Under the pieces are notes generated by a model. That model did not search any database and was not told the DNA's origin. It saw nothing but the letters and a program-made list of their open reading frames with translations. A stretch of DNA of 64,000 bases from Parundibacterium terreum (GTDB taxonomy: Bacteria; Pseudomonadota; Gammaproteobacteria; Burkholderiales; Burkholderiaceae_D), in contig NZ_BMED01000003.1 in NCBI RefSeq assembly GCF_014636315.1, forward strand, positions 558,001 to 622,000, read 5' to 3'. Positions within the stretch are counted from its first letter, which is position 1, and each line of letters opens with the position of its first letter. The position numbers were made by a program, and so were the translations under genes. This document shows, one piece after another, positions 1-64,000 of the stretch.

Positions 1-543
1 ACCCAGCCTGGCAGTGATATCGGCTTCGAAAGTACGCGTAGGCTCCTTGGTGATGACGGAGATCGCGCCGGCGGCACTATTGCGGCCGAATAGCGTGCCT
101 TGCGGGCCTTTCAGCACTTCCACCCTTTGCACATCATTGAAGGTCATCAGCGCGCCGCCGGTCTTGCCGGAATACACCCCGTCCACATAGACGCCTACCG
201 GCGAATCCGTGCCTATGCCGAAATCAGAAGTGCCTATGCCGCGCAGTGTATAGTAAGGCTGGGTAGGCTGGTTGCCGTCCACATTTAGGCCGGGGATATA
301 GCCGTTGATCGAAGACAGATTGGTTGCCGCCAGCTTGGATATCTGGTCTGCGCTGAGAATTTGCATCGCAATCGGCACGGCCTGCGCCGATTGCGAACGG
401 CTTTGGGCGGTAACGACCACGGTAGCAATATCGTCGTCGGCCAGGGCTGCACTGGAGACACCGAGGCTAGCCACGCCGGCGATGCCGGAGCCTAGCAGAG
501 CTTGTGAAATACTGATGACCAGTTTGCGCTTATTCATTTTCAT
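1..543 (-). CDS. TonB-dependent receptor, N-terminal part (cut by the left window edge)
   Basis: Outer-membrane receptor for TonB-driven uptake; only the first 181 codons lie in the window. The translation starts with a basic, hydrophobic signal sequence ending near SSAALADD. A short TonB-box-like stretch (IATVVVTAQ) and the plug domain follow, with family-typical motifs: VPIAMQILSADQI, GIGTSDFGIG, YVDGVYSGK, VEVLKGPQGTLFGRNS and GAISVITKEP. The start at 543 has a GGAG seven bases upstream; an in-frame ATG at 537 is further from it. The gene lies 67 bases after the diheme lipoprotein gene on the same strand and is probably its operon partner. The plug type resembles large receptors for organic substrates, but the ligand cannot be read from the sequence. 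The family is clear; the substrate is unknown. Confidence 0.9.
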   Translation of the reverse strand, partial: MKMNKRKLVISISQALLGSGIAGVASLGVSSAALADDDIATVVVTAQSRSQSAQAVPIAMQILSADQISKLAATNLSSINGYIPGLNVDGNQPTQPYYTLRGIGTSDFGIGTDSPVGVYVDGVYSGKTGGALMTFNDVQRVEVLKGPQGTLFGRNSAAGAISVITKEPTRTFEADITARLG

Positions 544-610
544 ACGGTGTCTCCGGTTTTTGTCATTTGAAAACGCTGAAAATATCTCGCTCCTACTGAT
601 GAAATGAGTT

Positions 611-1813
611 CTAGTCTTGTGGCTGGCACTGCCCGGGCATGGCGGCGATCCACTCCTTGATCAGTTGAACTCCTTCCTTGTGTACGCTATTTCTTCCCAG
701 TTCAGGCATCATCAGGCCGGTCTCATCCGAGTTCAGGCGAAAGGGCATGATGGAGTGTTCCGGCTGGCCGGGGAGGATGTCGAATTTGTTATTGCCAGTA
801 CCGCGGCCTGCCGCTACCGGTGGTTTGCAGATGCCCAGGTGCAGGTCGGCCGGCGCGCTGATTTCCAGATGCAGCGCAGTGGTGTTCGCCGCTCCTTTCG
901 AGTTGTGGCAGTGCGCGCAATTGATATCCAGGTAGGCCCGGGCGCGCGCGTCCAGCGTCTGGGTGGTGTCGCTCCAGTTGGCATTGTGCGGCACGGTCTT
1001 GATATCCGGCAGCCCTGTCAGGTAGCCTATCTTGACCAGATGCTGCAACTGGTTTTCATCGATGCCGTCATAGGTGTAGTTGCGATTCAGGTGTCTTGCC
1101 TTGGGGCCTATGGGTTCAAACTGGCGCAGCTTGATATCCGCGACGTGGCAACTGGCGCACTGGTTAACGTTAGGTACCACATAGGTCAGAGGTACTTTTA
1201 CCCTGTCGGTCGAGGCTAGTTGCAGGGCCACTTGTCCACCCGTCCTTTGCAGGATCGCTTCGGTCTGTTCTTCATTCCAGATGTAGGGCAAGGCGACCCA
1301 GCCGTCCGCCCTGTGCACCAGCAAGCGGGTTTCTATCAGGCGCACGCCATCCAGGTTCAGGTCCGCATTGATAAAGTCGCCCGAGGTATCCGTCACGCGC
1401 AAGACCGCATGCGATTCCTTCGCCTCTCCCGCCAGGCGCGGATAGTAAAAAGTCTTGGAGATGATGGTGCCTACCGGGAAATCAAACGAGGCATCTGCCT
1501 TGTAGTTCGCGGGAGTGCCTTTGGGCATCCATATCGTGCGCAGCTTGTGCGCATAGTCGGTGAACAACGGCGTATTCAAATCGTAAGGCGTTACTCCTTC
1601 GTTCAAGATCAGTCTGCCGCTGTCGGCGGCCATCAGATGCCATTCACTCAGGCGCTCCGGCCTGCCGTCGGCATGGAAGCTGACCGGCTCTTGCTTGCGA
1701 GAGCAGGCGCTAATTGAGCTTAGGACTAAAACTGCTAGGGCCAGGTACAGGACAAAATCAAACGTTTGTTTCTTGAAAGGGGAAAAATGGCTGCGTACTA
1801 AATTCTTAAACAT
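611..1813 (-). CDS. diheme c-type cytochrome-like lipoprotein (SO2930/HNE_0200 family)
   Basis: Predicted 400-residue lipoprotein of the envelope. The N-terminus is basic, followed by a membrane segment and a lipobox-like LSSISAC, so Cys37 is the likely lipidation site. Two CxxCH heme-binding motifs are visible: CASCH near residue 222 and CAHCH near residue 302. This suggests covalent binding of two c-type hemes. The C-terminal region (ILPGQPEHSIMPFRL and MMPELGRN) looks like the cytochrome part of the conserved family usually found next to a beta-helix protein, as here, where the stop of the neighbour lies just upstream. The role is probably periplasmic electron transfer for an unknown oxidation. 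Family assignment is from memory of the protein pair; the catalytic role is not established. Confidence 0.8.
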   Translation of the reverse strand: MFKNLVRSHFSPFKKQTFDFVLYLALAVLVLSSISACSRKQEPVSFHADGRPERLSEWHLMAADSGRLILNEGVTPYDLNTPLFTDYAHKLRTIWMPKGTPANYKADASFDFPVGTIISKTFYYPRLAGEAKESHAVLRVTDTSGDFINADLNLDGVRLIETRLLVHRADGWVALPYIWNEEQTEAILQRTGGQVALQLASTDRVKVPLTYVVPNVNQCASCHVADIKLRQFEPIGPKARHLNRNYTYDGIDENQLQHLVKIGYLTGLPDIKTVPHNANWSDTTQTLDARARAYLDINCAHCHNSKGAANTTALHLEISAPADLHLGICKPPVAAGRGTGNNKFDILPGQPEHSIMPFRLNSDETGLMMPELGRNSVHKEGVQLIKEWIAAMPGQCQPQD

Positions 1814-1816
1814 GCA

Positions 1817-3100
1817 CTATCCCTTTGCTGTCGCATTCTCTGCCAATTGCGGAATGCTGACCGGTTTTAACTTGGGCAATTCGCAGCGGTAAGCAGCGGA
1901 ATCGTTTTTTGGATTTTTATATTTATTCGGGCCATCCACGTTCAACACACTGACGTCGCCGTTTTGCACGCACAGGCGGTCATTGGCGGGGATTGCGCCG
2001 TTGACGAAAGTTTTGGTATCCACATAGCCATCCCAGATCACGTCAGGGAAATGGCCGTTCAAGCCGAACATCGCAATCTTCAGTGCTTTCAGGTCAAGGC
2101 CATCCGGTGAATCGCCGCCACCCTTGAAGCGGTTGCCATACACGTAGATTGCGCGCGGGTAGGGATCGTAATCTGGGCTGACGCCCTTTTCACTGAAATA
2201 GCCGGTGGAAAAATAGCTGGAGATGATCACATTCGCAGTCTGGCTATCGGACACGTCGTTATCGAAAATCTCCACTTTGGAATTGGAATTGACGACGACT
2301 CCGGATCCCGCCGGTACGCTGGCCACGGCCGCACCCTTGGCGGCAAAGTTGCCCAGGTTATTGGCGAACACCTTGTTCTTGTAGACCCGGGTGCCATACC
2401 CGGCTTGCGACAGGTTGGGCATGTTGAATACCAGGATGCCGCCGGTATTATTCGTGGCTGTATTTTCATACACGTCAGCATCTATCGTGTTTTCTATTTC
2501 TATGCCGGCCACATTCTGCTCTGCGCGATTACGGCGCACGACTACATTTTTGGATTGGCCGACATAGATGCCTGCATCCGATGCGCCTATCGCAGCAGAG
2601 TCTTCGATCAGTACGTTTGTGGTCTTGACAGGGTAAATGCCGTAGGCGCCATTGGTTACCTTGGGGCCGCCTGTCCATTGCACCTTGACGCCGCGTATCG
2701 TGATGTTTTCGCCGTCATTGATTTTCAGCCCATCACCCTTGCTGTCTTCTATCGTCAGGTTTTCTATCGTGAAGTTATTGGCATAGACCAGCAGTCCCTC
2801 TGGCCCGGTGACTTGGTCCTTGAAGGACAGGACGGTTTTGTCCATGCCGGCGCCGCGTATCGTGACGCCGTGCACGCGCAATGTCAGGCCGCTGGTCAGG
2901 TGATGCTTGCCGGCTGGAATTTCTATCACGCTGCCTGGCTTGGCATCCAGCAACTGTTCCTGCAGTTTCTTCTGGAAAGCAGCGTCATCGCTGGCTGCCT
3001 GCATTTTTGCGCTATCTGTATCCGGGCTCTTGCTGCATGCCCCTAATAGTAGAAATAAGGGCAGTGCAGCATACGACAAAGGCATCACTAATTTACGCAT
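1817..3100 (-). CDS. parallel beta-helix repeat lipoprotein (SO2929 family)
   Basis: Envelope lipoprotein of about 427 residues. The chosen start at 3100 (MRKLVMPL) has a GGAG seven bases upstream; an in-frame ATG at 3124 has no such site. The lipobox is LLLGAC. Residues from about 60 to 330 show the short repeats of a right-handed parallel beta-helix (phrases such as NFTIENLTIEDSKGDG, NITIRGVKVQW, NVVVRRNRAEQN and DADVYENTATNN), as in pectate-lyase-like folds. It is the first gene of a leftward operon with the diheme lipoprotein and a TonB receptor. Proteins of this fold bind or cleave polysaccharides or other polymers. No catalytic residues could be identified with confidence, so the substrate remains open. 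Confidence 0.8.
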   Translation of the reverse strand: MRKLVMPLSYAALPLFLLLGACSKSPDTDSAKMQAASDDAAFQKKLQEQLLDAKPGSVIEIPAGKHHLTSGLTLRVHGVTIRGAGMDKTVLSFKDQVTGPEGLLVYANNFTIENLTIEDSKGDGLKINDGENITIRGVKVQWTGGPKVTNGAYGIYPVKTTNVLIEDSAAIGASDAGIYVGQSKNVVVRRNRAEQNVAGIEIENTIDADVYENTATNNTGGILVFNMPNLSQAGYGTRVYKNKVFANNLGNFAAKGAAVASVPAGSGVVVNSNSKVEIFDNDVSDSQTANVIISSYFSTGYFSEKGVSPDYDPYPRAIYVYGNRFKGGGDSPDGLDLKALKIAMFGLNGHFPDVIWDGYVDTKTFVNGAIPANDRLCVQNGDVSVLNVDGPNKYKNPKNDSAAYRCELPKLKPVSIPQLAENATAKG

Positions 3101-3365
3101 TGAATGTCTCCTCAGGTGTTCCATTTTGCGGCAGTGGATATGCTGGAAATTGCTGCGACGCTATTGCATGATTGTTGCATCACAGCAAATCAAAGCCCGC
3201 CACATGCTCAAATATATTGGTTTTATTTTTTGAGAGCATTTCGATTCTATGCTATTAATTTCTGAAAATATAAGTGATTACCGGCCAAATTTGTAGTTAA
3301 AATCAGCCATGTCTTGTTGCGTTTTTGTCGTGTTCAGTCGTCCGCTCTGCCAGCCAGGAGGAAAG

Positions 3366-4376
3366 ATGAGAAAGCCGGTGCAAGTCAGTATCTATGTGGA
3401 TGAAGGATGTTGGGCGGGCGTCGCCATCCTGATCAAGGAATTGCTGGTCATTGCAGGAACCTTGCACTCACGCAATTTTGACCTGGATGCTTCTGCGTTA
3501 TTCCAAATCACGCTGGCTGGCCCAAGCGAGGCTGCAGTGCGATCATTTACCGGCACGATGATTACGCCTGACCAGGCGATACGCAATAGCGGTCCGCCGC
3601 CACAAGTGATCGTTATCCCCCCGTATTATTTTTTCGATGCGCAGGCGGTACCGGTGCGCGCCAATTTCCGGCGTTGGCTGGTACGTGCCTATGAGCGGGG
3701 CGCGATCTTGCTGGGATTTGATGGCGGAGTGCGGGTGCTGGCGGCATCCGGTTTATTGGATGGCCATGAGGTTACCGGTAATCTCTCTGATCAGAAAGCG
3801 TTTGCGCAGCACTATTCACCGGTACGCTTTTCACCGCATGTGCCGCTGGTGACAGATGGACGCATAGTCACTGCTACCGGCACCGCTCCCAGCATGGATG
3901 CCTGCGCCTATCTGGTGAATCATTTTTATGGAGAGGCCGCCGCTCATAAATTTTCCCGTTATACCAATCCGGTACGCAGGCCCGTGTATGAACGTACGGA
4001 GTTGATCGATGTTGTACTGAAAAACCATGCGGACCATCGCATCCGGCAAGCTCAGGAATTCATTGAGAGGCATTTCAACCAGGATATTTCTGTGGAAGAT
4101 GCGGCCAGACGCGCAGCGATGAGTTTGCGAAATTTTACGCGCCGGTTTCACACTGCGGTCGGCATGACCGCCTTGAACTATATCTCGCACTGCCGGGTAG
4201 AGCATGCAAAAAAAATGCTGGAACTCAGGGGCGGTCCTGTACTGCAGGTGGCGCTGGAGTGCGGCTTCAACAATGAAGCCTCTTTCCGCCGCGCTTTTCA
4301 TCAGATATGCGAACAGACCCCAATGCAATACCGCAAGGCGAGTATGATGAAAAAGAAACCTTCGGCCACTCCATAG
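3366..4376 (+). CDS. GlxA-family transcriptional regulator (DJ-1/PfpI-like domain plus AraC HTH)
   Basis: Cytoplasmic DNA-binding regulator of about 336 residues. The N-terminal half (MRKPVQVSIYVDEGCW onward, to about residue 170) resembles the DJ-1/PfpI amidase-like domain of GlxA regulators and serves as ligand sensor. The C-terminal 100 residues are an AraC double helix-turn-helix (IRQAQEFIERHFNQDISVED, LRNFTRRFHTAVGMTALNYI, VALECGFNNEASFRRAF). The start at 3366 follows AGGAGG by four bases; a start at 3309 would lack such a site. It is divergent from the beta-helix/cytochrome/TonB receptor operon and probably controls it. The effector is unknown. Confidence 0.85.
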   Translation: MRKPVQVSIYVDEGCWAGVAILIKELLVIAGTLHSRNFDLDASALFQITLAGPSEAAVRSFTGTMITPDQAIRNSGPPPQVIVIPPYYFFDAQAVPVRANFRRWLVRAYERGAILLGFDGGVRVLAASGLLDGHEVTGNLSDQKAFAQHYSPVRFSPHVPLVTDGRIVTATGTAPSMDACAYLVNHFYGEAAAHKFSRYTNPVRRPVYERTELIDVVLKNHADHRIRQAQEFIERHFNQDISVEDAARRAAMSLRNFTRRFHTAVGMTALNYISHCRVEHAKKMLELRGGPVLQVALECGFNNEASFRRAFHQICEQTPMQYRKASMMKKKPSATP

Positions 4377-4426
4377 CTGTATTGTGCGTGCCTTTGGCTT
4401 GCGCCGCCAGCCTTCGCAGCAGCCGC

Positions 4427-4516
4427 TTATTCACTAGCTTTGCTCTGGACGAAAAGTAATTTAACCGCAATACTGACAGCGATTCCACAGACGCCTATTG
4501 CCAACAAAAGTAACAT
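4427..4516 (-). CDS. possible 29-residue membrane peptide
   Basis: Short open frame, 30 codons including the stop. The peptide begins MLLLLAIGVCGIAVSIAV and ends KLLFVQSKASE, so one hydrophobic segment of about 20 residues is followed by a short polar tail, the normal shape of a small inner-membrane protein. AGGTGA lies six bases before the ATG, a good ribosome binding site. It is divergent from the LysR gene at 4646 and may be its target, since LysR genes often control the divergent neighbour. It matches no small-protein family I recognise. The evidence is the combination of hydrophobicity, start site and position, not homology. Confidence 0.4.
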   Translation of the reverse strand: MLLLLAIGVCGIAVSIAVKLLFVQSKASE

Positions 4517-4645
4517 GGTCTTTCACCTTCATTCAAAAGTATCCGTGCTGCGGAATGCCTGCAGCAATGACCCAACTGTAGCAGCCGGCGCGGTGTTTAC
4601 TCCAATAGCAAATATGGCATTCATCTATCTCAAAACGGCATACGC

Positions 4646-5557
4646 ATGATCTCTCTGAAGCAAATAAAGTACTTTGTGGAGATCGTCGAGGCAGGCAGTT
4701 ATTCGCGCGCGTCGGAACGCTTGTACATCGCGCAGTCGGCACTCAGCCGGCAAATGAAGGAACTGGAAAGCGAAGTGCAGGCAGTGCTGATGGAGCGGGA
4801 TTCGCGCCATCTGGAATTGACCGACGCCGGCAGGCTGCTGTATGAGCGCAGCAAGCGCATACTGGAAGAAATCGCTGAAACCGTGCAGCAAGTGCAGCAG
4901 GTAGGCAAGGGTGAACAAGGCACGATACGCCTGCTGCATTCCAGCTCTGTCACGCTCACTGCAGAGCTAGGCAAGGTACTCAATACCCTGCTGGCAGAGT
5001 TTCCCGGAGTTTCACTGGATGTGTCCAAGGCTTCATCGGACCATCAGGCGATGGACATCGAAGAGGGAAGGGCAGACCTCGGCATGATCCGTTTCCCCAT
5101 ATTGCGCAATTATCCTAACATCGTCGTCAAGGAATTCTTTACTGAGAAGCTGATGGTCGCGGTATCGGAGCAGCACGCTCTGGCCGGCAAGCAGAGCACC
5201 GACATCGCCAGCCTGCGCGAAGAATATTTTGTTTCCATTCCGCATAAGGACCGGGGTGGTCTCAGTTACCTGGTCACCAGCTTGTGCCTGAAACAGGGAT
5301 TTTTCCCCAAGGTAGCGAGAGCAATATCCCGTAAGACTTCGTTATTGAACCTGGTGGAAGCGAATATGGGGATTGCCATTGTTCCAGACAGCATGCAAGA
5401 GGTGGCACCCAAGGGCGTGCGTTTTATTGCGCTTTCCGACCAGGAATCCAGTTCAGTGGTAGGACTGATTTACAGGCGCGACGCACCTGCGATGATCAGC
5501 CATTTCATTGCCGCGTTTGAGCGCGAGATGCACGCGGTAGCGCAGTCTGCAGCATAG
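4646..5557 (+). CDS. LysR-family transcriptional regulator
   Basis: Regulator of 303 residues. The N-terminal winged helix-turn-helix is clear (MISLKQIKYFVEIVEAGSYS, then SERLYIAQSALSRQMKELE), followed by a LysR substrate-binding domain from about residue 90. The ATG at 4646 is the natural family start although no strong ribosome binding site precedes it. The only divergent neighbour is the possible 29-residue membrane peptide; downstream lies a convergent HD-GYP gene, separated by a strong hairpin. The effector and targets cannot be inferred. The family is certain, the specific role unknown. Confidence 0.9.
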   Translation: MISLKQIKYFVEIVEAGSYSRASERLYIAQSALSRQMKELESEVQAVLMERDSRHLELTDAGRLLYERSKRILEEIAETVQQVQQVGKGEQGTIRLLHSSSVTLTAELGKVLNTLLAEFPGVSLDVSKASSDHQAMDIEEGRADLGMIRFPILRNYPNIVVKEFFTEKLMVAVSEQHALAGKQSTDIASLREEYFVSIPHKDRGGLSYLVTSLCLKQGFFPKVARAISRKTSLLNLVEANMGIAIVPDSMQEVAPKGVRFIALSDQESSSVVGLIYRRDAPAMISHFIAAFEREMHAVAQSAA

Positions 5558-5570
5558 TCTGTAGACTGCG
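5541..5570. terminator. hairpin between convergent LysR and HD-GYP genes
   Basis: CGCAGTCTGCAG pairs with CTGTAGACTGCG around the loop CATAGT, giving a 12-pair stem with one G-T pair. It covers the LysR stop codon and lies just past the stop of the HD-GYP gene on the other strand. There is no T-run on either side, so it may stabilise transcript ends rather than act as a classic intrinsic terminator. Confidence 0.5.
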
Positions 5571-5582
5571 CAGCAACACGAG

Positions 5583-6848
5583 CTATGCCGGTGTTGCTGC
5601 AGCGCCCAGCCAGTAGCGGTCTATATCTTTCAGCCCCCATTTGGCCGCATCCTCGCGCGACACGATCTTGTCCTGCAAGCCGGGGCCAGCCAGGTCGAGT
5701 AATTCGGGCGTGATATAGGCCAGTGACTTGGTGGAGAAGAATACCCTTACCTTGGGTTGCAGTAGGGACTTGCCGACCTGCTGCTCAACCACCACGCCCA
5801 ATTTCCCGGAGGCCAGGCGGACCAGCGTGCCCACCGGGTAAATGCCTATGCTTTTCACGAAGGCCTGGAATACCTTTTCGTCAAAATGTCCTTTGCTCCA
5901 TTCCGCCATCTTGCGCAGCGATTCTGCGGGGCACCAGCCGGCCTTGTAAGGGCGGTTGGAGGTAATGGCATCATACACATCGCATACAGCGCCCATGCGC
6001 GCATACAAGCTGATCTGCTCCCCTGCCAGGCCCTCGGGGTAGCCGCTGCCATCCATTTTTTCGTGGTGATGCAGGCAGACATCCAGCGCAATCTCGCCTA
6101 CCCCTTTTGCATCCAGCAGCATCTTGTGGCCAGCTGCCGGATGTTCCTTGATAGAGACGAATTCATCATCCGTCAGCTTGCCTGGCTTGTTCAGGATCGT
6201 GGAAGGTACAGCCATCTTGCCTATGTCATGCAGCAGGCCTGCAAAGCCGGCGGCGCGAGTCTGCTCATCATCCAGCTTCAGTTGCCTGGCCAACGCAATC
6301 ATCAGCGCGCATACCGCGACTGAATGCATGTAGGTGTAGTCGTCCGCATTCTTCAATCTTGCCAGGCCTATCAAGGCACCGGGATTGCGCATGACCGAGG
6401 TGGCGATATCTTCCACCAGTTCCATCGCCGCTTCAGAGTTCACGGCCTTGCCCATGCGGGCTTCGCTGAACATTGAGAACACTGCCTGCTTGGACTTACC
6501 GACTATTTTTGCCGCGCGGCCCATCTCTTCGTCCATTGACACCTGCTCGATGTGGTCAAAGCTTGCAGCGGGCTCGGCTATGGTTTCAACAGGCAGAGTT
6601 TCTGGGGGAGGAGTTTCAGCGGCAGGACGTGGCCGGCTGATTTTTTTGTCTTCGCCATTGAGGACATCAAGGCCCTTGCTGGTATCTATCCATGCCTGCT
6701 GTATTTTGCTGCGTTTGATTTTTTCTATGACAGCAGGATCTTCCAGCAGCAAGGATTTTTGCCAGATAGGTGTGTCTATCCATGAGCCGCACAACTCATG
6801 GATATACATACCGGTTCTTAACTGGGCAACCTCAATTTTTTTCAGCAT
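5583..6848 (-). CDS. HD-GYP domain protein, probable cyclic-di-GMP phosphodiesterase
   Basis: Protein of 421 residues that probably hydrolyses cyclic di-GMP in the cytoplasm. An N-terminal DUF3391-like region (MLKKIEVAQLRTGMYIHEL, about 1-130) is followed by a low-complexity Pro/Glu stretch and an HD-GYP domain. The domain keeps HDIGKMAVP, the histidines in HHHEKMDG and the GYP triad (GSGYPEGL), so catalysis is plausible. There is no membrane segment or receiver domain. It stands alone, convergent with a LysR gene. Together with the GGDEF protein at 10862 it gives this region one enzyme for making and one for breaking the same second messenger, though they are not linked in an operon. Confidence 0.9.
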   Translation of the reverse strand: MLKKIEVAQLRTGMYIHELCGSWIDTPIWQKSLLLEDPAVIEKIKRSKIQQAWIDTSKGLDVLNGEDKKISRPRPAAETPPPETLPVETIAEPAASFDHIEQVSMDEEMGRAAKIVGKSKQAVFSMFSEARMGKAVNSEAAMELVEDIATSVMRNPGALIGLARLKNADDYTYMHSVAVCALMIALARQLKLDDEQTRAAGFAGLLHDIGKMAVPSTILNKPGKLTDDEFVSIKEHPAAGHKMLLDAKGVGEIALDVCLHHHEKMDGSGYPEGLAGEQISLYARMGAVCDVYDAITSNRPYKAGWCPAESLRKMAEWSKGHFDEKVFQAFVKSIGIYPVGTLVRLASGKLGVVVEQQVGKSLLQPKVRVFFSTKSLAYITPELLDLAGPGLQDKIVSREDAAKWGLKDIDRYWLGAAATPA

Positions 6849-7332
6849 TTGTTGATTTTCTTCCGGGAGCCAAAGGAAGCTCGGGTGAAGGCAGATAAAA
6901 AGACCGGACGCTGTGCTCTCGCGGATCTGTCGTGCTGGCTTTTATTCTACATGGGGTCGCTTATATTGGCGACGCCTGCCGAATAGACAAGGCGAGTGGG
7001 TGGCAAGATTCTTTCGGGCACCTAAGAGATTGAAATCATTGAAGATATTCCTTCTTTTCCGCTTGTACAGACAGGTAAATGTGCGTTTCCTATTTGCATT
7101 CTTTAACAAAACGCATACAACACGTGCCGGCATCTTTGCGTAGGACCTGGAGCAGGCGTCGATAATATGATTGCTTGAATATTAATATTCCATTTATCGG
7201 AATATATAAATGCAAATAGTGATTATTGTTAATAAAAATGGTTGTAGTTAGCATGATCAACAGACGGCGCTAAATTTAGTTGCCGTCGCAATCTGCGAAT
7301 TACCCTCACCACTTTTTATAGGAATACTCATC
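6849..7332. other. 484-base intergenic region with one inverted repeat
   Basis: No convincing coding frame. The right part is AT-rich and should hold the promoter of the DsrE-like gene. It contains ATATTCC, seven bases, then GGAATAT at 7185-7205, a perfect 7-base inverted repeat. No terminator or RNA gene was recognised. Confidence 0.5.
7185..7205. promoter_or_regulatory. possible operator upstream of the DsrE/PNPOx/reductase genes
   Basis: ATATTCC at 7185-7191 and GGAATAT at 7199-7205 form a perfect inverted repeat with a 7-base spacer, about 130 bases before the DsrE-like gene. The size and symmetry fit a dimeric repressor or a LysR-type site. No cognate regulator is next to it. Confidence 0.35.
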
Positions 7333-7707
7333 ATGAAAGCAGCAATCATTCTCTTGTCCGACCCCAAAACCGGTAGCGAAGAAGCCCTGGGCCGCACCTT
7401 TAATGGCCTTGCCGCCGCGTATGACTTCAAGCAACGCGGCGTCGAAGTGGCTATCTACTTCCAGGGCACCGGCACCCGCTGGGCCGCAGAAGTGGGCAAA
7501 GCCGCACATCCGCTGCATGCCTTGTTCAAGGCCGTTGAAGATAAAGTAGCCGGCGTTTCCTGCGGCTGTGCTGATGTTTTTGGTGCGCGTGAAGATGCGG
7601 TAAAAAACGGCTTTGATCTGGTGACTGATAACAGCGTGCCGGGCACATCCGGTTTGCCAAGCCTGGGCCAACTGGCTGTCGACGGCTATACAGTCTTCAC
7701 GTTCTAA
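7333..7707 (+). CDS. DsrE-family protein
   Basis: Small cytoplasmic protein of 124 residues with the DsrE/DsrF-like fold. The N-terminus (MKAAIILLSDPKTGSEEALG) matches the usual first strand and loop, and the C-terminal part (SLGQLAVDGYTVFTF) the last strand. A pair of cysteines in VSCGCADVFGA sits where DsrE relatives involved in sulfur handling often carry theirs. It leads a set of three redox-type genes in the same direction; the gap to the next gene is 61 bases. A sulfur or persulfide role is possible but inferred only from the family. Confidence 0.8.
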   Translation: MKAAIILLSDPKTGSEEALGRTFNGLAAAYDFKQRGVEVAIYFQGTGTRWAAEVGKAAHPLHALFKAVEDKVAGVSCGCADVFGAREDAVKNGFDLVTDNSVPGTSGLPSLGQLAVDGYTVFTF

Positions 7708-7768
7708 ACAAGAGTTGACCCGCATTGGCCAAAGAGGTGGATGCGGGCGACCGACGAAGGAGAACATC

Positions 7769-8731
7769 ATGGGTGCAGGACTAGGGTTTCATGAAGGCGA
7801 GAGAACGGTGCAGGTGCGCGCCGGAGAAGATGCGGTTGCCGATCGCAATGGCACGATGATGGCCGATAGCATCATTGCAGGCGCGCGCGGCTTCATAGAG
7901 AAACAGTTCATGGTGGTACTCAGTAGTGTCGATGTGGATGACTATGCCTGGGCTTCCGTCCTGTATGGAAAGCCGGGTTTCCTGCGCACGGAAAATGGAA
8001 GCTCGGTACAAATCCAGGTCGCTGCAGAAGAGCGCGATCAAGCAGATCCCTTCTGGTCCAACATCGAAGTCGGTACCCAGATCGGCATGCTGTTTATTGA
8101 ACTAGGCACCCGTCGACGCTATCGCGTCAACGGCAGGGTCAGCCGTCTTGACGGCCAGGGCCTGGAAGTGGACGTTGGCGAGGCTTACCCGAACTGCCCC
8201 AAATATATACAAAGGCGTCAGCTAAGCCTGCAGGACTTTGCCCAGGAGCCGGATGCAAGCACGAGCGCGATGATTACCGGTGGCCGTCAATTAAATGAGG
8301 CTGCATATACTTTGATACGCAATGCCGACACTTTGTTTGTCGCCAGCTCGCATGCTGAGCGCGGCAGCGATGCATCGCATCGAGGCGGCAATCCCGGCTT
8401 CATACAGATACTGGAAGACGGCACCATCAGGGTCCCGGACTATCACGGCAACAGCATGTTCAATACGCTGGGCAATATGGAAAGCAACCCAAAGACAGGC
8501 TTGCTGATACAGGATTTCACCGGTAACAGGCAATTGCAACTGGTGGGAAATGCGGTCATACGCTGGGATGTCGATGATCAGGACGGCGCCACCGGAGGTA
8601 CGCGGCGCTACTGGGATTTCACAATAGAACGATGGATGCTTCGCTCGGTCAAGCAAGGCTTGCATTGGGAGTATGTGGATGCGTCGCCGTTCAATCCGGC
8701 TATTGCCGGCAAGCCGGGAGCAACATCGTGA
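7769..8731 (+). CDS. pyridoxamine 5'-phosphate oxidase-like flavin-binding protein
   Basis: Protein of 320 residues related to the PNPOx-like split-barrel flavoproteins that occur with, or fused to, ferredoxin-type reductases. Typical phrases are FMVVLSSVDVDDYAWASVLYG, GMLFIELGTRRRYRVNG and the second-half DTLFVASSH and NSMFNTLGNMESNPKTGLL. The start at 7769 has GGAG seven bases upstream; a start at 7715 lacks this. The stop overlaps the GTG start of the next gene, so the two are translated together and probably work together. The substrate of this pair is not known to me. Confidence 0.8.
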   Translation: MGAGLGFHEGERTVQVRAGEDAVADRNGTMMADSIIAGARGFIEKQFMVVLSSVDVDDYAWASVLYGKPGFLRTENGSSVQIQVAAEERDQADPFWSNIEVGTQIGMLFIELGTRRRYRVNGRVSRLDGQGLEVDVGEAYPNCPKYIQRRQLSLQDFAQEPDASTSAMITGGRQLNEAAYTLIRNADTLFVASSHAERGSDASHRGGNPGFIQILEDGTIRVPDYHGNSMFNTLGNMESNPKTGLLIQDFTGNRQLQLVGNAVIRWDVDDQDGATGGTRRYWDFTIERWMLRSVKQGLHWEYVDASPFNPAIAGKPGATS

Positions 8732-9699
8732 GCCATATCATTTCAGACATCATCGAGCATGGAGACGCCGTCAAGGAATTTCGCATCCGCAAGCCCGATG
8801 GCGGCGCACTGCCCGCGTGGAGTGCCGGTGCGCATGTGCAGTTGCGTTTTACGCTGCCTGACGGCAGCATCGTCGAGCGCCAGTATTCGTTGATAGGCAG
8901 CCCCGGTGAAACGCAAGAGTACCGCATCGCGGTATTGCTGGATCAGAAAGGCAGGGGTGGTTCGCGCCACTTGCATCAGCAACTGCAGATTGGCGATACG
9001 ATCACGCTCACCGGACCGTTCAACAGCTTTCCGGCCAAGCCCGCTCAAGGGCGCGTGGTGTTGATTGCCGGCGGCATAGGCGTGACCCCCCTGGTTTCGA
9101 TAGCGCATGCATTTCACAAGGAAAGGGCCGAGCTTGAGTTTCACTACCTGGCCCGCTCCCAGGAGCGTCTGGTGTTGCTGGACGATTTGAAGGCGCTTCC
9201 GTCACAGCAGTTGTTTACCCATCTGACGCAGGTCAATCCGGACACGACGGATGACGCTGGTCACGCAGAGCGTGCGGACCTGGCCGCTATCCTGGGCAAT
9301 TACACCGGCAATGCGCAAGTCTACGCCTGCGGTCCGGTCTCGTTATTGCAAGATCTACGCCGCATTGCAGCATTACTCGATTGGCCTGATTCCGCCATCC
9401 ACATGGAAAGTTTCGGCGTTCGTGGCACTACGGAAGACAAGCCTGTACAGGTCCATCTGGCGCAATCGGATATCACCGTGGACGTGGCGCCAGGCACATC
9501 CATTCTGGATGCCCTGGTAGATGCAGGTGCATTTTTGTCATTTGATTGCAAGCGCGGGGAGTGCGGCAATTGCTACACCCAGCTTGTTGAAGGCGATATA
9601 GCGCATCGCGATGTGTGCCTGACAGCACAGCAGCGTGCAGTCGGAATGTGCCCTTGCGTGTCCTGGGCGAATAGCGGGCGCATAGTATTGGACCTATAG
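8728..9699 (+). CDS. phthalate dioxygenase reductase-type FMN/NAD(P)H oxidoreductase with 2Fe-2S domain
   Basis: Electron-transfer protein of 323 residues. Order of domains: flavin-binding barrel (about 1-100, RQYSLIGSP), NAD(P)-binding domain (LIAGGIGVTPLVS; YACGPVSLL) and a C-terminal plant-type 2Fe-2S domain with C-x4-C-x2-C (CKRGECGNC) and a fourth cysteine 28 residues on, in MCPCVSW. The order matches phthalate/vanillate oxygenase reductases. The GTG start at 8728 overlaps the previous stop (GTGA) and follows GGGAG. No oxygenase gene is nearby; the translationally coupled PNPOx-like protein is the apparent partner. In some genomes the two are said to be fused, which supports a single enzyme system. 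Confidence 0.85.
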   Translation: MSHIISDIIEHGDAVKEFRIRKPDGGALPAWSAGAHVQLRFTLPDGSIVERQYSLIGSPGETQEYRIAVLLDQKGRGGSRHLHQQLQIGDTITLTGPFNSFPAKPAQGRVVLIAGGIGVTPLVSIAHAFHKERAELEFHYLARSQERLVLLDDLKALPSQQLFTHLTQVNPDTTDDAGHAERADLAAILGNYTGNAQVYACGPVSLLQDLRRIAALLDWPDSAIHMESFGVRGTTEDKPVQVHLAQSDITVDVAPGTSILDALVDAGAFLSFDCKRGECGNCYTQLVEGDIAHRDVCLTAQQRAVGMCPCVSWANSGRIVLDL

Positions 9700-9812
9700 T
9701 TCTTTACAGGGAAAGGCAGGCTCCAAGTATATCAAACCGGCCCGCTTTTGGCATACAATCTGTCGATTCACTGTAGATTCATTGTGGTGCTTATCGCCAG
9801 GGGTTCTGTGTC

Positions 9813-10721
9813 ATGTCACAAAAATCACGCTTCAGGACCTTAGCATTATTGCTATCCGGCCTGTTGTGCATCGCTACGGCATATGCTGGCCCTGGGTCTG
9901 GGGCCGATGCCGGCCATGCATCCCACTGGCCGGACAGTTGGACTACGCCGCAGGAGCCTTTCCGCATTTTCGGCAATAGCTATTACGTCGGCGTGCATGG
10001 TCTCAGCTCGGTGCTGGTGACTTCTGACCAGGGCCATATCTTGCTGGATGGTGCATTGCCGGAATCGGCGGACAAGATCGCCGCCAGCATACGCGCACTG
10101 GGGTTCAAGCTGGAAGATGTCAAATTCATCCTCAATTCCCACGCGCATTTTGATCATGCCGGTGGCATAGCGAAATTGCAGCGTTTGAGTGGCGCGACTG
10201 TCGCCGCCAGCCCCTCGGCCATACAGGCCATGATGCAGGGGCATGTGGGCGAAGACGATCCTCAAGCCGGCAATGCGACTCCCTATCCTCCGGTGGTGGG
10301 CACCCGCGCTGTGCATGACGGAGAAACTCTGACTGTAGGACCGCTGGCGGTGACCGCCCACTTCACTCCCGGCCATACGCCAGGCGGAACCAGTTGGACC
10401 TGGAAATCCTGCGAAGGCAAGCGCTGCGCCAGCATCGTGTATGCAGACAGCATTAATCCGGTATCTGTTGCCGATTTCAAATTTACCGACAACGACAATT
10501 ATCCGAACGCGATCCGGGATCTGGAAGGGAGCTTTGCAACCCTTTCCAAGTTACCCTGCGATATCCTGATATCGGTACATCCGGAGTTTTCCGGCATGTG
10601 GGCAAAACTAGCTCGGACGACGTCGGAAAAGAATGGCTTTTTTGTTCCACGGGCATGCCGTAAATATGTGGGCGTTTTCAAAGAAAGCCTGCGCAAACGG
10701 ATAGCTGCGGAGCATAGCTGA
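9813..10721 (+). CDS. subclass B3 metallo-beta-lactamase
   Basis: Predicted periplasmic zinc enzyme of 302 residues that hydrolyses beta-lactams. A signal peptide ends near ATAYAG. Zinc ligands of subclass B3 are all present: HAHFDH (His110, His112, Asp114, His115), His188 in PGHTPGG and His256 in SVHPEFSG; the cysteine ligand of B1/B2 enzymes is absent, a serine stands in its place (ADSINP). Two other cysteines (SCEGKRC) are shared with THIN-B-like enzymes. The best relative by eye is THIN-B of Janthinobacterium lividum, but they are clearly distinct. There are no mobile-element signs and no adjacent LysR-type ampR gene, so this is probably an intrinsic chromosomal gene. Substrate range is not predictable from sequence. 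Confidence 0.9.
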   Translation: MSQKSRFRTLALLLSGLLCIATAYAGPGSGADAGHASHWPDSWTTPQEPFRIFGNSYYVGVHGLSSVLVTSDQGHILLDGALPESADKIAASIRALGFKLEDVKFILNSHAHFDHAGGIAKLQRLSGATVAASPSAIQAMMQGHVGEDDPQAGNATPYPPVVGTRAVHDGETLTVGPLAVTAHFTPGHTPGGTSWTWKSCEGKRCASIVYADSINPVSVADFKFTDNDNYPNAIRDLEGSFATLSKLPCDILISVHPEFSGMWAKLARTTSEKNGFFVPRACRKYVGVFKESLRKRIAAEHS

Positions 10722-10861
10722 GCGCCCAGCCGCTACGGTTGTTGATCAGGGAGAGCGGACCTCACACAAAAATAGGTCTCCACAGTAGAATAGTTATGCC
10801 GGAAGTGTATGCCTGCAGCAGGATCGCCATTGTCGAAATATAAATTAGATAGAGGACACAA

Positions 10862-11842
10862 ATGCTCGCGCCAGCCAAACCCGAAAACGAAGCGCTACGC
10901 GTCAATACTCTGCACTCGCTGAATATCCTGGATACTCCGGCCGAGGAGCGCTTTGACCGGCTAACCCGGCTGGCAAAGCGTCTGTTTGGCGTACCTATTG
11001 CGCTGGTGAGCCTGGTTGATTCTGACCGGCAATGGCTCAAATCATGTGCCGGGCTCTCTGCCAGCGAGACGCCGCGCGATATTTCATTTTGCGGGCATGC
11101 AATCCTGAATGACGGCATTTTTACTATCCCGGATGCACTGGCCGATGATCGCTTCCACGATAATCCCTTGGTAACCGGAGATCCTTACGTGCGTTTTTAT
11201 GCCGGCTGCCCATTGTCGGTGCCTAATGGCAGCAAGATAGGCACGCTATGCCTGATCGATGTCAAGCCGCGCGACATGGATGAAGAAGACCGCAAGCTGC
11301 TGCGCGATCTTGCCGCGATGGCGGAGCAGGAAATTGCCGCAATCCAGATGGCCACCATCGATGAATTAACCGCCTTGTCCAATCGCCGGGGTTTTGAATC
11401 GCTGGCACAGCATGCGCTGAATGTCTGCAAGCGCATGGAAAAGCCGATGTCGCTGCTGTTCTTCGACTTGAACGATTTCAAGAAAATCAACGATACCTAC
11501 GGCCATGCGGAAGGAGACAGGGCCCTGTCTACGTTTGCCGGCCTATTGCAAAGTGTGTTTCGCGATAGCGATGTTGTGGGCCGCCTTGGCGGTGACGAGT
11601 TTGTGGCTTTGCTGACCAATTCCAATTATCAAGAAGCATCGCTTGCCATACAGCGTCTGCAGCATGCGGTGGATGCGCGCAATGCAGAAGATGCGCGTGG
11701 CTACGATATCCGCTTTAGCGTGGGGCAGATCGAGTATGCGGCAGAGCGGCATACCTCCATTGCAAGCCTCCTGGCCGATGCGGATACTGCCATGTATGCC
11801 AACAAGCAGGCAATGAAGGCGAAACGTTTAGTGGTGCATTGA
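10862..11842 (+). CDS. GAF-GGDEF diguanylate cyclase
   Basis: Protein of 326 residues that probably makes cyclic di-GMP. The N-terminal GAF domain (about 20-160: RLTRLAKRLFGVPIALVSLV, then YAGCPLSVPNGSKIGTLCLI) is a ligand or redox sensor. The GGDEF domain (about 165-326) has an intact active-site loop RLGGDEF and an RxxD allosteric site (RDSD) five residues before it, so feedback inhibition by product is likely. The start has GAGG six bases upstream. It is followed by a bidirectional terminator shared with the convergent gguB gene. No membrane segment is seen. Confidence 0.9.
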   Translation: MLAPAKPENEALRVNTLHSLNILDTPAEERFDRLTRLAKRLFGVPIALVSLVDSDRQWLKSCAGLSASETPRDISFCGHAILNDGIFTIPDALADDRFHDNPLVTGDPYVRFYAGCPLSVPNGSKIGTLCLIDVKPRDMDEEDRKLLRDLAAMAEQEIAAIQMATIDELTALSNRRGFESLAQHALNVCKRMEKPMSLLFFDLNDFKKINDTYGHAEGDRALSTFAGLLQSVFRDSDVVGRLGGDEFVALLTNSNYQEASLAIQRLQHAVDARNAEDARGYDIRFSVGQIEYAAERHTSIASLLADADTAMYANKQAMKAKRLVVH

Positions 11843-11863
11843 AGCGCGGTGCACCTCATGCAT

Positions 11864-11898
11864 AAAAAAAGGAGAGGTAATCAGCCTCTCCTTTTTGT
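11864..11898. terminator. bidirectional terminator between the GGDEF gene and gguB
   Basis: AAAGGAGAGG and CCTCTCCTTT form a 10-pair stem with a seven-base loop (11868-11894). It is flanked by an A-run on the left and a T-rich run on the right, so it can end transcripts from both sides. Confidence 0.85.
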
Positions 11899-11920
11899 TT
11901 TGTGTTCTTCGGGTTCTAAA

Positions 11921-13201
11921 TCATTTGTTCTTGTTATACACGTCCACAAAGACCGCTGCCAGCAATACCAGTCCCTTGATCACCTGCTGGTAGTCGATGC
12001 CTATGCCCATGATGGACATGCCGTTGTTCATCACGCCCATCACAAAGGCGCCGATGACCGCGCCCATTACTTTGCCGACGCCGCCGGATGCGGATGCGCC
12101 GCCGATGAAGCAGGCTGCAATCACGTCCAGTTCAAAGCCGGTACCTGCCTTTGGCGTAGCCGTGTTCAGGCGAGCCGCAAAGATCAGGCCGGCCAGTGCT
12201 GCGAGCATGCCCATGTTGACGAAGGTATAGAAAGATACGCGCTCGGTCTTGATGCCGGACAGGCGTGCTGCTTTTTCATTGCCGCCCACTGCATATACAC
12301 GGCGGCCCAGTACCGTCCGGTTGGCTATGAAGGTGTACGCGACCATCAGCACAAACATCACGATCAGCACGTTAGGCATGCCTTTATAAGAGGCCAGCAG
12401 GTAGCTGAAGTACACGATCACAGCAGCGAAAACAGCATTCTTCAGGAAAAAAAACTGATACGGCTCATCCACCATGCCATAGCGCGCCTGTTTCAGGCGG
12501 CTGCGGAGTTTGACAAAGATCAGGATTGCCGCAACGATCACGCCAACGACCAATGAAGTCACGCGGAACTCGCCGGTTTCTATCAGTTCTGGAATAAAGC
12601 CCGAGCTCAGGCGCTGGAATCCGTCAGGGAAGGGGCCTACCGATTGTCCCTGCAAGAGCGCCAGCGTCAGGCCCTTGAAGACCAGCATGCCGGCCAGCGT
12701 GACGATGAAGGCGGGTATGCGGAAGAAGGCGACAAAATATCCCTGCGCAGCGCCGATAATGGCGCCTGCTACCAGGCAGATCAGCGCGGCCAGCATGAAA
12801 TTCATGTTGTAGTTGACGATCAGTACTGCCGCCAGCGCACCGATAAAACCGACCACCGAGCCCACCGACAGATCGATATGGCCTGCCACGATCACCATCA
12901 GCATGCCCAGCGCCATGATGACGATATAGCTGTTCTGCAAGACTAGGTTGGTCAGGTTCAGCGGCTGCATCAGCGTGCCGTCCGTCATCACCTGGAAGAA
13001 AGCCATGATCGCGATCAGCGACATCAGCATGCCGTATTCGCGCATATTGTTTTTCAGGAAGCTGCCGTAGCCCTTGCCTTGGGCATCCTGCTCTGCCGGG
13101 ATATTCTTTACGTCTTTCATACTTGTCGTTCCTGATGTAATTTCCGATACTGCTTCAGATGCAATGCCGGCGGAGTCCGCCGTAGCCAGTTTATTTGCCA
13201 T
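11921..13201 (-). CDS. gguB: multiple-sugar ABC transporter permease (GguB/XylH-like)
   Basis: Inner-membrane permease of about 426 residues for the ChvE-GguAB sugar importer. There is an N-terminal cytoplasmic stretch and then many membrane segments; the family motif [20 protein letters not shown] is seen near residue 108, and [20 protein letters not shown] near the C-terminus, both as in ribose/xylose/galactose-type permeases. The start at 13201 (MANKL) has AGAAGG five bases upstream and overlaps the end of gguA by 11 bases; an ATG at 13216 lacks a site. It is the last gene of the leftward chvE-gguA-gguB operon and ends near a terminator. Confidence 0.9.
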
Positions 13202-14732
13202 GATTGCCTTCTCCATTCTTGACGATTGCCCGCATGATTTTTTCCTGGCTGGCTTCCGCTATAGGAAATTCCGCGACGAAATTGCCCTCGTTCATCACAT
13301 AGATGCGGTCGCACATGCCCAGCAGTTCCGGCATCTCGGATGAGATCATGATGATGCCTTTGCCTTCTGCGGCGAGCTGGCTGATGATGCTGTAGATTTC
13401 ATATTTGGCGCCGACGTCGATGCCACGGCTGGGTTCGTCCAGTATCAGGATGTCCGGATTGGAGAACAGCCATTTGCTCAGCACGACCTTTTGCTGGTTG
13501 CCGCCGGAAAGATTCAATACCTTCTGGAATACATTCGAGCTGCGTATCTTCAGCTTGCTGCGGTAGTCTGCAGCGACTGAGTATTCGCGGCCTTCATCGA
13601 TCACCAGCTTGCTGGACACGCCTGGCAGGTTGGCCAGGCTGACGTTGCGCTTGATGTCGTCTTCCAGGATCAGGCCCAGGCCTTTCCTGTCTTCGGTTGC
13701 ATAGGCGAGGCCGTGCCGGATGGCCTTTTGTATACTGCTGACATCGATCTGCTGGCCGTTTTTCAATACCTTGCCGCTGATATTGCGGCCATAGGAGCGG
13801 CCGAAGATACTCATCGCCAACTCAGTGCGGCCGGCACCCATCAGGCCGGCGATGCCGACAATCTCGCCTTTTCTGACATTGAAGCTGACGCCCTTGATGA
13901 CCTGCCGTTCCGCCTGCTCGGGATGATGCACGCGCCAGTCCTGCACTTCAAAGATGGTTTCGCCTATCTGCGGAGTGCGCTTCGGATAGCGGTCCGCCAT
14001 TTCGCGGCCTACCATGTTCTGGATGATCCTGTCTTCGCTGATCGGCTCCTTGCGGCAGTCAAAACTTTCCACTGTCGTGCCGTCACGCAGCACCGTGATC
14101 GCGTCGGCCACCTTGGAGATTTCATTCAGCTTGTGCGAGATCAGGATGGAGGAAATACCCTGCTGCTTCAGTTCCAGCAGCAATTCCAGCAAGGCATCGC
14201 TGTCGCTTTCATTCAAGCTGGCGGTAGGCTCATCCAGGATCAGTAGTTTGACTTCCTTGGAGAGCGCCTTCGCAATCTCTATCAGCTGCTGCTTGCCGAC
14301 ACCGAGGCTGTTGACCAGGGTATTCGGCAATTCATTCAGGCCCACCTTCTGCAGCAGTTCGCGTGTCTTGGTATACGCCAGCGCCCAGTCGATGATGCCG
14401 TTTTTTGATTGTTCGTTACCGAGGAACAGGTTCTCCGCAATGGATAGCAGCGGTACCAGAGCCAGTTCCTGGTGAATGATGATGATGCCGATTTTTTCGC
14501 TATCGGAGATATCCTTGAACTGCCTTGTTTCGCCGTGATACAGAATGTCACCGGAATAGCTGCCGTGGGGATAGACGCCGCTGAGGACTTTCATCAGCGT
14601 TGATTTGCCGGCTCCGTTCTCTCCGACTATCGCGTGAATCTCGCCGCTACGAACTTGAAGATTGACATTGTCCAGCGCTTTCACACCGGGGAAGGTCTTC
14701 CTTATCCCGCGCATTTCCAGGATAGTATTCAT
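13191..14732 (-). CDS. gguA: multiple-sugar ABC transporter ATP-binding protein (GguA-like)
   Basis: Protein of 513 residues with two fused ATPase domains, as in monosaccharide importers. The first has Walker [10 protein letters not shown] and Walker [12 protein letters not shown]; its signature is degenerate (SLGVGKQQ). The second has a degenerate P-loop (GLMGAGRTE) but a full signature LSGGNQQ and [11 protein letters not shown]. The start at 14732 follows AGAGG by seven bases; in-frame codons further upstream belong to the gap after chvE. It energises sugar import together with GguB and ChvE. The family is sure; the sugar range is inferred from the neighbours. Confidence 0.92.
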
Positions 14733-14849
14733 CTTATAACCTCTTAAGTCCGCGTTCTCCCCAATAGCGGGAAAGCGGACAGTTTGTCTCAAACTCTTGA
14801 TTTTATTTTGCCTGCCACAATGGATCAGACGCAGACTGGGCTCAGACCC

Positions 14850-14884
14850 AACGGATGCAGTGGCAGCGGCGCACTGCATCCGTT
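14850..14884 (-). repeat. strong intercistronic hairpin between chvE and gguA
   Basis: AACGGATGCAGTG (14850-14862) and CACTGCATCCGTT (14872-14884) pair perfectly over 13 bases around a nine-base loop. There is no T-run after it on the coding strand. Placed between the binding-protein gene and the ATPase gene, it may protect the chvE message or reduce read-through, so that binding protein is made in excess. Confidence 0.65.
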
Positions 14885-14919
14885 TTCAGGACATTATAGT
14901 AGTGGCTGTTAGCCCGCTA

Positions 14920-15987
14920 TTATTTGAACTGTGCTTCTGTGTAGTAGCCGCTGCCTGTGACTAGGATCTGCTTCCAGTTGGATGCATCCACGCTGACTGG
15001 TTTCAACAGGTAGGAAGGTACTACCTTCACACCGTTGTTGTAGGTTTTAGTATCGTTGATCTGAGGCGTTTTACCGCTCAGGACAGCGTCTACCATGCCT
15101 ACAGTGACTTTAGCCAGTTCACGCGTATCTTTGAACACGGTGGATTTTTGTTCGCCGCGCAGGATGGATTTAACGGAAGCAACTTCCGCATCCTGGCCGG
15201 TGACGATAGGCATAGGCAGTTTAGGTGTGCCATAGCCCACGCCTTTCAGCGAAGACAAAATACCGATGCTCAGGCCGTCGTATGGGGACAATACTGCGTC
15301 CACATGGCTGTTGGTGTAATAGGCGCTCAGCAGATTGTCCATGCGTGCCTGTGCAACAGCGCCATCCCAGCGCAGCGTGGAAACTTTGTCCATGCCGAGC
15401 TGTTTGCTGCGTACGACCAGCTTGCCGCTGTCGATGTAGGGCTTCAGTACCGACATCGCGCCGTTGTAGAAGAAGAATGCGTTGTTGTCGTCCGCGGAAC
15501 CGCCGAACAATTCGATATTGAAAGGACCTTTGCCTGCTTTCAGGTTCAGTGCGGTTTCAATATAGCTGGCCTGCATGACGCCAACCTGGAAGTTGTCGAA
15601 AGTGGCGTAGTAATCCACGTTCTTGGAACCGCGGATCAGCCTGTCGTAAGCGATGACCTTGATGCCCTTGTCGGCCGCTTTTTGCAAGGCATTGGACAGA
15701 GTGGTGCCGTCGATCGCAGCAATCACCAGAACTTTGACGTTCTTGGTGATCATGTTTTCGATCTGGGCCAATTGGTTAGGAATATCGTCGTCTGCGTATT
15801 GCAGATCGGTCTTGTAGCCGCGTTCCTTGAATACCTTGACCATATTGTCGCCGTCAGCAATCCAGCGAGCGGAAGCCTTGGTTGGCATGGAAATGCCGAT
15901 CGGGCCTTTTTCCTGGGCGCCTGCCAGAGGGGCGGCCGCCACGATACCGATCGCAAGTCCTGCGACCATAAATTTGATCATTTTCAC
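14920..15987 (-). CDS. chvE: ChvE-type multiple-sugar periplasmic binding protein
   Basis: Periplasmic binding protein of 355 residues that captures aldoses for GguAB. A signal peptide ends near APLAGA. The mature part is very close to Agrobacterium ChvE over its whole length, with shared phrases [41 protein letters not shown]-like [46 protein letters not shown] and [14 protein letters not shown]. ChvE binds galactose, arabinose, glucose and related sugars. The GTG start at 15987 has GGAG seven bases upstream; an ATG two codons on is further away. It is the first gene of the operon and is transcribed from the operator/promoter block at 16199-16267. Confidence 0.95.
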
Positions 15988-16198
15988 AAACTGTCTCCTG
16001 TTATTTTGATGCCTGCATTTAAATATGTTGCAGCAGGCAAGCGCAGGTCAAGCTGGCTTGCCTACCTTCCCCCGCATCGACACCGGCGCGTAGCTGTGCT
16101 CCGTCACCTGTTTTTGCGATCGCAATGTGAACTGCCCGGTAGGCTCCTTCAGATATTGCCGGAAGGGAGCCTGTACTTTGGGCTTCATTTCGATGCGT

Positions 16199-16267
16199 GG
16201 ATACTAAATTGTCTAAAGATATCTTTCTAATGACTTTTTAACTAAATTTGATATCGAATTTGGTATC
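16199..16267 (-). promoter_or_regulatory. LysR-type operator and promoter block for chvE (copy A)
   Basis: Read on the minus strand, it begins GATACC-N6-GATATC, has GAAAGATATC 41 bases in, and a -10-like TAGTAT at offset 62-67 (16206-16201). It matches copy B at 59 of 69 positions, including 24 identical bases in a row in the middle. The layout fits a recognition site near -65 and an activation site near -35 of a LysR-type activator, with a poor -35 hexamer. The likely regulator is the GbpR-like protein at 22069. Confidence 0.7.
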
Positions 16268-16417
16268 TGCTGCGCTGAAAGCCCCGCGCAAAAGCCGCCA
16301 ATTATGAACCTTTGCCCGCAGCTTTGCTGCCAGCATTCCAAACGTGCCTCAAAACTTGGCATGAGGGTGGTGTTTTTGACAGTTTATTGGGCAAAAACAG
16401 GCGATAGGCTGAAATTT

Positions 16418-16486
16418 GATATCAAATCCGGTATCAAATTGGGGAAAAAAGTCATTAGAAAGATATCTTCAGACTGTTTAGTATCC
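16418..16486 (+). promoter_or_regulatory. LysR-type operator and promoter block for the dehydratase operon (copy B)
   Basis: Starts GATATCAAATCC-GGTATCAA, in which TTGATA and TATCAA form an inverted repeat; GAAAGATATC lies at offset 41-50 and TAGTAT at 16479-16484 serves as a -10 candidate. It is the mirror copy of 16199-16267, pointing rightward to the gene at 16588. Spacing between the three elements is the same as in copies A and C. Confidence 0.7.
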
Positions 16487-16587
16487 GTACACTTTACGCT
16501 TCACACTGGCTGTGATTGGGCCCGGGCAAGTTGGCCTGGCCAAGGCCAAATACCCGAAATATAAAACAAAATAGTTTGGAAACAAGT

Positions 16588-18327
16588 ATGTCCGAGACAA
16601 AGAAAGTGCGTCTGCGCTCCGCAGAATGGTTTGGTACAGCAGATAAAAATGGCTTCATGTACCGTAGCTGGATGAAAAACCAGGGTATTCCCGATCATGA
16701 GTTCCAGGGCAAGCCCATCATTGGCATCTGCAATACCTGGTCTGAACTCACCCCCTGCAATGCGCACTTCCGCAAGATCGCAGAACACGTCAAGCGCGGC
16801 ATCCTGGAAGCCGGCGGCTTTCCGGTAGAGTTTCCGGTGTTTTCCAACGGCGAGTCCAACCTGCGTCCTACCGCGATGCTGACCCGCAACCTGGCCAGTA
16901 TCGACGTGGAAGAATCCATACGCGGTAATCCCATGGATGCAGTGGTGCTGCTGGTGGGCTGCGACAAGACCACGCCCGCACTATTGATGGGTGCAGCAAG
17001 CTGCGACGTGCCGGCAATCGTAGTCAGCGGCGGCCCTATGCTGAACGGCAAGCACGAAGGCAAGGACATAGGATCAGGCACGGCAGTATGGCAACTGCAC
17101 GAGGCAGTGAAGGCCGGCCAGATCACTATGCATCAATTCATGTCGGCAGAGTCCGGCATGTCGCGCTCTGCCGGCACCTGCAATACCATGGGTACGGCCT
17201 CCACGATGGCCTGCATGGCCGAAGCGCTGGGCACTTCGCTGCCGCACAATGCTGCCATCCCTGCGGTTGATTCGCGCCGCTATGTATTGGCGCACATGTC
17301 AGGCATACGCATCGTGGAAATGGTGTGGGAAGATCTGCGCCTGTCCAAGGTGCTGACCAAGGAAGCATTTGAAAATGCGATACGCGTCAATGCGGCTATA
17401 GGCGGCTCCACCAACGCAGTGATCCACCTGAAGGCGATAGCCGGCCGCATGGGCGTGCCGCTGGAACTGGAAGACTGGACCCGCATAGGGCGCGAGACAC
17501 CAACTATCGTTGATCTGATGCCTTCCGGCCGTTTCCTGATGGAAGAGTTTTATTATGCCGGCGGCTTGCCGGGAGTGCTGCGCCGCCTGGGCGAAGCGAA
17601 CCTGATTCCGCACAAGGATGCACTGACCGTGAACGGCAAGAGCATCTGGGAAAACACCAGCGCCGCGCCTATCTATAACGACGAAGTGATACGCCCGCTG
17701 GACAAGCCCCTGATCGCAGACGGCGGCATCAGTATCCTGCGCGGCAACCTGGCCCCGCGCGGTGCGGTACTGAAACCTTCCGCCGCGTCGCCGGAACTGA
17801 TGCAGCATCGCGGCAAGGCAGTTGTCTTTGAAAATTTTGACCACTACAAGCAGCGCATCGTTGATCCGGATTTGGATGTGGATGCCAGCTCGGTGCTGGT
17901 GATGAAGAATTGCGGCCCCAAGGGCTACCCCGGCATGGCAGAGGTCGGCAATATGGGCTTGCCGCCTAAGTTGCTGGCCCAGGGCGTGAAGGACATGGTG
18001 CGTATTTCGGATGCCCGCATGAGCGGTACCGCCTATGGCACCGTGGTGTTGCACGTTGCGCCGGAAGCCGCCGCCGGCGGCCCGCTGGCCATCGTGCAGG
18101 ACGGTGACTATGTCGAGCTGGATTGCCATGCAGGCCGCCTGCATCTGGATATCAGCGATGAAGAAATGGCCAGTCGCCTGAAGCAATTGGGTGAGCAACC
18201 ACCATTGCCGATACAGAGCGGCTACCAGCAACTGTATATAGACCGGGTATTACAGGCGGACGAAGGTTGCGATTTTGACTTCCTGGTCGGTTGCCGCGGC
18301 TCGGCAGTTCCCAAGCATTCACACTAA
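16588..18327 (+). CDS. IlvD/Edd-family sugar-acid dehydratase, probable L-arabonate dehydratase
   Basis: Cytoplasmic 2Fe-2S enzyme of 579 residues that removes water from an aldonate to give a 2-keto-3-deoxy acid. The cluster cysteines Cys57 (TPCN), Cys125 (VGCDKT) and Cys198 (GTCNTMG) are in place, two positions before those of the Rhizobium L-arabonate dehydratase, and the catalytic serine lies in DARMSG. The start at 16588 follows a weak GGA site; no ATG further up is preferable. It leads an operon with an AraD1/GguC protein, a ketoglutarate semialdehyde dehydrogenase and a sugar dehydrogenase, which is the non-phosphorylative pentose pathway, so arabonate is the likely substrate; xylonate is the alternative. 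Its paralogue is at 24223. Confidence 0.88.
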   Translation: MSETKKVRLRSAEWFGTADKNGFMYRSWMKNQGIPDHEFQGKPIIGICNTWSELTPCNAHFRKIAEHVKRGILEAGGFPVEFPVFSNGESNLRPTAMLTRNLASIDVEESIRGNPMDAVVLLVGCDKTTPALLMGAASCDVPAIVVSGGPMLNGKHEGKDIGSGTAVWQLHEAVKAGQITMHQFMSAESGMSRSAGTCNTMGTASTMACMAEALGTSLPHNAAIPAVDSRRYVLAHMSGIRIVEMVWEDLRLSKVLTKEAFENAIRVNAAIGGSTNAVIHLKAIAGRMGVPLELEDWTRIGRETPTIVDLMPSGRFLMEEFYYAGGLPGVLRRLGEANLIPHKDALTVNGKSIWENTSAAPIYNDEVIRPLDKPLIADGGISILRGNLAPRGAVLKPSAASPELMQHRGKAVVFENFDHYKQRIVDPDLDVDASSVLVMKNCGPKGYPGMAEVGNMGLPPKLLAQGVKDMVRISDARMSGTAYGTVVLHVAPEAAAGGPLAIVQDGDYVELDCHAGRLHLDISDEEMASRLKQLGEQPPLPIQSGYQQLYIDRVLQADEGCDFDFLVGCRGSAVPKHSH

Positions 18328-18391
18328 TACTTTATTTGCCGGTGGCCGGCGGACGTCCGCTGTCCATGCAAAATAAAAGACAGGAGACAAT

Positions 18392-19399
18392 ATGTTATTG
18401 GTACAGTTTAAAGATGCGCAAGGCGCGCGCCGCGTAGGTTGCCTGCAAAACGGCAATACGGCAATCCGTGTGCTGGATGCGTATACCAGCACCTATCAAC
18501 TGGCGCAGGCTGCGATTGCAAAGAAGTGCAAGCTGGAAGCCGTTGTTACTGCCGCTCTCGGCGCTACCGTTGTGGCTTACAGCGAAGTAGCAGAGCAGGG
18601 CCGCCTGCTGCCGCCGCTGGATCATACGGATAACGCACACTGCTTCGTGACCGGCACCGGCCTCACGCATCTGGGCAGCGCCGATACGCGCGATGCAATG
18701 CACAAGAAGGTGGATGGCGCGATTGAATCCCTGACCGATAGCATGAAGATGTTCCGCCTGGGCCTGGAAAACGGCAAGCCTGCCGCCGGCCAGCATGGAG
18801 TGCAGCCGGAATGGTTTTACAAGGGAGACGGTTCCATCGTCAGCGCCAGCGGCCAGGATTTGCGCATGCCTGCATTTGCGCTGGATGGTGGCGAAGAGCC
18901 TGAGATTGCCGGCCTGTACGTGATAGGCGCAGACGGCAAGCCCTACCGTATCGGTTTTGCACTGGGTAATGAATTTTCAGATCATGTCACCGAGCGCCAG
19001 AACTACCTGTATCTCGCACACTCCAAATTACGTACCTGTGCGGTAGGCCCGGCACTGCTGGTGGGCGATTTGCCGTCGCACGTAGCCGGTACCTCGGGCA
19101 TACGCGATAGCCAGGGTGCGATGCGCTGGCAAAAGCCTTTCGTCAGCGGAGAAGACAATATGTCGCATACGATCTCCAATCTTGAATACCATCATTTCAA
19201 ATATCCTTTATTCTGCCGTCCGGGCGATGTGCATGTGCATTTCTTTGGCACTGCCACACTGAGTTTTGCTGAAGGCATTAAAGTGGAACAGGGAGAGAGC
19301 TTCGAAATAGAAGTCGAAGCCTTCGGACCCCCTCTGCGCAACCGCCTGGTCGTCGATGCCGAGCCGGCCTTTGTGCAGAATCTCGTTACAAGCTTATAA
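18392..19399 (+). CDS. gguC: AraD1/GguC-family fumarylacetoacetate hydrolase-like protein, probable 2-keto-3-deoxy-L-arabonate dehydratase
   Basis: Protein of 335 residues of the FAH superfamily. Recognisable parts are the family core TGTGLTHLGSADTRDAMH, FALGNEFSDHVTERQNYLYL, SKLRTCAVGPALLVGDLP and the C-terminal CRPGDVHVHFFGTATLSFAEG. Acidic metal ligands sit in EPEIAGLYVI and GNEFSDH. The position between an aldonate dehydratase and a semialdehyde dehydrogenase argues for the second dehydration step, making 2-oxoglutarate semialdehyde from 2-keto-3-deoxypentonate. GguC of Agrobacterium is linked to the same transporter, which agrees with this place. Enzyme activity is inferred from pathway logic. 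Confidence 0.85.
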   Translation: MLLVQFKDAQGARRVGCLQNGNTAIRVLDAYTSTYQLAQAAIAKKCKLEAVVTAALGATVVAYSEVAEQGRLLPPLDHTDNAHCFVTGTGLTHLGSADTRDAMHKKVDGAIESLTDSMKMFRLGLENGKPAAGQHGVQPEWFYKGDGSIVSASGQDLRMPAFALDGGEEPEIAGLYVIGADGKPYRIGFALGNEFSDHVTERQNYLYLAHSKLRTCAVGPALLVGDLPSHVAGTSGIRDSQGAMRWQKPFVSGEDNMSHTISNLEYHHFKYPLFCRPGDVHVHFFGTATLSFAEGIKVEQGESFEIEVEAFGPPLRNRLVVDAEPAFVQNLVTSL

Positions 19400-19411
19400 A
19401 CTGAAAGAATT

Positions 19412-20992
19412 ATGTTGAATATTACAGGCGAGGCGCTGATCGGCGCTGCAAGCGTACGCGGTACAGGCGAAGCATTTCGCGCGTTTTCCCCAGTCAGCGG
19501 CGAGGATCTGCAACCGGAATTTCATACCGTAGGCCTGGCGGAAATAGCCAGCGCAGCCACGCTGGCACAGGCGGCTTTTGATAGCTACCGCGAAACCGAC
19601 AAGGACAGCCGTGCGCGTTTCCTGGAGACGATAGCCGAGCAGATACTGGAGCTGGGCGATGAGCTAATCCAGAGGGCTATGGCGGAAAGCGGCTTGCCGC
19701 GCGCCAGGCTGGAGGGCGAACGCGGCCGTACCGTTGGCCAGTTGAAACTGTTTGCTGAAACGCTGCGCGAAGGTTCGTGGCTGGACGCACGGCTGGATAC
19801 GGCTTTGCCGGAACGCGCAATTCCACGGCCGGATATCCGCATGCGCATGATAGCGCTGGGCCCGGTAGCGGTGTTTGGCGCCAGTAATTTCCCATTGGCT
19901 TTTTCAGTTGCAGGCGGAGATACCGCATCGGCGCTGGCTGCCGGTTGCCCGGTGGTCGTGAAAGCGCATCCGGCGCACCCCGGTACTTCCGAGCTGGTAG
20001 GGCGGGCGATACAAAAGGCGGTTGCCCTGTGCGGCTTGCACGAAGGCGTATTCTCACTGCTGACCGGCATAGGCAATGGCCTGGGCGCCGACCTGGTACG
20101 TCATCCTGCGATACAGGCGGTGGGCTTTACCGGGTCCCGCCAGGGTGGCTTGGCACTGATGGCGATTGCCGCCGCCAGGCCGCAGCCTATTCCCGTATAT
20201 GCGGAAATGAGCAGCATCAATCCTGTTTTCCTGCTGCCGCAGGCGCTGGCAAGCCGCGGCGAAGTGATTGCAAGCGGTTTTGCAGCATCGCTGACTTTGG
20301 GCGTAGGACAGTTTTGCACCAATCCAGGCCTGATACTTGGCATCAAGGGTAAGGACTTTGAACGTTTTGCAGAGCAGGCGGCGCAGGCATTGGCGGCGGC
20401 ACAGCCCGGTACCATGCTGACGCCCGGCATTTCCGCTGCCTATCAGCGTGGTGTGGATGGCCTGGCCCGGCATCCCAAGGTCAAGACCTTGAAGCAGCGC
20501 GCTGCGGCTACGGCATCATGCCAGGCTGCACCCGCCTTGTTCATCACCGAGGCCAGCGACTTTTTGGCAGAGCATGCGCTGTCCGACGAAGTGTTTGGCC
20601 CTTCTTCGCTGCTGGTGGCATGCAAGGATGTCGCAGAGATGCGCCAGGTAGCGGAAAAGCTGGAAGGCCAATTGACCGCGACGCTGCAAATGGATGACGC
20701 AGATACCGAAATGGCGCTGGGCTTGCTGCCTGTGCTGGAACGCAAGGTCGGCCGCATCCTGGTCAATGGTTTCCCTACCGGCGTGGAAGTGTCCACCGCG
20801 ATGGTGCATGGCGGCCCTTTCCCTGCGACGTCGGATAGCAAGAGTACATCGGTTGGAACGGCAGCGATCTTCCGTTTCCTGCGCCCGGTATCCTATCAAA
20901 ACATGTCGCAGGCCTTGTTGCCGGCAGCATTAAAGGACGGCAATCCTTTGCAGATCTGGCGGCGCAAGGACGGCCAGCTCGGCAGGGCATAG
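19412..20992 (+). CDS. NADP-type aldehyde dehydrogenase, probable 2-oxoglutarate semialdehyde dehydrogenase
   Basis: Protein of 526 residues of the aldehyde dehydrogenase superfamily, of the type used for 2,5-dioxopentanoate. Catalytic residues are present: Asn159 in GASNFPLAF, Lys184, Glu265 in YAEMSSINP and the nucleophile Cys302 in GVGQFCTNPG. It follows the AraD1/GguC gene by only 12 bases and a weak ribosome site precedes its ATG. The expected reaction is oxidation of the semialdehyde to 2-oxoglutarate, which enters the TCA cycle and ends the pentose branch. Confidence 0.88.
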   Translation: MLNITGEALIGAASVRGTGEAFRAFSPVSGEDLQPEFHTVGLAEIASAATLAQAAFDSYRETDKDSRARFLETIAEQILELGDELIQRAMAESGLPRARLEGERGRTVGQLKLFAETLREGSWLDARLDTALPERAIPRPDIRMRMIALGPVAVFGASNFPLAFSVAGGDTASALAAGCPVVVKAHPAHPGTSELVGRAIQKAVALCGLHEGVFSLLTGIGNGLGADLVRHPAIQAVGFTGSRQGGLALMAIAAARPQPIPVYAEMSSINPVFLLPQALASRGEVIASGFAASLTLGVGQFCTNPGLILGIKGKDFERFAEQAAQALAAAQPGTMLTPGISAAYQRGVDGLARHPKVKTLKQRAAATASCQAAPALFITEASDFLAEHALSDEVFGPSSLLVACKDVAEMRQVAEKLEGQLTATLQMDDADTEMALGLLPVLERKVGRILVNGFPTGVEVSTAMVHGGPFPATSDSKSTSVGTAAIFRFLRPVSYQNMSQALLPAALKDGNPLQIWRRKDGQLGRA

Positions 20993-21070
20993 GCACGATA
21001 GGTACGGCCAGCCTGCAGGAGCAGGCAAGATAAAATTTAACTAAGTAAGCGCAACAAAGGGGACAATAAA

Positions 21071-21847
21071 ATGAGTGGCAATCTTCAATTGGCACAATAC
21101 GGCAGCCTGAAGGGCAAGCGGGTTTTTATCACCGGCGGCGGCACAGGCATCGGCGAATCACTGGTGGCGGCATTTGCAGAGCAGGGCGCAAAGGTCGCCT
21201 TCGTTGATATCCAGAAGGATGCCAGCGAGGCTTTATGCATCAAGCTGAAGCAGGCCGGTCTGGAGGCGCCGCTGTTCCGCCATTGCGATATCACCGATAT
21301 CCCGGCGCTGCAAAAAACCATGCAGGAACTCGCCGCAGAGATCGGCGATTTCGATGTGTTGGTGAATAACGCCGCAAATGACCAGCGCCACAATCTGGAA
21401 GAAGTGACGCTGGACTACTGGAACGAACGTATCGCGATCAACCAGCGCCCGATGTTCTTCACCAGCCAGGCCGTTGTGCCCGGCATGAAGAAAAAAGGCG
21501 GCGGCTCCATTATCAATGTCAGCTCTATCTCCTGGCATATCAAGGGTGCAGGCTACCCTGCATACACAACGACCAAGGCCGCAGTCATCGGCCTGACCCG
21601 CGGCCTGGCACGCGACCTCGGTCCGCATAACATCCGTGTCAATACGGTCACGCCCGGCTGGGTCATGACAGAGCGCCAACTGGCGCTGTGGGTGGATGAA
21701 CAAGCGGAGAAAGATATCAAACAAAACCAATGCCTGCCGGACAAGCTGCTGCCTATGCATATTGCCCGCATGGTGTTGTTCCTGGCATCCGACGATAGCG
21801 TGATGTGCACGTCGCAGGAATTCATCGTTGACGCCGGCTGGAGTTAG
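21071..21847 (+). CDS. short-chain dehydrogenase, probable galactose/arabinose (aldose) 1-dehydrogenase
   Basis: NAD(P)-dependent enzyme of 258 residues. The cofactor motif TGGGTGIG (21-28), NNAA (99-102), serine(s) in SSIS and the catalytic Tyr165-x3-Lys169 pair are intact. Overall it resembles the Caulobacter xylose dehydrogenase XylB (shared phrases such as PGMKKKGGGSIINVSSISWH and NIRVNTVTPG), so it should oxidise an aldopyranose at C1 to the lactone. It is the last gene of the pentose operon; no other sugar dehydrogenase is present in the cluster, so the same enzyme probably starts both the arabinose and the galactose branch. Confidence 0.85.
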   Translation: MSGNLQLAQYGSLKGKRVFITGGGTGIGESLVAAFAEQGAKVAFVDIQKDASEALCIKLKQAGLEAPLFRHCDITDIPALQKTMQELAAEIGDFDVLVNNAANDQRHNLEEVTLDYWNERIAINQRPMFFTSQAVVPGMKKKGGGSIINVSSISWHIKGAGYPAYTTTKAAVIGLTRGLARDLGPHNIRVNTVTPGWVMTERQLALWVDEQAEKDIKQNQCLPDKLLPMHIARMVLFLASDDSVMCTSQEFIVDAGWS

Positions 21848-21966
21848 GCCTGCTCGGCATTACTGAGTAAGTGGTGTTGAGTACTTGATTTTTCTTCACC
21901 AGCCGGCACTGTGGGTGTTTTGCAGCGCCTCCTTGCCGCATGCGGTTGGCTCCACAACTGCATGGT

Positions 21967-22022
21967 CCTTGCTTAGCCGGTTCGGGTTCTCCCCCTAGAC
22001 CGGCGGCGGGATAGAAGCAAGG
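21967..22022 (+). ncRNA. structured element downstream of the pentose operon
   Basis: CCTTGCTT (21967-21974) pairs with AAGCAAGG (22015-22022), and inside it CCGGT (21977-21981) pairs with ACCGG (21999-22003), with GGG/CCC pairing further in. This gives a nested fold of about 56 bases just before the terminator. The strand is uncertain; the fold is equally possible on the minus strand. It could be a 3' end-protecting structure or a small RNA tail. Confidence 0.4.
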
Positions 22023-22031
22023 CCGGCTTTT

Positions 22032-22068
22032 AACCACTCTCCTTCATTTGAATGAGAGTGGTTTTTTT
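22032..22068 (+). terminator. terminator of the dehydratase operon
   Basis: AACCACTCTC (22032-22041) and GAGAGTGGTT (22054-22063) form a 10-pair stem with a 12-base loop, followed by TTTTTT on the plus strand. It lies just before the stop of the convergent LysR gene, so it ends the rightward pentose operon. Confidence 0.85.
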
Positions 22069-23010
22069 CTAGTACATTTCCTTGGCGGCGACGCGTATGG
22101 CGTCAAGCAATAGTCTTGCGCCCGGCGACAGCAAGTGGCTGCGCCGCGTGATGATACCGAACGCATCCATCTTGATCGGCAGCTCTATTGGCAAGATGCT
22201 CAGGATATTCAGTTGCGCATAGTAGCGCGCCACCTCCACCGGCAGCACATGCAGGAAATCTGTCTGTTGCAGCAGCGATGTGATCATCAGGATGGCGGTG
22301 GTGTCAATCACGTTTACCGGCGGCTCCAGCCCCTGTTTGCGGAACATCATGTCGCAACGATGGCGCAGCACGCTGCCCTGCGGCGACAGTATCCAGCCTT
22401 CCTTGACCATGTCCTTCAGTTCCAGCCCCAGTGCACCTTCCAGCGGGTGGCCTACGCGGCCGACCGCGCACACCGGTTCCTCTGCCAATTCTTCGTACAG
22501 CAGGTCGGAGCGGTCTTCCTGATCCAGGATGCGGCCCACCATGAAATCCAGCGTGCCGCGCTGCAGGCGCTTCAGCAGGATATTACTGGTTTCCAGTTGC
22601 ACGCCTATGCGCAGCATGGGTGCCTGCTGCTTGACGCGGGAAATGGCGCGCGGCAGCAAGGACATGCCGGGTGTCATGATGACGCCGGCCTCCACCTGGC
22701 CGGACAGGCCGGATTTGAGCGCGACGATATCTTCATGCGCCAGCGACAGGCTGGTGAGCGCCATTCTTGCATGGCGTATCATCGTCTCGCCGTAGATAGT
22801 CGGCTGCATGCCGCGCGGTGTACGGTCAAATAGCTGGATTTCCAGCATATCTTCCAGGTCTTTCAACTGCTTGGAAGCGGCCGGCTGGGTCATGTGCAGT
22901 GCGTCTGCCGCCCTATGGATGTTTCTTTCCTCATCCAGCGCAATCAGCAGCAACAATTGACGGGTCTTGAGCCTGGCGCGCAGGAACCAGTTCGAATTGG
23001 TATTTTCCAC
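22069..23010 (-). CDS. gbpR: LysR-family regulator of the GbpR type
   Basis: DNA-binding regulator of 313 residues. The N-terminal winged helix-turn-helix (RNIHRAADALHMTQPAASKQ) is followed by a ligand-binding domain. The overall reading matches GbpR, the LysR regulator linked to chvE in Agrobacterium and Azospirillum. The start is a GTG at 23010 with only a weak purine-rich site. It sits between the pentose and hexose operons, is transcribed away from dgoK, and the operator block at 23054-23120 lies between the two starts, so it probably controls itself as well as chvE, the dehydratase operon and dgoK. The effector is probably a sugar or sugar acid, not proven here. Confidence 0.85.
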   Translation of the reverse strand: MENTNSNWFLRARLKTRQLLLLIALDEERNIHRAADALHMTQPAASKQLKDLEDMLEIQLFDRTPRGMQPTIYGETMIRHARMALTSLSLAHEDIVALKSGLSGQVEAGVIMTPGMSLLPRAISRVKQQAPMLRIGVQLETSNILLKRLQRGTLDFMVGRILDQEDRSDLLYEELAEEPVCAVGRVGHPLEGALGLELKDMVKEGWILSPQGSVLRHRCDMMFRKQGLEPPVNVIDTTAILMITSLLQQTDFLHVLPVEVARYYAQLNILSILPIELPIKMDAFGIITRRSHLLSPGARLLLDAIRVAAKEMY

Positions 23011-23053
23011 GTGTTTTCTTTATGGCAAGAATGGTAGCGAAGCTAGTGACCAT

Positions 23054-23120
23054 GATATCAGAATCGATATTAAAACTACCGAAATATTGATTGGAAAGAT
23101 ATTAAGCCCGGTTTTAACAT
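23054..23120 (+). promoter_or_regulatory. LysR-type operator and promoter block for dgoK (copy C)
   Basis: GATATCA starts at 23054, GATATTA half-sites and GAAAGATATT follow, with the second site 44 bases after the first, and a -10-like TAACAT at 23115-23120. Offsets of all three elements equal those in copies A and B, although the sequences between them differ. It lies between the gbpR start and dgoK. Confidence 0.6.
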
Positions 23121-23150
23121 AGCTGCCATCCCGACTTGGAACACGGCTTC

Positions 23151-24164
23151 ATGAATATTGTCACTATTGATACAGGAACGACCAATACCCGCAGCAGCCT
23201 GTGGATAGATGGGCAACTGAAGGCACAGGCTCACGCGGAGGTCGGTGTGCGGGATACGGCGATCAACGGCAGCAATGCCGCATTGAAGCAAGCTGTGCGC
23301 GATACCGTGAACGGCGCCCTGTCGCAGGCAGGCTTCGCCGAAGAGCAGGTGGACCTGATGCTGGCGTCCGGCATGATCACTTCCAATGTCGGCCTGTCCG
23401 AGATACCGCATTTGCCGGCGCCGGCAGGCTTGCAGGAGCTGGCGCAGGGCATGCAGAGCGTGGTCATGCGTGAAGTGTTTCCGCAGCCGGTATGGTTTAT
23501 ACCCGGCGTACGCAATAGCGTCGACAAGGTCGGCCTGCACAACCATGAAGCGATGGACATGATGCGCGGCGAAGAAACCGAGGCCATGGCCTTGCTTGCG
23601 CGCCTCAAGCTGCAAGGGTCGGCAATGATCATCCTGCCGGGTTCGCATACCAAGCTGGTATCGATAGACAATGAACAGCGCATCGTCGGCTGCGCCACTT
23701 CCATCGCCGGCGAGTTGCTGCAGGCGATCACCCAACATACCTTGCTGAAAAAATCGGTGGAAGGCGAATTTGCCAGCGAACTGCATCCGGAGATGCTGCT
23801 GGCCGGTGCCGCTGCCGCGCAAAGGACAGGATTGGCGCGCGCCTGCTTCAGCGTGCGCATCCTGGATTTGTTCACTGAGTCGCAATTGAATGAAAAAGCC
23901 AATTTCCTGCTGGGCGCAGTATTGAGCGGTGATCTGCTGACCTTGAAGAACAGCAGCGCGATACGCATGCGCCCGGACACCAGCATTATTATTTCCGGCA
24001 AGCCGATGCTGAGGCAGGCGCTGGCATTGCTGATCAAGGAAAACGGATTCTTTTATGGAAAACAGATCGTCGTCAATGACGAGGATCAGGATAACCTCGC
24101 AGGCTTTGGCGCAATCACGATTGCGGCAGCGCGCGGACTGGTTCCGCAGGCAGCTGCACAGTAA
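23151..24164 (+). CDS. dgoK: 2-dehydro-3-deoxygalactonokinase
   Basis: Cytoplasmic kinase of 337 residues that phosphorylates 2-keto-3-deoxy-D-galactonate. Recognised by MNIVTIDTGTTNTRSSLW (phosphate 1 loop), SGMITSNVGLSE, GVRNSVDKVG, MRGEETEAM and LPGSHTKLVSID, all typical of DgoK. The ATG at 23151 is taken as the start; a TTG at 23136 is possible but lies within the expected short leader. It leads the second operon with a dehydratase 58 bases on, and an aldolase follows further downstream. Its presence shows that a hexonate route (De Ley-Doudoroff) is encoded, not only the pentose route. Confidence 0.92.
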   Translation: MNIVTIDTGTTNTRSSLWIDGQLKAQAHAEVGVRDTAINGSNAALKQAVRDTVNGALSQAGFAEEQVDLMLASGMITSNVGLSEIPHLPAPAGLQELAQGMQSVVMREVFPQPVWFIPGVRNSVDKVGLHNHEAMDMMRGEETEAMALLARLKLQGSAMIILPGSHTKLVSIDNEQRIVGCATSIAGELLQAITQHTLLKKSVEGEFASELHPEMLLAGAAAAQRTGLARACFSVRILDLFTESQLNEKANFLLGAVLSGDLLTLKNSSAIRMRPDTSIIISGKPMLRQALALLIKENGFFYGKQIVVNDEDQDNLAGFGAITIAAARGLVPQAAAQ

Positions 24165-24222
24165 GAACATTAGTACATACGACGTAACATTAAAACAGAA
24201 CTTTCAGAGACAGATCAGAAAC

Positions 24223-25947
24223 ATGACACAAGCTAAGAAACCCCTACGTTCGCACGCCTGGTTTGGCGGCGATGATAAAGACAGCTTCATCCACCGTAGC
24301 TGGATGAAAAACCAGGGCTACCCTAGCGATGCCTTCGACGGCCGGCCCGTCATCGGTATCTGCAATACCTGGTCCGAGCTTACACCTTGCAACGGCCATT
24401 TCCGTGAGCTGGCAGAATCGGTCAAGCGCGGCGTGCTGGAAGCGGGCGGTTTTCCTGTCGAGTTTCCTGCGATGTCCCTGGGTGAATCCAATCTGCGCCC
24501 GACGGCAATGCTGTTCCGCAACCTGGCGAGCATGGACGTGGAAGAATCGATACGCGCCAATCCTATCGACGGCGTTGTACTGCTGACCGGCTGCGATAAA
24601 ACGACGCCGGCCCTGCTGATGGGCGCTGCCAGTTGCGATCTGCCTACCATCGTATTGTCCGGCGGCCCTATGCTGAACGGCAATTACCGCGGCAAGCCTA
24701 TCGGCTCCGGCACCGATGTCTGGAAATTTTCTGAAGACCTGCGCGCAGGCCGCATGACATTGAACAGTTTCAAGCAGGCAGAATCCTGCATGTCCCGCTC
24801 CACCGGCCACTGCATGACCATGGGTACAGCCTCCACCATGGCCAGCATGGTCGAAGCTCTGGGCGTGACTTTGCCGGGCAATGCGGCGATTCCTGCCGTC
24901 GATGCACGCCGCAAATTGCAGGCGCAACTGACAGGCCGCCGCATCGTTGATATGGTGCACGAAGACTTGAAGCTGTCTCAAATCCTGACCAAGCAGGCAT
25001 TTGAAAATGCCATCATGGTCAATGGCGCGATAGGCGGTTCCACCAACGCAGTAGTCCATCTGCTGGCGATTGCCGGCCGCATCGGCGTTGACCTGACACT
25101 GGCCGACTGGGACAGGCTGGGCCGCGAAATCCCTTGCTTGCTGAACCTGATGCCGTCCGGCCAGTATCTGATGGAAGATTTTTACTACGCAGGCGGCCTG
25201 CCTGTGATCATCAAGGACTTGCTGCAAAGCCTGCATGGCGATGCACTGACCGTGACCGGTCAAAGCCTGGCAAAAAATGTGGAAGAGGCAGAGAACTTCA
25301 ACACGGACGTAATTCACTCGGTGAATACGCCGTTTAAGGAAGAGGGCGGTATTGCGGTATTGAAAGGCAATCTGTCCCCACGCGGCGCAATCATCAAGCC
25401 ATCTGCGGCAACGCCTGATCTGATGCAGCATCGCGGCCGCGCGGTCGTGTTCAACAGCATAGAACACTACAAGGAAAGAGTGGATGATCCGGATCTGGAT
25501 ATCGATGCGAGCTGCATCATGGTGCTGCAGAACTGCGGCCCCAAGGGTTATCCAGGCATGGCGGAAGTCGGCAATATGGGTTTGCCCAAGAAATTGCTGG
25601 AACAGGGCGTACGCGATATGGTGCGCATTTCCGATGCACGCATGAGCGGCACCGCCTTTGGCACTGTGGTCTTGCACGTGGCGCCGGAAGCGGCGATGGG
25701 CGGCCCGTTGGCGCTTGTGCGCGATGGCGACATGATAGAACTGGATGTGGCAGGCCGCCGCTTGCACCTGGATGTGAGCGATGAAGAACTGGCCCGCCGC
25801 CAAAGCGAGTGGAAGGCACCGGAGCCTGCCATGCGCGGCGGGTACCAGGAAATGTATATCAAGCATGTATTGCAGGCTGATCAGGGCGTGGATCTGGACT
25901 TCCTGGTGGGTTGCCGCGGTGCAGCAGTACCGAGAGAATCGCATTGA
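24223..25947 (+). CDS. IlvD/Edd-family dehydratase, probable D-galactonate dehydratase
   Basis: Second paralogue of the 2Fe-2S sugar-acid dehydratases, 574 residues. The cluster cysteines are Cys56, Cys124 and Cys197 (STGHCMTMG), and the catalytic serine motif DARMSG is kept. It is close to the protein at 16588 along its full length, so one arose by duplication. The start at 24223 follows a poor ribosome site. Being between dgoK and a KDPGal-type aldolase, it should convert D-galactonate to 2-keto-3-deoxygalactonate. In well-known bacteria that step is done by DgoD of the enolase superfamily, so this would be a different enzyme family for the step. Function is inferred from position. Confidence 0.85.
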   Translation: MTQAKKPLRSHAWFGGDDKDSFIHRSWMKNQGYPSDAFDGRPVIGICNTWSELTPCNGHFRELAESVKRGVLEAGGFPVEFPAMSLGESNLRPTAMLFRNLASMDVEESIRANPIDGVVLLTGCDKTTPALLMGAASCDLPTIVLSGGPMLNGNYRGKPIGSGTDVWKFSEDLRAGRMTLNSFKQAESCMSRSTGHCMTMGTASTMASMVEALGVTLPGNAAIPAVDARRKLQAQLTGRRIVDMVHEDLKLSQILTKQAFENAIMVNGAIGGSTNAVVHLLAIAGRIGVDLTLADWDRLGREIPCLLNLMPSGQYLMEDFYYAGGLPVIIKDLLQSLHGDALTVTGQSLAKNVEEAENFNTDVIHSVNTPFKEEGGIAVLKGNLSPRGAIIKPSAATPDLMQHRGRAVVFNSIEHYKERVDDPDLDIDASCIMVLQNCGPKGYPGMAEVGNMGLPKKLLEQGVRDMVRISDARMSGTAFGTVVLHVAPEAAMGGPLALVRDGDMIELDVAGRRLHLDVSDEELARRQSEWKAPEPAMRGGYQEMYIKHVLQADQGVDLDFLVGCRGAAVPRESH

Positions 25948-25989
25948 CGCAGACGGTGATACGGCCATTAAGATAAATGATGGCCTTAG

Positions 25990-26027
25990 TATTGCCGTAC
26001 CATAGTCATACTATAAGTACGGCAATA
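25990..26027. repeat. 38-base hyphenated palindrome between the hexose dehydratase and lactonase genes
   Basis: TATTGCCGTAC (25990-26000) pairs with GTACGGCAATA (26017-26027), and ATAGT-CAT-ACTAT lies in the centre. No T-run follows. It could be an operator, a processing hairpin, or a weak terminator splitting the operon; the lactonase start is 41 bases on. Confidence 0.6.
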
Positions 26028-26068
26028 GTCATACAATGCGCTGACCCTCAACCAAACTCTGTGCGACC

Positions 26069-26959
26069 ATGAGCCAAGTAAATCTGCTAGTCGATGCCAA
26101 GAACCAGTTAGGCGAATGCGTGCTGTGGTGTGACCGCACCCGGCGCGTATTCTGGACCGATATCCAGTCCGCTCGCCTGCATGCGCATTCCCCAGTAAGC
26201 GGTGAGACGCAGACCTGGGAGTTGCCTGAGCGTCTGTGCAACTTCGCTTTTACCGAAGACAGCAACCGCCTCCTTGCAGGGTTTGCATCCGGTTTTTCAT
26301 TTTTTGATTTGACCACCGCGGCCATCACGCCGATTTGCAAGGTGGAAGCCGATTTACCAGATACCCGCCTGAATGACGGCCGTTGCGACCGTCAGGGGCG
26401 CTTTGTCTTTGGCACCATGAATGAAGCAGAAGAGAAGACAGCCATAGGCAGTTTCTATCGCCTGAATGCGGACCTGTCGCTGGAACGCCTGCCGCTGCCG
26501 TCTATCGCGATAGCGAATAGCATCTGCTTCAGCCCGGACGGTAATTCCATGTTCTATTGCGATTCCATGCAAGGCATTATCCATCGCTGGGACGGTTATG
26601 GCAGCGGCAATACCGATGCCGGCCAGTTCCATATATTTGCCGATTTGAGTGCCGATACGGGCGCACCGGATGGCTCCTGCATCGATGCGGAAGGTTTTCT
26701 ATGGAATGCCCAATGGGGCGGCAAGCGCGTTGTGCGCTATGCACCCGACGGCCGCGTTGACATCAGCCTGGATGTGCCAACCTCGCAGCCTAGCTGCGTA
26801 TGCCTGGGTGGCGAGCAACTGGATCAGCTATTTGTCACCACGGCCCGTGAGTCGATGTCGGAAGAGCGTATCGCCAGGCAGCCGCAGGCCGGCGGACTAT
26901 TCCATGCACAGTTGCAAGGCATACGCGGGCTTGCAGAAAACCGCTTCATCACTGGCTAA
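26069..26959 (+). CDS. SMP-30/gluconolactonase-family sugar lactonase
   Basis: Protein of 296 residues, a six-bladed beta-propeller lactonase. It shows the usual metal-site landmarks: Glu in LGECVLW near the N-terminus, Asn in RLNDGRCDRQG, and Asn/Asp in ANSICFSPDG and the late GAPDGSCIDAEGFLWNAQWGG. It should hydrolyse the galactono- or arabinonolactone made by the dehydrogenase. It is the only lactonase in the cluster, so it probably serves both branches. The gene follows a palindrome and may be read from the dgoK operon or partly by itself. Confidence 0.88.
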   Translation: MSQVNLLVDAKNQLGECVLWCDRTRRVFWTDIQSARLHAHSPVSGETQTWELPERLCNFAFTEDSNRLLAGFASGFSFFDLTTAAITPICKVEADLPDTRLNDGRCDRQGRFVFGTMNEAEEKTAIGSFYRLNADLSLERLPLPSIAIANSICFSPDGNSMFYCDSMQGIIHRWDGYGSGNTDAGQFHIFADLSADTGAPDGSCIDAEGFLWNAQWGGKRVVRYAPDGRVDISLDVPTSQPSCVCLGGEQLDQLFVTTARESMSEERIARQPQAGGLFHAQLQGIRGLAENRFITG

Positions 26960-27052
26960 CATCTTGATATGAACGCTTCTGATGTGAGGGGCGCATCAAG
27001 AACCGCAGCAAGATCACGCCAAGGCCACATCAAGCACTACACTAAGGATCAC

Positions 27053-27715
27053 ATGCTGAAACACACATTATTCCAGGCCATACTCGATCGCGGCATGGTC
27101 GCCATTGTCAGGGCCGATACCGCAGACGCGGCATTGCAACTAGCAGAGGCCTGCATCGCAGGCGGCATGGATGCGCTGGAAATTGCATTCACTACGCCGG
27201 ATACGCTGGATGTGATCAAAACCCTGCGCCAGCGCCATGGCGATAAAGTATTTCTCGGTGCCGGCACGGTGCTGGACCCGGAAACCGCGCGCCTGGCCAT
27301 CCTGGCCGGCGCCAAGTTCATTATTTCGCCCAGCGTCAGCACAGAGACCATACGCCTGTGCCAGCGCTATCAGGTATTATCCATGCCCGGTGCAATGACG
27401 CCAACCGAGATATTGACAGCGCTGGAAGCAGGTGCAGACATCATCAAGGTTTTTCCTGCGGAAGCCTTCAGCCCGGCCTATATCAAAGCGTTGCGCGCGC
27501 CGCTGCCGCAAGCGCCGCTGATGCCCACCGGCGGCGTTACCCTGGAAAATCTGCACTTGTGGTTTGAGCAGGGCGCGGTTGCGGTCGGCATAGGCGGCAG
27601 CCTGACTGCTCCCGCTGCAAAAGGCGATTACGCCGCAGTGACAGCCAATGCAGCGGCCTTTGTACAGCGCATGGCCGGTATACGTCAAAAACAATCGGGC
27701 TCGAAAGCATCATGA
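27053..27715 (+). CDS. dgoA: KDPG/KDPGal-type aldolase (2-dehydro-3-deoxy-6-phosphogalactonate aldolase)
   Basis: Class I aldolase of 220 residues that splits the phosphorylated keto-deoxy acid into pyruvate and glyceraldehyde 3-phosphate. The Schiff-base lysine is Lys132 in IIKVFPAEAF and the catalytic glutamate is Glu43 in LEIAFT. Together with DgoK it completes the hexose branch; with DgoK present the galactonate form is the likely substrate, and KDPG is also possible. The start at 27053 follows AGGA; an ATG at 26969 is less likely. Its stop overlaps the next start (ATGA). Confidence 0.88.
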   Translation: MLKHTLFQAILDRGMVAIVRADTADAALQLAEACIAGGMDALEIAFTTPDTLDVIKTLRQRHGDKVFLGAGTVLDPETARLAILAGAKFIISPSVSTETIRLCQRYQVLSMPGAMTPTEILTALEAGADIIKVFPAEAFSPAYIKALRAPLPQAPLMPTGGVTLENLHLWFEQGAVAVGIGGSLTAPAAKGDYAAVTANAAAFVQRMAGIRQKQSGSKAS

Positions 27716-28650
27716 GCGAGGGCGCCAGCATCCAGGAGCAGCCGTTGCTGATTAAGCTCAGCAATGGTGATCTCAGGGTAAGCATCGCACTGGAAGCTGG
27801 CGGCTCTATCGCCAGCTTTTATCGTTTACGGCACGGTATCCAGACACATTGGCTGCGGCCTGCCAGCGAGCTTGCGTTGAAAAACAAAAGTGCCGAGGGC
27901 ATGGCCAGCTTTCCCATGATCCCTTTTTGCAACCGCATACGCGATGGCAAAGCGGTATTCGATGGCCGGCAGGTCTCTGTACCGTCCGGCGCGCGGCGCC
28001 ACCCCTTGCACGGCTTCGGATGGACCCGCGCATGGAGTTGCGTGCAGCACGAAGCAGCGTCTGCAAGCCTGCACCTGGATTTTCCCGGTCCGGATAATGA
28101 CAACGGTGGCTGGCCTTTTAAATTCAAGGCAAGCCAGCATGTCAGCCTGACGGAGCAGGGCTTGTTCATCACGATGGAAGTGAAAAACACCGATAATGTT
28201 CCCATGCCACTGGGCATAGGCCATCATCCTTATTTTGTGCGCGAACCCGACACCCGCCTGACGCTGTCCGCGCAAGGCATGTGGCAGGGCGATCATGAAG
28301 TGATGCCTACCACGCTGGACCAGCCGCCTTTGTTGCAAAAGCTGAAGGAAGGCATACGCGTCGATGATTTTGCGTTGGATAATAACTTCGCAGGCTGGGA
28401 CCGTATTGCAAATGTGACCTGGCCTGCAAGCGATGCAGGCCCCGCACGCAGCATGAAGCTGCAGGCTTCGTCGCCGTTTGACTATGTAGTGCTTTACACG
28501 CCTGCCGGGCAGGATTTCTTTTGTGTGGAGCCTGCCAGCAATTGCACAGACTGGCTGAACCTGGCATCGCATACCCAGGCAGAAAAAGGCGGGGCGGTGG
28601 TAGCTCCGGGAGAAGTCTATACGGCTGGTTTTAGCCTGCTGGTCGATTGA
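27712..28650 (+). CDS. aldose 1-epimerase family protein (GalM-like)
   Basis: Protein of 312 residues of the galactose mutarotase family. Landmarks are PMIPFCNRIRDGK, HPLHGFGWTR and the second conserved histidine in GIGHHPYFV, and a glutamate in VEPASNCTDW. It interconverts the alpha and beta anomers, which speeds C1 oxidation by the sugar dehydrogenase. The start overlaps the aldolase stop by four bases, so the two are translationally coupled. It is the last gene of the hexose operon. Confidence 0.88.
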   Translation: MSEGASIQEQPLLIKLSNGDLRVSIALEAGGSIASFYRLRHGIQTHWLRPASELALKNKSAEGMASFPMIPFCNRIRDGKAVFDGRQVSVPSGARRHPLHGFGWTRAWSCVQHEAASASLHLDFPGPDNDNGGWPFKFKASQHVSLTEQGLFITMEVKNTDNVPMPLGIGHHPYFVREPDTRLTLSAQGMWQGDHEVMPTTLDQPPLLQKLKEGIRVDDFALDNNFAGWDRIANVTWPASDAGPARSMKLQASSPFDYVVLYTPAGQDFFCVEPASNCTDWLNLASHTQAEKGGAVVAPGEVYTAGFSLLVD

Positions 28651-28785
28651 GCCTGGTTCTTCCTATCTAATTCCAGAGGGCTAGCTTGCAGCTGGCCCGC
28701 ACAAGTTGGGGTTTCCCCCGCAGCTAAATCCGATTCCCGTTTTCTGATAGACTGAGCCGTTTTTTCAATTGCCGGAATTTCTATA

Positions 28786-29472
28786 ATGTCTCTCGAGTCT
28801 TATCTCATTAACAGCGGTATCCGCTTGTCTGAATTGCCATCCGATTTTGCGGAGCAGGTTTCGCGCTACCAGCAGCAATTGCAGTCCGCCATTGCAACGG
28901 CTGCATCCGAGCCGCAGTGGCAATATCAGGTTCCTGAGCTGGGTGAGGGCGGCTCCTGCTCGCTGTTCGGCCAAGCTGCACCGGAACCGTATAACCTGGA
29001 AGCGACCCTGGGCGGCAAAAGCCCGGCCAAGCTCCGCTTATTGCAGCAAGTGACAGCCGTAGTGAATTTTTATCAGCAGCACAGCCGCAGCCAATGGTTT
29101 GGCGTCTATCAAAAGCTGGTCAATCCGCAAGGTGAGACGGTATTGGCCAAGCTGGCGTATTTCGGCGCAATGTCCAGGGCGGAATTCCCGCTTACGCCTG
29201 AATTTGCTGCGATCAGCAACAACAGCACTGTAGGATTGAGCGGCAAGGGGCGCATCATCAATAACGTGGAGTCCTATGTCGCTGCCGGCGGAGAGTATTA
29301 CACCTGCGACCCCAAGGTACAGGCAGAAGCCTGCCTGCCGCTATTGGCGCAGGATGGGAAGGTGCTGGGCATTATCGATTCGGAAGCCTTCGAGCAAAAT
29401 ATCTTTTCCGGATCGGAACTGGCGCTTCTGATTGCGGTGACTACCAGTTTGCCGGCGTTGTTGCAGGATTGA
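28786..29472 (+). CDS. GAF-domain protein, distantly like free methionine-(R)-sulfoxide reductase
   Basis: Protein of 228 residues. A GAF-type core lies in the C-terminal two thirds (WFGVYQKLVN, GRIINNVESYVAAGG, TCDPKVQAEACLPLLA, GKVLGIIDSEAF), like the YebR/fMsr enzymes. One cysteine equivalent to the catalytic third cysteine (TCDPK) is kept, but the GVCG loop with the other redox cysteines is replaced by GRIINN. Activity as methionine sulfoxide reductase is therefore doubtful. It has an N-terminal extension of about 70 residues. It stands alone after the sugar operon and has no obvious partner. Confidence 0.7.
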   Translation: MSLESYLINSGIRLSELPSDFAEQVSRYQQQLQSAIATAASEPQWQYQVPELGEGGSCSLFGQAAPEPYNLEATLGGKSPAKLRLLQQVTAVVNFYQQHSRSQWFGVYQKLVNPQGETVLAKLAYFGAMSRAEFPLTPEFAAISNNSTVGLSGKGRIINNVESYVAAGGEYYTCDPKVQAEACLPLLAQDGKVLGIIDSEAFEQNIFSGSELALLIAVTTSLPALLQD

Positions 29473-29587
29473 TAGAGTGCCCGGGCAACGCACGTCGTTG
29501 ACCCGATGTCTCTGCGTTTCAAATCAGCTGCGCGCTAGTTCGTTTGCATGAAAAGCGGGACCTTGCATGCCCACTAGGAGTGTCGCG

Positions 29588-30463
29588 TCAAGCAATCGGA
29601 ATTGCGTAGCGCATCTGGGAATTTTCGGACAGTGGATCGAAGCTGGCATCGTAGATTTCCAGATCGGGGCCGCCGTTATGGCGGTATTCAGACTGGCATA
29701 ACCAGCTCGAATAAATAAAATCAACCGTCTGGTCAACCAGCTTGCCTACGCCGCGATGCAGAAACGTCGCATAATTTGTAGCCGGGATTTCAATCTTGTG
29801 CATGCCCGCAGGTAGCGCATCTATTTGCCGTACTTCGATGGCGGCATAGTACTCCAGTTCGTCGGAGTCTCCTGCCGCTGGCAGTACAACACCATAACAG
29901 CATCCCGGCACGGTATGTTCCACCTCCGCTAGTCGTGCGATGAAGCGTTCCCACAGCGGAGGAAGTTGCTCGCCCAGATTATTCTTGTCCGAGTCGCTGC
30001 CATAAAAGCGCGTGTGCATGCCAACCAGCAGCATCGCCGGCCGTGTATCAAGTTCGGGAATATGCTCCATGTTGTGGTGGATATGGCGCAGATAGCTCTC
30101 GTCTATTTTCAGCTTGCGCACGATAAGATTACGCCGCCCGCGCTGGCGGAATTCATTCGGCGTCAATGCGTAGTGTTCTTTGAATGCCCGCGTGAATGCT
30201 TCCTGGCTATTGTAGCCAGCCAGGATAGCGATATTGAGAATGCCCATGCGCGTTTCCAGCAATTTGTCCAGTGCATTGGCTAGGCGCCGCGCGCGTATAT
30301 AGTTCTTCAGCGTTTCCTTGGTCAATGCCTTGAAAATACGCTGATAGTGCCATTGGCTCAAACCAGCTTCCCGCGCCACCGTCGCCAACGGAATGTCCTC
30401 CTCCAGATAGGTTTCGATGAAGTCGATGCCTCGCTGTATTTGATTCAGATAGTTCACCGGCAT
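29588..30463 (-). CDS. AraC-family regulator with GyrI-like effector-binding domain
   Basis: Regulator of 291 residues. The N-terminal AraC helix-turn-helix pair (GIDFIETYLEEDIPLATVAR, SQWHYQRIFKALTKETLKNY, LNIAILAGYNSQEAFTRAFK) is followed by a GyrI-like effector domain (about 125-291). This layout occurs in regulators for small organic or antibiotic-type ligands. It is 22 bases after the NTF2-like gene on the same strand, so the two form one operon. The ligand is unknown. Confidence 0.88.
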   Translation of the reverse strand: MPVNYLNQIQRGIDFIETYLEEDIPLATVAREAGLSQWHYQRIFKALTKETLKNYIRARRLANALDKLLETRMGILNIAILAGYNSQEAFTRAFKEHYALTPNEFRQRGRRNLIVRKLKIDESYLRHIHHNMEHIPELDTRPAMLLVGMHTRFYGSDSDKNNLGEQLPPLWERFIARLAEVEHTVPGCCYGVVLPAAGDSDELEYYAAIEVRQIDALPAGMHKIEIPATNYATFLHRGVGKLVDQTVDFIYSSWLCQSEYRHNGGPDLEIYDASFDPLSENSQMRYAIPIA

Positions 30464-30485
30464 CCCATCACAGCGCTGAAAAATA

Positions 30486-30839
30486 TTAGATATCGAAGAA
30501 GCCGCTTATTGTTACAAGCTGGCCTGCTTCATTGTAATGGCCTACGCTGACACCGTCACCGATGAGCTTGCCTTGTGCATCAAGCATATCCCACTGTGCA
30601 ACGCTCTGCCCATGATGAAAGCGGAAACGGCGCGTGACAAAATGTGCGCCGGGTAGCTGTTGATGGAAATTTAACATATAGGCAATCAGCTCGTCCCGGC
30701 CGCTGACCTTGGCCAGCGGGTCCTGGTAAGTGCATTGCTGTGCCAGAGTGGCTGCTACAAGCGGATGTTTGTCGTCGGCACTTTCTGCCTTCCAGGCGGA
30801 AGTGTACGTTTCCCAAACTTGATGATGATCGATTTGCAT
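30486..30839 (-). CDS. NTF2-like (SnoaL-type) protein
   Basis: Small cytoplasmic protein of 117 residues of the nuclear transport factor 2-like fold. The first helix (VWETYTSAWKAESADD), the turn LAQQCTYQDPLAKVSGRDEL, and the strands FVTRRFRFHHGQSVAQWDML and GVSVGHYNEAGQLVTISGFF fit the fold. The start at 30839 has GGGAA six bases upstream; the ATG at 30872 does not. It precedes the AraC gene in an operon. Proteins of this family bind small ligands; no catalytic residues are evident. Confidence 0.7.
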   Translation of the reverse strand: MQIDHHQVWETYTSAWKAESADDKHPLVAATLAQQCTYQDPLAKVSGRDELIAYMLNFHQQLPGAHFVTRRFRFHHGQSVAQWDMLDAQGKLIGDGVSVGHYNEAGQLVTISGFFDI

Positions 30840-30963
30840 ACTGGATTCCCGCTTGATTGGTAATGCAGGCATGGTGCATCAAGGCTGCGCATCAGTTTTG
30901 ATATTTTGTGCTGTCGCCGCATAAAAACCGGAAAAGTCCCGACACAAAGAATTTGCGCCGCTG

Positions 30964-30996
30964 AAACAAAAACGCCAACCTGGATAGGTTGGCGTT
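30964..30996 (-). terminator. terminator of the six-hairpin lipoprotein gene
   Basis: AACGCCAACC and GGTTGGCGTT (30971-30996) pair over ten bases around a six-base loop. Read on the minus strand it ends in a T-rich run (TTTTTGTTTC), so it terminates the gene at 31100-32389, about 100 bases after its stop. Confidence 0.8.
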
Positions 30997-31099
30997 GCCT
31001 GAGGTATGTTCCTGGTAGCCAGGGGCTGAGCTAGGGCCACAGCCAGGCAGAATTCCTGTCGTCTGCGCTAGCAATTTTCAGGCATCAGCCAGTTGGATA

Positions 31100-32389
31100 T
31101 CAGTGCTGCGCTGCCCATGCCTGGAGCATGTCGATTGCCTTGACAAGTTGCCCCGCAGAGCCCCGATAGTCGTTCGATCCTTGCTTGATCCCGTCGGGGG
31201 TATACCATTCGTAGAATGCATCGTCCCGAACTACCCGGTTCAGCATGGGAGCAAGCTCCTGGTAGGCAAGCTGCACTTGTCCGCGCGCGATCATCTGCTG
31301 AATGATACGCGCGCCGAACCATGGCCAGTCGCCGCCGTTCTGGTACACGTATTCCGACCCCATATGCGGGTTCTTGAAGAAGCCTGCCGGATAAGGCGGA
31401 TAAAGGCTGACACCGATGCTTCCTGATTTGGAATCGATCTTGTTCTTGATCATCCGAGTAAAAGCCTGATCGACTTCGGCTGGCAGCAGCAAACCGGCCT
31501 GGATGGCCACGGCTGTGCCGCCCTGAAAATAAACCCGCGACTCGTCGAAATCGGCCGGGATAGGCGATCCCTTTTCAAGATAGATGTGTGGGATGAACTG
31601 CGTGCCATTCCACAAGTAAGCCCGTACTGCGCTACGTAAATCGCGCTCCCGTCCGGCCCAGGCGCTGGCATCGCGCGCGGCTGCTTTTTCCAGGGTTTGC
31701 ATGTCGACCAGGGCCAAAGTCAGCATGGCATTGTCATAAATGCTGAGGCTGGGATGGCTGGCCGCATTCAAGATTGTGCCGGGAGAATCCTCGGGCTGCA
31801 CATCACCCCAATCTGCCCGCGTGCCGCCGAAAATCAGTCCGTACTTGCTTGAGTACCGTTGCGTGTAGAGGAACATCATGGCATTTTCCAGCCGCCCCAT
31901 TGCAGAAACACCGCGGATATCTTCCGACAAAAAGGCTTTGTCGCCGGTGATTGCTACGTATTTGGCGACAGCCTGAACCAGGGAACTCTCCTGGTCGCTC
32001 TCGACCGTATTCTTGTAGCTGGATCCATTCTGGGTATCGATCGCGTCAAGGATGTTTCCATCGTCGGCCTGGTGGTCCAGGAATAGCCGAAGCTGGGACC
32101 GCACGATAGGCGCTCCCTGCGCTTCGATGGCGAGTTCGACAAAGGTATTGAGATCGCGGATAAACACTTCTGCATAAATGCTGCCTGCAGATGAGCCCGT
32201 GGCAATAAGTTGCTTGGCTTTGGCGCGGATCAGAGGCAACTGCGGGTCGTTACGGATGGCGCTGGCGAGCTTGGCGTCGGCCGAAGGTTCAGCCGGCGGT
32301 GCGACAGATGACTGATTCCCGCCTGAACATGCCGCCAGGAGCAAGCTCAAGGCCAGCATCAAGGGGCGAACTGACAACGATTTCTTCAT
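31100..32389 (-). CDS. lipoprotein with a six-hairpin glycosidase-like fold, function unknown
   Basis: Envelope lipoprotein of 429 residues with the lipobox LLAAC after a short basic N-terminus. The body resembles alpha/alpha-barrel glycoside hydrolases of the GH37/GH63/GH100 type; phrases such as AEVFIRDLNTF, ESDQESSLVQAVAKY, GRDLRSAV-like GRERDLRSAVRAYLWNGTQF, GGDWPWFGARI and YEWYTPDG look like the barrel helices and a +1 site. Catalytic acid and base could not be assigned. The start at 32389 follows a GGGAGGGG run by nine bases. It is a single-gene unit with its own terminator. A role on a periplasmic or surface oligosaccharide is plausible but unproven. Confidence 0.6.
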   Translation of the reverse strand: MKKSLSVRPLMLALSLLLAACSGGNQSSVAPPAEPSADAKLASAIRNDPQLPLIRAKAKQLIATGSSAGSIYAEVFIRDLNTFVELAIEAQGAPIVRSQLRLFLDHQADDGNILDAIDTQNGSSYKNTVESDQESSLVQAVAKYVAITGDKAFLSEDIRGVSAMGRLENAMMFLYTQRYSSKYGLIFGGTRADWGDVQPEDSPGTILNAASHPSLSIYDNAMLTLALVDMQTLEKAAARDASAWAGRERDLRSAVRAYLWNGTQFIPHIYLEKGSPIPADFDESRVYFQGGTAVAIQAGLLLPAEVDQAFTRMIKNKIDSKSGSIGVSLYPPYPAGFFKNPHMGSEYVYQNGGDWPWFGARIIQQMIARGQVQLAYQELAPMLNRVVRDDAFYEWYTPDGIKQGSNDYRGSAGQLVKAIDMLQAWAAQH

Positions 32390-32940
32390 GTCATGCGACC
32401 CCTCCCTGGGCCTGTCCTGCACTGGAAAATATCTGAAAACTGGTGTGATGATTACAACTTCAATGTCCTGAATTATCACGTGTTCTACAGATGTAGTCAA
32501 TCTGATAATTTATTTCGGGAAAGCTAAAAACCTGCCCTATAGTCTTTGGTGACTGAGGACGGCGTGGGGGCGAACTAGCTTAGATACTAGAGGGGCATAG
32601 CTAGGGGCAGGATTGCCGGTGCAAGGATTCCAGTTGCCTGCTCTGGATAACTTCCGTAAAAGATAAGTTGATAAATTGCGGATCGTTTGAGGTGCGGCAA
32701 CTTATGTGAATGGGTAAGTGATTCGTGGCGGCAGTTTCAGTCGCGCGACTTAGTATTCATGGGGCGGCTATGAGCAACCAATTGGAGATCCGTTTGGCTT
32801 TGCCGTTTTGGATTGGATGTGGGGGAGCGACACGATCAGCTTCAGTGTTTTACAGATGCCTATTTTTTTGGATGCAAGTAGGCGCTCGAAAAAGTACAGC
32901 AAAAAACTTGAATGTGAGTGGGCATCAGAAGACTTCATCA
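32390..32940. other. non-coding region between the lipoprotein gene and the tRNA terminator
   Basis: About 550 bases without a supported gene. The lipoprotein promoter must lie in its left part. Some short frames exist on both strands but none has a family match, a good start site or a consistent codon use. Confidence 0.5.
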
Positions 32941-32980
32941 AACAAAAAACCCGCATCAGCACTGGGCTAGAAGCGGGTTT
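32941..32980 (-). terminator. terminator downstream of tRNA-Met
   Basis: AAACCCGC (32947-32954) and GCGGGTTT (32973-32980) pair on the minus strand, followed by a T-run read from the A-run at 32941-32949. It lies about 30 bases after the tRNA 3' end and should end its transcript. Confidence 0.7.
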
Positions 32981-33012
32981 TAAGACGTCAAAGAAGCTCT
33001 TTAACGTAGATC

Positions 33013-33089
33013 TGGTGGTGATAGGTGGACTTGAACCACCGACCCCAGCATTATGAGTGCTGTGCTCTAACCAACTGAGCTATATCACC
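33013..33089 (-). tRNA. tRNA-Met (CAT), elongator type
   Basis: 77 bases with encoded CCA. The acceptor stem GGTGATA pairs with TATCACC, the T-stem is GGTGG/CCACC with loop TTCAAGT, and the anticodon stem is CAGCA/TGCTG with loop CTCATAA. The anticodon CAT lies at 33053-33055. Body and variable region resemble the E. coli elongator tRNA-Met (the stretch around CTCATAAT-GCTGGGGTC). tRNA-Ile2, which also reads CAT before lysidine modification, cannot be ruled out from sequence alone. Confidence 0.9.
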
Positions 33090-33195
33090 AAGAAGCCTGC
33101 GATTATGCCATTCCGGTATTAGGGTGTCAAGCCTATGGCTAATATTTCGCCAAATATAGTTAAAACGGCATGCTGTCTGGCTAATCCTGGCTTCG

Positions 33196-34140
33196 TTATT
33201 CTGTCGCCTGGCTATTCTGCAGGACCAGTTGCAGCACTTGCTGGGTTGCGTCCGGCTGCAGGCAGTCGATGACGATGCGTTCCGGTATTGAGCGCAACCA
33301 GGTGAGCTGGCGTTTGGCTAGCTGGCGGGTGGCGATAATGCCGAGTTCGCGCATTTCTTCCATGCTGCAATTACCGTCCAGATAGTCCCATGCCTGCCGG
33401 TAGCCTACGCAGCGTATCGACGGCAAATTAGGATGCAGGTCGCCGCGCTGGCGCAGTGCGCGCACCTCATCCAGGAAGCCTTGTTCCAGCATGGTGTCGA
33501 AGCGGGTGGCGATACGCTGATGCAGAGCTGCACGGTCCGAAGGTTCCAGCGCGATGGACAGCATTTCAAAGGGGCGTGCGGGCCGGGTTTGCTGTGCCAG
33601 CAAGGTGGACATGGCCTGTCCGGTCAGTGTGATGATCTCCAGTGCGCGCTGTATGCGTTGCGAGTCGTTAGGTTTGAGGCGGGCGGCTGTGATGGGGTCC
33701 AGTGTGGCCAGCCTTGCGTGCTGGCCAGGTACGCCTATGCGGGCCGCTTCTGCATCCAGTTCTGCGCGCAGCGCAGGATCTGCCGGCGGCAGATCGTCCA
33801 GGCCGTCCAGCAGGGCCTTGAAATACATCATAGTGCCGCCCACCAGCAACGGCAGTTTGCCGCGGCTCTGGATGTCCTTGACCAGGCTTTGCGTATCGTC
33901 CAGGAACTGGGCTACCGAATACGATTCGCTGGGATCGATGATGTCGATCAGGTGGTGCGGCACCGAGCCCAGCTCGGCGGCATTCGGCTTGGCCGTGCCT
34001 ATGTCCATCTCACGGTATACCAGCGCGGAATCGACGGAAATGATTTCGGATGGAATATGTTGCGCAATCTGTAGCGCCGCCGCCGTCTTGCCGGAAGCGG
34101 TGGGGCCCATGATGGAGATTATTTTTGCGGTGCTGCTCAT
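33196..34140 (-). CDS. miaA: tRNA dimethylallyltransferase
   Basis: Enzyme of 314 residues that prenylates A37 of tRNAs reading codons that start with U. The P-loop [12 protein letters not shown] is at residues 12-23, and the family motifs [42 protein letters not shown] and RQLTWLRS follow. The length is normal. It lies 61 bases after mutL on the same strand, the usual mutL-miaA order; no hfq gene follows, and a tRNA-Met gene lies downstream instead. Confidence 0.95.
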
Positions 34141-34201
34141 TGCGGTCTTGTCTGGCTAAGGCGGAAACTGGAGTGGAAGCTGGGGCGGAAACTACATGCC
34201 A

Positions 34202-36070
34202 TCATTGGCCGCGCAAAAACATCTTGTCCAGGTCGTTCAGGCCCAGTTGTACCCAGGTTGGACGGCCGTGGTTGCACTGGTCTGCGCGCTCCGTATGTTC
34301 CATCTGACGCAACAGCGCATTCATTTCCACCACGGTCAGGCTGCGGTTGGCGCGCACGGCGGTATGGCAAGCCAGCGTGCCCAGCAATTCGTTGCGACGG
34401 TCTATCAATACGCGGGAGCCGCCGTATTCCCGCACCTCGCGCAACACATCGCGCGCCAGCGACTGGGCGTCTGCATTTTTCAGCAGTGCCGGTACTGCAC
34501 GCACGGCCAGCGTGGTCGGCGAGATCGCTGCAATATCAAAGCCCAGCGATTGCAGGATGGCCTGGTTTTCTTCCACGGTGCCGACCTCGACTGCGTCTGC
34601 ATAGAAGGTAATCGGGATCAGCAGCGGCTGCACCGGCATGCTGTTTTCGTCCAGTGCGTTCTTTAGCTGTTCATACAGGATGCGTTCATGCGCGGCGTGC
34701 ATATCCACCAGCACCAGGCCCTTGGTGTTTTGTGCCAGCACATAGATGCCATGCAGTTGCGCCAGTGCGAAGCCCAGCGGATGATCGTCTTCCGGCAACG
34801 TATTGCCGGCTGCCCGCGAAAACACAGGCTCGAAGCCGGAGGGTGCAGTTGCCGTGTTGGGATTTGCATACTGAGTAATTTCGCCATCCGCATTGGTGAA
34901 GGTACTGCCGCCGCCGGGATTAAATAGTGCACCATAGCTGGCCGTGGTCTGCGCTACACCCGCGCCATTGGAGTTGCCGTAAAACTGAGAGCCAAAGCTG
35001 GCCTGCTCGGCGCGCATCCACGGCATTGCGCTGGTGCCGGCCTGTACCGGTGCCGGCACGGTGCCAAAGGCGGTCGCCGAAGTCTGTGCCAGTGCGCGGC
35101 TGACTGCATGGAAAACAAACTGATGCACAGCGCGGCTATCGCGGAAGCGAACTTCTATCTTGGATGGATGCACGTTCACGTCGACCAGGGCCGGGTCAAG
35201 GTCCAGCGCCAGCACATAAGATGGATAACGATCGCCGTGCAATACGTCCTGATAAGCGGCGCGTACCGCATGCGTCAACAACTTGTCGCGCACAAAGCGG
35301 CCGTTCACATAAAAGAACTGCGCGTCGGCGCGTGCCTTGGAGGCAGTCGGCAGGCCGACAAAGCCGTGTACCCTGAGCGGGCCGGCACTCTCATCCAGCG
35401 GCAAACGGGCATTGGCGAAATTTTCGCCCAGGATATGGGCGCTGCGTTTGTCGATAGCTGCCACGTTCCAGTGGTCCACCGTTTTGCCGTTGTGGGCCAG
35501 CGAGAATGATACGTCAGGGCGGGCCAGTGCGATACGGCGCACGACTTCGGCACAGTGGCCGAATTCGGTCTGCTCCGACTTAAGGAATTTGCGCCGGGCC
35601 GGCGTGTTGTAATACAAATCCTGCACATCGACCGTCGTGCCATGGGCGCCGGACGAAGGGCTGATCTTGCCGTTTTCTATCTGCCAAGCATGAGCGGCAT
35701 CGGCAGTGCGGGTAGTCAGTGTCAGTAATGCAACCGAGGCAATAGAAGCCAGCGCCTCGCCACGAAAACCAAGCGTGCCTACATTTTCCAGATCCGTCAG
35801 CGAGGCAATCTTGGACGTTGCATGGCGGGCCACGGCCAATGTCAGTTGATCCGGATGTATGCCGCGTCCGTTGTCGGTAATGGCAATGCGCTTTACGCCG
35901 CCTTCTTCCAGGCGCACGGTGATCGCCGTGGAACCGGCATCAAGGGCATTTTCCAGTAGTTCTTTGACAACAGCGGACGGGCGCTCCACCACTTCGCCTG
36001 CGGCGATCTGCGAGATCAGTTGGTCGGGGAGGGCCTGGATAGGGCGAAAGGGCGTTTGAGGTGCATTCAT
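34202..36070 (-). CDS. mutL: DNA mismatch repair protein MutL
   Basis: Mismatch-repair ATPase of 622 residues. The N-terminal GHKL ATPase has ELLENALDAGSTAI, DNGRGIHPDQL and GFRGEALASI. A variable linker (about 340-430) is rich in Ser, Ala, Gly and Asn. The C-terminal domain has D-M-H-A-A-H-E-R-I-L-Y-E, close to the metal-binding motif of MutL proteins with endonuclease activity, as in species that lack MutH. It is transcribed with miaA and divergent from a dedA gene. Confidence 0.95.
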   Translation of the reverse strand: MNAPQTPFRPIQALPDQLISQIAAGEVVERPSAVVKELLENALDAGSTAITVRLEEGGVKRIAITDNGRGIHPDQLTLAVARHATSKIASLTDLENVGTLGFRGEALASIASVALLTLTTRTADAAHAWQIENGKISPSSGAHGTTVDVQDLYYNTPARRKFLKSEQTEFGHCAEVVRRIALARPDVSFSLAHNGKTVDHWNVAAIDKRSAHILGENFANARLPLDESAGPLRVHGFVGLPTASKARADAQFFYVNGRFVRDKLLTHAVRAAYQDVLHGDRYPSYVLALDLDPALVDVNVHPSKIEVRFRDSRAVHQFVFHAVSRALAQTSATAFGTVPAPVQAGTSAMPWMRAEQASFGSQFYGNSNGAGVAQTTASYGALFNPGGGSTFTNADGEITQYANPNTATAPSGFEPVFSRAAGNTLPEDDHPLGFALAQLHGIYVLAQNTKGLVLVDMHAAHERILYEQLKNALDENSMPVQPLLIPITFYADAVEVGTVEENQAILQSLGFDIAAISPTTLAVRAVPALLKNADAQSLARDVLREVREYGGSRVLIDRRNELLGTLACHTAVRANRSLTVVEMNALLRQMEHTERADQCNHGRPTWVQLGLNDLDKMFLRGQ

Positions 36071-36353
36071 ACCTAGATTATAACCTTGAGAAGCATCCTA
36101 AAGCCTGATTCCCCGTCTGGAACGAGGGGGTGAGTTTTTAACCTTACAAAGATGTCATATTGGAGTTTTTCCGCCTGCATGGTGTATGATTGCGCCGCAA
36201 CAATCGTACGATCCGGTCACAGAAGCCGGGCGCAACCGGGAACGAACAATTCAAACCGCAATGTGCACGTCGCATACGCTGCCGCGTCCTTTTTGGGCGA
36301 CTCGGCCTGTTGTGCGCTCTGGCTTGAATTCGAGATAGTACCTAAGGATAGTT

Positions 36354-37004
36354 ATGGATTTTATGCAGTTGTTGGACATGATTTTGCATGTCGACAAAAT
36401 GTTGGGTACCTTGATTGATCAATACGGGACTTTGATCTACTTCGTACTGTTTGCGATCATCTTTTGCGAAACCGCTTTTGTGGTCTTCCCTTTTTTACCC
36501 GGCGATTCCCTGCTATTCATCGCCGGTGCAATGTGCGCGCGCGGCTTGATGGATCCGGTGCTGTTGATAGTCTTGCTGATCATTGCCTCCATTGCGGGCA
36601 ATTCGCTGAACTACTGGATAGGCAGCCTGATCGGGCACAAGGTGCTGGAACATGACTATCGCTGGATAGACAAAAATGCATTGAATAAAACCCATGCTTT
36701 TTATGAAAAGCATGGCGGCAAGACGGTTGTGCTGGCCCGCTTCATCCCGCTGGTGCGTACCTTCGCTCCTTTTGTTGCGGGTGTGTCTGAAATGACTTTC
36801 AAGACCTTCCAGATCTACAACGTGGTGGGCGCGCTGCTGTGGGTATTGTCGGTCGTGTTGAGTGGCTATTTCTTTGGCAATATTCCGCTGCTGCGTGATC
36901 ATTTGAATACCATTATTCTGTTAGGTGTTGCTGCTGCCGTCGTGCCTGTGGTTCTTGGTGCAGCCTGGAGGCTGCTAAAGGGAATGACTGGTAAAACACG
37001 CTAA
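36354..37004 (+). CDS. DedA-family membrane protein
   Basis: Inner-membrane protein of 216 residues with the DedA/SNARE-associated domain. Typical phrases are FLPGDSLLFIAGAM, LIGHKVLEHDYRWIDKNALN, AFYEKHGGKTVVLARFIPLV and RTFAPFVAGVSEM. DedA proteins act in undecaprenyl phosphate or phospholipid recycling and membrane potential maintenance. The gene is single, divergent from mutL, and ends at a strong terminator. Confidence 0.9.
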   Translation: MDFMQLLDMILHVDKMLGTLIDQYGTLIYFVLFAIIFCETAFVVFPFLPGDSLLFIAGAMCARGLMDPVLLIVLLIIASIAGNSLNYWIGSLIGHKVLEHDYRWIDKNALNKTHAFYEKHGGKTVVLARFIPLVRTFAPFVAGVSEMTFKTFQIYNVVGALLWVLSVVLSGYFFGNIPLLRDHLNTIILLGVAAAVVPVVLGAAWRLLKGMTGKTR

Positions 37005-37037
37005 ACGCGTTCAGCCCCAGGCTGGCCTGGCAAGGAT

Positions 37038-37072
37038 AAAAAAACAGCAAGCTTATAGCTTGCTGTTTTTTT
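37038..37072. terminator. terminator after the DedA gene
   Basis: AAACAGCAAGCT and AGCTTGCTGTTT pair over 12 bases around a three-base loop, with A-run to the left and T-run to the right. It lies 34 bases after the DedA stop and can work in both directions. Confidence 0.9.
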
Positions 37073-37177
37073 ATGCATCGCTCAAACATGCAACAGTGCG
37101 TCACACATTGCAGATGCACAGCCATGTCAAATTGGGTAATATCCGTACACACTTTTGTTTCAGAGGAATGACATTCG

Positions 37178-40048
37178 ATGATCATGTTCGCACTTGACGA
37201 ACAATTGGCCCAGTCCGAGGCGGATTTGCTTGCCTTATCAGGCAATGCGCGCATCCGGGCATTGGTCAATCTGTCATGGAATCTGAGGCAGCGCGATACC
37301 AAGCGTGCGGTGCTCTTGGCCAACGAAGCACAGGGCCTGCTTAGCACCAGCAATTGTCCGGAACAGGAAAAACAGCGCCTGACATTGCGCGCGCAACTGG
37401 TGCTGGCTGAAGCAAGCTGGCTGTTTGCCAAGCTGGAAGTCGCGCAAAAACTGGCGCAAGACACGCTGGCGCCGTTTGCTGCGCTGAACGATCCGATTGG
37501 CGAGGCGGATGCACACTGGCTGCTGGCGCAGATCGCGATTGACCTGGGACAGCATCAAGCTAGCCAGGCGGCACTGCTTGCTGCAGCAGAAAAGGCCACG
37601 CAGGCCAAGGATGTGCTGCGCATTCAGGTCATAGAAACAGCGGCGATCCTGTTCAATCTGTCGCAAAATTTTTCGGCTGCCAAAAAGCGCTGGGAGGTGC
37701 AAGTCCAGAATGCGCCGGAAGAAGAGCGGCATCCTGCATTGACAACCTGGGCCGAGGATCTGGCCGCCAGGCTGGACGGCCAGTTCACGCAATCGATACA
37801 GTACTTCATGAATGCCCATGACGCGGCCATAAAAACCGGCCAGATCCGGCGCGCGATCAGCATAGGCAGCAACATCAGCTACGCCTTTTCCAGCTTGAAC
37901 GACTACCATAGCGGCCTGGAATGGATACAGCAAAGCCTGGATCTTGCGCGTCCGACCGCATGGCCCAGCAGCATAGGCGGCTGCCTGACCAATAGCGCCG
38001 ATATCCTGCGCAAGATGGGGCAGTTGACCTCAGCCCAGGAGCTGATGCAGGAATCGCTGGCCACTCTGGAAGTGCTGCCGCAGTCGCGTGGCTATGCGAT
38101 TGCGGTACGCACGCTGGCCGATATTTTGCTGGACCAGAAAGATTATGAGGCTGCGCTTGCCGCTTTCCTGCAACTGAAGCAAAAATCGCTGTCGCTGGAT
38201 GAGCCTGAGTTCATGTGGATATCCGAACGCGGCCAGGCCGAGGCTTTGTCCGGCCTGGGGCGTGCAGAGCAGGCCCTGGAGGCTGCGACCAGGGCCTTGA
38301 ACTTTTCCCGCGTGCAAAGCAATACCTATTACGAGATACGCGCACTGACAGCGCTGGCGGACATCTATGCCAGCCACGATTTGCCTGCACCCGAAGGCAT
38401 GCGGGCGGCCAGTGCGGCGCTGCATTACCTGGAGCAGGCGGTAAAAGTAGCCTCGATGGTGCAAGGCTATACTTTTCCGGCAGAGTTGCTGGCGACCGTT
38501 GCCCGTGAATGTGCGAAAGTGGGAGACTATCAGCGGGCCTATGAAATGTCTTTGCTGGCCAATGCGGCGCGTGAAAAAACCCATGACCAGTCCAGCACCA
38601 ACCGCGCTATCGCAATGCAGGTGCGCTTCCAGACTGAGCGCGCTCTGGCAGACGGCGAGCATCACAAGCAACTGGCAGAATCCGAAGCCAAGCGCGCGTC
38701 TGCGTTGCAGCAGATCAGCTCCACGCTGGAACTGCTAGGTGCAATCGGCCAGGAAATCACTTCGCAGTTGAGCGTAGACGGTATTTATCAAACGCTGGAC
38801 CGCTATGTGGCGGCCTTGCTTAATCCCAGCACCTTTGTGATCTACCTAGCGGGGGAGAGCGAGCAGGGTGAGCAGATACTGGATATGGCATTTGGCATTG
38901 AAGATGGCAAGCCTTTGCCGCCCGACCGCATTCCTTTGGATAGCGAGAATTCGGACTGCGTGAAATCCTATCTGGAGCGCCGCGACATCATGATCGATGC
39001 CGCGGGCGAACGGGATATGCTGAATGTGATCGAGGGTACGCTGCCAACTCTGAGCCGCCTGTTTACTCCGCTGGCGATCAACGACCGGGTGATTGGCGTG
39101 ATGTCGGTGCAATCGATACAAGCCTATGCGTATGGCGACAGGGAAAGGCTGATCCTGCGCACTCTGTGTGCATATGGCGTGATTGCGCTGGACAATGCCT
39201 ATGCCTACCGGCGCCTGCAAGAGACCCAGGATCAACTGGCATCCAAGGAAAAAATGGCGGCACTGGGTGCACTGGTGGCCGGTGTTGCCCATGAGCTGAA
39301 TACGCCGATAGGCAACAGCCTGCTGCTGGCCAGCACGATGCAGGACAAGACCCAGGATATAGGGCGGCAGTTCGACCAGCAAAGTATGAAGCGCTCAGAC
39401 CTGAGCGGTTTCATTGCCGATGCCAGGGAAGCATCCACACTGATCGTCAGGAGCCTGACTACTGCAGCCAATCTGGTCAACAGCTTTAAGCAGGTGGCCG
39501 TGGACCAGGCGACAGAGCACCGGCGTATTTTCGATCTGCAGCAAACGCTGAAAGACATTATCGCACCGGTGATGAACCGCATTGCCTTGTCCGAGCACAC
39601 CATCAACTTGCAGGTAGCGCCCAACATAGGCATGGACAGTTATCCCGGCCCGCTGGGGCAGGTGATTGGCAACCTGATCAATAATGCGATCTTGCACGGT
39701 TTCGATGGCACCAGCCATGGGATGATGAGCTTGAGCGCCCAGTTACTGGACGCAGAGACGGTGCAGCTCCGGTTTACCGATAACGGCAAGGGTATTTCAG
39801 AAGAAAATCTGAAACGGGTATTTGATCCCTTTTTTACTACCAAGCTGGGGCAGGGCGGCAGCGGGCTGGGCTTGAGCATCAGCTACAACATCGTTACATC
39901 AATACTGGGCGGCGCCATACAGGTAGACAGCAAGCCGGGGCAAGGTGTCAGCATCCTGATCGAGCTGCCCTTGCAGGCACCGCTCAAGCATGAGCAGCAA
40001 GAGCAGGCCAAGTCCGACCGGGACAAGAAAATCGCAATCGGCATATAG
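37178..40048 (+). CDS. TPR-GAF sensor histidine kinase, soluble
   Basis: Protein of 956 residues. Residues about 1-480 are tetratricopeptide-like helical repeats (RAVLLANEAQGLL, GEADAHWLLAQIAI, LERAEQALEAAT-like GRAEQALEAATRALNF), followed by a helical linker and a GAF domain (about 530-680). The histidine kinase core has the phosphorylated histidine near residue 704 in GVAHELNTPIGN, and the ATPase with N box NLINNAILHG (about 830), DNGKGI (about 867) and GSGLGLSISYNI. No membrane segment or signal peptide is seen, so it is cytoplasmic. The gene has no response regulator next to it, so its partner is elsewhere. The TPR arm suggests sensing through protein contact. Confidence 0.88.
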   Translation: MIMFALDEQLAQSEADLLALSGNARIRALVNLSWNLRQRDTKRAVLLANEAQGLLSTSNCPEQEKQRLTLRAQLVLAEASWLFAKLEVAQKLAQDTLAPFAALNDPIGEADAHWLLAQIAIDLGQHQASQAALLAAAEKATQAKDVLRIQVIETAAILFNLSQNFSAAKKRWEVQVQNAPEEERHPALTTWAEDLAARLDGQFTQSIQYFMNAHDAAIKTGQIRRAISIGSNISYAFSSLNDYHSGLEWIQQSLDLARPTAWPSSIGGCLTNSADILRKMGQLTSAQELMQESLATLEVLPQSRGYAIAVRTLADILLDQKDYEAALAAFLQLKQKSLSLDEPEFMWISERGQAEALSGLGRAEQALEAATRALNFSRVQSNTYYEIRALTALADIYASHDLPAPEGMRAASAALHYLEQAVKVASMVQGYTFPAELLATVARECAKVGDYQRAYEMSLLANAAREKTHDQSSTNRAIAMQVRFQTERALADGEHHKQLAESEAKRASALQQISSTLELLGAIGQEITSQLSVDGIYQTLDRYVAALLNPSTFVIYLAGESEQGEQILDMAFGIEDGKPLPPDRIPLDSENSDCVKSYLERRDIMIDAAGERDMLNVIEGTLPTLSRLFTPLAINDRVIGVMSVQSIQAYAYGDRERLILRTLCAYGVIALDNAYAYRRLQETQDQLASKEKMAALGALVAGVAHELNTPIGNSLLLASTMQDKTQDIGRQFDQQSMKRSDLSGFIADAREASTLIVRSLTTAANLVNSFKQVAVDQATEHRRIFDLQQTLKDIIAPVMNRIALSEHTINLQVAPNIGMDSYPGPLGQVIGNLINNAILHGFDGTSHGMMSLSAQLLDAETVQLRFTDNGKGISEENLKRVFDPFFTTKLGQGGSGLGLSISYNIVTSILGGAIQVDSKPGQGVSILIELPLQAPLKHEQQEQAKSDRDKKIAIGI

Positions 40049-40075
40049 CTGTTAAAGCCTGATCCGGTCCCAGGA

Positions 40076-41425
40076 TCAGGTCAGCTTGTTTTTGGATAGC
40101 GGCGGGTTCTTGGCGAAATATTTTTTGATGCCTCGCAAAACTGCGTCTGCCATCTTGTCCTGATAATCGTCATCGGTCAGTTTGGCCTCTTCTTCCGGGT
40201 TGGAGATGAAGGCGGTTTCTATCAATATGCTGGGGATGTCCGGCGCTTTCAGTACCGCAAATCCAGCTTGCTCGACCGCACCCTTGTGCAGACGGTTGAT
40301 GCCGCCTATTTCGCCCAGCACGACCTTGCCCAGCTTCAGGCTGTCGCTGATCTGCGCGGTGGTGGACAGGTCCAGCAAGACACTGGCTAGCTGTTTGTCG
40401 TGATTCTTGATGTTCACGCCGCCGATCAAGTCGGCTGAATTTTCCTTGTTTGCCAGCCAGCGTGCCGCAGTGGAGCTGGCGCCCTTGTCGGATAGGGCAA
40501 ACACGGATGAGCCGCGCGCGCTGGATTCGACAAAGGCATCCGCATGGATGGACATGAACAGGTCGGCCTGCACGGCACGGGCTTTTTGCACCCGGACCGG
40601 CAGCGGAACGAAATAGTCGCCATCGCGGGTCAGCATCACGCGCATATTCGGCTGCTGTTCTATCTTCGCCTTCAGCCGTTTGGCGATAGACAAGACAACG
40701 TCTTTCTCGCGGCTGCCGCCGCGGCCGGTGGCGCCTGGGTCTTCGCCGCCATGGCCGGGGTCCAGCGCGATCGTGATCAGGCGTGTCATCGCAGGCGGGG
40801 CCGGCGATTTGGAATTGTTCTTGTCGCCCTCGGCCATCGCCGGCGGCTGATCGGCCCTGGTATCCGGGCGCGGTACTGGCTTAAAGTCAGGTGCCGGCTG
40901 GGGAATATCTCTAGGAGATTCTTTTGACCAGTCGCCTTTTTCTATCAGGGCCGCAATCGGATCCGGCGGATTGGTCGGATACAGATCGAAGACCAGCCTG
41001 TGCTTGTAGTTGCCCACAGGCTGCAGGGTAAATACCTGTGGATTGACTTCTTCTTTCAGGTCGAACACCAGCCTGACCACATTGGGCCGATTCTGGCCCA
41101 CGCGCACTTGCTTGATATAGGGATCGTTGGATTGTATCTTGGCGACCAGTTCCTTCAGCGCCGGGTTCAGTTCTATGCCTTCGATATCCACCACCAGTCG
41201 CTCGGGATTCTTGACGGTGAAATGCGTGGTTTTCAGGTCGCTGTCGTTTTCCAGTGTGACACGGGTGTAGTCATCCGCAGGCCATACCCTTACGGCCAGA
41301 ATCTGTGCGGCCTGCGCTGCGCCCGGGGCCAGCACCGAAATCAGTAGCGCGCCGCCGGCTTTCAATACGGTGCGGCGCGATTTGGAATTTAGAGATTGGG
41401 GGCGAACTGTAAGCGGGTGAGGCAT
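40076..41425 (-). CDS. amiC: N-acetylmuramoyl-L-alanine amidase, AmiC type
   Basis: Periplasmic amidase of 449 residues that splits septal peptidoglycan during cell separation. A Tat signal is present (SRRTVLKAGG), as in E. coli AmiC. An AMIN domain (about 45-160, LAVRVWPADDYTRVTLEND) targets the division site. The amidase_3 domain has the zinc-binding pattern ALDPGHGGEDPGATG, a glutamate later, SIHADAF and LIETAFISN. A Pro/Lys-rich linker lies between. Its start overlaps the tsaE 3' end by about 37 bases, so the two are cotranscribed. Confidence 0.92.
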   Translation of the reverse strand: MPHPLTVRPQSLNSKSRRTVLKAGGALLISVLAPGAAQAAQILAVRVWPADDYTRVTLENDSDLKTTHFTVKNPERLVVDIEGIELNPALKELVAKIQSNDPYIKQVRVGQNRPNVVRLVFDLKEEVNPQVFTLQPVGNYKHRLVFDLYPTNPPDPIAALIEKGDWSKESPRDIPQPAPDFKPVPRPDTRADQPPAMAEGDKNNSKSPAPPAMTRLITIALDPGHGGEDPGATGRGGSREKDVVLSIAKRLKAKIEQQPNMRVMLTRDGDYFVPLPVRVQKARAVQADLFMSIHADAFVESSARGSSVFALSDKGASSTAARWLANKENSADLIGGVNIKNHDKQLASVLLDLSTTAQISDSLKLGKVVLGEIGGINRLHKGAVEQAGFAVLKAPDIPSILIETAFISNPEEEAKLTDDDYQDKMADAVLRGIKKYFAKNPPLSKNKLT

Positions 41426-41874
41426 TCTGAACCTTTGTCTGACAACGCCTGCAATTCTACATCACGTCCCTCGCCGGCGATGCTTAAAAACACATTCAGG
41501 TCGGGGGGCGGCAAGACCGTATCGGCTTTTTCCGGCCATTCTACGATGCAGATATTGGTGGCATTGAATTCTTCGCGAAAGCCTGCATCCAGGAATTCTT
41601 CCGCACTGATCATCCGGTACAGGTCAAAATGCATGATCCTGATTTCCTTGCCACGCAGGCTTACCGTATAGGGCTCGGCCAGGGTGTAGGTCGGACTCTT
41701 GACGTGGCCGGTATAGCCGGCCGCATGCAGCAAAGCGCGAGTGAGCGCGGTTTTGCCGGCACCCAGGTCGCCATGCAGATAGATAGTCAGCCCCGGCGCC
41801 AGGCAATGGGCCAGGCGCTTGCCCAATGCCTGAGTTGCTGCCTCGTCGGCCAAGTAAGTTTTATAATGTGACAT
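41389..41874 (-). CDS. tsaE: tRNA threonylcarbamoyladenosine biosynthesis ATPase
   Basis: Protein of 161 residues. The P-loop GDLGAGKTALTRALL is near residue 34 and VEWPEKADTVLP lies late, as in TsaE. It supports the t6A modification of tRNA together with TsaD (encoded at 58066). The start MSHYKTYLADEAATQ at 41874 fits E. coli TsaE in length, but its ribosome site is tight; an upstream ATG at 41916 is possible. It is divergent from queG and overlaps amiC. Confidence 0.88.
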   Translation of the reverse strand: MSHYKTYLADEAATQALGKRLAHCLAPGLTIYLHGDLGAGKTALTRALLHAAGYTGHVKSPTYTLAEPYTVSLRGKEIRIMHFDLYRMISAEEFLDAGFREEFNATNICIVEWPEKADTVLPPPDLNVFLSIAGEGRDVELQALSDKGSECLTRLQFAPNL

Positions 41875-41958
41875 TTCCCTGCTCAATTCTGCGATTCTGA
41901 TGATTTCCGAAAACATACCATACAGTGCGACCGCTGTGTGTTCTCCCCACATGCTGCC

Positions 41959-43059
41959 ATGACCCCGCAGGGAACGTCTGGGTCTGCGCCGCATGATCTG
42001 GATGCATTGGCAGACAGGATCAAGGCCTGGGGCGTGGAGTTGGGCTTTGCCGATGTACGCATTACCGATGTGGACTTGTCGCATGCCGAGCCTGGCTTCC
42101 AGGCCTGGCTGGATGCAGGTTATCACGGGGAAATGGCGTATATGGCCGCCCACGGCACCAAGCGCACCCGGCCTGCAGAACTGGTGCCGGGAACAGTGCG
42201 TGCCATTTCTGCCCGCATGAACTATCTGCCAGCTAGCGTGGGAAACGACTGGCGCAGCAAGGAGGAGTCGCACTCAGCCGATACCGCTGTCATTTCCGTG
42301 TATGCCCGCGGACGGGATTACCACAAGGTATTGCGTTCACGGCTACAGCAACTGGCGGAACGGGTGCAAAAGGAAATAGGCGAGTTTGGCTACCGGGTAT
42401 TTACCGATTCGGCGCCGGTGATGGAAGTGGCGCTGGCAGAAAAAGCCGGCCTCGGCTGGCGCGGCAAGCATACGCTATTACTGAACCGGGAAGCCGGTTC
42501 CATGTTTTTCCTGGGTGAGATACTGGTGGATATTCCGCTACCGGTGGACCAGCCGATTAGCAGTCATTGCGGACAATGCAGTTCCTGTATCGATGTTTGT
42601 CCTACGCAGGCCATCATTGCCCCTTACAAACTGGATGCACGCCGCTGCATTTCTTATTTAACAATAGAACTGCACGGCAGTATCCCACTGGAATTGCGCC
42701 CCTTGATAGGCAACAGGGTTTACGGCTGCGATGATTGCCAGTTATTTTGTCCCTGGAATAAATTTGCGCAGCGTGCCAGCGTGGACGATTTCGAGGTCAG
42801 GAATGGCCTGGACAGTGCCAGCATGGTCAGCCTGTTCGCATGGACGGAACAGCAATTCCAGCGCCTGCTGGAAGGCAGTCCTATACGCCGCATAGGACAT
42901 GAGCGCTGGCTGCGCAATATTGCGGTTGGGCTGGGGAACGCTGCGAGCAGCATGCGTGGCGATGAAGGAATTGTCGCCGCGTTAAAGAACCGGCTTGAGC
43001 ATCCGTCCGAGATGGTCAGGGAGCATGTGCTGTGGGCGCTGGGACAGCACGGAATCTAG
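41959..43059 (+). CDS. queG: epoxyqueuosine reductase
   Basis: Enzyme of about 366 residues, cobalamin-dependent, that makes queuosine from epoxyqueuosine in tRNA. The two 4Fe-4S clusters are visible: C-x2-C-x2-C-x3-C (CGQCSSCIDVC) and C-x2-C-x3-C (CDDCQLFC), and family phrases GLGWRGKHTLLLNREAGSMF and ISYLTIELHGSIP. A HEAT-like C-terminal part follows. The start is uncertain: ATG at 41959 is preferred, a GTG at 41938 in frame is possible. It is divergent from tsaE. Confidence 0.93.
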   Translation: MTPQGTSGSAPHDLDALADRIKAWGVELGFADVRITDVDLSHAEPGFQAWLDAGYHGEMAYMAAHGTKRTRPAELVPGTVRAISARMNYLPASVGNDWRSKEESHSADTAVISVYARGRDYHKVLRSRLQQLAERVQKEIGEFGYRVFTDSAPVMEVALAEKAGLGWRGKHTLLLNREAGSMFFLGEILVDIPLPVDQPISSHCGQCSSCIDVCPTQAIIAPYKLDARRCISYLTIELHGSIPLELRPLIGNRVYGCDDCQLFCPWNKFAQRASVDDFEVRNGLDSASMVSLFAWTEQQFQRLLEGSPIRRIGHERWLRNIAVGLGNAASSMRGDEGIVAALKNRLEHPSEMVREHVLWALGQHGI

Positions 43060-43116
43060 CCCCAGCCAACTATGAAACCACATATGCAGCCACGTACGCG
43101 GTCACTCCGAAATAAG

Positions 43117-44025
43117 TTAGCCCACACCAAGGATTGCCCTGGTCGCCATCAGCCAAAACGGCAAGCTCACCAACGATAGCAAAGTGCCGGCCGAAATCAG
43201 AAAAGCGACAAACGGGCCGTTGCCGCCCATGCGCGCGGCCAGCACATAAGCGCTGGAGGCAGTAGGAAGCGAGCAGAAAATCACCAGTATCTGCAACTGT
43301 AACGCCGGCAAGCCCATATACAGACCCAAGCTCAGCGCGATGGCCGGCAAGGCAAGCAATTTAATGGTGAGGAAATAGCTCGCCATTGCCTTGGCCTCGT
43401 GCAAGGCAGAAAGCCGCAGGCCAGCGCCGACGGCCAATAAGCCCAGTGCGATGGATGCATTTCCCAGCCGCGACAGCGTGGCATTAATGGCCTCGGGAAT
43501 GGGAATGTCGCACAGGTTAACGATGAGGCCGCAGGCCGTGGCCACGACCAGTGGATTTTGAGCGATTTCTTTCAGCAGCTTGCCACTGTCATGTGCCAGT
43601 GCGTACACCGCTGCCATATTGCAGAGAGGCACCAGAAACCCGATCAGCAAGGCGATCAGGGCGGTACCCTGGTCGCCGGCCAGGCGGGATGCAAGCGCCA
43701 GCCCGATATAGGAATTGAAGCGGAAGGCGGTTTGCACACCCGATTCGAAAACGCGTGGCGCAGCGGTGAACATAGGCTTGCCCAGCCAGCCTAGCAGCAT
43801 TGCACAGGTAGTTGCCGCCATTGCTATTTTCAGGAGGGTGCCCGTGGCATGGAAATCGAATGGAGTGCGCGATGTGGTATAGAACAGCAAAGCGGGGAAC
43901 ATCAGGAAATACACGATCTTTTCCACGCCCGACCAGAAGTGGCCGCCCCAGTTTGCCTTGCGGGCCAGTACGAAGCCTAAAAGTATCAGCAGAAAATCAG
44001 GCAACAACAGAGTAGCTATAGACAT
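43117..44025 (-). CDS. AEC-family transporter
   Basis: Inner-membrane protein of 302 residues with about ten hydrophobic segments of the auxin efflux carrier type (LLLPDFLLILLGFVLA, PLVVATACGLIVNL, LPTASSAYVLAARMGG). Members export or import organic acids such as malonate or malate. It lies four bases after dctR on the same strand and so belongs to the dctS-dctR operon. A dicarboxylate substrate is therefore likely, by context only. Confidence 0.88.
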   Translation of the reverse strand: MSIATLLLPDFLLILLGFVLARKANWGGHFWSGVEKIVYFLMFPALLFYTTSRTPFDFHATGTLLKIAMAATTCAMLLGWLGKPMFTAAPRVFESGVQTAFRFNSYIGLALASRLAGDQGTALIALLIGFLVPLCNMAAVYALAHDSGKLLKEIAQNPLVVATACGLIVNLCDIPIPEAINATLSRLGNASIALGLLAVGAGLRLSALHEAKAMASYFLTIKLLALPAIALSLGLYMGLPALQLQILVIFCSLPTASSAYVLAARMGGNGPFVAFLISAGTLLSLVSLPFWLMATRAILGVG

Positions 44026-44029
44026 GGGC

Positions 44030-44620
44030 TTATTTCAACAAGCCCGCCAGCTCCACCGCCGTCTTGATTTGCATCTTGTCGAAGATATGCGCCCTGTGTA
44101 CTTCCACCGTACGCATGCTGATGCCTAGCTGGTCGGCAATCACCTTGTTCATCTTGCCAGCCAGGATCAGGTCCAGTACCTCGCGCTCGCGCGTGGACAG
44201 GGTTGCCAGCCTTTCGTAGATGGCGGCATTCGCGCCGGCTTGCATCGATATTGCAAAGGCTTCCTGCACCCTGTCCATCAGCTTGTTGTCATTGAAGGGT
44301 TTTTCAAAGAAATCAAAAGCGCCGCGTTTCAAGGTGTCCACAGCCATCGGCACGTCGCCGTGGCCGGTCAGGAAAATGACCGGCAGGCGTTTGGTCAACT
44401 GTCTTGCGGTCAACAGGTCAAACAGCGCAGAGCCGCTCATGCCGGCCATGCGTATATCCAGCAAGATGCAATCGCCCTGCGGGTCAAATTGCATGGGCTG
44501 GTTTAGCGCCACCAGGAACTTGTCGGCGCTTTCGTAAGTCGTTACGGCGATGCTGCGCGAGCGCGCCAGCCAGGACAGCGAGTCCCTGATTACGTCTTCG
44601 TCATCTATGATGTGCAGCAT
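44030..44620 (-). CDS. dctR: response regulator, FixJ/NarL family, C4-dicarboxylate regulator type
   Basis: Regulator of 196 residues: receiver domain (phosphorylation site Asp55 in LLDIRM; acidic pocket IIDDED) and LuxR-type helix-turn-helix (LSTREREVLDLILAGKMNK, VIADQLGISMRTVEVHRAHI). The start at 44620 has GGAG five bases upstream. It pairs with the sensor upstream, and the TRAP genes are divergent, as in the DctS/DctR control of dctPQM in Rhodobacter. The AEC gene follows it. Confidence 0.9.
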   Translation of the reverse strand: MLHIIDDEDVIRDSLSWLARSRSIAVTTYESADKFLVALNQPMQFDPQGDCILLDIRMAGMSGSALFDLLTARQLTKRLPVIFLTGHGDVPMAVDTLKRGAFDFFEKPFNDNKLMDRVQEAFAISMQAGANAAIYERLATLSTREREVLDLILAGKMNKVIADQLGISMRTVEVHRAHIFDKMQIKTAVELAGLLK

Positions 44621-44724
44621 TCGGTCTCCATCCCGGATCAGTCTATATTTAGAATTTTCTCGATAGCCAGAGGCGGGCACGCCCGGCTGTCGCTATTCTT
44701 ATTGTATTTTTTATATATTGGCTC

Positions 44725-46704
44725 TCATTGACTTACCGGCAGCGCAAATCTGAAGATAGTACCACCTGCCGGATTGTCACGATGGGTCAGTGTGCCGCCA
44801 TGAAATTCTATCGCGGTACGGCAAATTTTTAAACCCATGCCCATGCCGCCCGATTTGGTAGAAAAGAAAGGCGAGAATAATTTTTCGGCAACATCGGCCG
44901 GTATGCCGTGGCCCTGGTCAATGACGGATACCACAATTAAAGCGGGGCCATCTTGCTCATGCGGGTTCGCCGTTTCAGCAGTGATGCGCAATATGCGGCG
45001 GGCCGGAGAATTCGCCTGCATGGCCTCGATGGCGTTTCTGGTCAGATTCAATAGCACTTGTTCCAGTAACACGCGATCCGCCAGCACTGGAGACAGCTTG
45101 GGCTCTATGCTGAGCTGGATTGCGACATAAAACGGTTGCGCTTGCAGCTCGATCAGCGGCATCGATTCATCAATGACGGCGGCGATGCTGACCGGCTCGC
45201 GGCTGGGCTCCCGCTTCTTCACAAATTCATGCACGCTGCGGATGATTTGCCCTGCGCGCTGTGCTTGCGTATTGGCCTTTCCCAGCGCCTGCAGCATCAA
45301 TTCCTTGTCGCTGTTGCCCGCTTCCAGCAAATTGACTGCGCCCGTTGTGTAGCTGGAAATGGCAGCCAGCGGCTGGTTCAGTTCATGCGCGAGCATGGAG
45401 GCGATCTCGCCCATGGTTGCCAGGCGCGCACTGGCATGCAGCTTTTCTTCCTGCTGGCGGCTCAGGTCCTGGGCCCGCTTCAGCTCGGAAATCTCCAGGA
45501 TGGAGCTCATCCAGCCTGTCTGCACGCCATTTTCATTTACCAGCGGAGATTCATAGATCAGTACCGGAAAACGTTCGCCGTTGGCGCGTTGATAGATGGT
45601 TTCAAAACCTTCAGAGGGCACGGTGCCTGCCAAGAGCTGGGTAAAGCGCTGCTGGTATTCTGCAATCGCTTCCGGGGCCCAATAGGGCATAGGAGGAATC
45701 CTGCCGACGATTTCTTCGGCGGTGCGTTCCACCATCTTGCAGAAGGCAGGATTGACATAGGTCAGCCGTCCTTCCATGTCGCGTGCGCGCAAGCCGGTTA
45801 CCAGCGAATTTTCCATCGCGGCGCGAAAAGCAACCTGCTGGCGCAGCGCGCCCTCGGCCGCCAGCCTGCGATTGATATCGCGCCAGAGCGCTGCCAGGCT
45901 CCAGATCAGGCCTATCGACAGCAATATGACCGATAGCACCAGCAGATTGGCCAGCAGCTTGGGTTCACTCTTGTTGCTATTGGTCCGCAGCGATAATTGG
46001 GTGCCGGGCAGATCCAACGCGCGGATATGGGTGTACACATTCTTGCCCGATCCGCCGGCCGAACGGTCGGCATAGACTTTCTCATCGGGATCGATTAGCG
46101 AGATCTGGTTGTCCTGTGCGAACCACCACGGAACCATTTCGTCCAGTATTCCCGCCAGGCGATAACTGATCACAATACTTCCCTTGGCTTGGCCATCCTT
46201 CACAAGCGGAATGTGGCAACTGAGCAGGTAGGCATTCTTGCCGTTGGTTCCCAGCGACGGTGGCATGCACTGGGTTTTGCCATGCGCCAGTGCAGACTGG
46301 CCGCGCGCCGGAATCAGAGTGGCTTTGGGCGGCAACGGCGCGTCCGAGGTGGATGCCAGTAAAGAGTCGTTTTCATCAAACCAGACTATGCGCTGGATCT
46401 CATGATTGCTTTTCATCAGCGTGCGGAAGCGTTCCAGCACGGCGTTCGGGGGCAGGTGGGAGTTGTCGATTTCCGCCCCTATCAGGCGCAGGATTTCTTC
46501 ATTGCGGTTTAGCTGGAACTGTATCGCCTGCTCGACCCACAGCGTATCGGCGATCAGTTGCTCCTGCCGGTCGGTGGCTTCCATGCGCTGTGCCTGCCAG
46601 GGCAGCCAGATCAGGGTTGCCAAGAACAGCAAGACCAGCAGGATGGGAATCAGCCAGCGCCATTTCTGGCCTTGCCAATTCAGGATGGTGGAAAAATTCG
46701 TCAT
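44725..46704 (-). CDS. dctS: sensor histidine kinase, DctS-like
   Basis: Membrane-bound sensor of about 659 residues. Two membrane segments (about 16-37 and 245-265) enclose a periplasmic sensing domain that would bind C4-dicarboxylates. A cytoplasmic PAS domain (about 275-390: RAMENSLVTGLRARDMEGRL) leads to the phosphorylation site His near 439 in LAHELNQPLAAISSY, followed by an ATPase domain (GMGMGLKICRTAIE). The start at 46704 is chosen because earlier in-frame codons extend into the divergent control region and show no membrane helix. It works with DctR downstream. Confidence 0.9.
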   Translation of the reverse strand: MTNFSTILNWQGQKWRWLIPILLVLLFLATLIWLPWQAQRMEATDRQEQLIADTLWVEQAIQFQLNRNEEILRLIGAEIDNSHLPPNAVLERFRTLMKSNHEIQRIVWFDENDSLLASTSDAPLPPKATLIPARGQSALAHGKTQCMPPSLGTNGKNAYLLSCHIPLVKDGQAKGSIVISYRLAGILDEMVPWWFAQDNQISLIDPDEKVYADRSAGGSGKNVYTHIRALDLPGTQLSLRTNSNKSEPKLLANLLVLSVILLSIGLIWSLAALWRDINRRLAAEGALRQQVAFRAAMENSLVTGLRARDMEGRLTYVNPAFCKMVERTAEEIVGRIPPMPYWAPEAIAEYQQRFTQLLAGTVPSEGFETIYQRANGERFPVLIYESPLVNENGVQTGWMSSILEISELKRAQDLSRQQEEKLHASARLATMGEIASMLAHELNQPLAAISSYTTGAVNLLEAGNSDKELMLQALGKANTQAQRAGQIIRSVHEFVKKREPSREPVSIAAVIDESMPLIELQAQPFYVAIQLSIEPKLSPVLADRVLLEQVLLNLTRNAIEAMQANSPARRILRITAETANPHEQDGPALIVVSVIDQGHGIPADVAEKLFSPFFSTKSGGMGMGLKICRTAIEFHGGTLTHRDNPAGGTIFRFALPVSQ

Positions 46705-46760
46705 GCCGCTAGTGTAGCCGAGCATGATAGTAGCGTCTCGGGGATAAATAAATGACGGAT

Positions 46761-46774
46761 TGTGGTTATCCACA
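46761..46774. promoter_or_regulatory. palindrome with DnaA-box-like half in the dct divergent region
   Basis: TGTGG-TTAT-CCACA is a perfect inverted repeat, and its right part TTATCCACA (46766-46774) equals the DnaA box consensus. It lies between dctS and dctP. A site for DctR is the more likely meaning, since no other DnaA boxes or an AT-rich unwinding region are next to it. Confidence 0.4.
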
Positions 46775-46852
46775 GTTGCAAAGAATATCTTGCCAAGGAA
46801 TAATCCAGACACTAAAAAAGTTGTATCAATGAAAATTATACGGAGACCTGCA

Positions 46853-47854
46853 ATGAAACTCAAATCCCTGCTCTTTTCTCTTGTCGCTGCCTCCCTGGTC
46901 AGCGGTTCCGCGTTTGCGCAAGCACCCATCATCATCAAGTTCAGCCATGTGGTGGCCAGCGACACGCCTAAAGGCAAGGCTGCCGAGCGTTTCAAGGAAC
47001 TGGCCGAAAAAGCCACCAAGGGCAGGGTCAAGGTAGAACTGTATCCGAACAGCACGCTGTATAAAGACAAGGAAGAGATGGAGGCCCTGCAGCTCGGTGC
47101 GGTGCAGATGCTGGCCCCTTCACTGGCAAAATTCGGCCCTCTGGGCGTGAAGGAGTTTGAGGTGTTTGACCTGCCTTACATCTTTCCGTTCAAGGATGTG
47201 CTGTACCAGGTAACCGAAGGTCCGATAGGCAAGAGCCTGATGCAAAAGCTGGAGCCAAAAGGTATCACCGGCCTGGCATTCTGGGACAACGGCTTCAAGA
47301 TCATGTCCGCCAACAAACCCTTGCATATGCCTGCCGATTTCAAGGGTTTGAAAATGCGTATCCAGTCATCCAAGGTGCTGGACGCGCAGATGCGTGCGCT
47401 GGGTGCGAACCCGCAGGTGCTTGCCTTCTCCGAGGTTTATCAGGCTTTGCAGACCGGCGTGGTAGATGGAACGGAAAACCCGCCTTCCAATATGTACACG
47501 CAGAAGATGCATGAAGTGCAAAAGCATCTGACTGTCTCCAACCATGGCTACCTCGGTTATGCGGTCATTGTGAATAAAAAATTCTGGGACGGCCTGCCTG
47601 CCGACATCCGCGCGCAACTGGACACGGCAATGAAGGGTGCAACCAGCTACGCGAATGCGATTGCCGACCAGGAAAACGGGCGTGCGATGGATGCGATACG
47701 CAAGTCGGGCAAAACCACGATCTATGAGCTGACTCCAGCCGAAAAAGCAGAATGGCGCAAGGCCCTGTTACCGGTACAAACCGAGATGGAAGGCCGTATC
47801 GGCAAAGACTTGATCGCTTCCATCCGCAAGTTATCCACTGCTGGCGGCAAGTAA
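46853..47854 (+). CDS. dctP: TRAP transporter substrate-binding protein, DctP type
   Basis: Periplasmic binding protein of 333 residues that captures C4-dicarboxylates for DctQM. A signal peptide ends near GSAFAQA. DctP phrases are FSHVVASDTPKGKAAERFKEL, FEVFDLPYIFPF, GLKMRIQSSKVLDAQMRALGA and the key arginine region, and VDGTENPPSNMYTQKMHEVQ. The start at 46853 has GGAG seven bases upstream. Divergent from dctS; followed by dctQ after a 167-base gap. Confidence 0.94.
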   Translation: MKLKSLLFSLVAASLVSGSAFAQAPIIIKFSHVVASDTPKGKAAERFKELAEKATKGRVKVELYPNSTLYKDKEEMEALQLGAVQMLAPSLAKFGPLGVKEFEVFDLPYIFPFKDVLYQVTEGPIGKSLMQKLEPKGITGLAFWDNGFKIMSANKPLHMPADFKGLKMRIQSSKVLDAQMRALGANPQVLAFSEVYQALQTGVVDGTENPPSNMYTQKMHEVQKHLTVSNHGYLGYAVIVNKKFWDGLPADIRAQLDTAMKGATSYANAIADQENGRAMDAIRKSGKTTIYELTPAEKAEWRKALLPVQTEMEGRIGKDLIASIRKLSTAGGK

Positions 47855-48021
47855 TCTGAATTAGTGTGCGGCCTCGCGTGAGCGCTGGGCTACACACGCC
47901 AACCGGCTCTTTACCCATGCTTTAAGGTGTTATCAGCCCCTATTGGGGTAGCAAAAACGGATACAAAGAAAATCCGTGGACTGATATCGCCTTGCTTTTC
48001 ACTTTTCCCAAAAAGGGCATT

Positions 48022-48573
48022 ATGAAATTTCTTGATCATCTGGAAGAATGGCTGATCGCCTTTCTGATGGGGGCCGCAACCCTCGTCACCTTTATTGCAG
48101 TGTTGCACCGGTATGCGTCCGGCATGCCTATTCCAGGGTTACAGGATGCACTGATTAAAATCAATACCAGTTGGGCGCAGGAGCTGACCATCTATATGTT
48201 TGTATGGATGGCGAAGTTTGGCGCTGCTTACGGCGTGCGCACCGGCATCCACGTGGGTGTCGATGTGCTGGTGAATAAGTTGAATACGCCGTGGCGCAAT
48301 AAGTTCATCGTCTTTGGTTTGCTGGCAGGAGCTTTGTTTACCTTGATCGTGGGCACCCTGGGCGCCAAGTTTGTATGGGGCATTGCGCAGACGGATCAGA
48401 CCACGCCGGACATGGAGCTGCCTAAGTGGATCGTGTACATGGCGATTCCGCTGGGTTCCTATCTGATGTCTTTCCGCTTCCTGCAAGTGACCTGGGTCTT
48501 CATCAAGACGGGTGAGTTGCCCAAGCATGACCATGCCCACGTAGAGGGTCTGGAAGATGAGGTGAAAGCATGA
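48022..48573 (+). CDS. dctQ: TRAP transporter small permease, DctQ type
   Basis: Inner-membrane protein of 183 residues with four membrane segments typical of DctQ (LEEWLIAFLMGAATLVTF, WAQELTIYMFVWMAKFGAA, and FVFGLLAGALFTLIVG-like stretch, and IPLGSYLMSFRFL). The signature region R-T-G-x-H-V-G-V-D is present. It links DctP-bound substrate to DctM. The start at 48022 follows AGGG; its stop overlaps the dctM start. Confidence 0.92.
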   Translation: MKFLDHLEEWLIAFLMGAATLVTFIAVLHRYASGMPIPGLQDALIKINTSWAQELTIYMFVWMAKFGAAYGVRTGIHVGVDVLVNKLNTPWRNKFIVFGLLAGALFTLIVGTLGAKFVWGIAQTDQTTPDMELPKWIVYMAIPLGSYLMSFRFLQVTWVFIKTGELPKHDHAHVEGLEDEVKA

Positions 48574-49850
48574 ACGCGGCCATCATCTTTGTTCTGCTGT
48601 TGGTGCTGATGCTGACCGGCATGCCGATCTCGATCTCGCTCGGCCTGACGGTATTGGCCTTCCTGTTTACGATGACCTCAGTGCCGGTGGAATCGGTCGC
48701 ATTGAAACTGTTCACCGGCATAGAGAATTTTGAGATCATGGCGATCCCGTTCTTTATCCTGGCAGGCAATTTCCTCACCCATGGCGGGGTAGCGCGACGC
48801 ATGATTAATTTTGCAACGTCAATGGTCGGGCACTGGCATGGCGGCCTGGCATTGGCCGGCGTGCTGGCTTGCGCCTTGTTTGCTGCTGTATCCGGTTCTT
48901 CGCCCGCCACAGTGGTTGCGATCGGTTCCATCATTTTGCCGGCGATGGTCAAGCAAGGTTATCCGAAAGGCTTCGGCGCGGGTGTGATTACCACCTCCGG
49001 TGCGCTGGGCATCCTGATTCCACCATCGATCGTGATGGTGATGTATTCGGTGTCCACCAATACTTCGGTGGGCCAGTTGTTCATGGCCGGGGTGGTTCCT
49101 GGTTTGCTGTTGGCATTCTGTCTGGGTCTGACAACCTGGTTCCTGGCCCGCAAGCATAATTATCCGCGCATGCCCAAGGCGACCTGGAAAGAGCGTTTCA
49201 CGGCTTTCCGCAAGAGTGCCTGGGGCTTATTGCTGATCGTCATCGTGATGGGCGGTATTTATACCGGCATGTTCACGCCAACTGAAGCGGCGGCGGTATC
49301 GGCGGTGTACGCCTTCGTCATTGCCGTTTTTGTGTACAAGGACATGGGACTGAAGAAAGTGCCCAAGGTCTTGCTGGATTCCGCGGCGATGTCGGCCATG
49401 CTGCTGTATATCATCACGAATGCGGTGCTGTTCTCTTTCCTGATGACCAGTGAAAATATTCCGCAGGCAATGGCAGCCTGGATCATGGACAAGGGCTTCG
49501 GCATGATCAGTTTCCTGTTCGTCGTGAATATCCTGCTGCTGCTGGCCGGTAATGTGATGGAGCCTTCCTCCATCGTACTGATCATGGCACCTATCCTGTT
49601 CCCGGTGGCGACCACCTTGGGTATCGATCCGGTGCACTTCGGCATCATCATGGTCGTGAATATGGAAGTCGGCATGTGCCATCCACCGGTAGGGCTTAAT
49701 CTGTACGTGGCGTCGGGAATCACCAAAATGGGGATTACTGAACTAACCGTTGCAGTACTGCCGTGGCTGCTGACGATGCTGGCTTTCTTGATGCTGATTA
49801 CCTATGTCCCTCAGATCACACTATGGCTACCCAACCTGGTTTTTAAATAA
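48570..49850 (+). CDS. dctM: TRAP transporter large permease, DctM type
   Basis: Inner-membrane protein of 426 residues with about 12 hydrophobic segments, the sodium-coupled core of the C4-dicarboxylate TRAP system. Landmarks are LTGMPISISLGLTVLAFLF, FFILAGNFLTHGGVARR, SGSSPATVVAIGSIILPAM, ILIPPSIVMVMYSVSTNTSV and MCHPPVGLNLYVASGI. It overlaps dctQ by four bases and ends just before a terminator. Confidence 0.94.
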   Translation: MNAAIIFVLLLVLMLTGMPISISLGLTVLAFLFTMTSVPVESVALKLFTGIENFEIMAIPFFILAGNFLTHGGVARRMINFATSMVGHWHGGLALAGVLACALFAAVSGSSPATVVAIGSIILPAMVKQGYPKGFGAGVITTSGALGILIPPSIVMVMYSVSTNTSVGQLFMAGVVPGLLLAFCLGLTTWFLARKHNYPRMPKATWKERFTAFRKSAWGLLLIVIVMGGIYTGMFTPTEAAAVSAVYAFVIAVFVYKDMGLKKVPKVLLDSAAMSAMLLYIITNAVLFSFLMTSENIPQAMAAWIMDKGFGMISFLFVVNILLLLAGNVMEPSSIVLIMAPILFPVATTLGIDPVHFGIIMVVNMEVGMCHPPVGLNLYVASGITKMGITELTVAVLPWLLTMLAFLMLITYVPQITLWLPNLVFK

Positions 49851-49863
49851 AATATAGCTAAAA

Positions 49864-49896
49864 GCCGTATTGATGAATTTTAATACGGCCTTTTTG
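49864..49896 (+). terminator. terminator of dctPQM
   Basis: GCCGTATT (49864-49871) and AATACGGC (49882-49889) pair around a ten-base loop and are followed by CTTTTTG. It lies 14 bases after the dctM stop. Confidence 0.85.
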
Positions 49897-50028
49897 TCGC
49901 ATGATGGAATATAAAATTGCGCGTTTACACCAATTTTTATATGAATTGTTAATGTTTAAGCAAAGTATTTGCCTGGGCAATTGATTTATACATATATGCA
50001 ACAGTGCGCCTTTTTCGTGCATTTTTTT

Positions 50029-50058
50029 TTGAACACGAGTGCAATGCCGTGATATATT
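50029..50058 (+). promoter_or_regulatory. sigma-70-like promoter of the candidate small RNA
   Basis: TTGAAC at 50029-50034 and TATATT at 50053-50058 are separated by 18 bases. This predicts a start of transcription near 50066, at the head of the structured RNA. Confidence 0.5.
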
Positions 50059-50065
50059 CTCGGCA

Positions 50066-50240
50066 GATAAGAAATTTGCAGCATGCTTAGATTTACAAGG
50101 CGGTAGTGCATAAAAACGGTATTGATACCGAGGACACTGAGGAGACGCGCGTTTTAATACAAGCTGAGCGAAACTATCGCTAAACAGCCCGAAACGCGAA
50201 AGAAGTTTTAAAGGCGCATCATGGATGCGCCTTTTTTCTT
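50066..50240 (+). ncRNA. candidate small non-coding RNA, about 170 bases
   Basis: No open reading frame of note, but three hairpins in a row. First, CGGTAT-TG-ATACCG at 50117-50130. Second, a compound stem CGCGTTT (50148-50154) with AAACGCG (50192-50198) that encloses GCTG/CAGC and AGCGA/TCGCT. Third, AAGGCGCATC/GATGCGCCTT at 50211-50233, ended by a T-run. A promoter lies at the left end. It sits between dctM and ogt in a region without a gene. It matches no RNA family I know: 6S RNA, RNase P and tmRNA do not fit. The third hairpin also serves as terminator. Confidence 0.55.
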
Positions 50241-50296
50241 TGTGGTGCCCCTCTGTTGGTTCGCAGCCATGTGCCGGACATGGTATTGTTGAGTTC

Positions 50297-50824
50297 ATGA
50301 TGTTAAGCAAAGAATCCACACTTTTTTCTGCCGTGGTAGCCGCGCCTTTCGGTGCAATCGGCATACGCACACAAGACCAGGCAATCAGCGAGCTGGTTTA
50401 TCTTCCCCCCAGGTTTGCAGAAAAAGACGCCACCGACAAAGTCGCAGCAAAGGCGCAGAAGCAGATAGAAAAATACCTGCAGCAGCCAGACTTTCGTTTT
50501 AAATTGCCTTTACAGCAAGTTGGTACCGATTTCCAGCGCAAGGTCTGGGCCGTGATTGCCGCCATCCCGCAAGGCGAAGTGTGGACCTATGGACAGATTG
50601 CAAAGCACATCAAATCGGCTCCACGGGCGGTAGGGCAGGCTTGTGGCGCAAACTGGTTCCCTTTGGTCATACCCTGCCACAGGGTGACTGCTGCCGGCGG
50701 CCTGGGCGGCTTTGGTCATACCGATGATGAAAGCAGCTTTCACATCGGCGTCAAACTCTGGCTGCTGCAACATGAAGGAGTCAGCACTTATTCTCCTGTC
50801 ATCGCGCCGAAGAAAGCAAAATAA
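50297..50824 (+). CDS. ogt: methylated-DNA--protein-cysteine S-methyltransferase
   Basis: DNA repair protein of 175 residues that transfers methyl groups from O6-methylguanine to its own cysteine. The acceptor is in PCHRV, with the family phrases FQRKVWAVIAAIPQGEVWTYG, VGQACGANWFPLVIPCHRV. The start at 50297 (Met-Met) has a weak site; frames further up run through the small RNA terminator. Its stop overlaps the xerD start by one base (TAATG), so the two are coupled. Confidence 0.92.
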   Translation: MMLSKESTLFSAVVAAPFGAIGIRTQDQAISELVYLPPRFAEKDATDKVAAKAQKQIEKYLQQPDFRFKLPLQQVGTDFQRKVWAVIAAIPQGEVWTYGQIAKHIKSAPRAVGQACGANWFPLVIPCHRVTAAGGLGGFGHTDDESSFHIGVKLWLLQHEGVSTYSPVIAPKKAK

Positions 50825-51777
50825 TGCCACCAGTGCTCACCGGTGCTGCTCCACAAGCTGACCATGCTGCTCCGGTACTTAGCAAGCAGGTGCAGTCCCA
50901 GATAGACCAGTTTTGCGACAGCCTGTGGCTGGAAGATGGTTTGTCAAAAAATACGCTGGAAGCCTACCGGCGCGATATGCGGCTGTTTGCCGAGCACTTG
51001 TACGGCAAACACGGCCGGCATCTGTATCTGGCGGATGAGGCCGATATCCTTAACTACGTTGCAGAAAAGCACGGAAGCTCCAAGGCGACCTCCGCCAATC
51101 GGCGGCTTAGTGTGCTCAAGCGTTTTTACCAGATGGCGTTCCGGCAGAACCTGATCAGCGTCAATCCCTGCACCAAACTGAAATCGGCGAAGCAGCCCAG
51201 CCGCTTGCCCAAGACCCTGAACGAAAAGCAGGTAGAGGCATTGCTGCAGGCGCCGGATAGCACAACGCCGCATGGCCTGCGTGACCGTACCATGCTGGAA
51301 GTCTTGTATGCCTGCGGGTTGCGCGTTAGCGAACTGGTGTCTTTACGCTCGGTGGAGGTGGGGTTGAACGAGGGTGTCATCCGTATCACCGGCAAAGGCA
51401 ATAAGGCCAGGCTGGTGCCGTTTGGTGAAATCGCGAGGATGTGGATGGAGCGTTACTTGAAAGAAGGGCGTCCAGTCATTCTGAATGGTCAGGTTGACGA
51501 TGCCTTGTTCGTGACTGCACGCGGCGGGGCAATGACCCGGCAGATGTTCTGGATACTGATCAAGAAATATGCGCTGCAAGCGGATATCACTGTTCCCTTG
51601 TCTCCACACACTTTGCGCCATGCTTTTGCCACGCATTTGCTTAACCATGGCGCGGACTTGCGCGTGGTCCAGCTATTACTCGGCCATGCGGACATTTCCA
51701 CTACGCAGATCTATACGCACGTGGCGCGCGAACGACTGAAGAAATTGCATGCGGACCACCATCCACGCGGAAGCTGA
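50824..51777 (+). CDS. xerD: site-specific tyrosine recombinase XerD
   Basis: Recombinase of 317 residues that resolves chromosome dimers at dif with XerC. An N-terminal SAM-like domain (LEAYRRDMRLFAEHLYG) precedes the catalytic domain, where the active residues are Arg in YACGLRVSELVSL, His-x2-Arg in SPHTLRHAFATHLLNHGADL, His in LLGHADISTTQIYTHV and the Tyr nucleophile within it. The start overlaps ogt by one base. It is ended by a strong terminator. Confidence 0.93.
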   Translation: MPPVLTGAAPQADHAAPVLSKQVQSQIDQFCDSLWLEDGLSKNTLEAYRRDMRLFAEHLYGKHGRHLYLADEADILNYVAEKHGSSKATSANRRLSVLKRFYQMAFRQNLISVNPCTKLKSAKQPSRLPKTLNEKQVEALLQAPDSTTPHGLRDRTMLEVLYACGLRVSELVSLRSVEVGLNEGVIRITGKGNKARLVPFGEIARMWMERYLKEGRPVILNGQVDDALFVTARGGAMTRQMFWILIKKYALQADITVPLSPHTLRHAFATHLLNHGADLRVVQLLLGHADISTTQIYTHVARERLKKLHADHHPRGS

Positions 51778-51817
51778 GGTGTAGCGGCCCGCATTTTCCT
51801 GAATCTGCAGTCCAAAA

Positions 51818-51846
51818 AAAACGCCCCGATTTCGGGGCGTTTGCTT
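51818..51846. terminator. bidirectional terminator between xerD and the TonB receptor gene
   Basis: ACGCCCCGA and TCGGGGCGT pair around a two-base loop, with an A-run before and a T-rich run after. It ends xerD and, on the other strand, the TonB receptor gene, whose stop is 53 bases away. Confidence 0.9.
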
Positions 51847-51898
51847 TACTACATACAACAATAATTTCAGCAGAGGGTACTTAAACCCTCAGCCTTGA

Positions 51899-54808
51899 CT
51901 ATCGGAATTTGTAGTTAGCGCTGACTGTGAAATAACGGCCTGTATTGTTATGCAGGGAATCGTTATAACCGTTCGCATAGTAACGTGGATCATATGGAGC
52001 TTTAGTGTCGAACAAGTTCGCGATCGACAGACCCAATGTCAGATTTTTGATACCAGTGTAACGGTAGCCCAAATCAAATGTGGTCCAGGTAGGGACCTTG
52101 CAATCCTTGAAGTACTTGCTGTAGTTAGGCAGGCCACCCAATGAGTAAGTGAAATCATTTTGTGGTTGGCCTGTTCCATAATAGCAATATGGTGCCGGGT
52201 AGGTGACGTTGCCATCAGTATTGCGCATCAGGGAAATGCTATCTACAAAATTGATCGCGCCGTAAACGTTGTGCTCATTTTTGGTCCAGTTGGCCGAGAA
52301 ACGTGCTTTCAGACGTGGAATGTCGCCACCTTGCGTTGCCCAATCGGAGATACCGCCGTTAGCGCCGACGACGTTGGCTTCTACGTCGCCTGCTTGTTCT
52401 GCCCTTCTGTAGGACATCACATAAGTAGCACTCAGGCCGGTAGTCAACGTGCCCCACTCACCGAGGTTGGAACGATATTTCAAATCGATATCGATACCGC
52501 TGGTTTCAGTTGCACCCTGATTGATCCAAGGTTCTTTAACAGATAACAGAGGGCCGGAGTTAGGGATCACATTACCGTTCGCATCTTTCAGGAAGTTGGC
52601 CGGATTAGTATCGCGGACAACGTTACCTGGGTTATCTGCTTCGTGATTCACGGTAAATTGAGCATCAGTCAGGATCACTTCACCCAGCTTGCGCACTTTG
52701 TACCAGTCCAACGTGACGTCGAAATTTTTCGTAGGCGACAGAATCACACCGAAAGTATAGCTCCTCGATGTTTCCGGTTTCAGGTTGGGGTTTGCACCGC
52801 CTGTGCCGGATACGCTCTTGTTGCAATCCACTGTATCTGCGCCTGGAGCTGGATCGTTGCCGTTAGGGCAGCGCTTAGGATCTTGCAGGCCGGGTTGAAA
52901 GAACTGCGCACCGCCTGGCGTTACCTGAGACAAGGCAGGGGCGCGGAAACCTTCAGAGTAGCCACCGCGGAAGGCAACGCTATCGTTGACTGTCCATTTT
53001 GCACCAACCTTAGGTACGAAATTGGTTTTGATGTCCGGGTATTTGTCGCCACGGCCAGCTATGTCCACTTCGAAGTTTTTGGTGAATGGAGCGCGGAATT
53101 CAACAAATGCAGAACCTACGTTACGTTCGCCATCAATGATGGTGTTGGCGTAGCCGTAGATGTTACCTGCAGCTTTGTCGGCATCAGGAGTGATGCTGAT
53201 TTTTTCCTTGCGGAATTCCACACCAGCAGCAACGCCGATTGCGCCGCCACCCAGTTGACCGAATTCGGTGCTGCCTTTGGCATCCCATTGCAGGATTTCG
53301 GCAGAGCCTTTATCCAGCGTGTTACGGGAGATGTTAGGGTCAGCAGCCAAGGAAGCCAGCGAACGAGTAGTGATCTGCCTCAGGACTGGCAGGTACAGAG
53401 TGCCGTCAGTAATCGTTTCTACGTCGGACTTGTTCCACAATATGCCGGTATCCCAGTCGATACCGAAGTTAGTGCCTTTTACGCCACCAACCAGGCGATA
53501 GTTCTTCGTCGTTTGCTGGGAGTCGCCGCTCAGGTTTTCAAAGCGATATACGGCTGCAGCACGAACGTCCGTGAATGGATTGTCGGGATGGCCGATAGGC
53601 AGGATAGCCTGGAAAGGCGCAGCCAGGCCAGTGGACGTGAAGTTGGTGACAGGTGTGCGGCCATTGATGGTAATTGGCGCACCAACATACCAGCGATCCG
53701 ATTTGGTCATCGCAGCTTCAGCATAAGCGGAAGCATTTTCGCCCAGCTTCAGTTCACCACGGGTCAGGAAGCTTATGTCTTGTGTTTTACCTTGGACTTG
53801 CGCATAGTTGTCTGTATCAAATACGCAGAACTTACGGTTAAACAAAGTGCCGGACGTAACGCCATTCGCCGCAGTACCAGTCACGATATTTGCTGGATCG
53901 CAATTGGTGCGGTTGACTACAGTGGAGCCAGTCGTGAACGCTGCAGAGCCTGGTAATGTCTCACGGTAGAAGAAAGGCTGCGCGCTAGTGGAGCTGTTGC
54001 TTGCGCCATTTGCCAGGGCCGTACCGTTAAATTTGGTCAAGCGGTTGTTGATCGCGCCATACAGGCCTTGCTCAATATCGTTAACGCCGTCTTTTTTGCT
54101 GACAGCTTGACGTTGGCTAAAGTCGATCGTTGCGAAGACGTTGTAGCCGTCTTTATTAAAGTCACCCAGGCCGAAGAAGCCATTGATGTTTTGGCGCCCG
54201 AAGCGGCCATCGTCATTCGCGCCTGCAGTAGCAGTGAATTCACCGCCCTGGTAGTCACGCTTGGTAATGAAGTTGATAACGCCGCCGATTGCATCGGAAC
54301 CGTAAATCGCAGATGCGCCGTCTTTCAGCACCTCAACACGCTCCAGAGCTGAAATAGGAATGCTATTCAGATCGTACAGAGTGGATTGGCCGTTGTTTGG
54401 ATTCGCGAAAGCGGACGGCGTCATGCGACGGCCGTTCAACAGAATCAGCGTGGAAGTGGAGCCCAGATTGCGCAAGTCGGCTGTCGCTACACCTTTGGAG
54501 AAACCATTTTGGTTAGGTGTATCGTTGAAACCGCCGGTACCCAGACCAGGTACTGCTGCTTTCAACAGATCCAGCACCGTAGTTGCGCCGCTGTTTTTGA
54601 TATCTTGTGCACTAATTGTCTGGATTGCGACTGTACCTTCTTTTTCGGTACGCTTGATGTTGGAGCCGGTGATCTCGACCCTTTGAGCTTTGTCGGCAGA
54701 CACTGCTTCTTGCGCATGAACGTTACCGGCGATGAACGCCGATCCCGCCAATATGCTGAGTGCCAGTCGAACGGACTTGGCGCTTGCTTTTTCCTGGAAA
54801 ATCATCAA
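51899..54808 (-). CDS. large TonB-dependent receptor
   Basis: Outer-membrane receptor of 969 residues. A signal peptide ends at VHAQEAV, a TonB-box-like VEITGSNIKRT precedes the plug domain (TTVLDLLKAAVPGLG, STLILLNGRRM, LERVEVLKDGASAIYGSDAI, GGVINFITKRD), and a C-terminal barrel ends in aromatic TVSANYKFR. The size and the early motif resemble receptors for complex organic ligands in xanthomonads and sphingomonads rather than siderophore receptors. The start at 54808 has GGGAG seven bases upstream. No regulator or transport gene is adjacent, so the substrate is open. Confidence 0.92.
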   Translation of the reverse strand: MMIFQEKASAKSVRLALSILAGSAFIAGNVHAQEAVSADKAQRVEITGSNIKRTEKEGTVAIQTISAQDIKNSGATTVLDLLKAAVPGLGTGGFNDTPNQNGFSKGVATADLRNLGSTSTLILLNGRRMTPSAFANPNNGQSTLYDLNSIPISALERVEVLKDGASAIYGSDAIGGVINFITKRDYQGGEFTATAGANDDGRFGRQNINGFFGLGDFNKDGYNVFATIDFSQRQAVSKKDGVNDIEQGLYGAINNRLTKFNGTALANGASNSSTSAQPFFYRETLPGSAAFTTGSTVVNRTNCDPANIVTGTAANGVTSGTLFNRKFCVFDTDNYAQVQGKTQDISFLTRGELKLGENASAYAEAAMTKSDRWYVGAPITINGRTPVTNFTSTGLAAPFQAILPIGHPDNPFTDVRAAAVYRFENLSGDSQQTTKNYRLVGGVKGTNFGIDWDTGILWNKSDVETITDGTLYLPVLRQITTRSLASLAADPNISRNTLDKGSAEILQWDAKGSTEFGQLGGGAIGVAAGVEFRKEKISITPDADKAAGNIYGYANTIIDGERNVGSAFVEFRAPFTKNFEVDIAGRGDKYPDIKTNFVPKVGAKWTVNDSVAFRGGYSEGFRAPALSQVTPGGAQFFQPGLQDPKRCPNGNDPAPGADTVDCNKSVSGTGGANPNLKPETSRSYTFGVILSPTKNFDVTLDWYKVRKLGEVILTDAQFTVNHEADNPGNVVRDTNPANFLKDANGNVIPNSGPLLSVKEPWINQGATETSGIDIDLKYRSNLGEWGTLTTGLSATYVMSYRRAEQAGDVEANVVGANGGISDWATQGGDIPRLKARFSANWTKNEHNVYGAINFVDSISLMRNTDGNVTYPAPYCYYGTGQPQNDFTYSLGGLPNYSKYFKDCKVPTWTTFDLGYRYTGIKNLTLGLSIANLFDTKAPYDPRYYANGYNDSLHNNTGRYFTVSANYKFR

Positions 54809-55560
54809 CTTACTCCCTGATGGTTATTGGGTGAGGATTAAAAAGTATGCAGATATCGGACTTTTTCTAACGCGTGTCCTGCCACCTGCTTACTAGTGAT
54901 GTTGCGTGCTGCTGTTTCTCGGACAAATTGCTACTGTTCAGGCAATTTTTGTTGAAAATTAATTGCTCAAGAGTGCTGCTAATATGTAAAGAGACTCTGC
55001 ATTATGTAACGAGATGTTAACCTCGTGTTACTCGCTGTTGCTGAAGGGACACGGAAAAATGAAAATAAAATGAATTAAATAGAATGTTTAGGAATGTTGG
55101 CGATCACTGAATATATTTCGAAGGTTTTTCCGTTTATATCATATTTTATTCTGTGATATTGATATAAAGTAACTGTATAAGCTTATTCAAAACTGACATA
55201 TAAAATCCCTGTAATTACGCCAAATTGAGGGTTTATCTCTACAATTTTCCTCAGAATGATGCAAATTGCGAGCATTGCCCCTTAAGCAGGCATCCACGCT
55301 TCTTTTTAGTACATACCGTTGATAATTTGGCGCTGCCTTGCGAGCAGTTTATGAAAATAGCTACCGGCCAACAAAATTTTCTTCGTAGTACTGCCCGAAT
55401 CCATGTTTCATCCATGTGCTAACTGTAATGAGTTGTTACGGAAGTAGCCGGTGTGGAGGCGCAGCAGGTGGCGGTCCTGAAGCGATATCCTCCGCGAGAA
55501 GATTGAGCCAGGCTGCCGATGTGCTGCCACCTTTAGAAATTTTCTAGCCGAGGTATTTCC
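54809..55560. other. AT-rich intergenic region upstream of the large TonB receptor
   Basis: About 750 bases with no supported gene, more AT-rich than the surroundings, especially 55050-55200. It must carry the receptor promoter and the promoter of the GNAT gene. Several short frames are present but none is convincing. An imperfect repeat GTAACGAG/CTCGTGTTAC near 55005-55030 was seen. Confidence 0.4.
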
Positions 55561-56028
55561 ATGAAATTGGTTAGTCTTGGAAGCCGGCATCAGCAAGTGC
55601 TGTGGGATATCTTGCATGTCTCCCTTTGGGATCCACCGCCTGCGCCTATGCGCCCGCGTGAAGTACTGGACCTTCCCGGTGTTGCTATTTATGCGGCAGG
55701 CTGGGGACGGCCGACCGATGTCGGCGTAGTCGCTATTGATGGGGAGATTGTGATGGGCGCCTGCTGGTCGCGGCTCTTGCAGACGGGATTGGGCTTCGTC
55801 AACGAGGAAACGCCGCAGCTAGGCATTGCCCTGTTCCCTGAATATCAGCGCAAGGGATGGGGAACAGCGCTGATGATGCATCAACTAGAATCGCTGCGTG
55901 GACGCTTTCCAGCGGTGGCGCTGACTGTGCATCCGCAAAACCAGGCGCGCCTCCTGTATGAAAAGTGCGGCTTCGTCGTGCAGCGGGAAGTGGCACGCGG
56001 GTATTTGCTGATGCTGGCAAAGTTATGA
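55561..56028 (+). CDS. GNAT-family N-acetyltransferase
   Basis: Protein of 155 residues with the acetyl-CoA fold. The coenzyme-binding loop is GIALFPEYQRKGWGTALM (Q/R-x-x-G-x-G/A), and the end is typical (NQARLLYEKCGFVVQREVARG). The start at 55561 has GAGG seven bases upstream. The acceptor (small amine, peptide or antibiotic) is not evident; there is no clear operon partner. Confidence 0.85.
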   Translation: MKLVSLGSRHQQVLWDILHVSLWDPPPAPMRPREVLDLPGVAIYAAGWGRPTDVGVVAIDGEIVMGACWSRLLQTGLGFVNEETPQLGIALFPEYQRKGWGTALMMHQLESLRGRFPAVALTVHPQNQARLLYEKCGFVVQREVARGYLLMLAKL

Positions 56029-56127
56029 TGGCTTTACTTTTTGCGCCTGGCTGGCCAGGGCAGGCTGGTGCCGCGTAATTTGGCTATACTTTCATTTTTA
56101 TCAGGCATTACAAGACAAGACATTATC

Positions 56128-56619
56128 GTGGCTAAAAAAGAGCATGTTTCCGAAACGCAGGCGACCCAGTTCCTGCGCAAGCAAGGCGTGATATTTTCCG
56201 ATCATCCCTACGACTATGAAGAGCATGGAGGCACCTCCGTCTCTGCCCGCGAGCTTGGCGTGGATGAACATCATGTCGTTAAAACCCTGGTCATGCAGGA
56301 TGAGGCGGCCAAGCCACTGATCGTGTTGATGCATGGTGACCGTAAAGTATCGACCAAGAACCTGGCGCGCCAGATAGGCTGCAAATCGGTAGAGCCGTGC
56401 AAGCCGGATGTGGCGCAGCGGCATTCCGGCTACATGATAGGCGGAACCTCTCCGTTTGGTACCAAAAAGGCAATGCCGGTCTATGTGGAGAAAAGTATCT
56501 TGGATCTGGATAAGATATATATCAACGGCGGTAGGCGCGGCTACCTGATCGGCATTAACCCCGCAGTGCTTGGTACGGCTTTGCATGCCAAGCCGGTAGA
56601 GTGTGCGCTGGAAGAGTAA
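56128..56619 (+). CDS. ybaK: YbaK/EbsC-family aminoacyl-tRNA deacylase, Cys-tRNA(Pro) type
   Basis: Editing enzyme of 163 residues that removes wrong amino acids from tRNA-Pro. Recognised by the fold and phrases HHVVKTLVMQDE, LIVLMHGDRKVSTKNLAR, SGYMIGGTSPFGTKKAMPVY and INGGRRGYLIGINP. The GTG at 56128 gives the usual family length; an upstream ATG at 56041 would add an unlikely extension. No close operon partner. Confidence 0.88.
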   Translation: MAKKEHVSETQATQFLRKQGVIFSDHPYDYEEHGGTSVSARELGVDEHHVVKTLVMQDEAAKPLIVLMHGDRKVSTKNLARQIGCKSVEPCKPDVAQRHSGYMIGGTSPFGTKKAMPVYVEKSILDLDKIYINGGRRGYLIGINPAVLGTALHAKPVECALEE

Positions 56620-56664
56620 TTCTTTTCCTTTGCCTACGGCTGCTTATATGACCATGTAAGCAGC

Positions 56665-56700
56665 CACATAAACTGTCACATATACAGTCACATACAAAGC
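56665..56700. repeat. three tandem 12-base repeats upstream of plsY
   Basis: CACATAAACTGT, CACATATACAGT and CACATACAAAGC follow each other without gaps at 56665, 56677 and 56689. A palindrome GCATTT-N3-AAATGC follows at 56702-56716. They lie 98 bases or more before plsY and could be a regulatory array. Confidence 0.5.
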
Positions 56701-56813
56701 CGCATTTGAAAAATGCAGCGCTTCCCCTATACTGTCGCACTTGGCGTCCTATCTATACATAGATATATATAAGGGTGCCTTCTGACAAAAATTAAAAAGT
56801 GCTCGGGAGCGCA

Positions 56814-57419
56814 ATGTACACAATACTGGCCGTCGTCATCGCCTATCTGATAGGCTCCATTTCATTTGCAGTCGTAGTCAGCCATGGATTTGGCCTGGCT
56901 GATCCGCGTACCTATGGGTCCAAGAACCCCGGTGCTACAAATGTACTGCGTAGCGGTAACAAGGCCGCGGCAATCTGTACTTTGCTGGGCGATGGTTTCA
57001 AGGGCTGGCTGGCAGTCTGGCTTGCGATCCGGTTCGGCGAGCAGTTTGGCATCGATGACACCGGCGTGGCGCTGGTTGCTGTTGCGGTATTCCTGGGCCA
57101 TCTGTGGCCTGTATTCTTCAAGTTCGTTGGCGGCAAAGGCGTAGCGACAGCGCTGGGAGTATTGCTGGGCCTGAACCCCTGGCTGGGACTGGCGACGCTG
57201 GCGACCTGGCTGATCATTGCCTATGCGACCCGCTATTCCTCCCTGGCGGCGCTGATTGCCGCCTTCTTTGCGCCTTTGTTCTATGGCTTTATGTTCGGCC
57301 CGGACGTGCTGATGCTCGCTGTATTCGTGATGAGCGCCTTGCTGGTATACCGTCATCGCCAGAACATCGCGAACCTGATCGCCGGCAAGGAAAGCCGCAT
57401 CGGTAGCAAGAAAAAATAA
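56814..57419 (+). CDS. plsY: acyl-phosphate glycerol-3-phosphate acyltransferase
   Basis: Inner-membrane enzyme of 201 residues that starts phospholipid synthesis by acylating glycerol 3-phosphate. Family motifs are [30 protein letters not shown] and [17 protein letters not shown], in about six membrane segments. The ATG at 56814 follows GGGAG by four bases; an in-frame codon at 56799 is less supported. The last third is basic. It precedes a Cache-domain gene. Confidence 0.93.
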
Positions 57420-57490
57420 ATCCGGCTGCACAGCTGGCGTGGGCCTGCATCAAGCAGAATGATATTGCGGTCGTGGCACCAGGAGGTTCT

Positions 57491-57967
57491 ATGCTTCAAA
57501 GATGGAAATTTGCATGGCCTCGGTTATGGCTCTTTGCCTGCCTGATGTTTGTATTAGTATTCCCGGCGGCTGCTTTTTCTGCGGATGCAGGCACGGCCGA
57601 TGAGGCGAAAGCAATGGTGCAAAAAGCCGTAGCTGCGATGAAAAAAAATGGCGTAGATGCGACCATTGCCGACATCAACAAGCGCGACGGCCTCTATGTG
57701 GACCGTGACCTGTATGTCGTTGTCTATGACCTGAACGGAAAAAACCTGGGACACCTGAATCCCAAAATGGTCGGCAAGGATATGAGAGGATTGAAAGATG
57801 AAGACGGCAAGTACTTCATCAGGGAGCGCCTGGAGATTGCGATCAAAAAGGGCAGCGGCTGGCAGGACTATAAATTTCTGAATCCGCTTAGCCGAAAAGT
57901 AGAGCCGAAAAGCATGTATGTGGAAAGATATGGCAACGTGATCGTCGGTTGCGGAATCTATAAGTAA
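57491..57967 (+). CDS. secreted Cache-domain protein
   Basis: Protein of 158 residues with a signal peptide (basic N-terminus, hydrophobic core, FSADAG cleavage area). The body has the single Cache fold: DLYVVVYDLNGKNLGHLNP, MVGKDMRGLKDEDGKYFI and YKFLNPLSRKVEPKSMYVERY are its usual strands. A free Cache domain without a kinase or receptor part acts as a small-ligand binding protein in the periplasm. The start follows AGGAGG by four bases. It ends before a shared terminator with tsaD. Confidence 0.85.
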   Translation: MLQRWKFAWPRLWLFACLMFVLVFPAAAFSADAGTADEAKAMVQKAVAAMKKNGVDATIADINKRDGLYVDRDLYVVVYDLNGKNLGHLNPKMVGKDMRGLKDEDGKYFIRERLEIAIKKGSGWQDYKFLNPLSRKVEPKSMYVERYGNVIVGCGIYK

Positions 57968-57996
57968 TGTCTATAAATAAGCAGCCTCGTTAAATC

Positions 57997-58030
57997 AAAA
58001 AAGCCTGCAGCGCAAACTTCAGGCTTTTTT
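57997..58030. terminator. bidirectional terminator between the Cache gene and tsaD
   Basis: AAAAAAGCCTG and CAGGCTTTTTT (57997-58007 and 58020-58030) form an 11-pair stem around a 12-base loop. It ends the rightward Cache gene and the leftward tsaD gene. Confidence 0.88.
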
Positions 58031-58065
58031 ACTTCTGATTTACCTCTGATGTGGGGCACGGTGCT

Positions 58066-59103
58066 TTATGCAGCGAGCAACTCATGCAGCGGCCAGCGCG
58101 GGCGCACGTTGAACGCATAGTCGAAGGTAGCAGCTGCAGGATTCTTCTTCAGGCGCATCGCTCCGGCAAAAGCAATCATGGCGCCGTTATCGGTACAAAA
58201 TTCCAGCTCCGGATAAAACACCTGGAAGCGTTTCTTCGCTGCTGCTGCGTTTAAGGCGGCACGCAACTGCTGATTGGCGCCTACGCCGCCGGCGATCACC
58301 AGCCTTTTCAGACCGCTTTGCTTCATCGCAGTAACGCACTTGGCCACCAGTACATCAACGATCGCATCGACAAAGCCGCGCGCGATATTTGCCTTGTCCT
58401 GCTCGCAGATATTGGCGGAGTTGGCCGCAGTTTGCTTGACGACAGTCAGTACCGAAGTCTTCAGGCCGGAGAAGCTGAAATTCAAATCCTTGGAGTGCAG
58501 CATGGGGCGCGGGAATGTATAGGCGGCCGGATCGCCGAATTCCGCCAGCCTAGAAATCGCCGGCCCGCCAGGATAGGACAGGCCCAGCAGCTTGGCTGAT
58601 TTATCAAATGCCTCGCCTGCAGCGTCATCCAGAGTTTCGCCCAGCAGCGTGTACTGGCCCACGCCGTCGACACGCATTAGTTGCGTGTGGCCGCCGGAGA
58701 CCAGCAAGGCGATGAATGGAAACTCTGGCGGCTTGCTGGCCAACAAAGGAGACAGCAAATGTCCTTCCAGGTGGTGTATGCCCAGCACCGGTTTATTCAG
58801 CGCCATGCCCAGGCCGCAAGCGACGGAGGCGCCCACCAGCAAGGCGCCAGCCAGGCCAGGTCCCTGGGTAAAGGCGATGGCATCAATACCGGTGCGCGGC
58901 AGTTTCGCCTGTTCCAGTACTTGCTGTAGCAAGGGGATGGCGCGGCGTATGTGATCGCGCGACGCCAGCTCAGGCACCACGCCGCCGTACTCCTGATGCA
59001 TGGCGATCTGCGAGTGCAGCGCGTGCGCAAGCAGGCCGCCCTCTGTGTCATACAGGGCGAGGCCGGTTTCGTCGCAGGAGGATTCAACGCCTAAAACTAT
59101 CAT
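58066..59103 (-). CDS. tsaD: tRNA N6-adenosine threonylcarbamoyltransferase
   Basis: Protein of 345 residues, the catalytic subunit for t6A modification of tRNA. The metal-binding motif is [12 protein letters not shown], and [10 protein letters not shown] at the N-terminus, [31 protein letters not shown] and [16 protein letters not shown] are all family-typical. The start at 59103 matches the conserved N-terminus. It works with TsaE (41389 here) and partners not in this window. Confidence 0.94.
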
Positions 59104-59244
59104 TGCTATACCGTTTTCATCAAATTGAAGCAAAAAGACAATACGCTCCGATTTGATGGGTGCGATTCTTGCTTACTGGTTGTTAACCGAGATTATATTC
59201 TCAATCGATCAATTATTCGCTGAAGCCCATTTAATGAGTTATCA

Positions 59245-59946
59245 ATGAGCCAAAAGCCCCCAGCCAAATCCAGCCTCAGCAGTAAGCCGGATGGCCAGCA
59301 TAGCGAGGACGGCTTGCATGGCTTACAGGGTTTACGTATTGTGGTCGTCAACACCGTTGTCCTGGAAGAAACCGAACAGGACGAGCACCTGCACGCCCAA
59401 CTGGAGCGTTCGCGCGTACTGCGCATAGGCCTGCTGCAAGCAGGTTACAACATCATTGCTTCCCTGCCTGGCGACTTCTATCTGCCGGAAAGGCTGACGC
59501 AGTTGCAGCCCGACCTGATCATCATCGATGCAGAATCCGATGCGCGTGATGTGCTGGAACACGTCGTGATTGCGACCCGCGATGCGCCGCGCCCGATCGC
59601 CCTGTTTACCGAAGATGGCGATACCTCCTGCATGGCAGCAGCCATGGAGGCCGGCGTATCGGCCTATGTGGTAGCGGGTTTACAGCCTGAGAGGGTCAAG
59701 CCTGTGCTGGATGTGGCGATGGCCAGGTTCAGCGCAGAGCAGAAACTGCGCGCCGAATTATCCGATACCAAGGCCAAGCTGGCAGAGCGTAAGACCATAG
59801 AAAAGGCCAAGGGCCTGCTGATGGAGCGGCATCGCATCTCGGAGAACGACGCCTACCAGAAGCTGCGCAAGCTGGCGATGGAAAAGAACCTGAAGCTGGT
59901 GGAAATCGCGCAGCGGATACTGGATGTGGCGGACCTGCTGGGCTGA
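59245..59946 (+). CDS. nasT: ANTAR-domain antiterminator, NasT type
   Basis: RNA-binding regulator of 233 residues for nitrate assimilation. A receiver-like domain (about 30-155) is followed by a coiled-coil linker and a C-terminal ANTAR domain (about 170-230, KTIEKAKGLLMERHRISEND, AYQKLRKLAMEKN). The receiver has LIIIDAE near its centre, but its usual acidic pair is replaced (VVVNTVV), so phosphorylation may be absent and control may come from a partner such as NasS. It precedes nrtA with a leader RNA carrying an ANTAR-type hairpin. Confidence 0.9.
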   Translation: MSQKPPAKSSLSSKPDGQHSEDGLHGLQGLRIVVVNTVVLEETEQDEHLHAQLERSRVLRIGLLQAGYNIIASLPGDFYLPERLTQLQPDLIIIDAESDARDVLEHVVIATRDAPRPIALFTEDGDTSCMAAAMEAGVSAYVVAGLQPERVKPVLDVAMARFSAEQKLRAELSDTKAKLAERKTIEKAKGLLMERHRISENDAYQKLRKLAMEKNLKLVEIAQRILDVADLLG

Positions 59947-60105
59947 AGTCGCGTGGATGAGTGTTGCTATTGCGCTGTTTTGATGACATGAAATGGTGCG
60001 CTGCGCAAAAAATGTGCAGCATTTCAGGGCGGTGTGCAAGCACGGTATTACTAAATTACCTATTTTCTAAAGTGTGAAGTGCAAGTTCTCCAAGGAATAA
60101 GCGGT

Positions 60106-60162
60106 CAATTGCTGCTGGCACAGCAATTGCTCAGCAAGTAACAGGTGCCAACGATGGCGCCT
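60106..60162 (+). promoter_or_regulatory. ANTAR-type RNA target, two hairpins with hexanucleotide loops
   Basis: First hairpin: CAATTGCTG (60106-60114), loop CTGGCA, CAGCAATTG (60121-60129). Second: A-GGTGCC (60143-60149), loop AACGAT, GGCGCC-T (60156-60162). The second loop has A at position 1 and G at position 4, the hallmark of ANTAR targets. The first loop has G at 4 but C at 1. The pair is 13 bases apart and lies before a terminator and nrtA. Confidence 0.75.
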
Positions 60163-60200
60163 TCGTGAATGCGGCTAACGGCGGTCGGTTCACTTCAGAC

Positions 60201-60251
60201 AAAGGCGTCTTTCCATATTGATACTGTCAATGTGGCGAGGTGCCTTTTTTA
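60201..60251 (+). terminator. leader terminator in front of nrtA (attenuator)
   Basis: CATATTGA pairs with TCAATGTG, and outside it AAAGGCG (60201-60207) can pair with TGCCTTT (60241-60247), followed by a run of T up to 60250. The stem is imperfect, which fits a controlled attenuator. NasT binding to the hexaloop hairpins upstream would let RNA polymerase pass. Confidence 0.65.
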
Positions 60252-60315
60252 TTTGCTGATTTGTTTTCATCACACCGTCATTACGGCTTGATGCGAAATT
60301 CCCCGGAGTGCAGAT

Positions 60316-61602
60316 ATGTTGAACAATGGATCCCGTCCTGACCAAGAAAGCGTGAGCGGTAATGAAGATCAAATTAACATCAAGCGCCGCACTCTCATAC
60401 AAAGTGCCGGTCTCGTTGCTGGGGCAGGCATGATGGGGCTGGCAACCGGCGGTGTATGGGCAGCGGGTTCCGACAAGCCTGAAAAAGAAGAAGTCAAAGT
60501 GGGTTTCATCCCGCTGACGGATTGCGCTTCCGTCGTGATGGCCTCGGTACTGGGATTCGATAAAAAGTACGGCATCAAGATCGTGCCCAGCAAGGAGTCT
60601 TCCTGGGCCAGCGTGCGCGACAAGCTGGTCAATGGCGAACTGGATGCGGCGCACGTGCTGTACGGCCTGCTGTATGGCGTGCAACTGGGCGTCAGCGGTA
60701 CCAAGAAGGACATGGCCTTGCTGATGACGCTGAATAACAATGGCCAGGCGATCACGCTCTCTAAAAAACTCGCCGACAAGGGCGCGATAGATGGCCCCGG
60801 CCTGGCCAAGCTGATGAGGACCGACAAGCGCGAATATACCTTTGCGCAGACTTTCCCTACCGGCACCCACGCAATGTGGCTGTATTACTGGCTGGCTGCC
60901 AATGGCATCGATCCTATGAAGGAGGCCAAAGTCATTACGGTGCCGCCGCCGCAGATGGTGGCGAATATGCGGGTTGGGAATATGGATGGTTTCTGCGTGG
61001 GCGAGCCGTGGAACCACAGGGCCATCGCCGACGGCATAGGCATTACCGCGGCAACCACGCAGGATATCTGGAAGGATCATCCGGAGAAGGTATTGGGCAC
61101 GACCGCCGAGTTTGTGCAGAAATATCCAAACACTGCACGCGCGCTTACTGCTGCGGTGCTGGAAGCCGGTCGCTGGATCGATGCATCGCTGTCCAACAAG
61201 ACCAAGATGGCGGAAACCATTGCCGATAAATCCTATGTGAATACCTCGGTCGATGTCATCAACCAGCGCATCCTGGGACGCTATCAGAATGGCTTGGGCA
61301 AGACCTGGGACGATCCTAACTACATGAAGTTCTTTAACGATGGCGCCGTCAATTTCCCTTATTTGTCGGACGGCATGTGGTTCCTGACCCAGCACAAGCG
61401 CTGGGGTTTGCTGAAGGCAGATCCCGATTACCTGGCCGTCGCCAAAGCGGTCAATCGCATCGACATCTACAAAGATGCCGCTGCCATGGTCAAAGTCAGT
61501 GTGCCTAAGGATGCCATGCGCACCAGCAAGCTGATGGACGGCACGGTATGGGATGGTAAGAATCCGGCGGCGTACGCGGCGTCATTCAAAATCAGGGCTT
61601 AG
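60316..61602 (+). CDS. nrtA: nitrate ABC transporter substrate-binding protein
   Basis: Periplasmic protein of 428 residues of the NrtA/CmpA family. A Tat signal is present (KRRTLIQSAG, then hydrophobic stretch ending GGVWAAG). The mature part has the family phrases VKVGFIPLTDCASVVMAS, LVNGELDAAHVLYGLLYG, PQMVANMRVGNMDGFCVGEP and YLSDGMWFLTQHKRWG. It binds nitrate or nitrite for the NrtBC permease. The start at 60316 has GGAG seven bases upstream. The permease gene follows after nine bases. Confidence 0.93.
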   Translation: MLNNGSRPDQESVSGNEDQINIKRRTLIQSAGLVAGAGMMGLATGGVWAAGSDKPEKEEVKVGFIPLTDCASVVMASVLGFDKKYGIKIVPSKESSWASVRDKLVNGELDAAHVLYGLLYGVQLGVSGTKKDMALLMTLNNNGQAITLSKKLADKGAIDGPGLAKLMRTDKREYTFAQTFPTGTHAMWLYYWLAANGIDPMKEAKVITVPPPQMVANMRVGNMDGFCVGEPWNHRAIADGIGITAATTQDIWKDHPEKVLGTTAEFVQKYPNTARALTAAVLEAGRWIDASLSNKTKMAETIADKSYVNTSVDVINQRILGRYQNGLGKTWDDPNYMKFFNDGAVNFPYLSDGMWFLTQHKRWGLLKADPDYLAVAKAVNRIDIYKDAAAMVKVSVPKDAMRTSKLMDGTVWDGKNPAAYAASFKIRA

Positions 61603-61611
61603 GGAGGCAAC

Positions 61612-62586
61612 ATGAATACGATGATCCACGGAGTGATCCGTGATCCCGGCCTGGGGGCGGCTACCGGGAGCCACAAGCCGGAAGCGCAGGATGTTGCTGG
61701 AACTACTACCGAAGCTGCTGCCGAAACTGCAATTGGCGAAGACAAGCCGCTGGCCGTCGCGGAGGCCAGGCCCGCGCCGGGATCCGATGCAGCCAAAGCA
61801 CAATCCCGGCTGCGCCCCTTCCTGCTCGCAGTGCTGCCGCCTTTGCTGGGTGTGGCCTTCCTGGTGCTGGTGTGGGAAATCATTGCCTACAAAAATACGG
61901 CCTTTCCGTCGCCGATGACGACGCTGGAAGAGGCGATCAAAGTTTTTTCCGATCCCTTTTACCAAAAGGGTCCGAATGACCAGGGCATAGGCTGGAACAT
62001 CTACGCATCTCTGAAAAGGGTTGCGGTCGGCTTCGGCCTGGCGGCCGTGGTCGGCATACCCTTGGGCTTTTTGATCGGCCGTTTCAAATTTTTATCCGGC
62101 ATGTTCAACCCCATCATCAGCTTGTTGAAACCGGTGTCGCCGCTGGCCTGGCTGCCTATCGGCCTGCTGGTGTTCAAGTCGGCCAACCCGGCAGCGATCT
62201 GGTCCATCTTTATCTGTTCCATCTGGCCGATGATCATCAATACGGCAATCGGCGTGCAACGCGTGCCGCAGGATTATATGAATGTGGCGCGGGTGCTGAA
62301 CCTGTCGGAATGGAAGATCGTAACCAAGATTCTGTTTCCATCCGTGCTGCCCTATATGTTGACTGGCGTGCGGCTGGCGATAGGCACCGCGTGGCTGGTG
62401 ATCGTTGCGGCTGAGATGCTCACCGGCGGCGTAGGCATAGGCTTCTGGGTATGGGATGAATGGAATAACCTGAATGTGCCGCACATCATCATTGCGATTG
62501 TCGTGATAGGGATGGTCGGGCTGATACTGGAGCAAATCCTGGTGTCGCTGGCCAAGGCATTCACTTACGAAGACGCTGGCAATTAA
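61612..62586 (+). CDS. nrtB: nitrate ABC transporter permease
   Basis: Inner-membrane protein of 324 residues. The first 65 residues are a low-complexity, Ala/Glu/Pro-rich cytoplasmic extension not usual in length. Then come six membrane segments of the binding-protein-dependent permease fold, with the EAA-like loop in [20 protein letters not shown] and [20 protein letters not shown]. It pairs with the ATPase downstream. Confidence 0.92.
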
Positions 62587-62654
62587 AAGCTGATGCAATC
62601 GGCGCCAAGTGCCGATTGCCCTGCTGTGGAATCTATCTCATTGGGAAAAGCATC

Positions 62655-63488
62655 ATGGAAAACGTGGACAGCAAATCGGCGGATGCCAAGGCAGATGCCA
62701 AATACATCGATATCCGCCAGGCGGAAATGGTTTTCCATACACGCAAGGGCAGCTTCCATGCGCTGCGCGATATCAACCTGACGGTGCGCAAGGGGGAATT
62801 CGTGACCCTGATTGGACACTCCGGCTGCGGCAAATCGACGCTACTGAACCTGATCGCGGGCCTGACCAAGGCCACCTCCGGAGCGTTGCTGTGCGCGCAC
62901 CGGGAAATCGCCGGCCCTTCGCCGGATCGTGGCGTGGTGTTCCAGAACCACTCTCTGCTGCCGTGGCTGACCTGTTATGAAAATGTGTACCTGGCGGTGG
63001 AGCGTGTCTTTGGCAAAACAGAGAACAGCACCAAGCTGAAGCGGCGCGCCATGGCAGCGCTTGCGCTGGTGGGGTTGACGCATGCTGAAAACAAGCGTCC
63101 GAACGAGATTTCCGGTGGCATGAAGCAAAGGGTGGGTATCGCAAGGGCGTTGTCGATAGAACCTAAGGTTTTGCTGATGGACGAGCCCTTTGGCGCGCTG
63201 GATGCGCTGACCCGCGCCCATTTGCAGGATGAGTTGCTGAAGATCGTCGCCAAGACCAATTCGACAGTCGTGATGGTCACGCATGATGTGGATGAGGCGG
63301 TGCTGCTGTCCGACCGCATCGTGATGATGACCAATGGTCCGGCGGCGACTATAGGCGAGATATTGCAAGTAAGGCTGGAGCGTCCGCGCGACAGGGTGGA
63401 GCTGGCGCAAAATCCTCTGTATTCCGAATACCGGACCTCGGTGCTGGAGTTTCTGTATCACCGGCAATCGCATCCCGCTGCTGCATGA
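62655..63488 (+). CDS. nrtD: nitrate ABC transporter ATP-binding protein
   Basis: ATPase of 277 residues. Walker A is [12 protein letters not shown], the signature [15 protein letters not shown], Walker [14 protein letters not shown], and the switch histidine is in VTHDVDEA. It lacks the NrtA-like C-terminal domain of cyanobacterial NrtC, so it is of the NrtD/TauB-type. The start at 62655 has GGGA nearby; an ATG at 62616 in the same frame is less likely. It energises nrtAB. Confidence 0.9.
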
Positions 63489-63529
63489 GGATGCCACATC
63501 CTGGCGCTGCTTCGGTGTAAGCTATCGCC

Positions 63530-64000
63530 ATGGAAAATACAGATATCAAAAAAACCGCTGAGCCTCTGCAGGCCGCGCGTTTCATCAAGGAAATCGGGCG
63601 CGGCAAGAATGGCGCGCGCAGCATGTCGCGCGAAGACGCGCAATTGCTGTATTCCGCAATGCTGGAAGGCCGCGTCTCCGATCTGGAAATGGGCGGCATC
63701 CTGCTGGCAATGCGCATCAAGGGCGAATCCACGGATGAGATTGCCGGCTTCATGGCGGCGGCCGAAAACCAGATGCAGCAATTGACGGCGCCGGCCAACA
63801 GCCGCTATGCACCTGTCGTCATTCCCACCTATAACGGCGCGCGCAAAAAAGCGAACCTGACCCCGCTGCTGGCGCTGCTGCTGGCGCGACGTGGCGTGCC
63901 GGTGCTGGTGCACGGCGTATTGCGTGATGCGGGCAGGGTAGCGACGGCGGAAATATTCGAAGCGCTGCAGCATCCGCTAGCACAGTCCGTTTCCGAGGCC
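63530..64000 (+). CDS. ybiB: YbiB-family DNA-binding protein, N-terminal part (cut by the right edge)
   Basis: First 157 codons of a protein of the anthranilate phosphoribosyltransferase-like fold (TrpD2/YbiB). The N-terminal helical domain is clear (SREDAQLLYSAMLEGRVSDL, MGGILLAMRIKGESTDEIAG), then the start of the nucleoside-binding domain (PTYNGARKKANLTPLLALLL, GVPVLVHGV). YbiB is a DNA-binding, SOS-linked protein in E. coli. It follows the nitrate ATPase gene by 41 bases and is probably read from the same operon. Confidence 0.88.
   Translation, partial: MENTDIKKTAEPLQAARFIKEIGRGKNGARSMSREDAQLLYSAMLEGRVSDLEMGGILLAMRIKGESTDEIAGFMAAAENQMQQLTAPANSRYAPVVIPTYNGARKKANLTPLLALLLARRGVPVLVHGVLRDAGRVATAEIFEALQHPLAQSVSEA

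Follow-up and report, generated by a model that had tools for sequence, protein, structure and literature searches.

Three copies of a conserved LysR-type promoter module at a putative GbpR-like sugar regulon

Introduction

The control of chvE in Agrobacterium is the described system closest to the locus considered here. PMC4086400 describes the LysR-type regulator GbpR as controlling chvE in the presence of sugars. A gbpR gene adjoining a sugar-binding-protein gene is mentioned for Roseobacter in PMC3141670. For divergent promoters, a relevant case is that of ThnR, which, according to PMC4834489, can activate each of two such promoters independently. In the open-access literature, no description of the operator presented below or of any GbpR-like operator was found; subscription papers, including the original GbpR paper, lay outside the scope of this search.

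The window, i.e., the whole 64,000-nucleotide stretch of DNA that was analysed, contains three related 69-bp blocks (A, B, and C). As judged from the sequence, they are copies of a genuine LysR-type promoter module that is conserved and has clear limits, and whose general type is ordinary and well known. The mildly unusual point is the near-identity of the two mirrored copies, A and B. The module yields a concrete and testable model of the sites of GbpR-like regulators, and it is useful as a regulon signature.

Site models and sampled genomes

Two models of the module were used, both free of window sequence. The first is a matrix built from 13 blocks of other genomes, chosen by eye in upstream regions. 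The second, R1, contains 43 blocks and is derived from a larger collection, gathered near relatives of the LysR gene using matrices seeded from the window layout. Removal of blocks more than 85% identical reduced this collection from 124 to 70, both counts including the three window blocks (70 = 67 external + 3). R1 took 43 of the 67 external blocks, and the remaining 24, chiefly lower-scoring, were left out by hand.

Relatives of the regulator were collected by a search with an alignment as query, and the best 80 of 571 were kept as named loci, from Janthinobacterium, Collimonas, Massilia, Herbaspirillum, Duganella, Undibacterium, Roseateles, and others. Ten plasmid loci were added, three from the 15 listed of 3039 matched records and seven from the 25 listed of 163 matched records. 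Gene positions in S. meliloti and Tritonibacter were taken from tblastn (records unannotated).

Organization of the locus

The features of the locus are collected in Table 1. Leftward from A run chvE, mmsA, and mmsB, and rightward from B runs an operon of dehydratase, GguC/AraD1-family, aldehyde dehydrogenase, and SDR dehydrogenase genes. C sits in the gap between the gbpR-like gene at 22069 and the divergent dgoK, and rightward from it are dgoK, dehyd2, and the gluconolactonase-like, aldolase, and mutarotase genes. The three operons presumably serve multi-sugar uptake, the oxidative breakdown of pentoses, and galactose degradation by a De Ley-Doudoroff route, their substrates being putative. 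Judging by its neighbours, the aldehyde dehydrogenase probably acts as a 2,5-dioxovalerate dehydrogenase.

Table 1. Genes and predicted promoter modules of the locus (window positions)
Feature	Position	Strand	Basis or remark
mmsB-like permease	11921..13216	-	Position and tblastn matches in chvE-mmsA-mmsB loci
mmsA-like sugar ABC transporter ATPase	13191..14732	-	
chvE, multiple-monosaccharide binding protein	14920..15987	-	558.5 bits, cut-off 460
Module A, promoter of chvE-mmsA-mmsB	16199..16267	-	LysR-type operator-promoter, predicted
Module A palindrome	16267-16250	-	GATACC-N6-GATATC
Module A A-tract and second site	16239-16218	-	
Module A -35	16229-16224	-	TAGAAA
Module A -10	16206-16201	-	TAGTAT
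Module B, promoter of first dehydratase operon	16418..16486	+	LysR-type operator-promoter, predicted
Module B palindrome	16418-16435	+	
Module B second site	16446-16467	+	
Module B -35	16456-16461	+	TAGAAA
Module B -10	16479-16484	+	TAGTAT
IlvD/EDD-family sugar-acid dehydratase (dehyd1)	16588..18327	+	PRK06131 above cut-off
GguC / AraD1-family protein	18392..19399	+	523.4 bits, cut-off 340
Aldehyde dehydrogenase	19412..20992	+	Aldedh; NCBIfam equivalogs all below cut-off
SDR sugar 1-dehydrogenase	21071..21847	+	Nearest NCBIfam D-xylose 1-dehydrogenase, below cut-off
GbpR-like LysR-type regulator	22069..23010	-	HTH_1 and LysR_substrate
Module C, promoter of dgoK operon	23054..23122	+	LysR-type operator-promoter, predicted
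Module C palindrome	23054-23071	+	
Module C second site	23082-23103	+	
Module C -35	23092-23097	+	TGGAAA
Module C -10	23115-23120	+	TAACAT
dgoK, 2-keto-3-deoxygalactonokinase	23151..24164	+	PF05035, 1.3e-42
Second IlvD/EDD-family dehydratase (dehyd2)	24223..25947	+	PRK06131 and PRK13016 above cut-off; start codon by reading
Gluconolactonase-like	26069-26959	+	
KDPG-type aldolase	27053-27715	+	
Aldose 1-epimerase	27712-28650	+	

Two further features lie around A and B. The predicted 5' leader of chvE is about 200 nt long (15988-16194). A 14-nt inverted repeat (16104-16117 / 16391-16404, 93% complementary), possibly due to chance, is so placed that the first arm lies some 80 nt past module A, whereas the second arm is just to the inside of module B.

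The protein encoded at 22069 has LysR DNA-binding and substrate-binding domains. It is 41% identical to the product of the LysR gene beside chvE in Azospirillum brasilense, which we take to be the published GbpR, and 34% identical to that of the LysR gene beside chvE in S. meliloti. Among the 25 NCBIfam families listed of 56, none reached its cut-off, and a GbpR model is absent among those listed. An identity as PcaQ was considered and rejected: it is the best family, yet it scores 166.8 bits against a cut-off of 303.8. In a tree of 98 relatives, the 22069 protein falls outside the strongly supported clade (100/99) that holds the regulators of the six other genomes of the same genus. It sits closest to the proteins of Janthinobacterium CG3 and S3T4, two genomes that also have the divergent chvE-dehydratase layout. 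Movement of the cluster between genera (horizontal exchange) or loss of a second copy could have caused this position.

Three copies of one module

Re-measured from the sequence, A and B are identical at 59 of 69 positions, with a longest unbroken run of 24, and they face outward with 150 nt between the arms; the coordinates and counts given in the earlier note are correct. C is identical to A at 42 and to B at 39 of 69 positions. The earlier note had also assigned C the same internal spacing. This holds, with GATATC/GATATT at offset 45 (44 bases on) and TAGTAT (A), TAGTAT (B), and TAACAT (C) at offsets 62-67, and C is found by models that contain no window sequence. A chance origin is opposed by shuffling and by reversed-sequence controls: the top inverted 69-base match within 15991-16590 is 59, compared with at most 40 in 100 mononucleotide shuffles.

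The module is restricted to three operons in this genome. When B was used as a BLASTN query against the whole 6.37 Mb genome, A was recovered at E 2.4e-16, C was missed, and apart from A no full-length copy was returned. The 13-block matrix scored B at 76.7, A at 76.0, and C at 51.4 bits, the runner-up in the 64 kb reaching only 11.1. The motif scan that the earlier note had suggested was carried out with R1, which gave whole-genome E values of 5.5e-15 for B, 1.7e-13 for A, and 1.5e-10 for C, followed by a partial match at 0.013; in the 6.37 Mb, full-length copies occur nowhere except at A, B, and C.

Two sets of weaker candidates were discarded. Additional regulon members elsewhere in the genome would have to be sought among merely partial matches of at most 18.3 bits, which is about the level seen in members of the genus that lack the regulator (up to 19.1 bits). 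The other candidate, a weak 11-bit site of the window at 4604-4672, runs across the beginning of a further reading frame that looks LysR-like by eye.

Module anatomy

In the 70 non-redundant blocks, high information is found at offsets 2-18, 29-50, and 62-67, each with some weak positions. Outside the block, no position exceeds 0.4 bits and the flanks are unconserved. Since the layout of the window served as seed for the collecting matrices, part of the conservation within the block follows from the way the blocks were gathered; the flanks are unaffected by this. Offsets 1-18 form the palindrome GATAYC-N6-GRTATC. T3 and A16 are present in all 67 external blocks, ATAY at 2-5 occurs together with RTAT at 14-17 in 54 of them, and T35 together with A48 in 53; the conserved stretch 29-50 contains the -35 element. 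Each block is composed of a palindrome and one conserved downstream half-site, rather than of two equal sites. The earlier note had described two sites 44 bases apart. The spacing stands, but the supposed first site consists of two half-sites 12 bp apart, a palindrome, and the pair as read there joins the first half of this palindrome to the second half of the downstream site.

The T-N11-A pattern is not universal among LysR sites. In the present blocks, which were collected with a fixed spacing so that others would be missed, the palindrome symmetry from T3 to A16 is T-N12-A and not the usual T-N11-A. This spacing is one base wider than that given for LysR sites in PMC4834489. Consequently, the claim is limited to a module that would work like a LysR promoter, with this deviation.

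The downstream half of the block resembles a promoter. Offsets 39-44 match TTGACA at 3.31 of six positions (flanks 1.47) and are a better -35 fit than 38-43, and offsets 62-67 match TATAAT at 3.85 of six (flanks 1.38), with a spacer of 17 bp between the two elements. The -35 element is TTGACA itself in two Azospirillum chvE copies and in the S. meliloti copy. With the -10 element at 62-67, the start is predicted at about offset 74, i.e., near 16194 (A), 16491 (B), and 23127 (C). Since the palindrome is centred at offset 9.5, its centre would lie at about -64, in agreement with the LysR primary site near -65, and the second half-site would be centred at about -32, over the -35 box. Relative to the predicted start, this geometry is the arrangement published for LysR activators. 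The LysR two-site layout that the earlier note had claimed before chvE, the first dehydratase operon, and dgoK is supported.

Conservation and co-occurrence with the regulator

Extended to relatives, the scan found the module at 22 bits or more in 77 of the 80 named loci, some of which share genomes with seed blocks (e.g., L105, L125, L134, and L154); in the same 80 loci reversed, none reached this score and the maximum was 9.7. In L148, L165, and L166 the site is absent within the locus; for L148, however, a site of 42.8 bits is present on a different contig of its genome (G022). The genus and family scans described next applied stricter filters, under which weak matches can be lost. Within the genus, sites above 40 bits occur in seven of 43 genomes, which are precisely the seven with a regulator more than 70% identical (p 3e-8), R1 holding blocks from four of these seven. 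In six genus genomes with just a 44-46% paralogue, all sites score at most 19.1 bits. The pathway gene gguC is found in the same seven genomes, and therefore pathway and regulator are inseparable there.

The family sample comprised 245 genomes (thresholds E 1e-5 for the motif and E 1e-110 for the regulator). Motif and regulator occur together in 93 of them, the regulator only in three, the motif only in two, one of which is 48% complete, and neither in 147; as R1 was partly built from this family, these counts are no independent test of the model. The earlier note had named a lack of conservation in related genomes as the finding that would speak against it. The module is instead present in the 77 loci mentioned and in 95 of the 245 family genomes, which would allow the regulon to be recognised from sequence in a large number of genomes.

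The module also extends beyond the family. Eight of the plasmid loci carry a LysR relative immediately next to the operon, and in all of these the top match falls at an operon start, with scores of 29.4 (Comamonadaceae), 45.8 and 42.0 (two Paraburkholderia), 30.2 and 29.9 (two Azospirillum), 36.4 (S. meliloti), 21.2 (Tritonibacter), and 9.2 (Pseudosulfitobacter, weak); the reversed-sequence maximum across the ten loci is 2.8. In Pseudosulfitobacter and Tritonibacter, the neighbouring LysR protein shares only about 30% identity with that of the window over 294-299 residues. The module is absent (best scores -8.0 and -10.3) from the chvE loci of Phyllobacterium and Terrarubrum, the two in which no LysR gene adjoins the operon; a Phyllobacterium LysR, 29% identical over 192 residues and so close to the level of the two weak neighbours just named, was scored absent as it lies three genes' positions from chvE. 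The copies before chvE in Azospirillum and Sinorhizobium are weaker.

Azospirillum has three copies, before chvE, an SMP-30 gene, and ytfQ. The one before ytfQ, which encodes a galactofuranose-binding protein (L223:2010-2078, L226:1417-1485), suggests a wider regulon in this genus.

Assignment of the regulator

Conservation of the module, its co-occurrence with the regulator, and the chvE copies in Azospirillum and Sinorhizobium lead to the view that one GbpR-like LysR protein most likely controls the uptake, pentose, and galactose branches. The earlier note had put forward a single regulon with the 22069 gene as its probable regulator, and on the grounds of conservation and co-occurrence this gene is by far the best candidate. 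It is improbable that the modules, though real, are read by another regulator and that 22069 is a co-inherited neighbour. Regulator and pathway genes are indeed co-inherited in the genus, and for this reason co-occurrence alone is unable to separate the two roles. However, none of the other 12 assigned genes in 11921-28650 is regulator-like in a scan without antisense ORFs and ORFs below 120 aa, and the nearest other regulator is an AraC/GyrI-type gene at 29588-30463. Moreover, the site is LysR-like in geometry and lies inside the divergent LysR gap, both here and in Paraburkholderia and Azospirillum loci. The AraC-type gene was itself considered as the regulator and rejected, since none of 108 relative loci, the majority extending about 10 kb from the LysR gene, contains a relative of it at E 1e-10.

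Taken as a whole, the three blocks very probably represent a single activator-dependent promoter of the sigma-70 type, present in triplicate and recognised by the 22069 protein. This protein would occupy the upstream palindrome, ATAY-N8-RTAT, and with inducer would also take the downstream half-site, so that RNA polymerase would be recruited to a promoter with a poor -35, the 17-bp spacer, and a -10. The inducer may be an intermediate, either a sugar or a sugar acid, of one of the oxidative routes for pentose or galactose. In this mechanism, A would drive ChvE-MmsAB uptake, B the pentose-type operon, and C the galactose operon of the De Ley-Doudoroff type. Counted from the start codon of the regulator gene itself, C begins 44 bases upstream, where it would be placed for autorepression.

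Origin of the mirrored pair

A divergent chvE/dehydratase arrangement was seen in at least four genomes, namely the window genome, Janthinobacterium sp. S3T4, Janthinobacterium sp. CG3, and UBA5157, and all four have one outward module per side. The two modules are identical at 59, 49, 43, and 41 of 69 positions, respectively, and their palindromes are 168, 92, 154, and 109 bp apart. The two-promoter layout is therefore shared among them, and near-identity is particular to the window genome. The earlier note had taken the long mirrored pair as a sign that a whole promoter was duplicated. This is only partly supported: the mirrored layout does recur in the four genomes, but the other three pairs match at 41-49 of 69 positions. 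As the same layout exists elsewhere with diverged copies, the 59 matches look later or local, and by themselves they are no record of how the divergent layout arose. Tandem pairs are another arrangement: in three Collimonas-type loci, two modules 136-137 bp apart precede a chvE-led operon in place of a mirrored pair (L104:13580-13785, L083:1090-1295, and L086:2728-2932).

One reading, given somewhat less than an even chance, is that the present sequence of B derives recently from A, as an overwrite by gene conversion or a copy by local duplication, once the divergent layout was already in place. Where conservation is weak (32 columns), A and B agree at 24, compared with 10.3 +/- 3.4 in 2211 external pairs (binomial P 8e-7). 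Over the full module, their 59 matches are the highest of 29 same-locus pairs, the next being 49 (CG3, with 43, was added later). The direction of copying fits as well: of the 32 columns, 24 agree between A and the chvE module of S3T4, but only 12 between B and the S3T4 dehydratase counterpart. Against this, similarity ends at the module edges, with 3 of 15 matches just outside each side and 16 and 17 of 60 over 60 bases. A copied tract would have no cause to stop at these edges, which makes shared selection for the same strong module an alternative. In addition, the Undibacterium dehydratase module (G004) also matches A at 19 and B at 17 of the weak columns. Homogenisation and shared selection both stand as possible explanations of the near-identity.

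A broader, joint reading is rather unlikely. It holds that the 69-bp module is kept rigid with a GbpR-like regulator across Beta- and Alphaproteobacteria, in the geometry of a T-N12-A palindrome, 32 bp to the second site, and a 17-bp spacer, and that A and B are kept near-identical by gene conversion (concerted evolution). Such concerted evolution would possibly occur since A and B act together through a loop. Far less credible still is the view that the inverted pair represents the ends of a small MITE-like mobile element that carried the promoters. A 69-nt inverted repeat with 150 nt between its arms does have this appearance, but in place of the multiple copies of MITE or IS ends the whole genome holds no further full-length copies besides C. 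Counterparts also precede the same genes in other genera with the differing spacers given above, and the conserved bases are distributed as in a promoter. In the A/B pair, nature provides a test case for the question whether divergent LysR promoters undergo homogenisation or act cooperatively.

Comparison with known systems

As with Agrobacterium GbpR (PMC4086400), the proposal involves a LysR regulator for chvE, the gene of a multiple-sugar binding protein. The GbpR comparison extends to the Azospirillum and Sinorhizobium loci, where a module of the same layout precedes chvE and a LysR relative adjoins it. Set against the Agrobacterium GbpR-chvE system as described, the window differs in having the module at two catabolic operons as well. 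A second difference from the described system is that the window chvE is divergent from the first dehydratase operon, with mirror-image modules.

The ThnR system at thnB/thnC (PMC4834489) is similar in that a single LysR activator has sites at both members of a closely spaced divergent promoter pair. ThnR requires the co-activator ThnY, and its promoters cooperate through a DNA loop (PMC4834489). The spacing of A/B-type pairs varies among the four genomes, from 92 to 168 bp. Finally, the locus can be likened, by description, to that of Halomonas AraR (PMC5507952), where a predicted LysR regulator is associated with an oxidative L-arabinose locus and a reconstructed motif.
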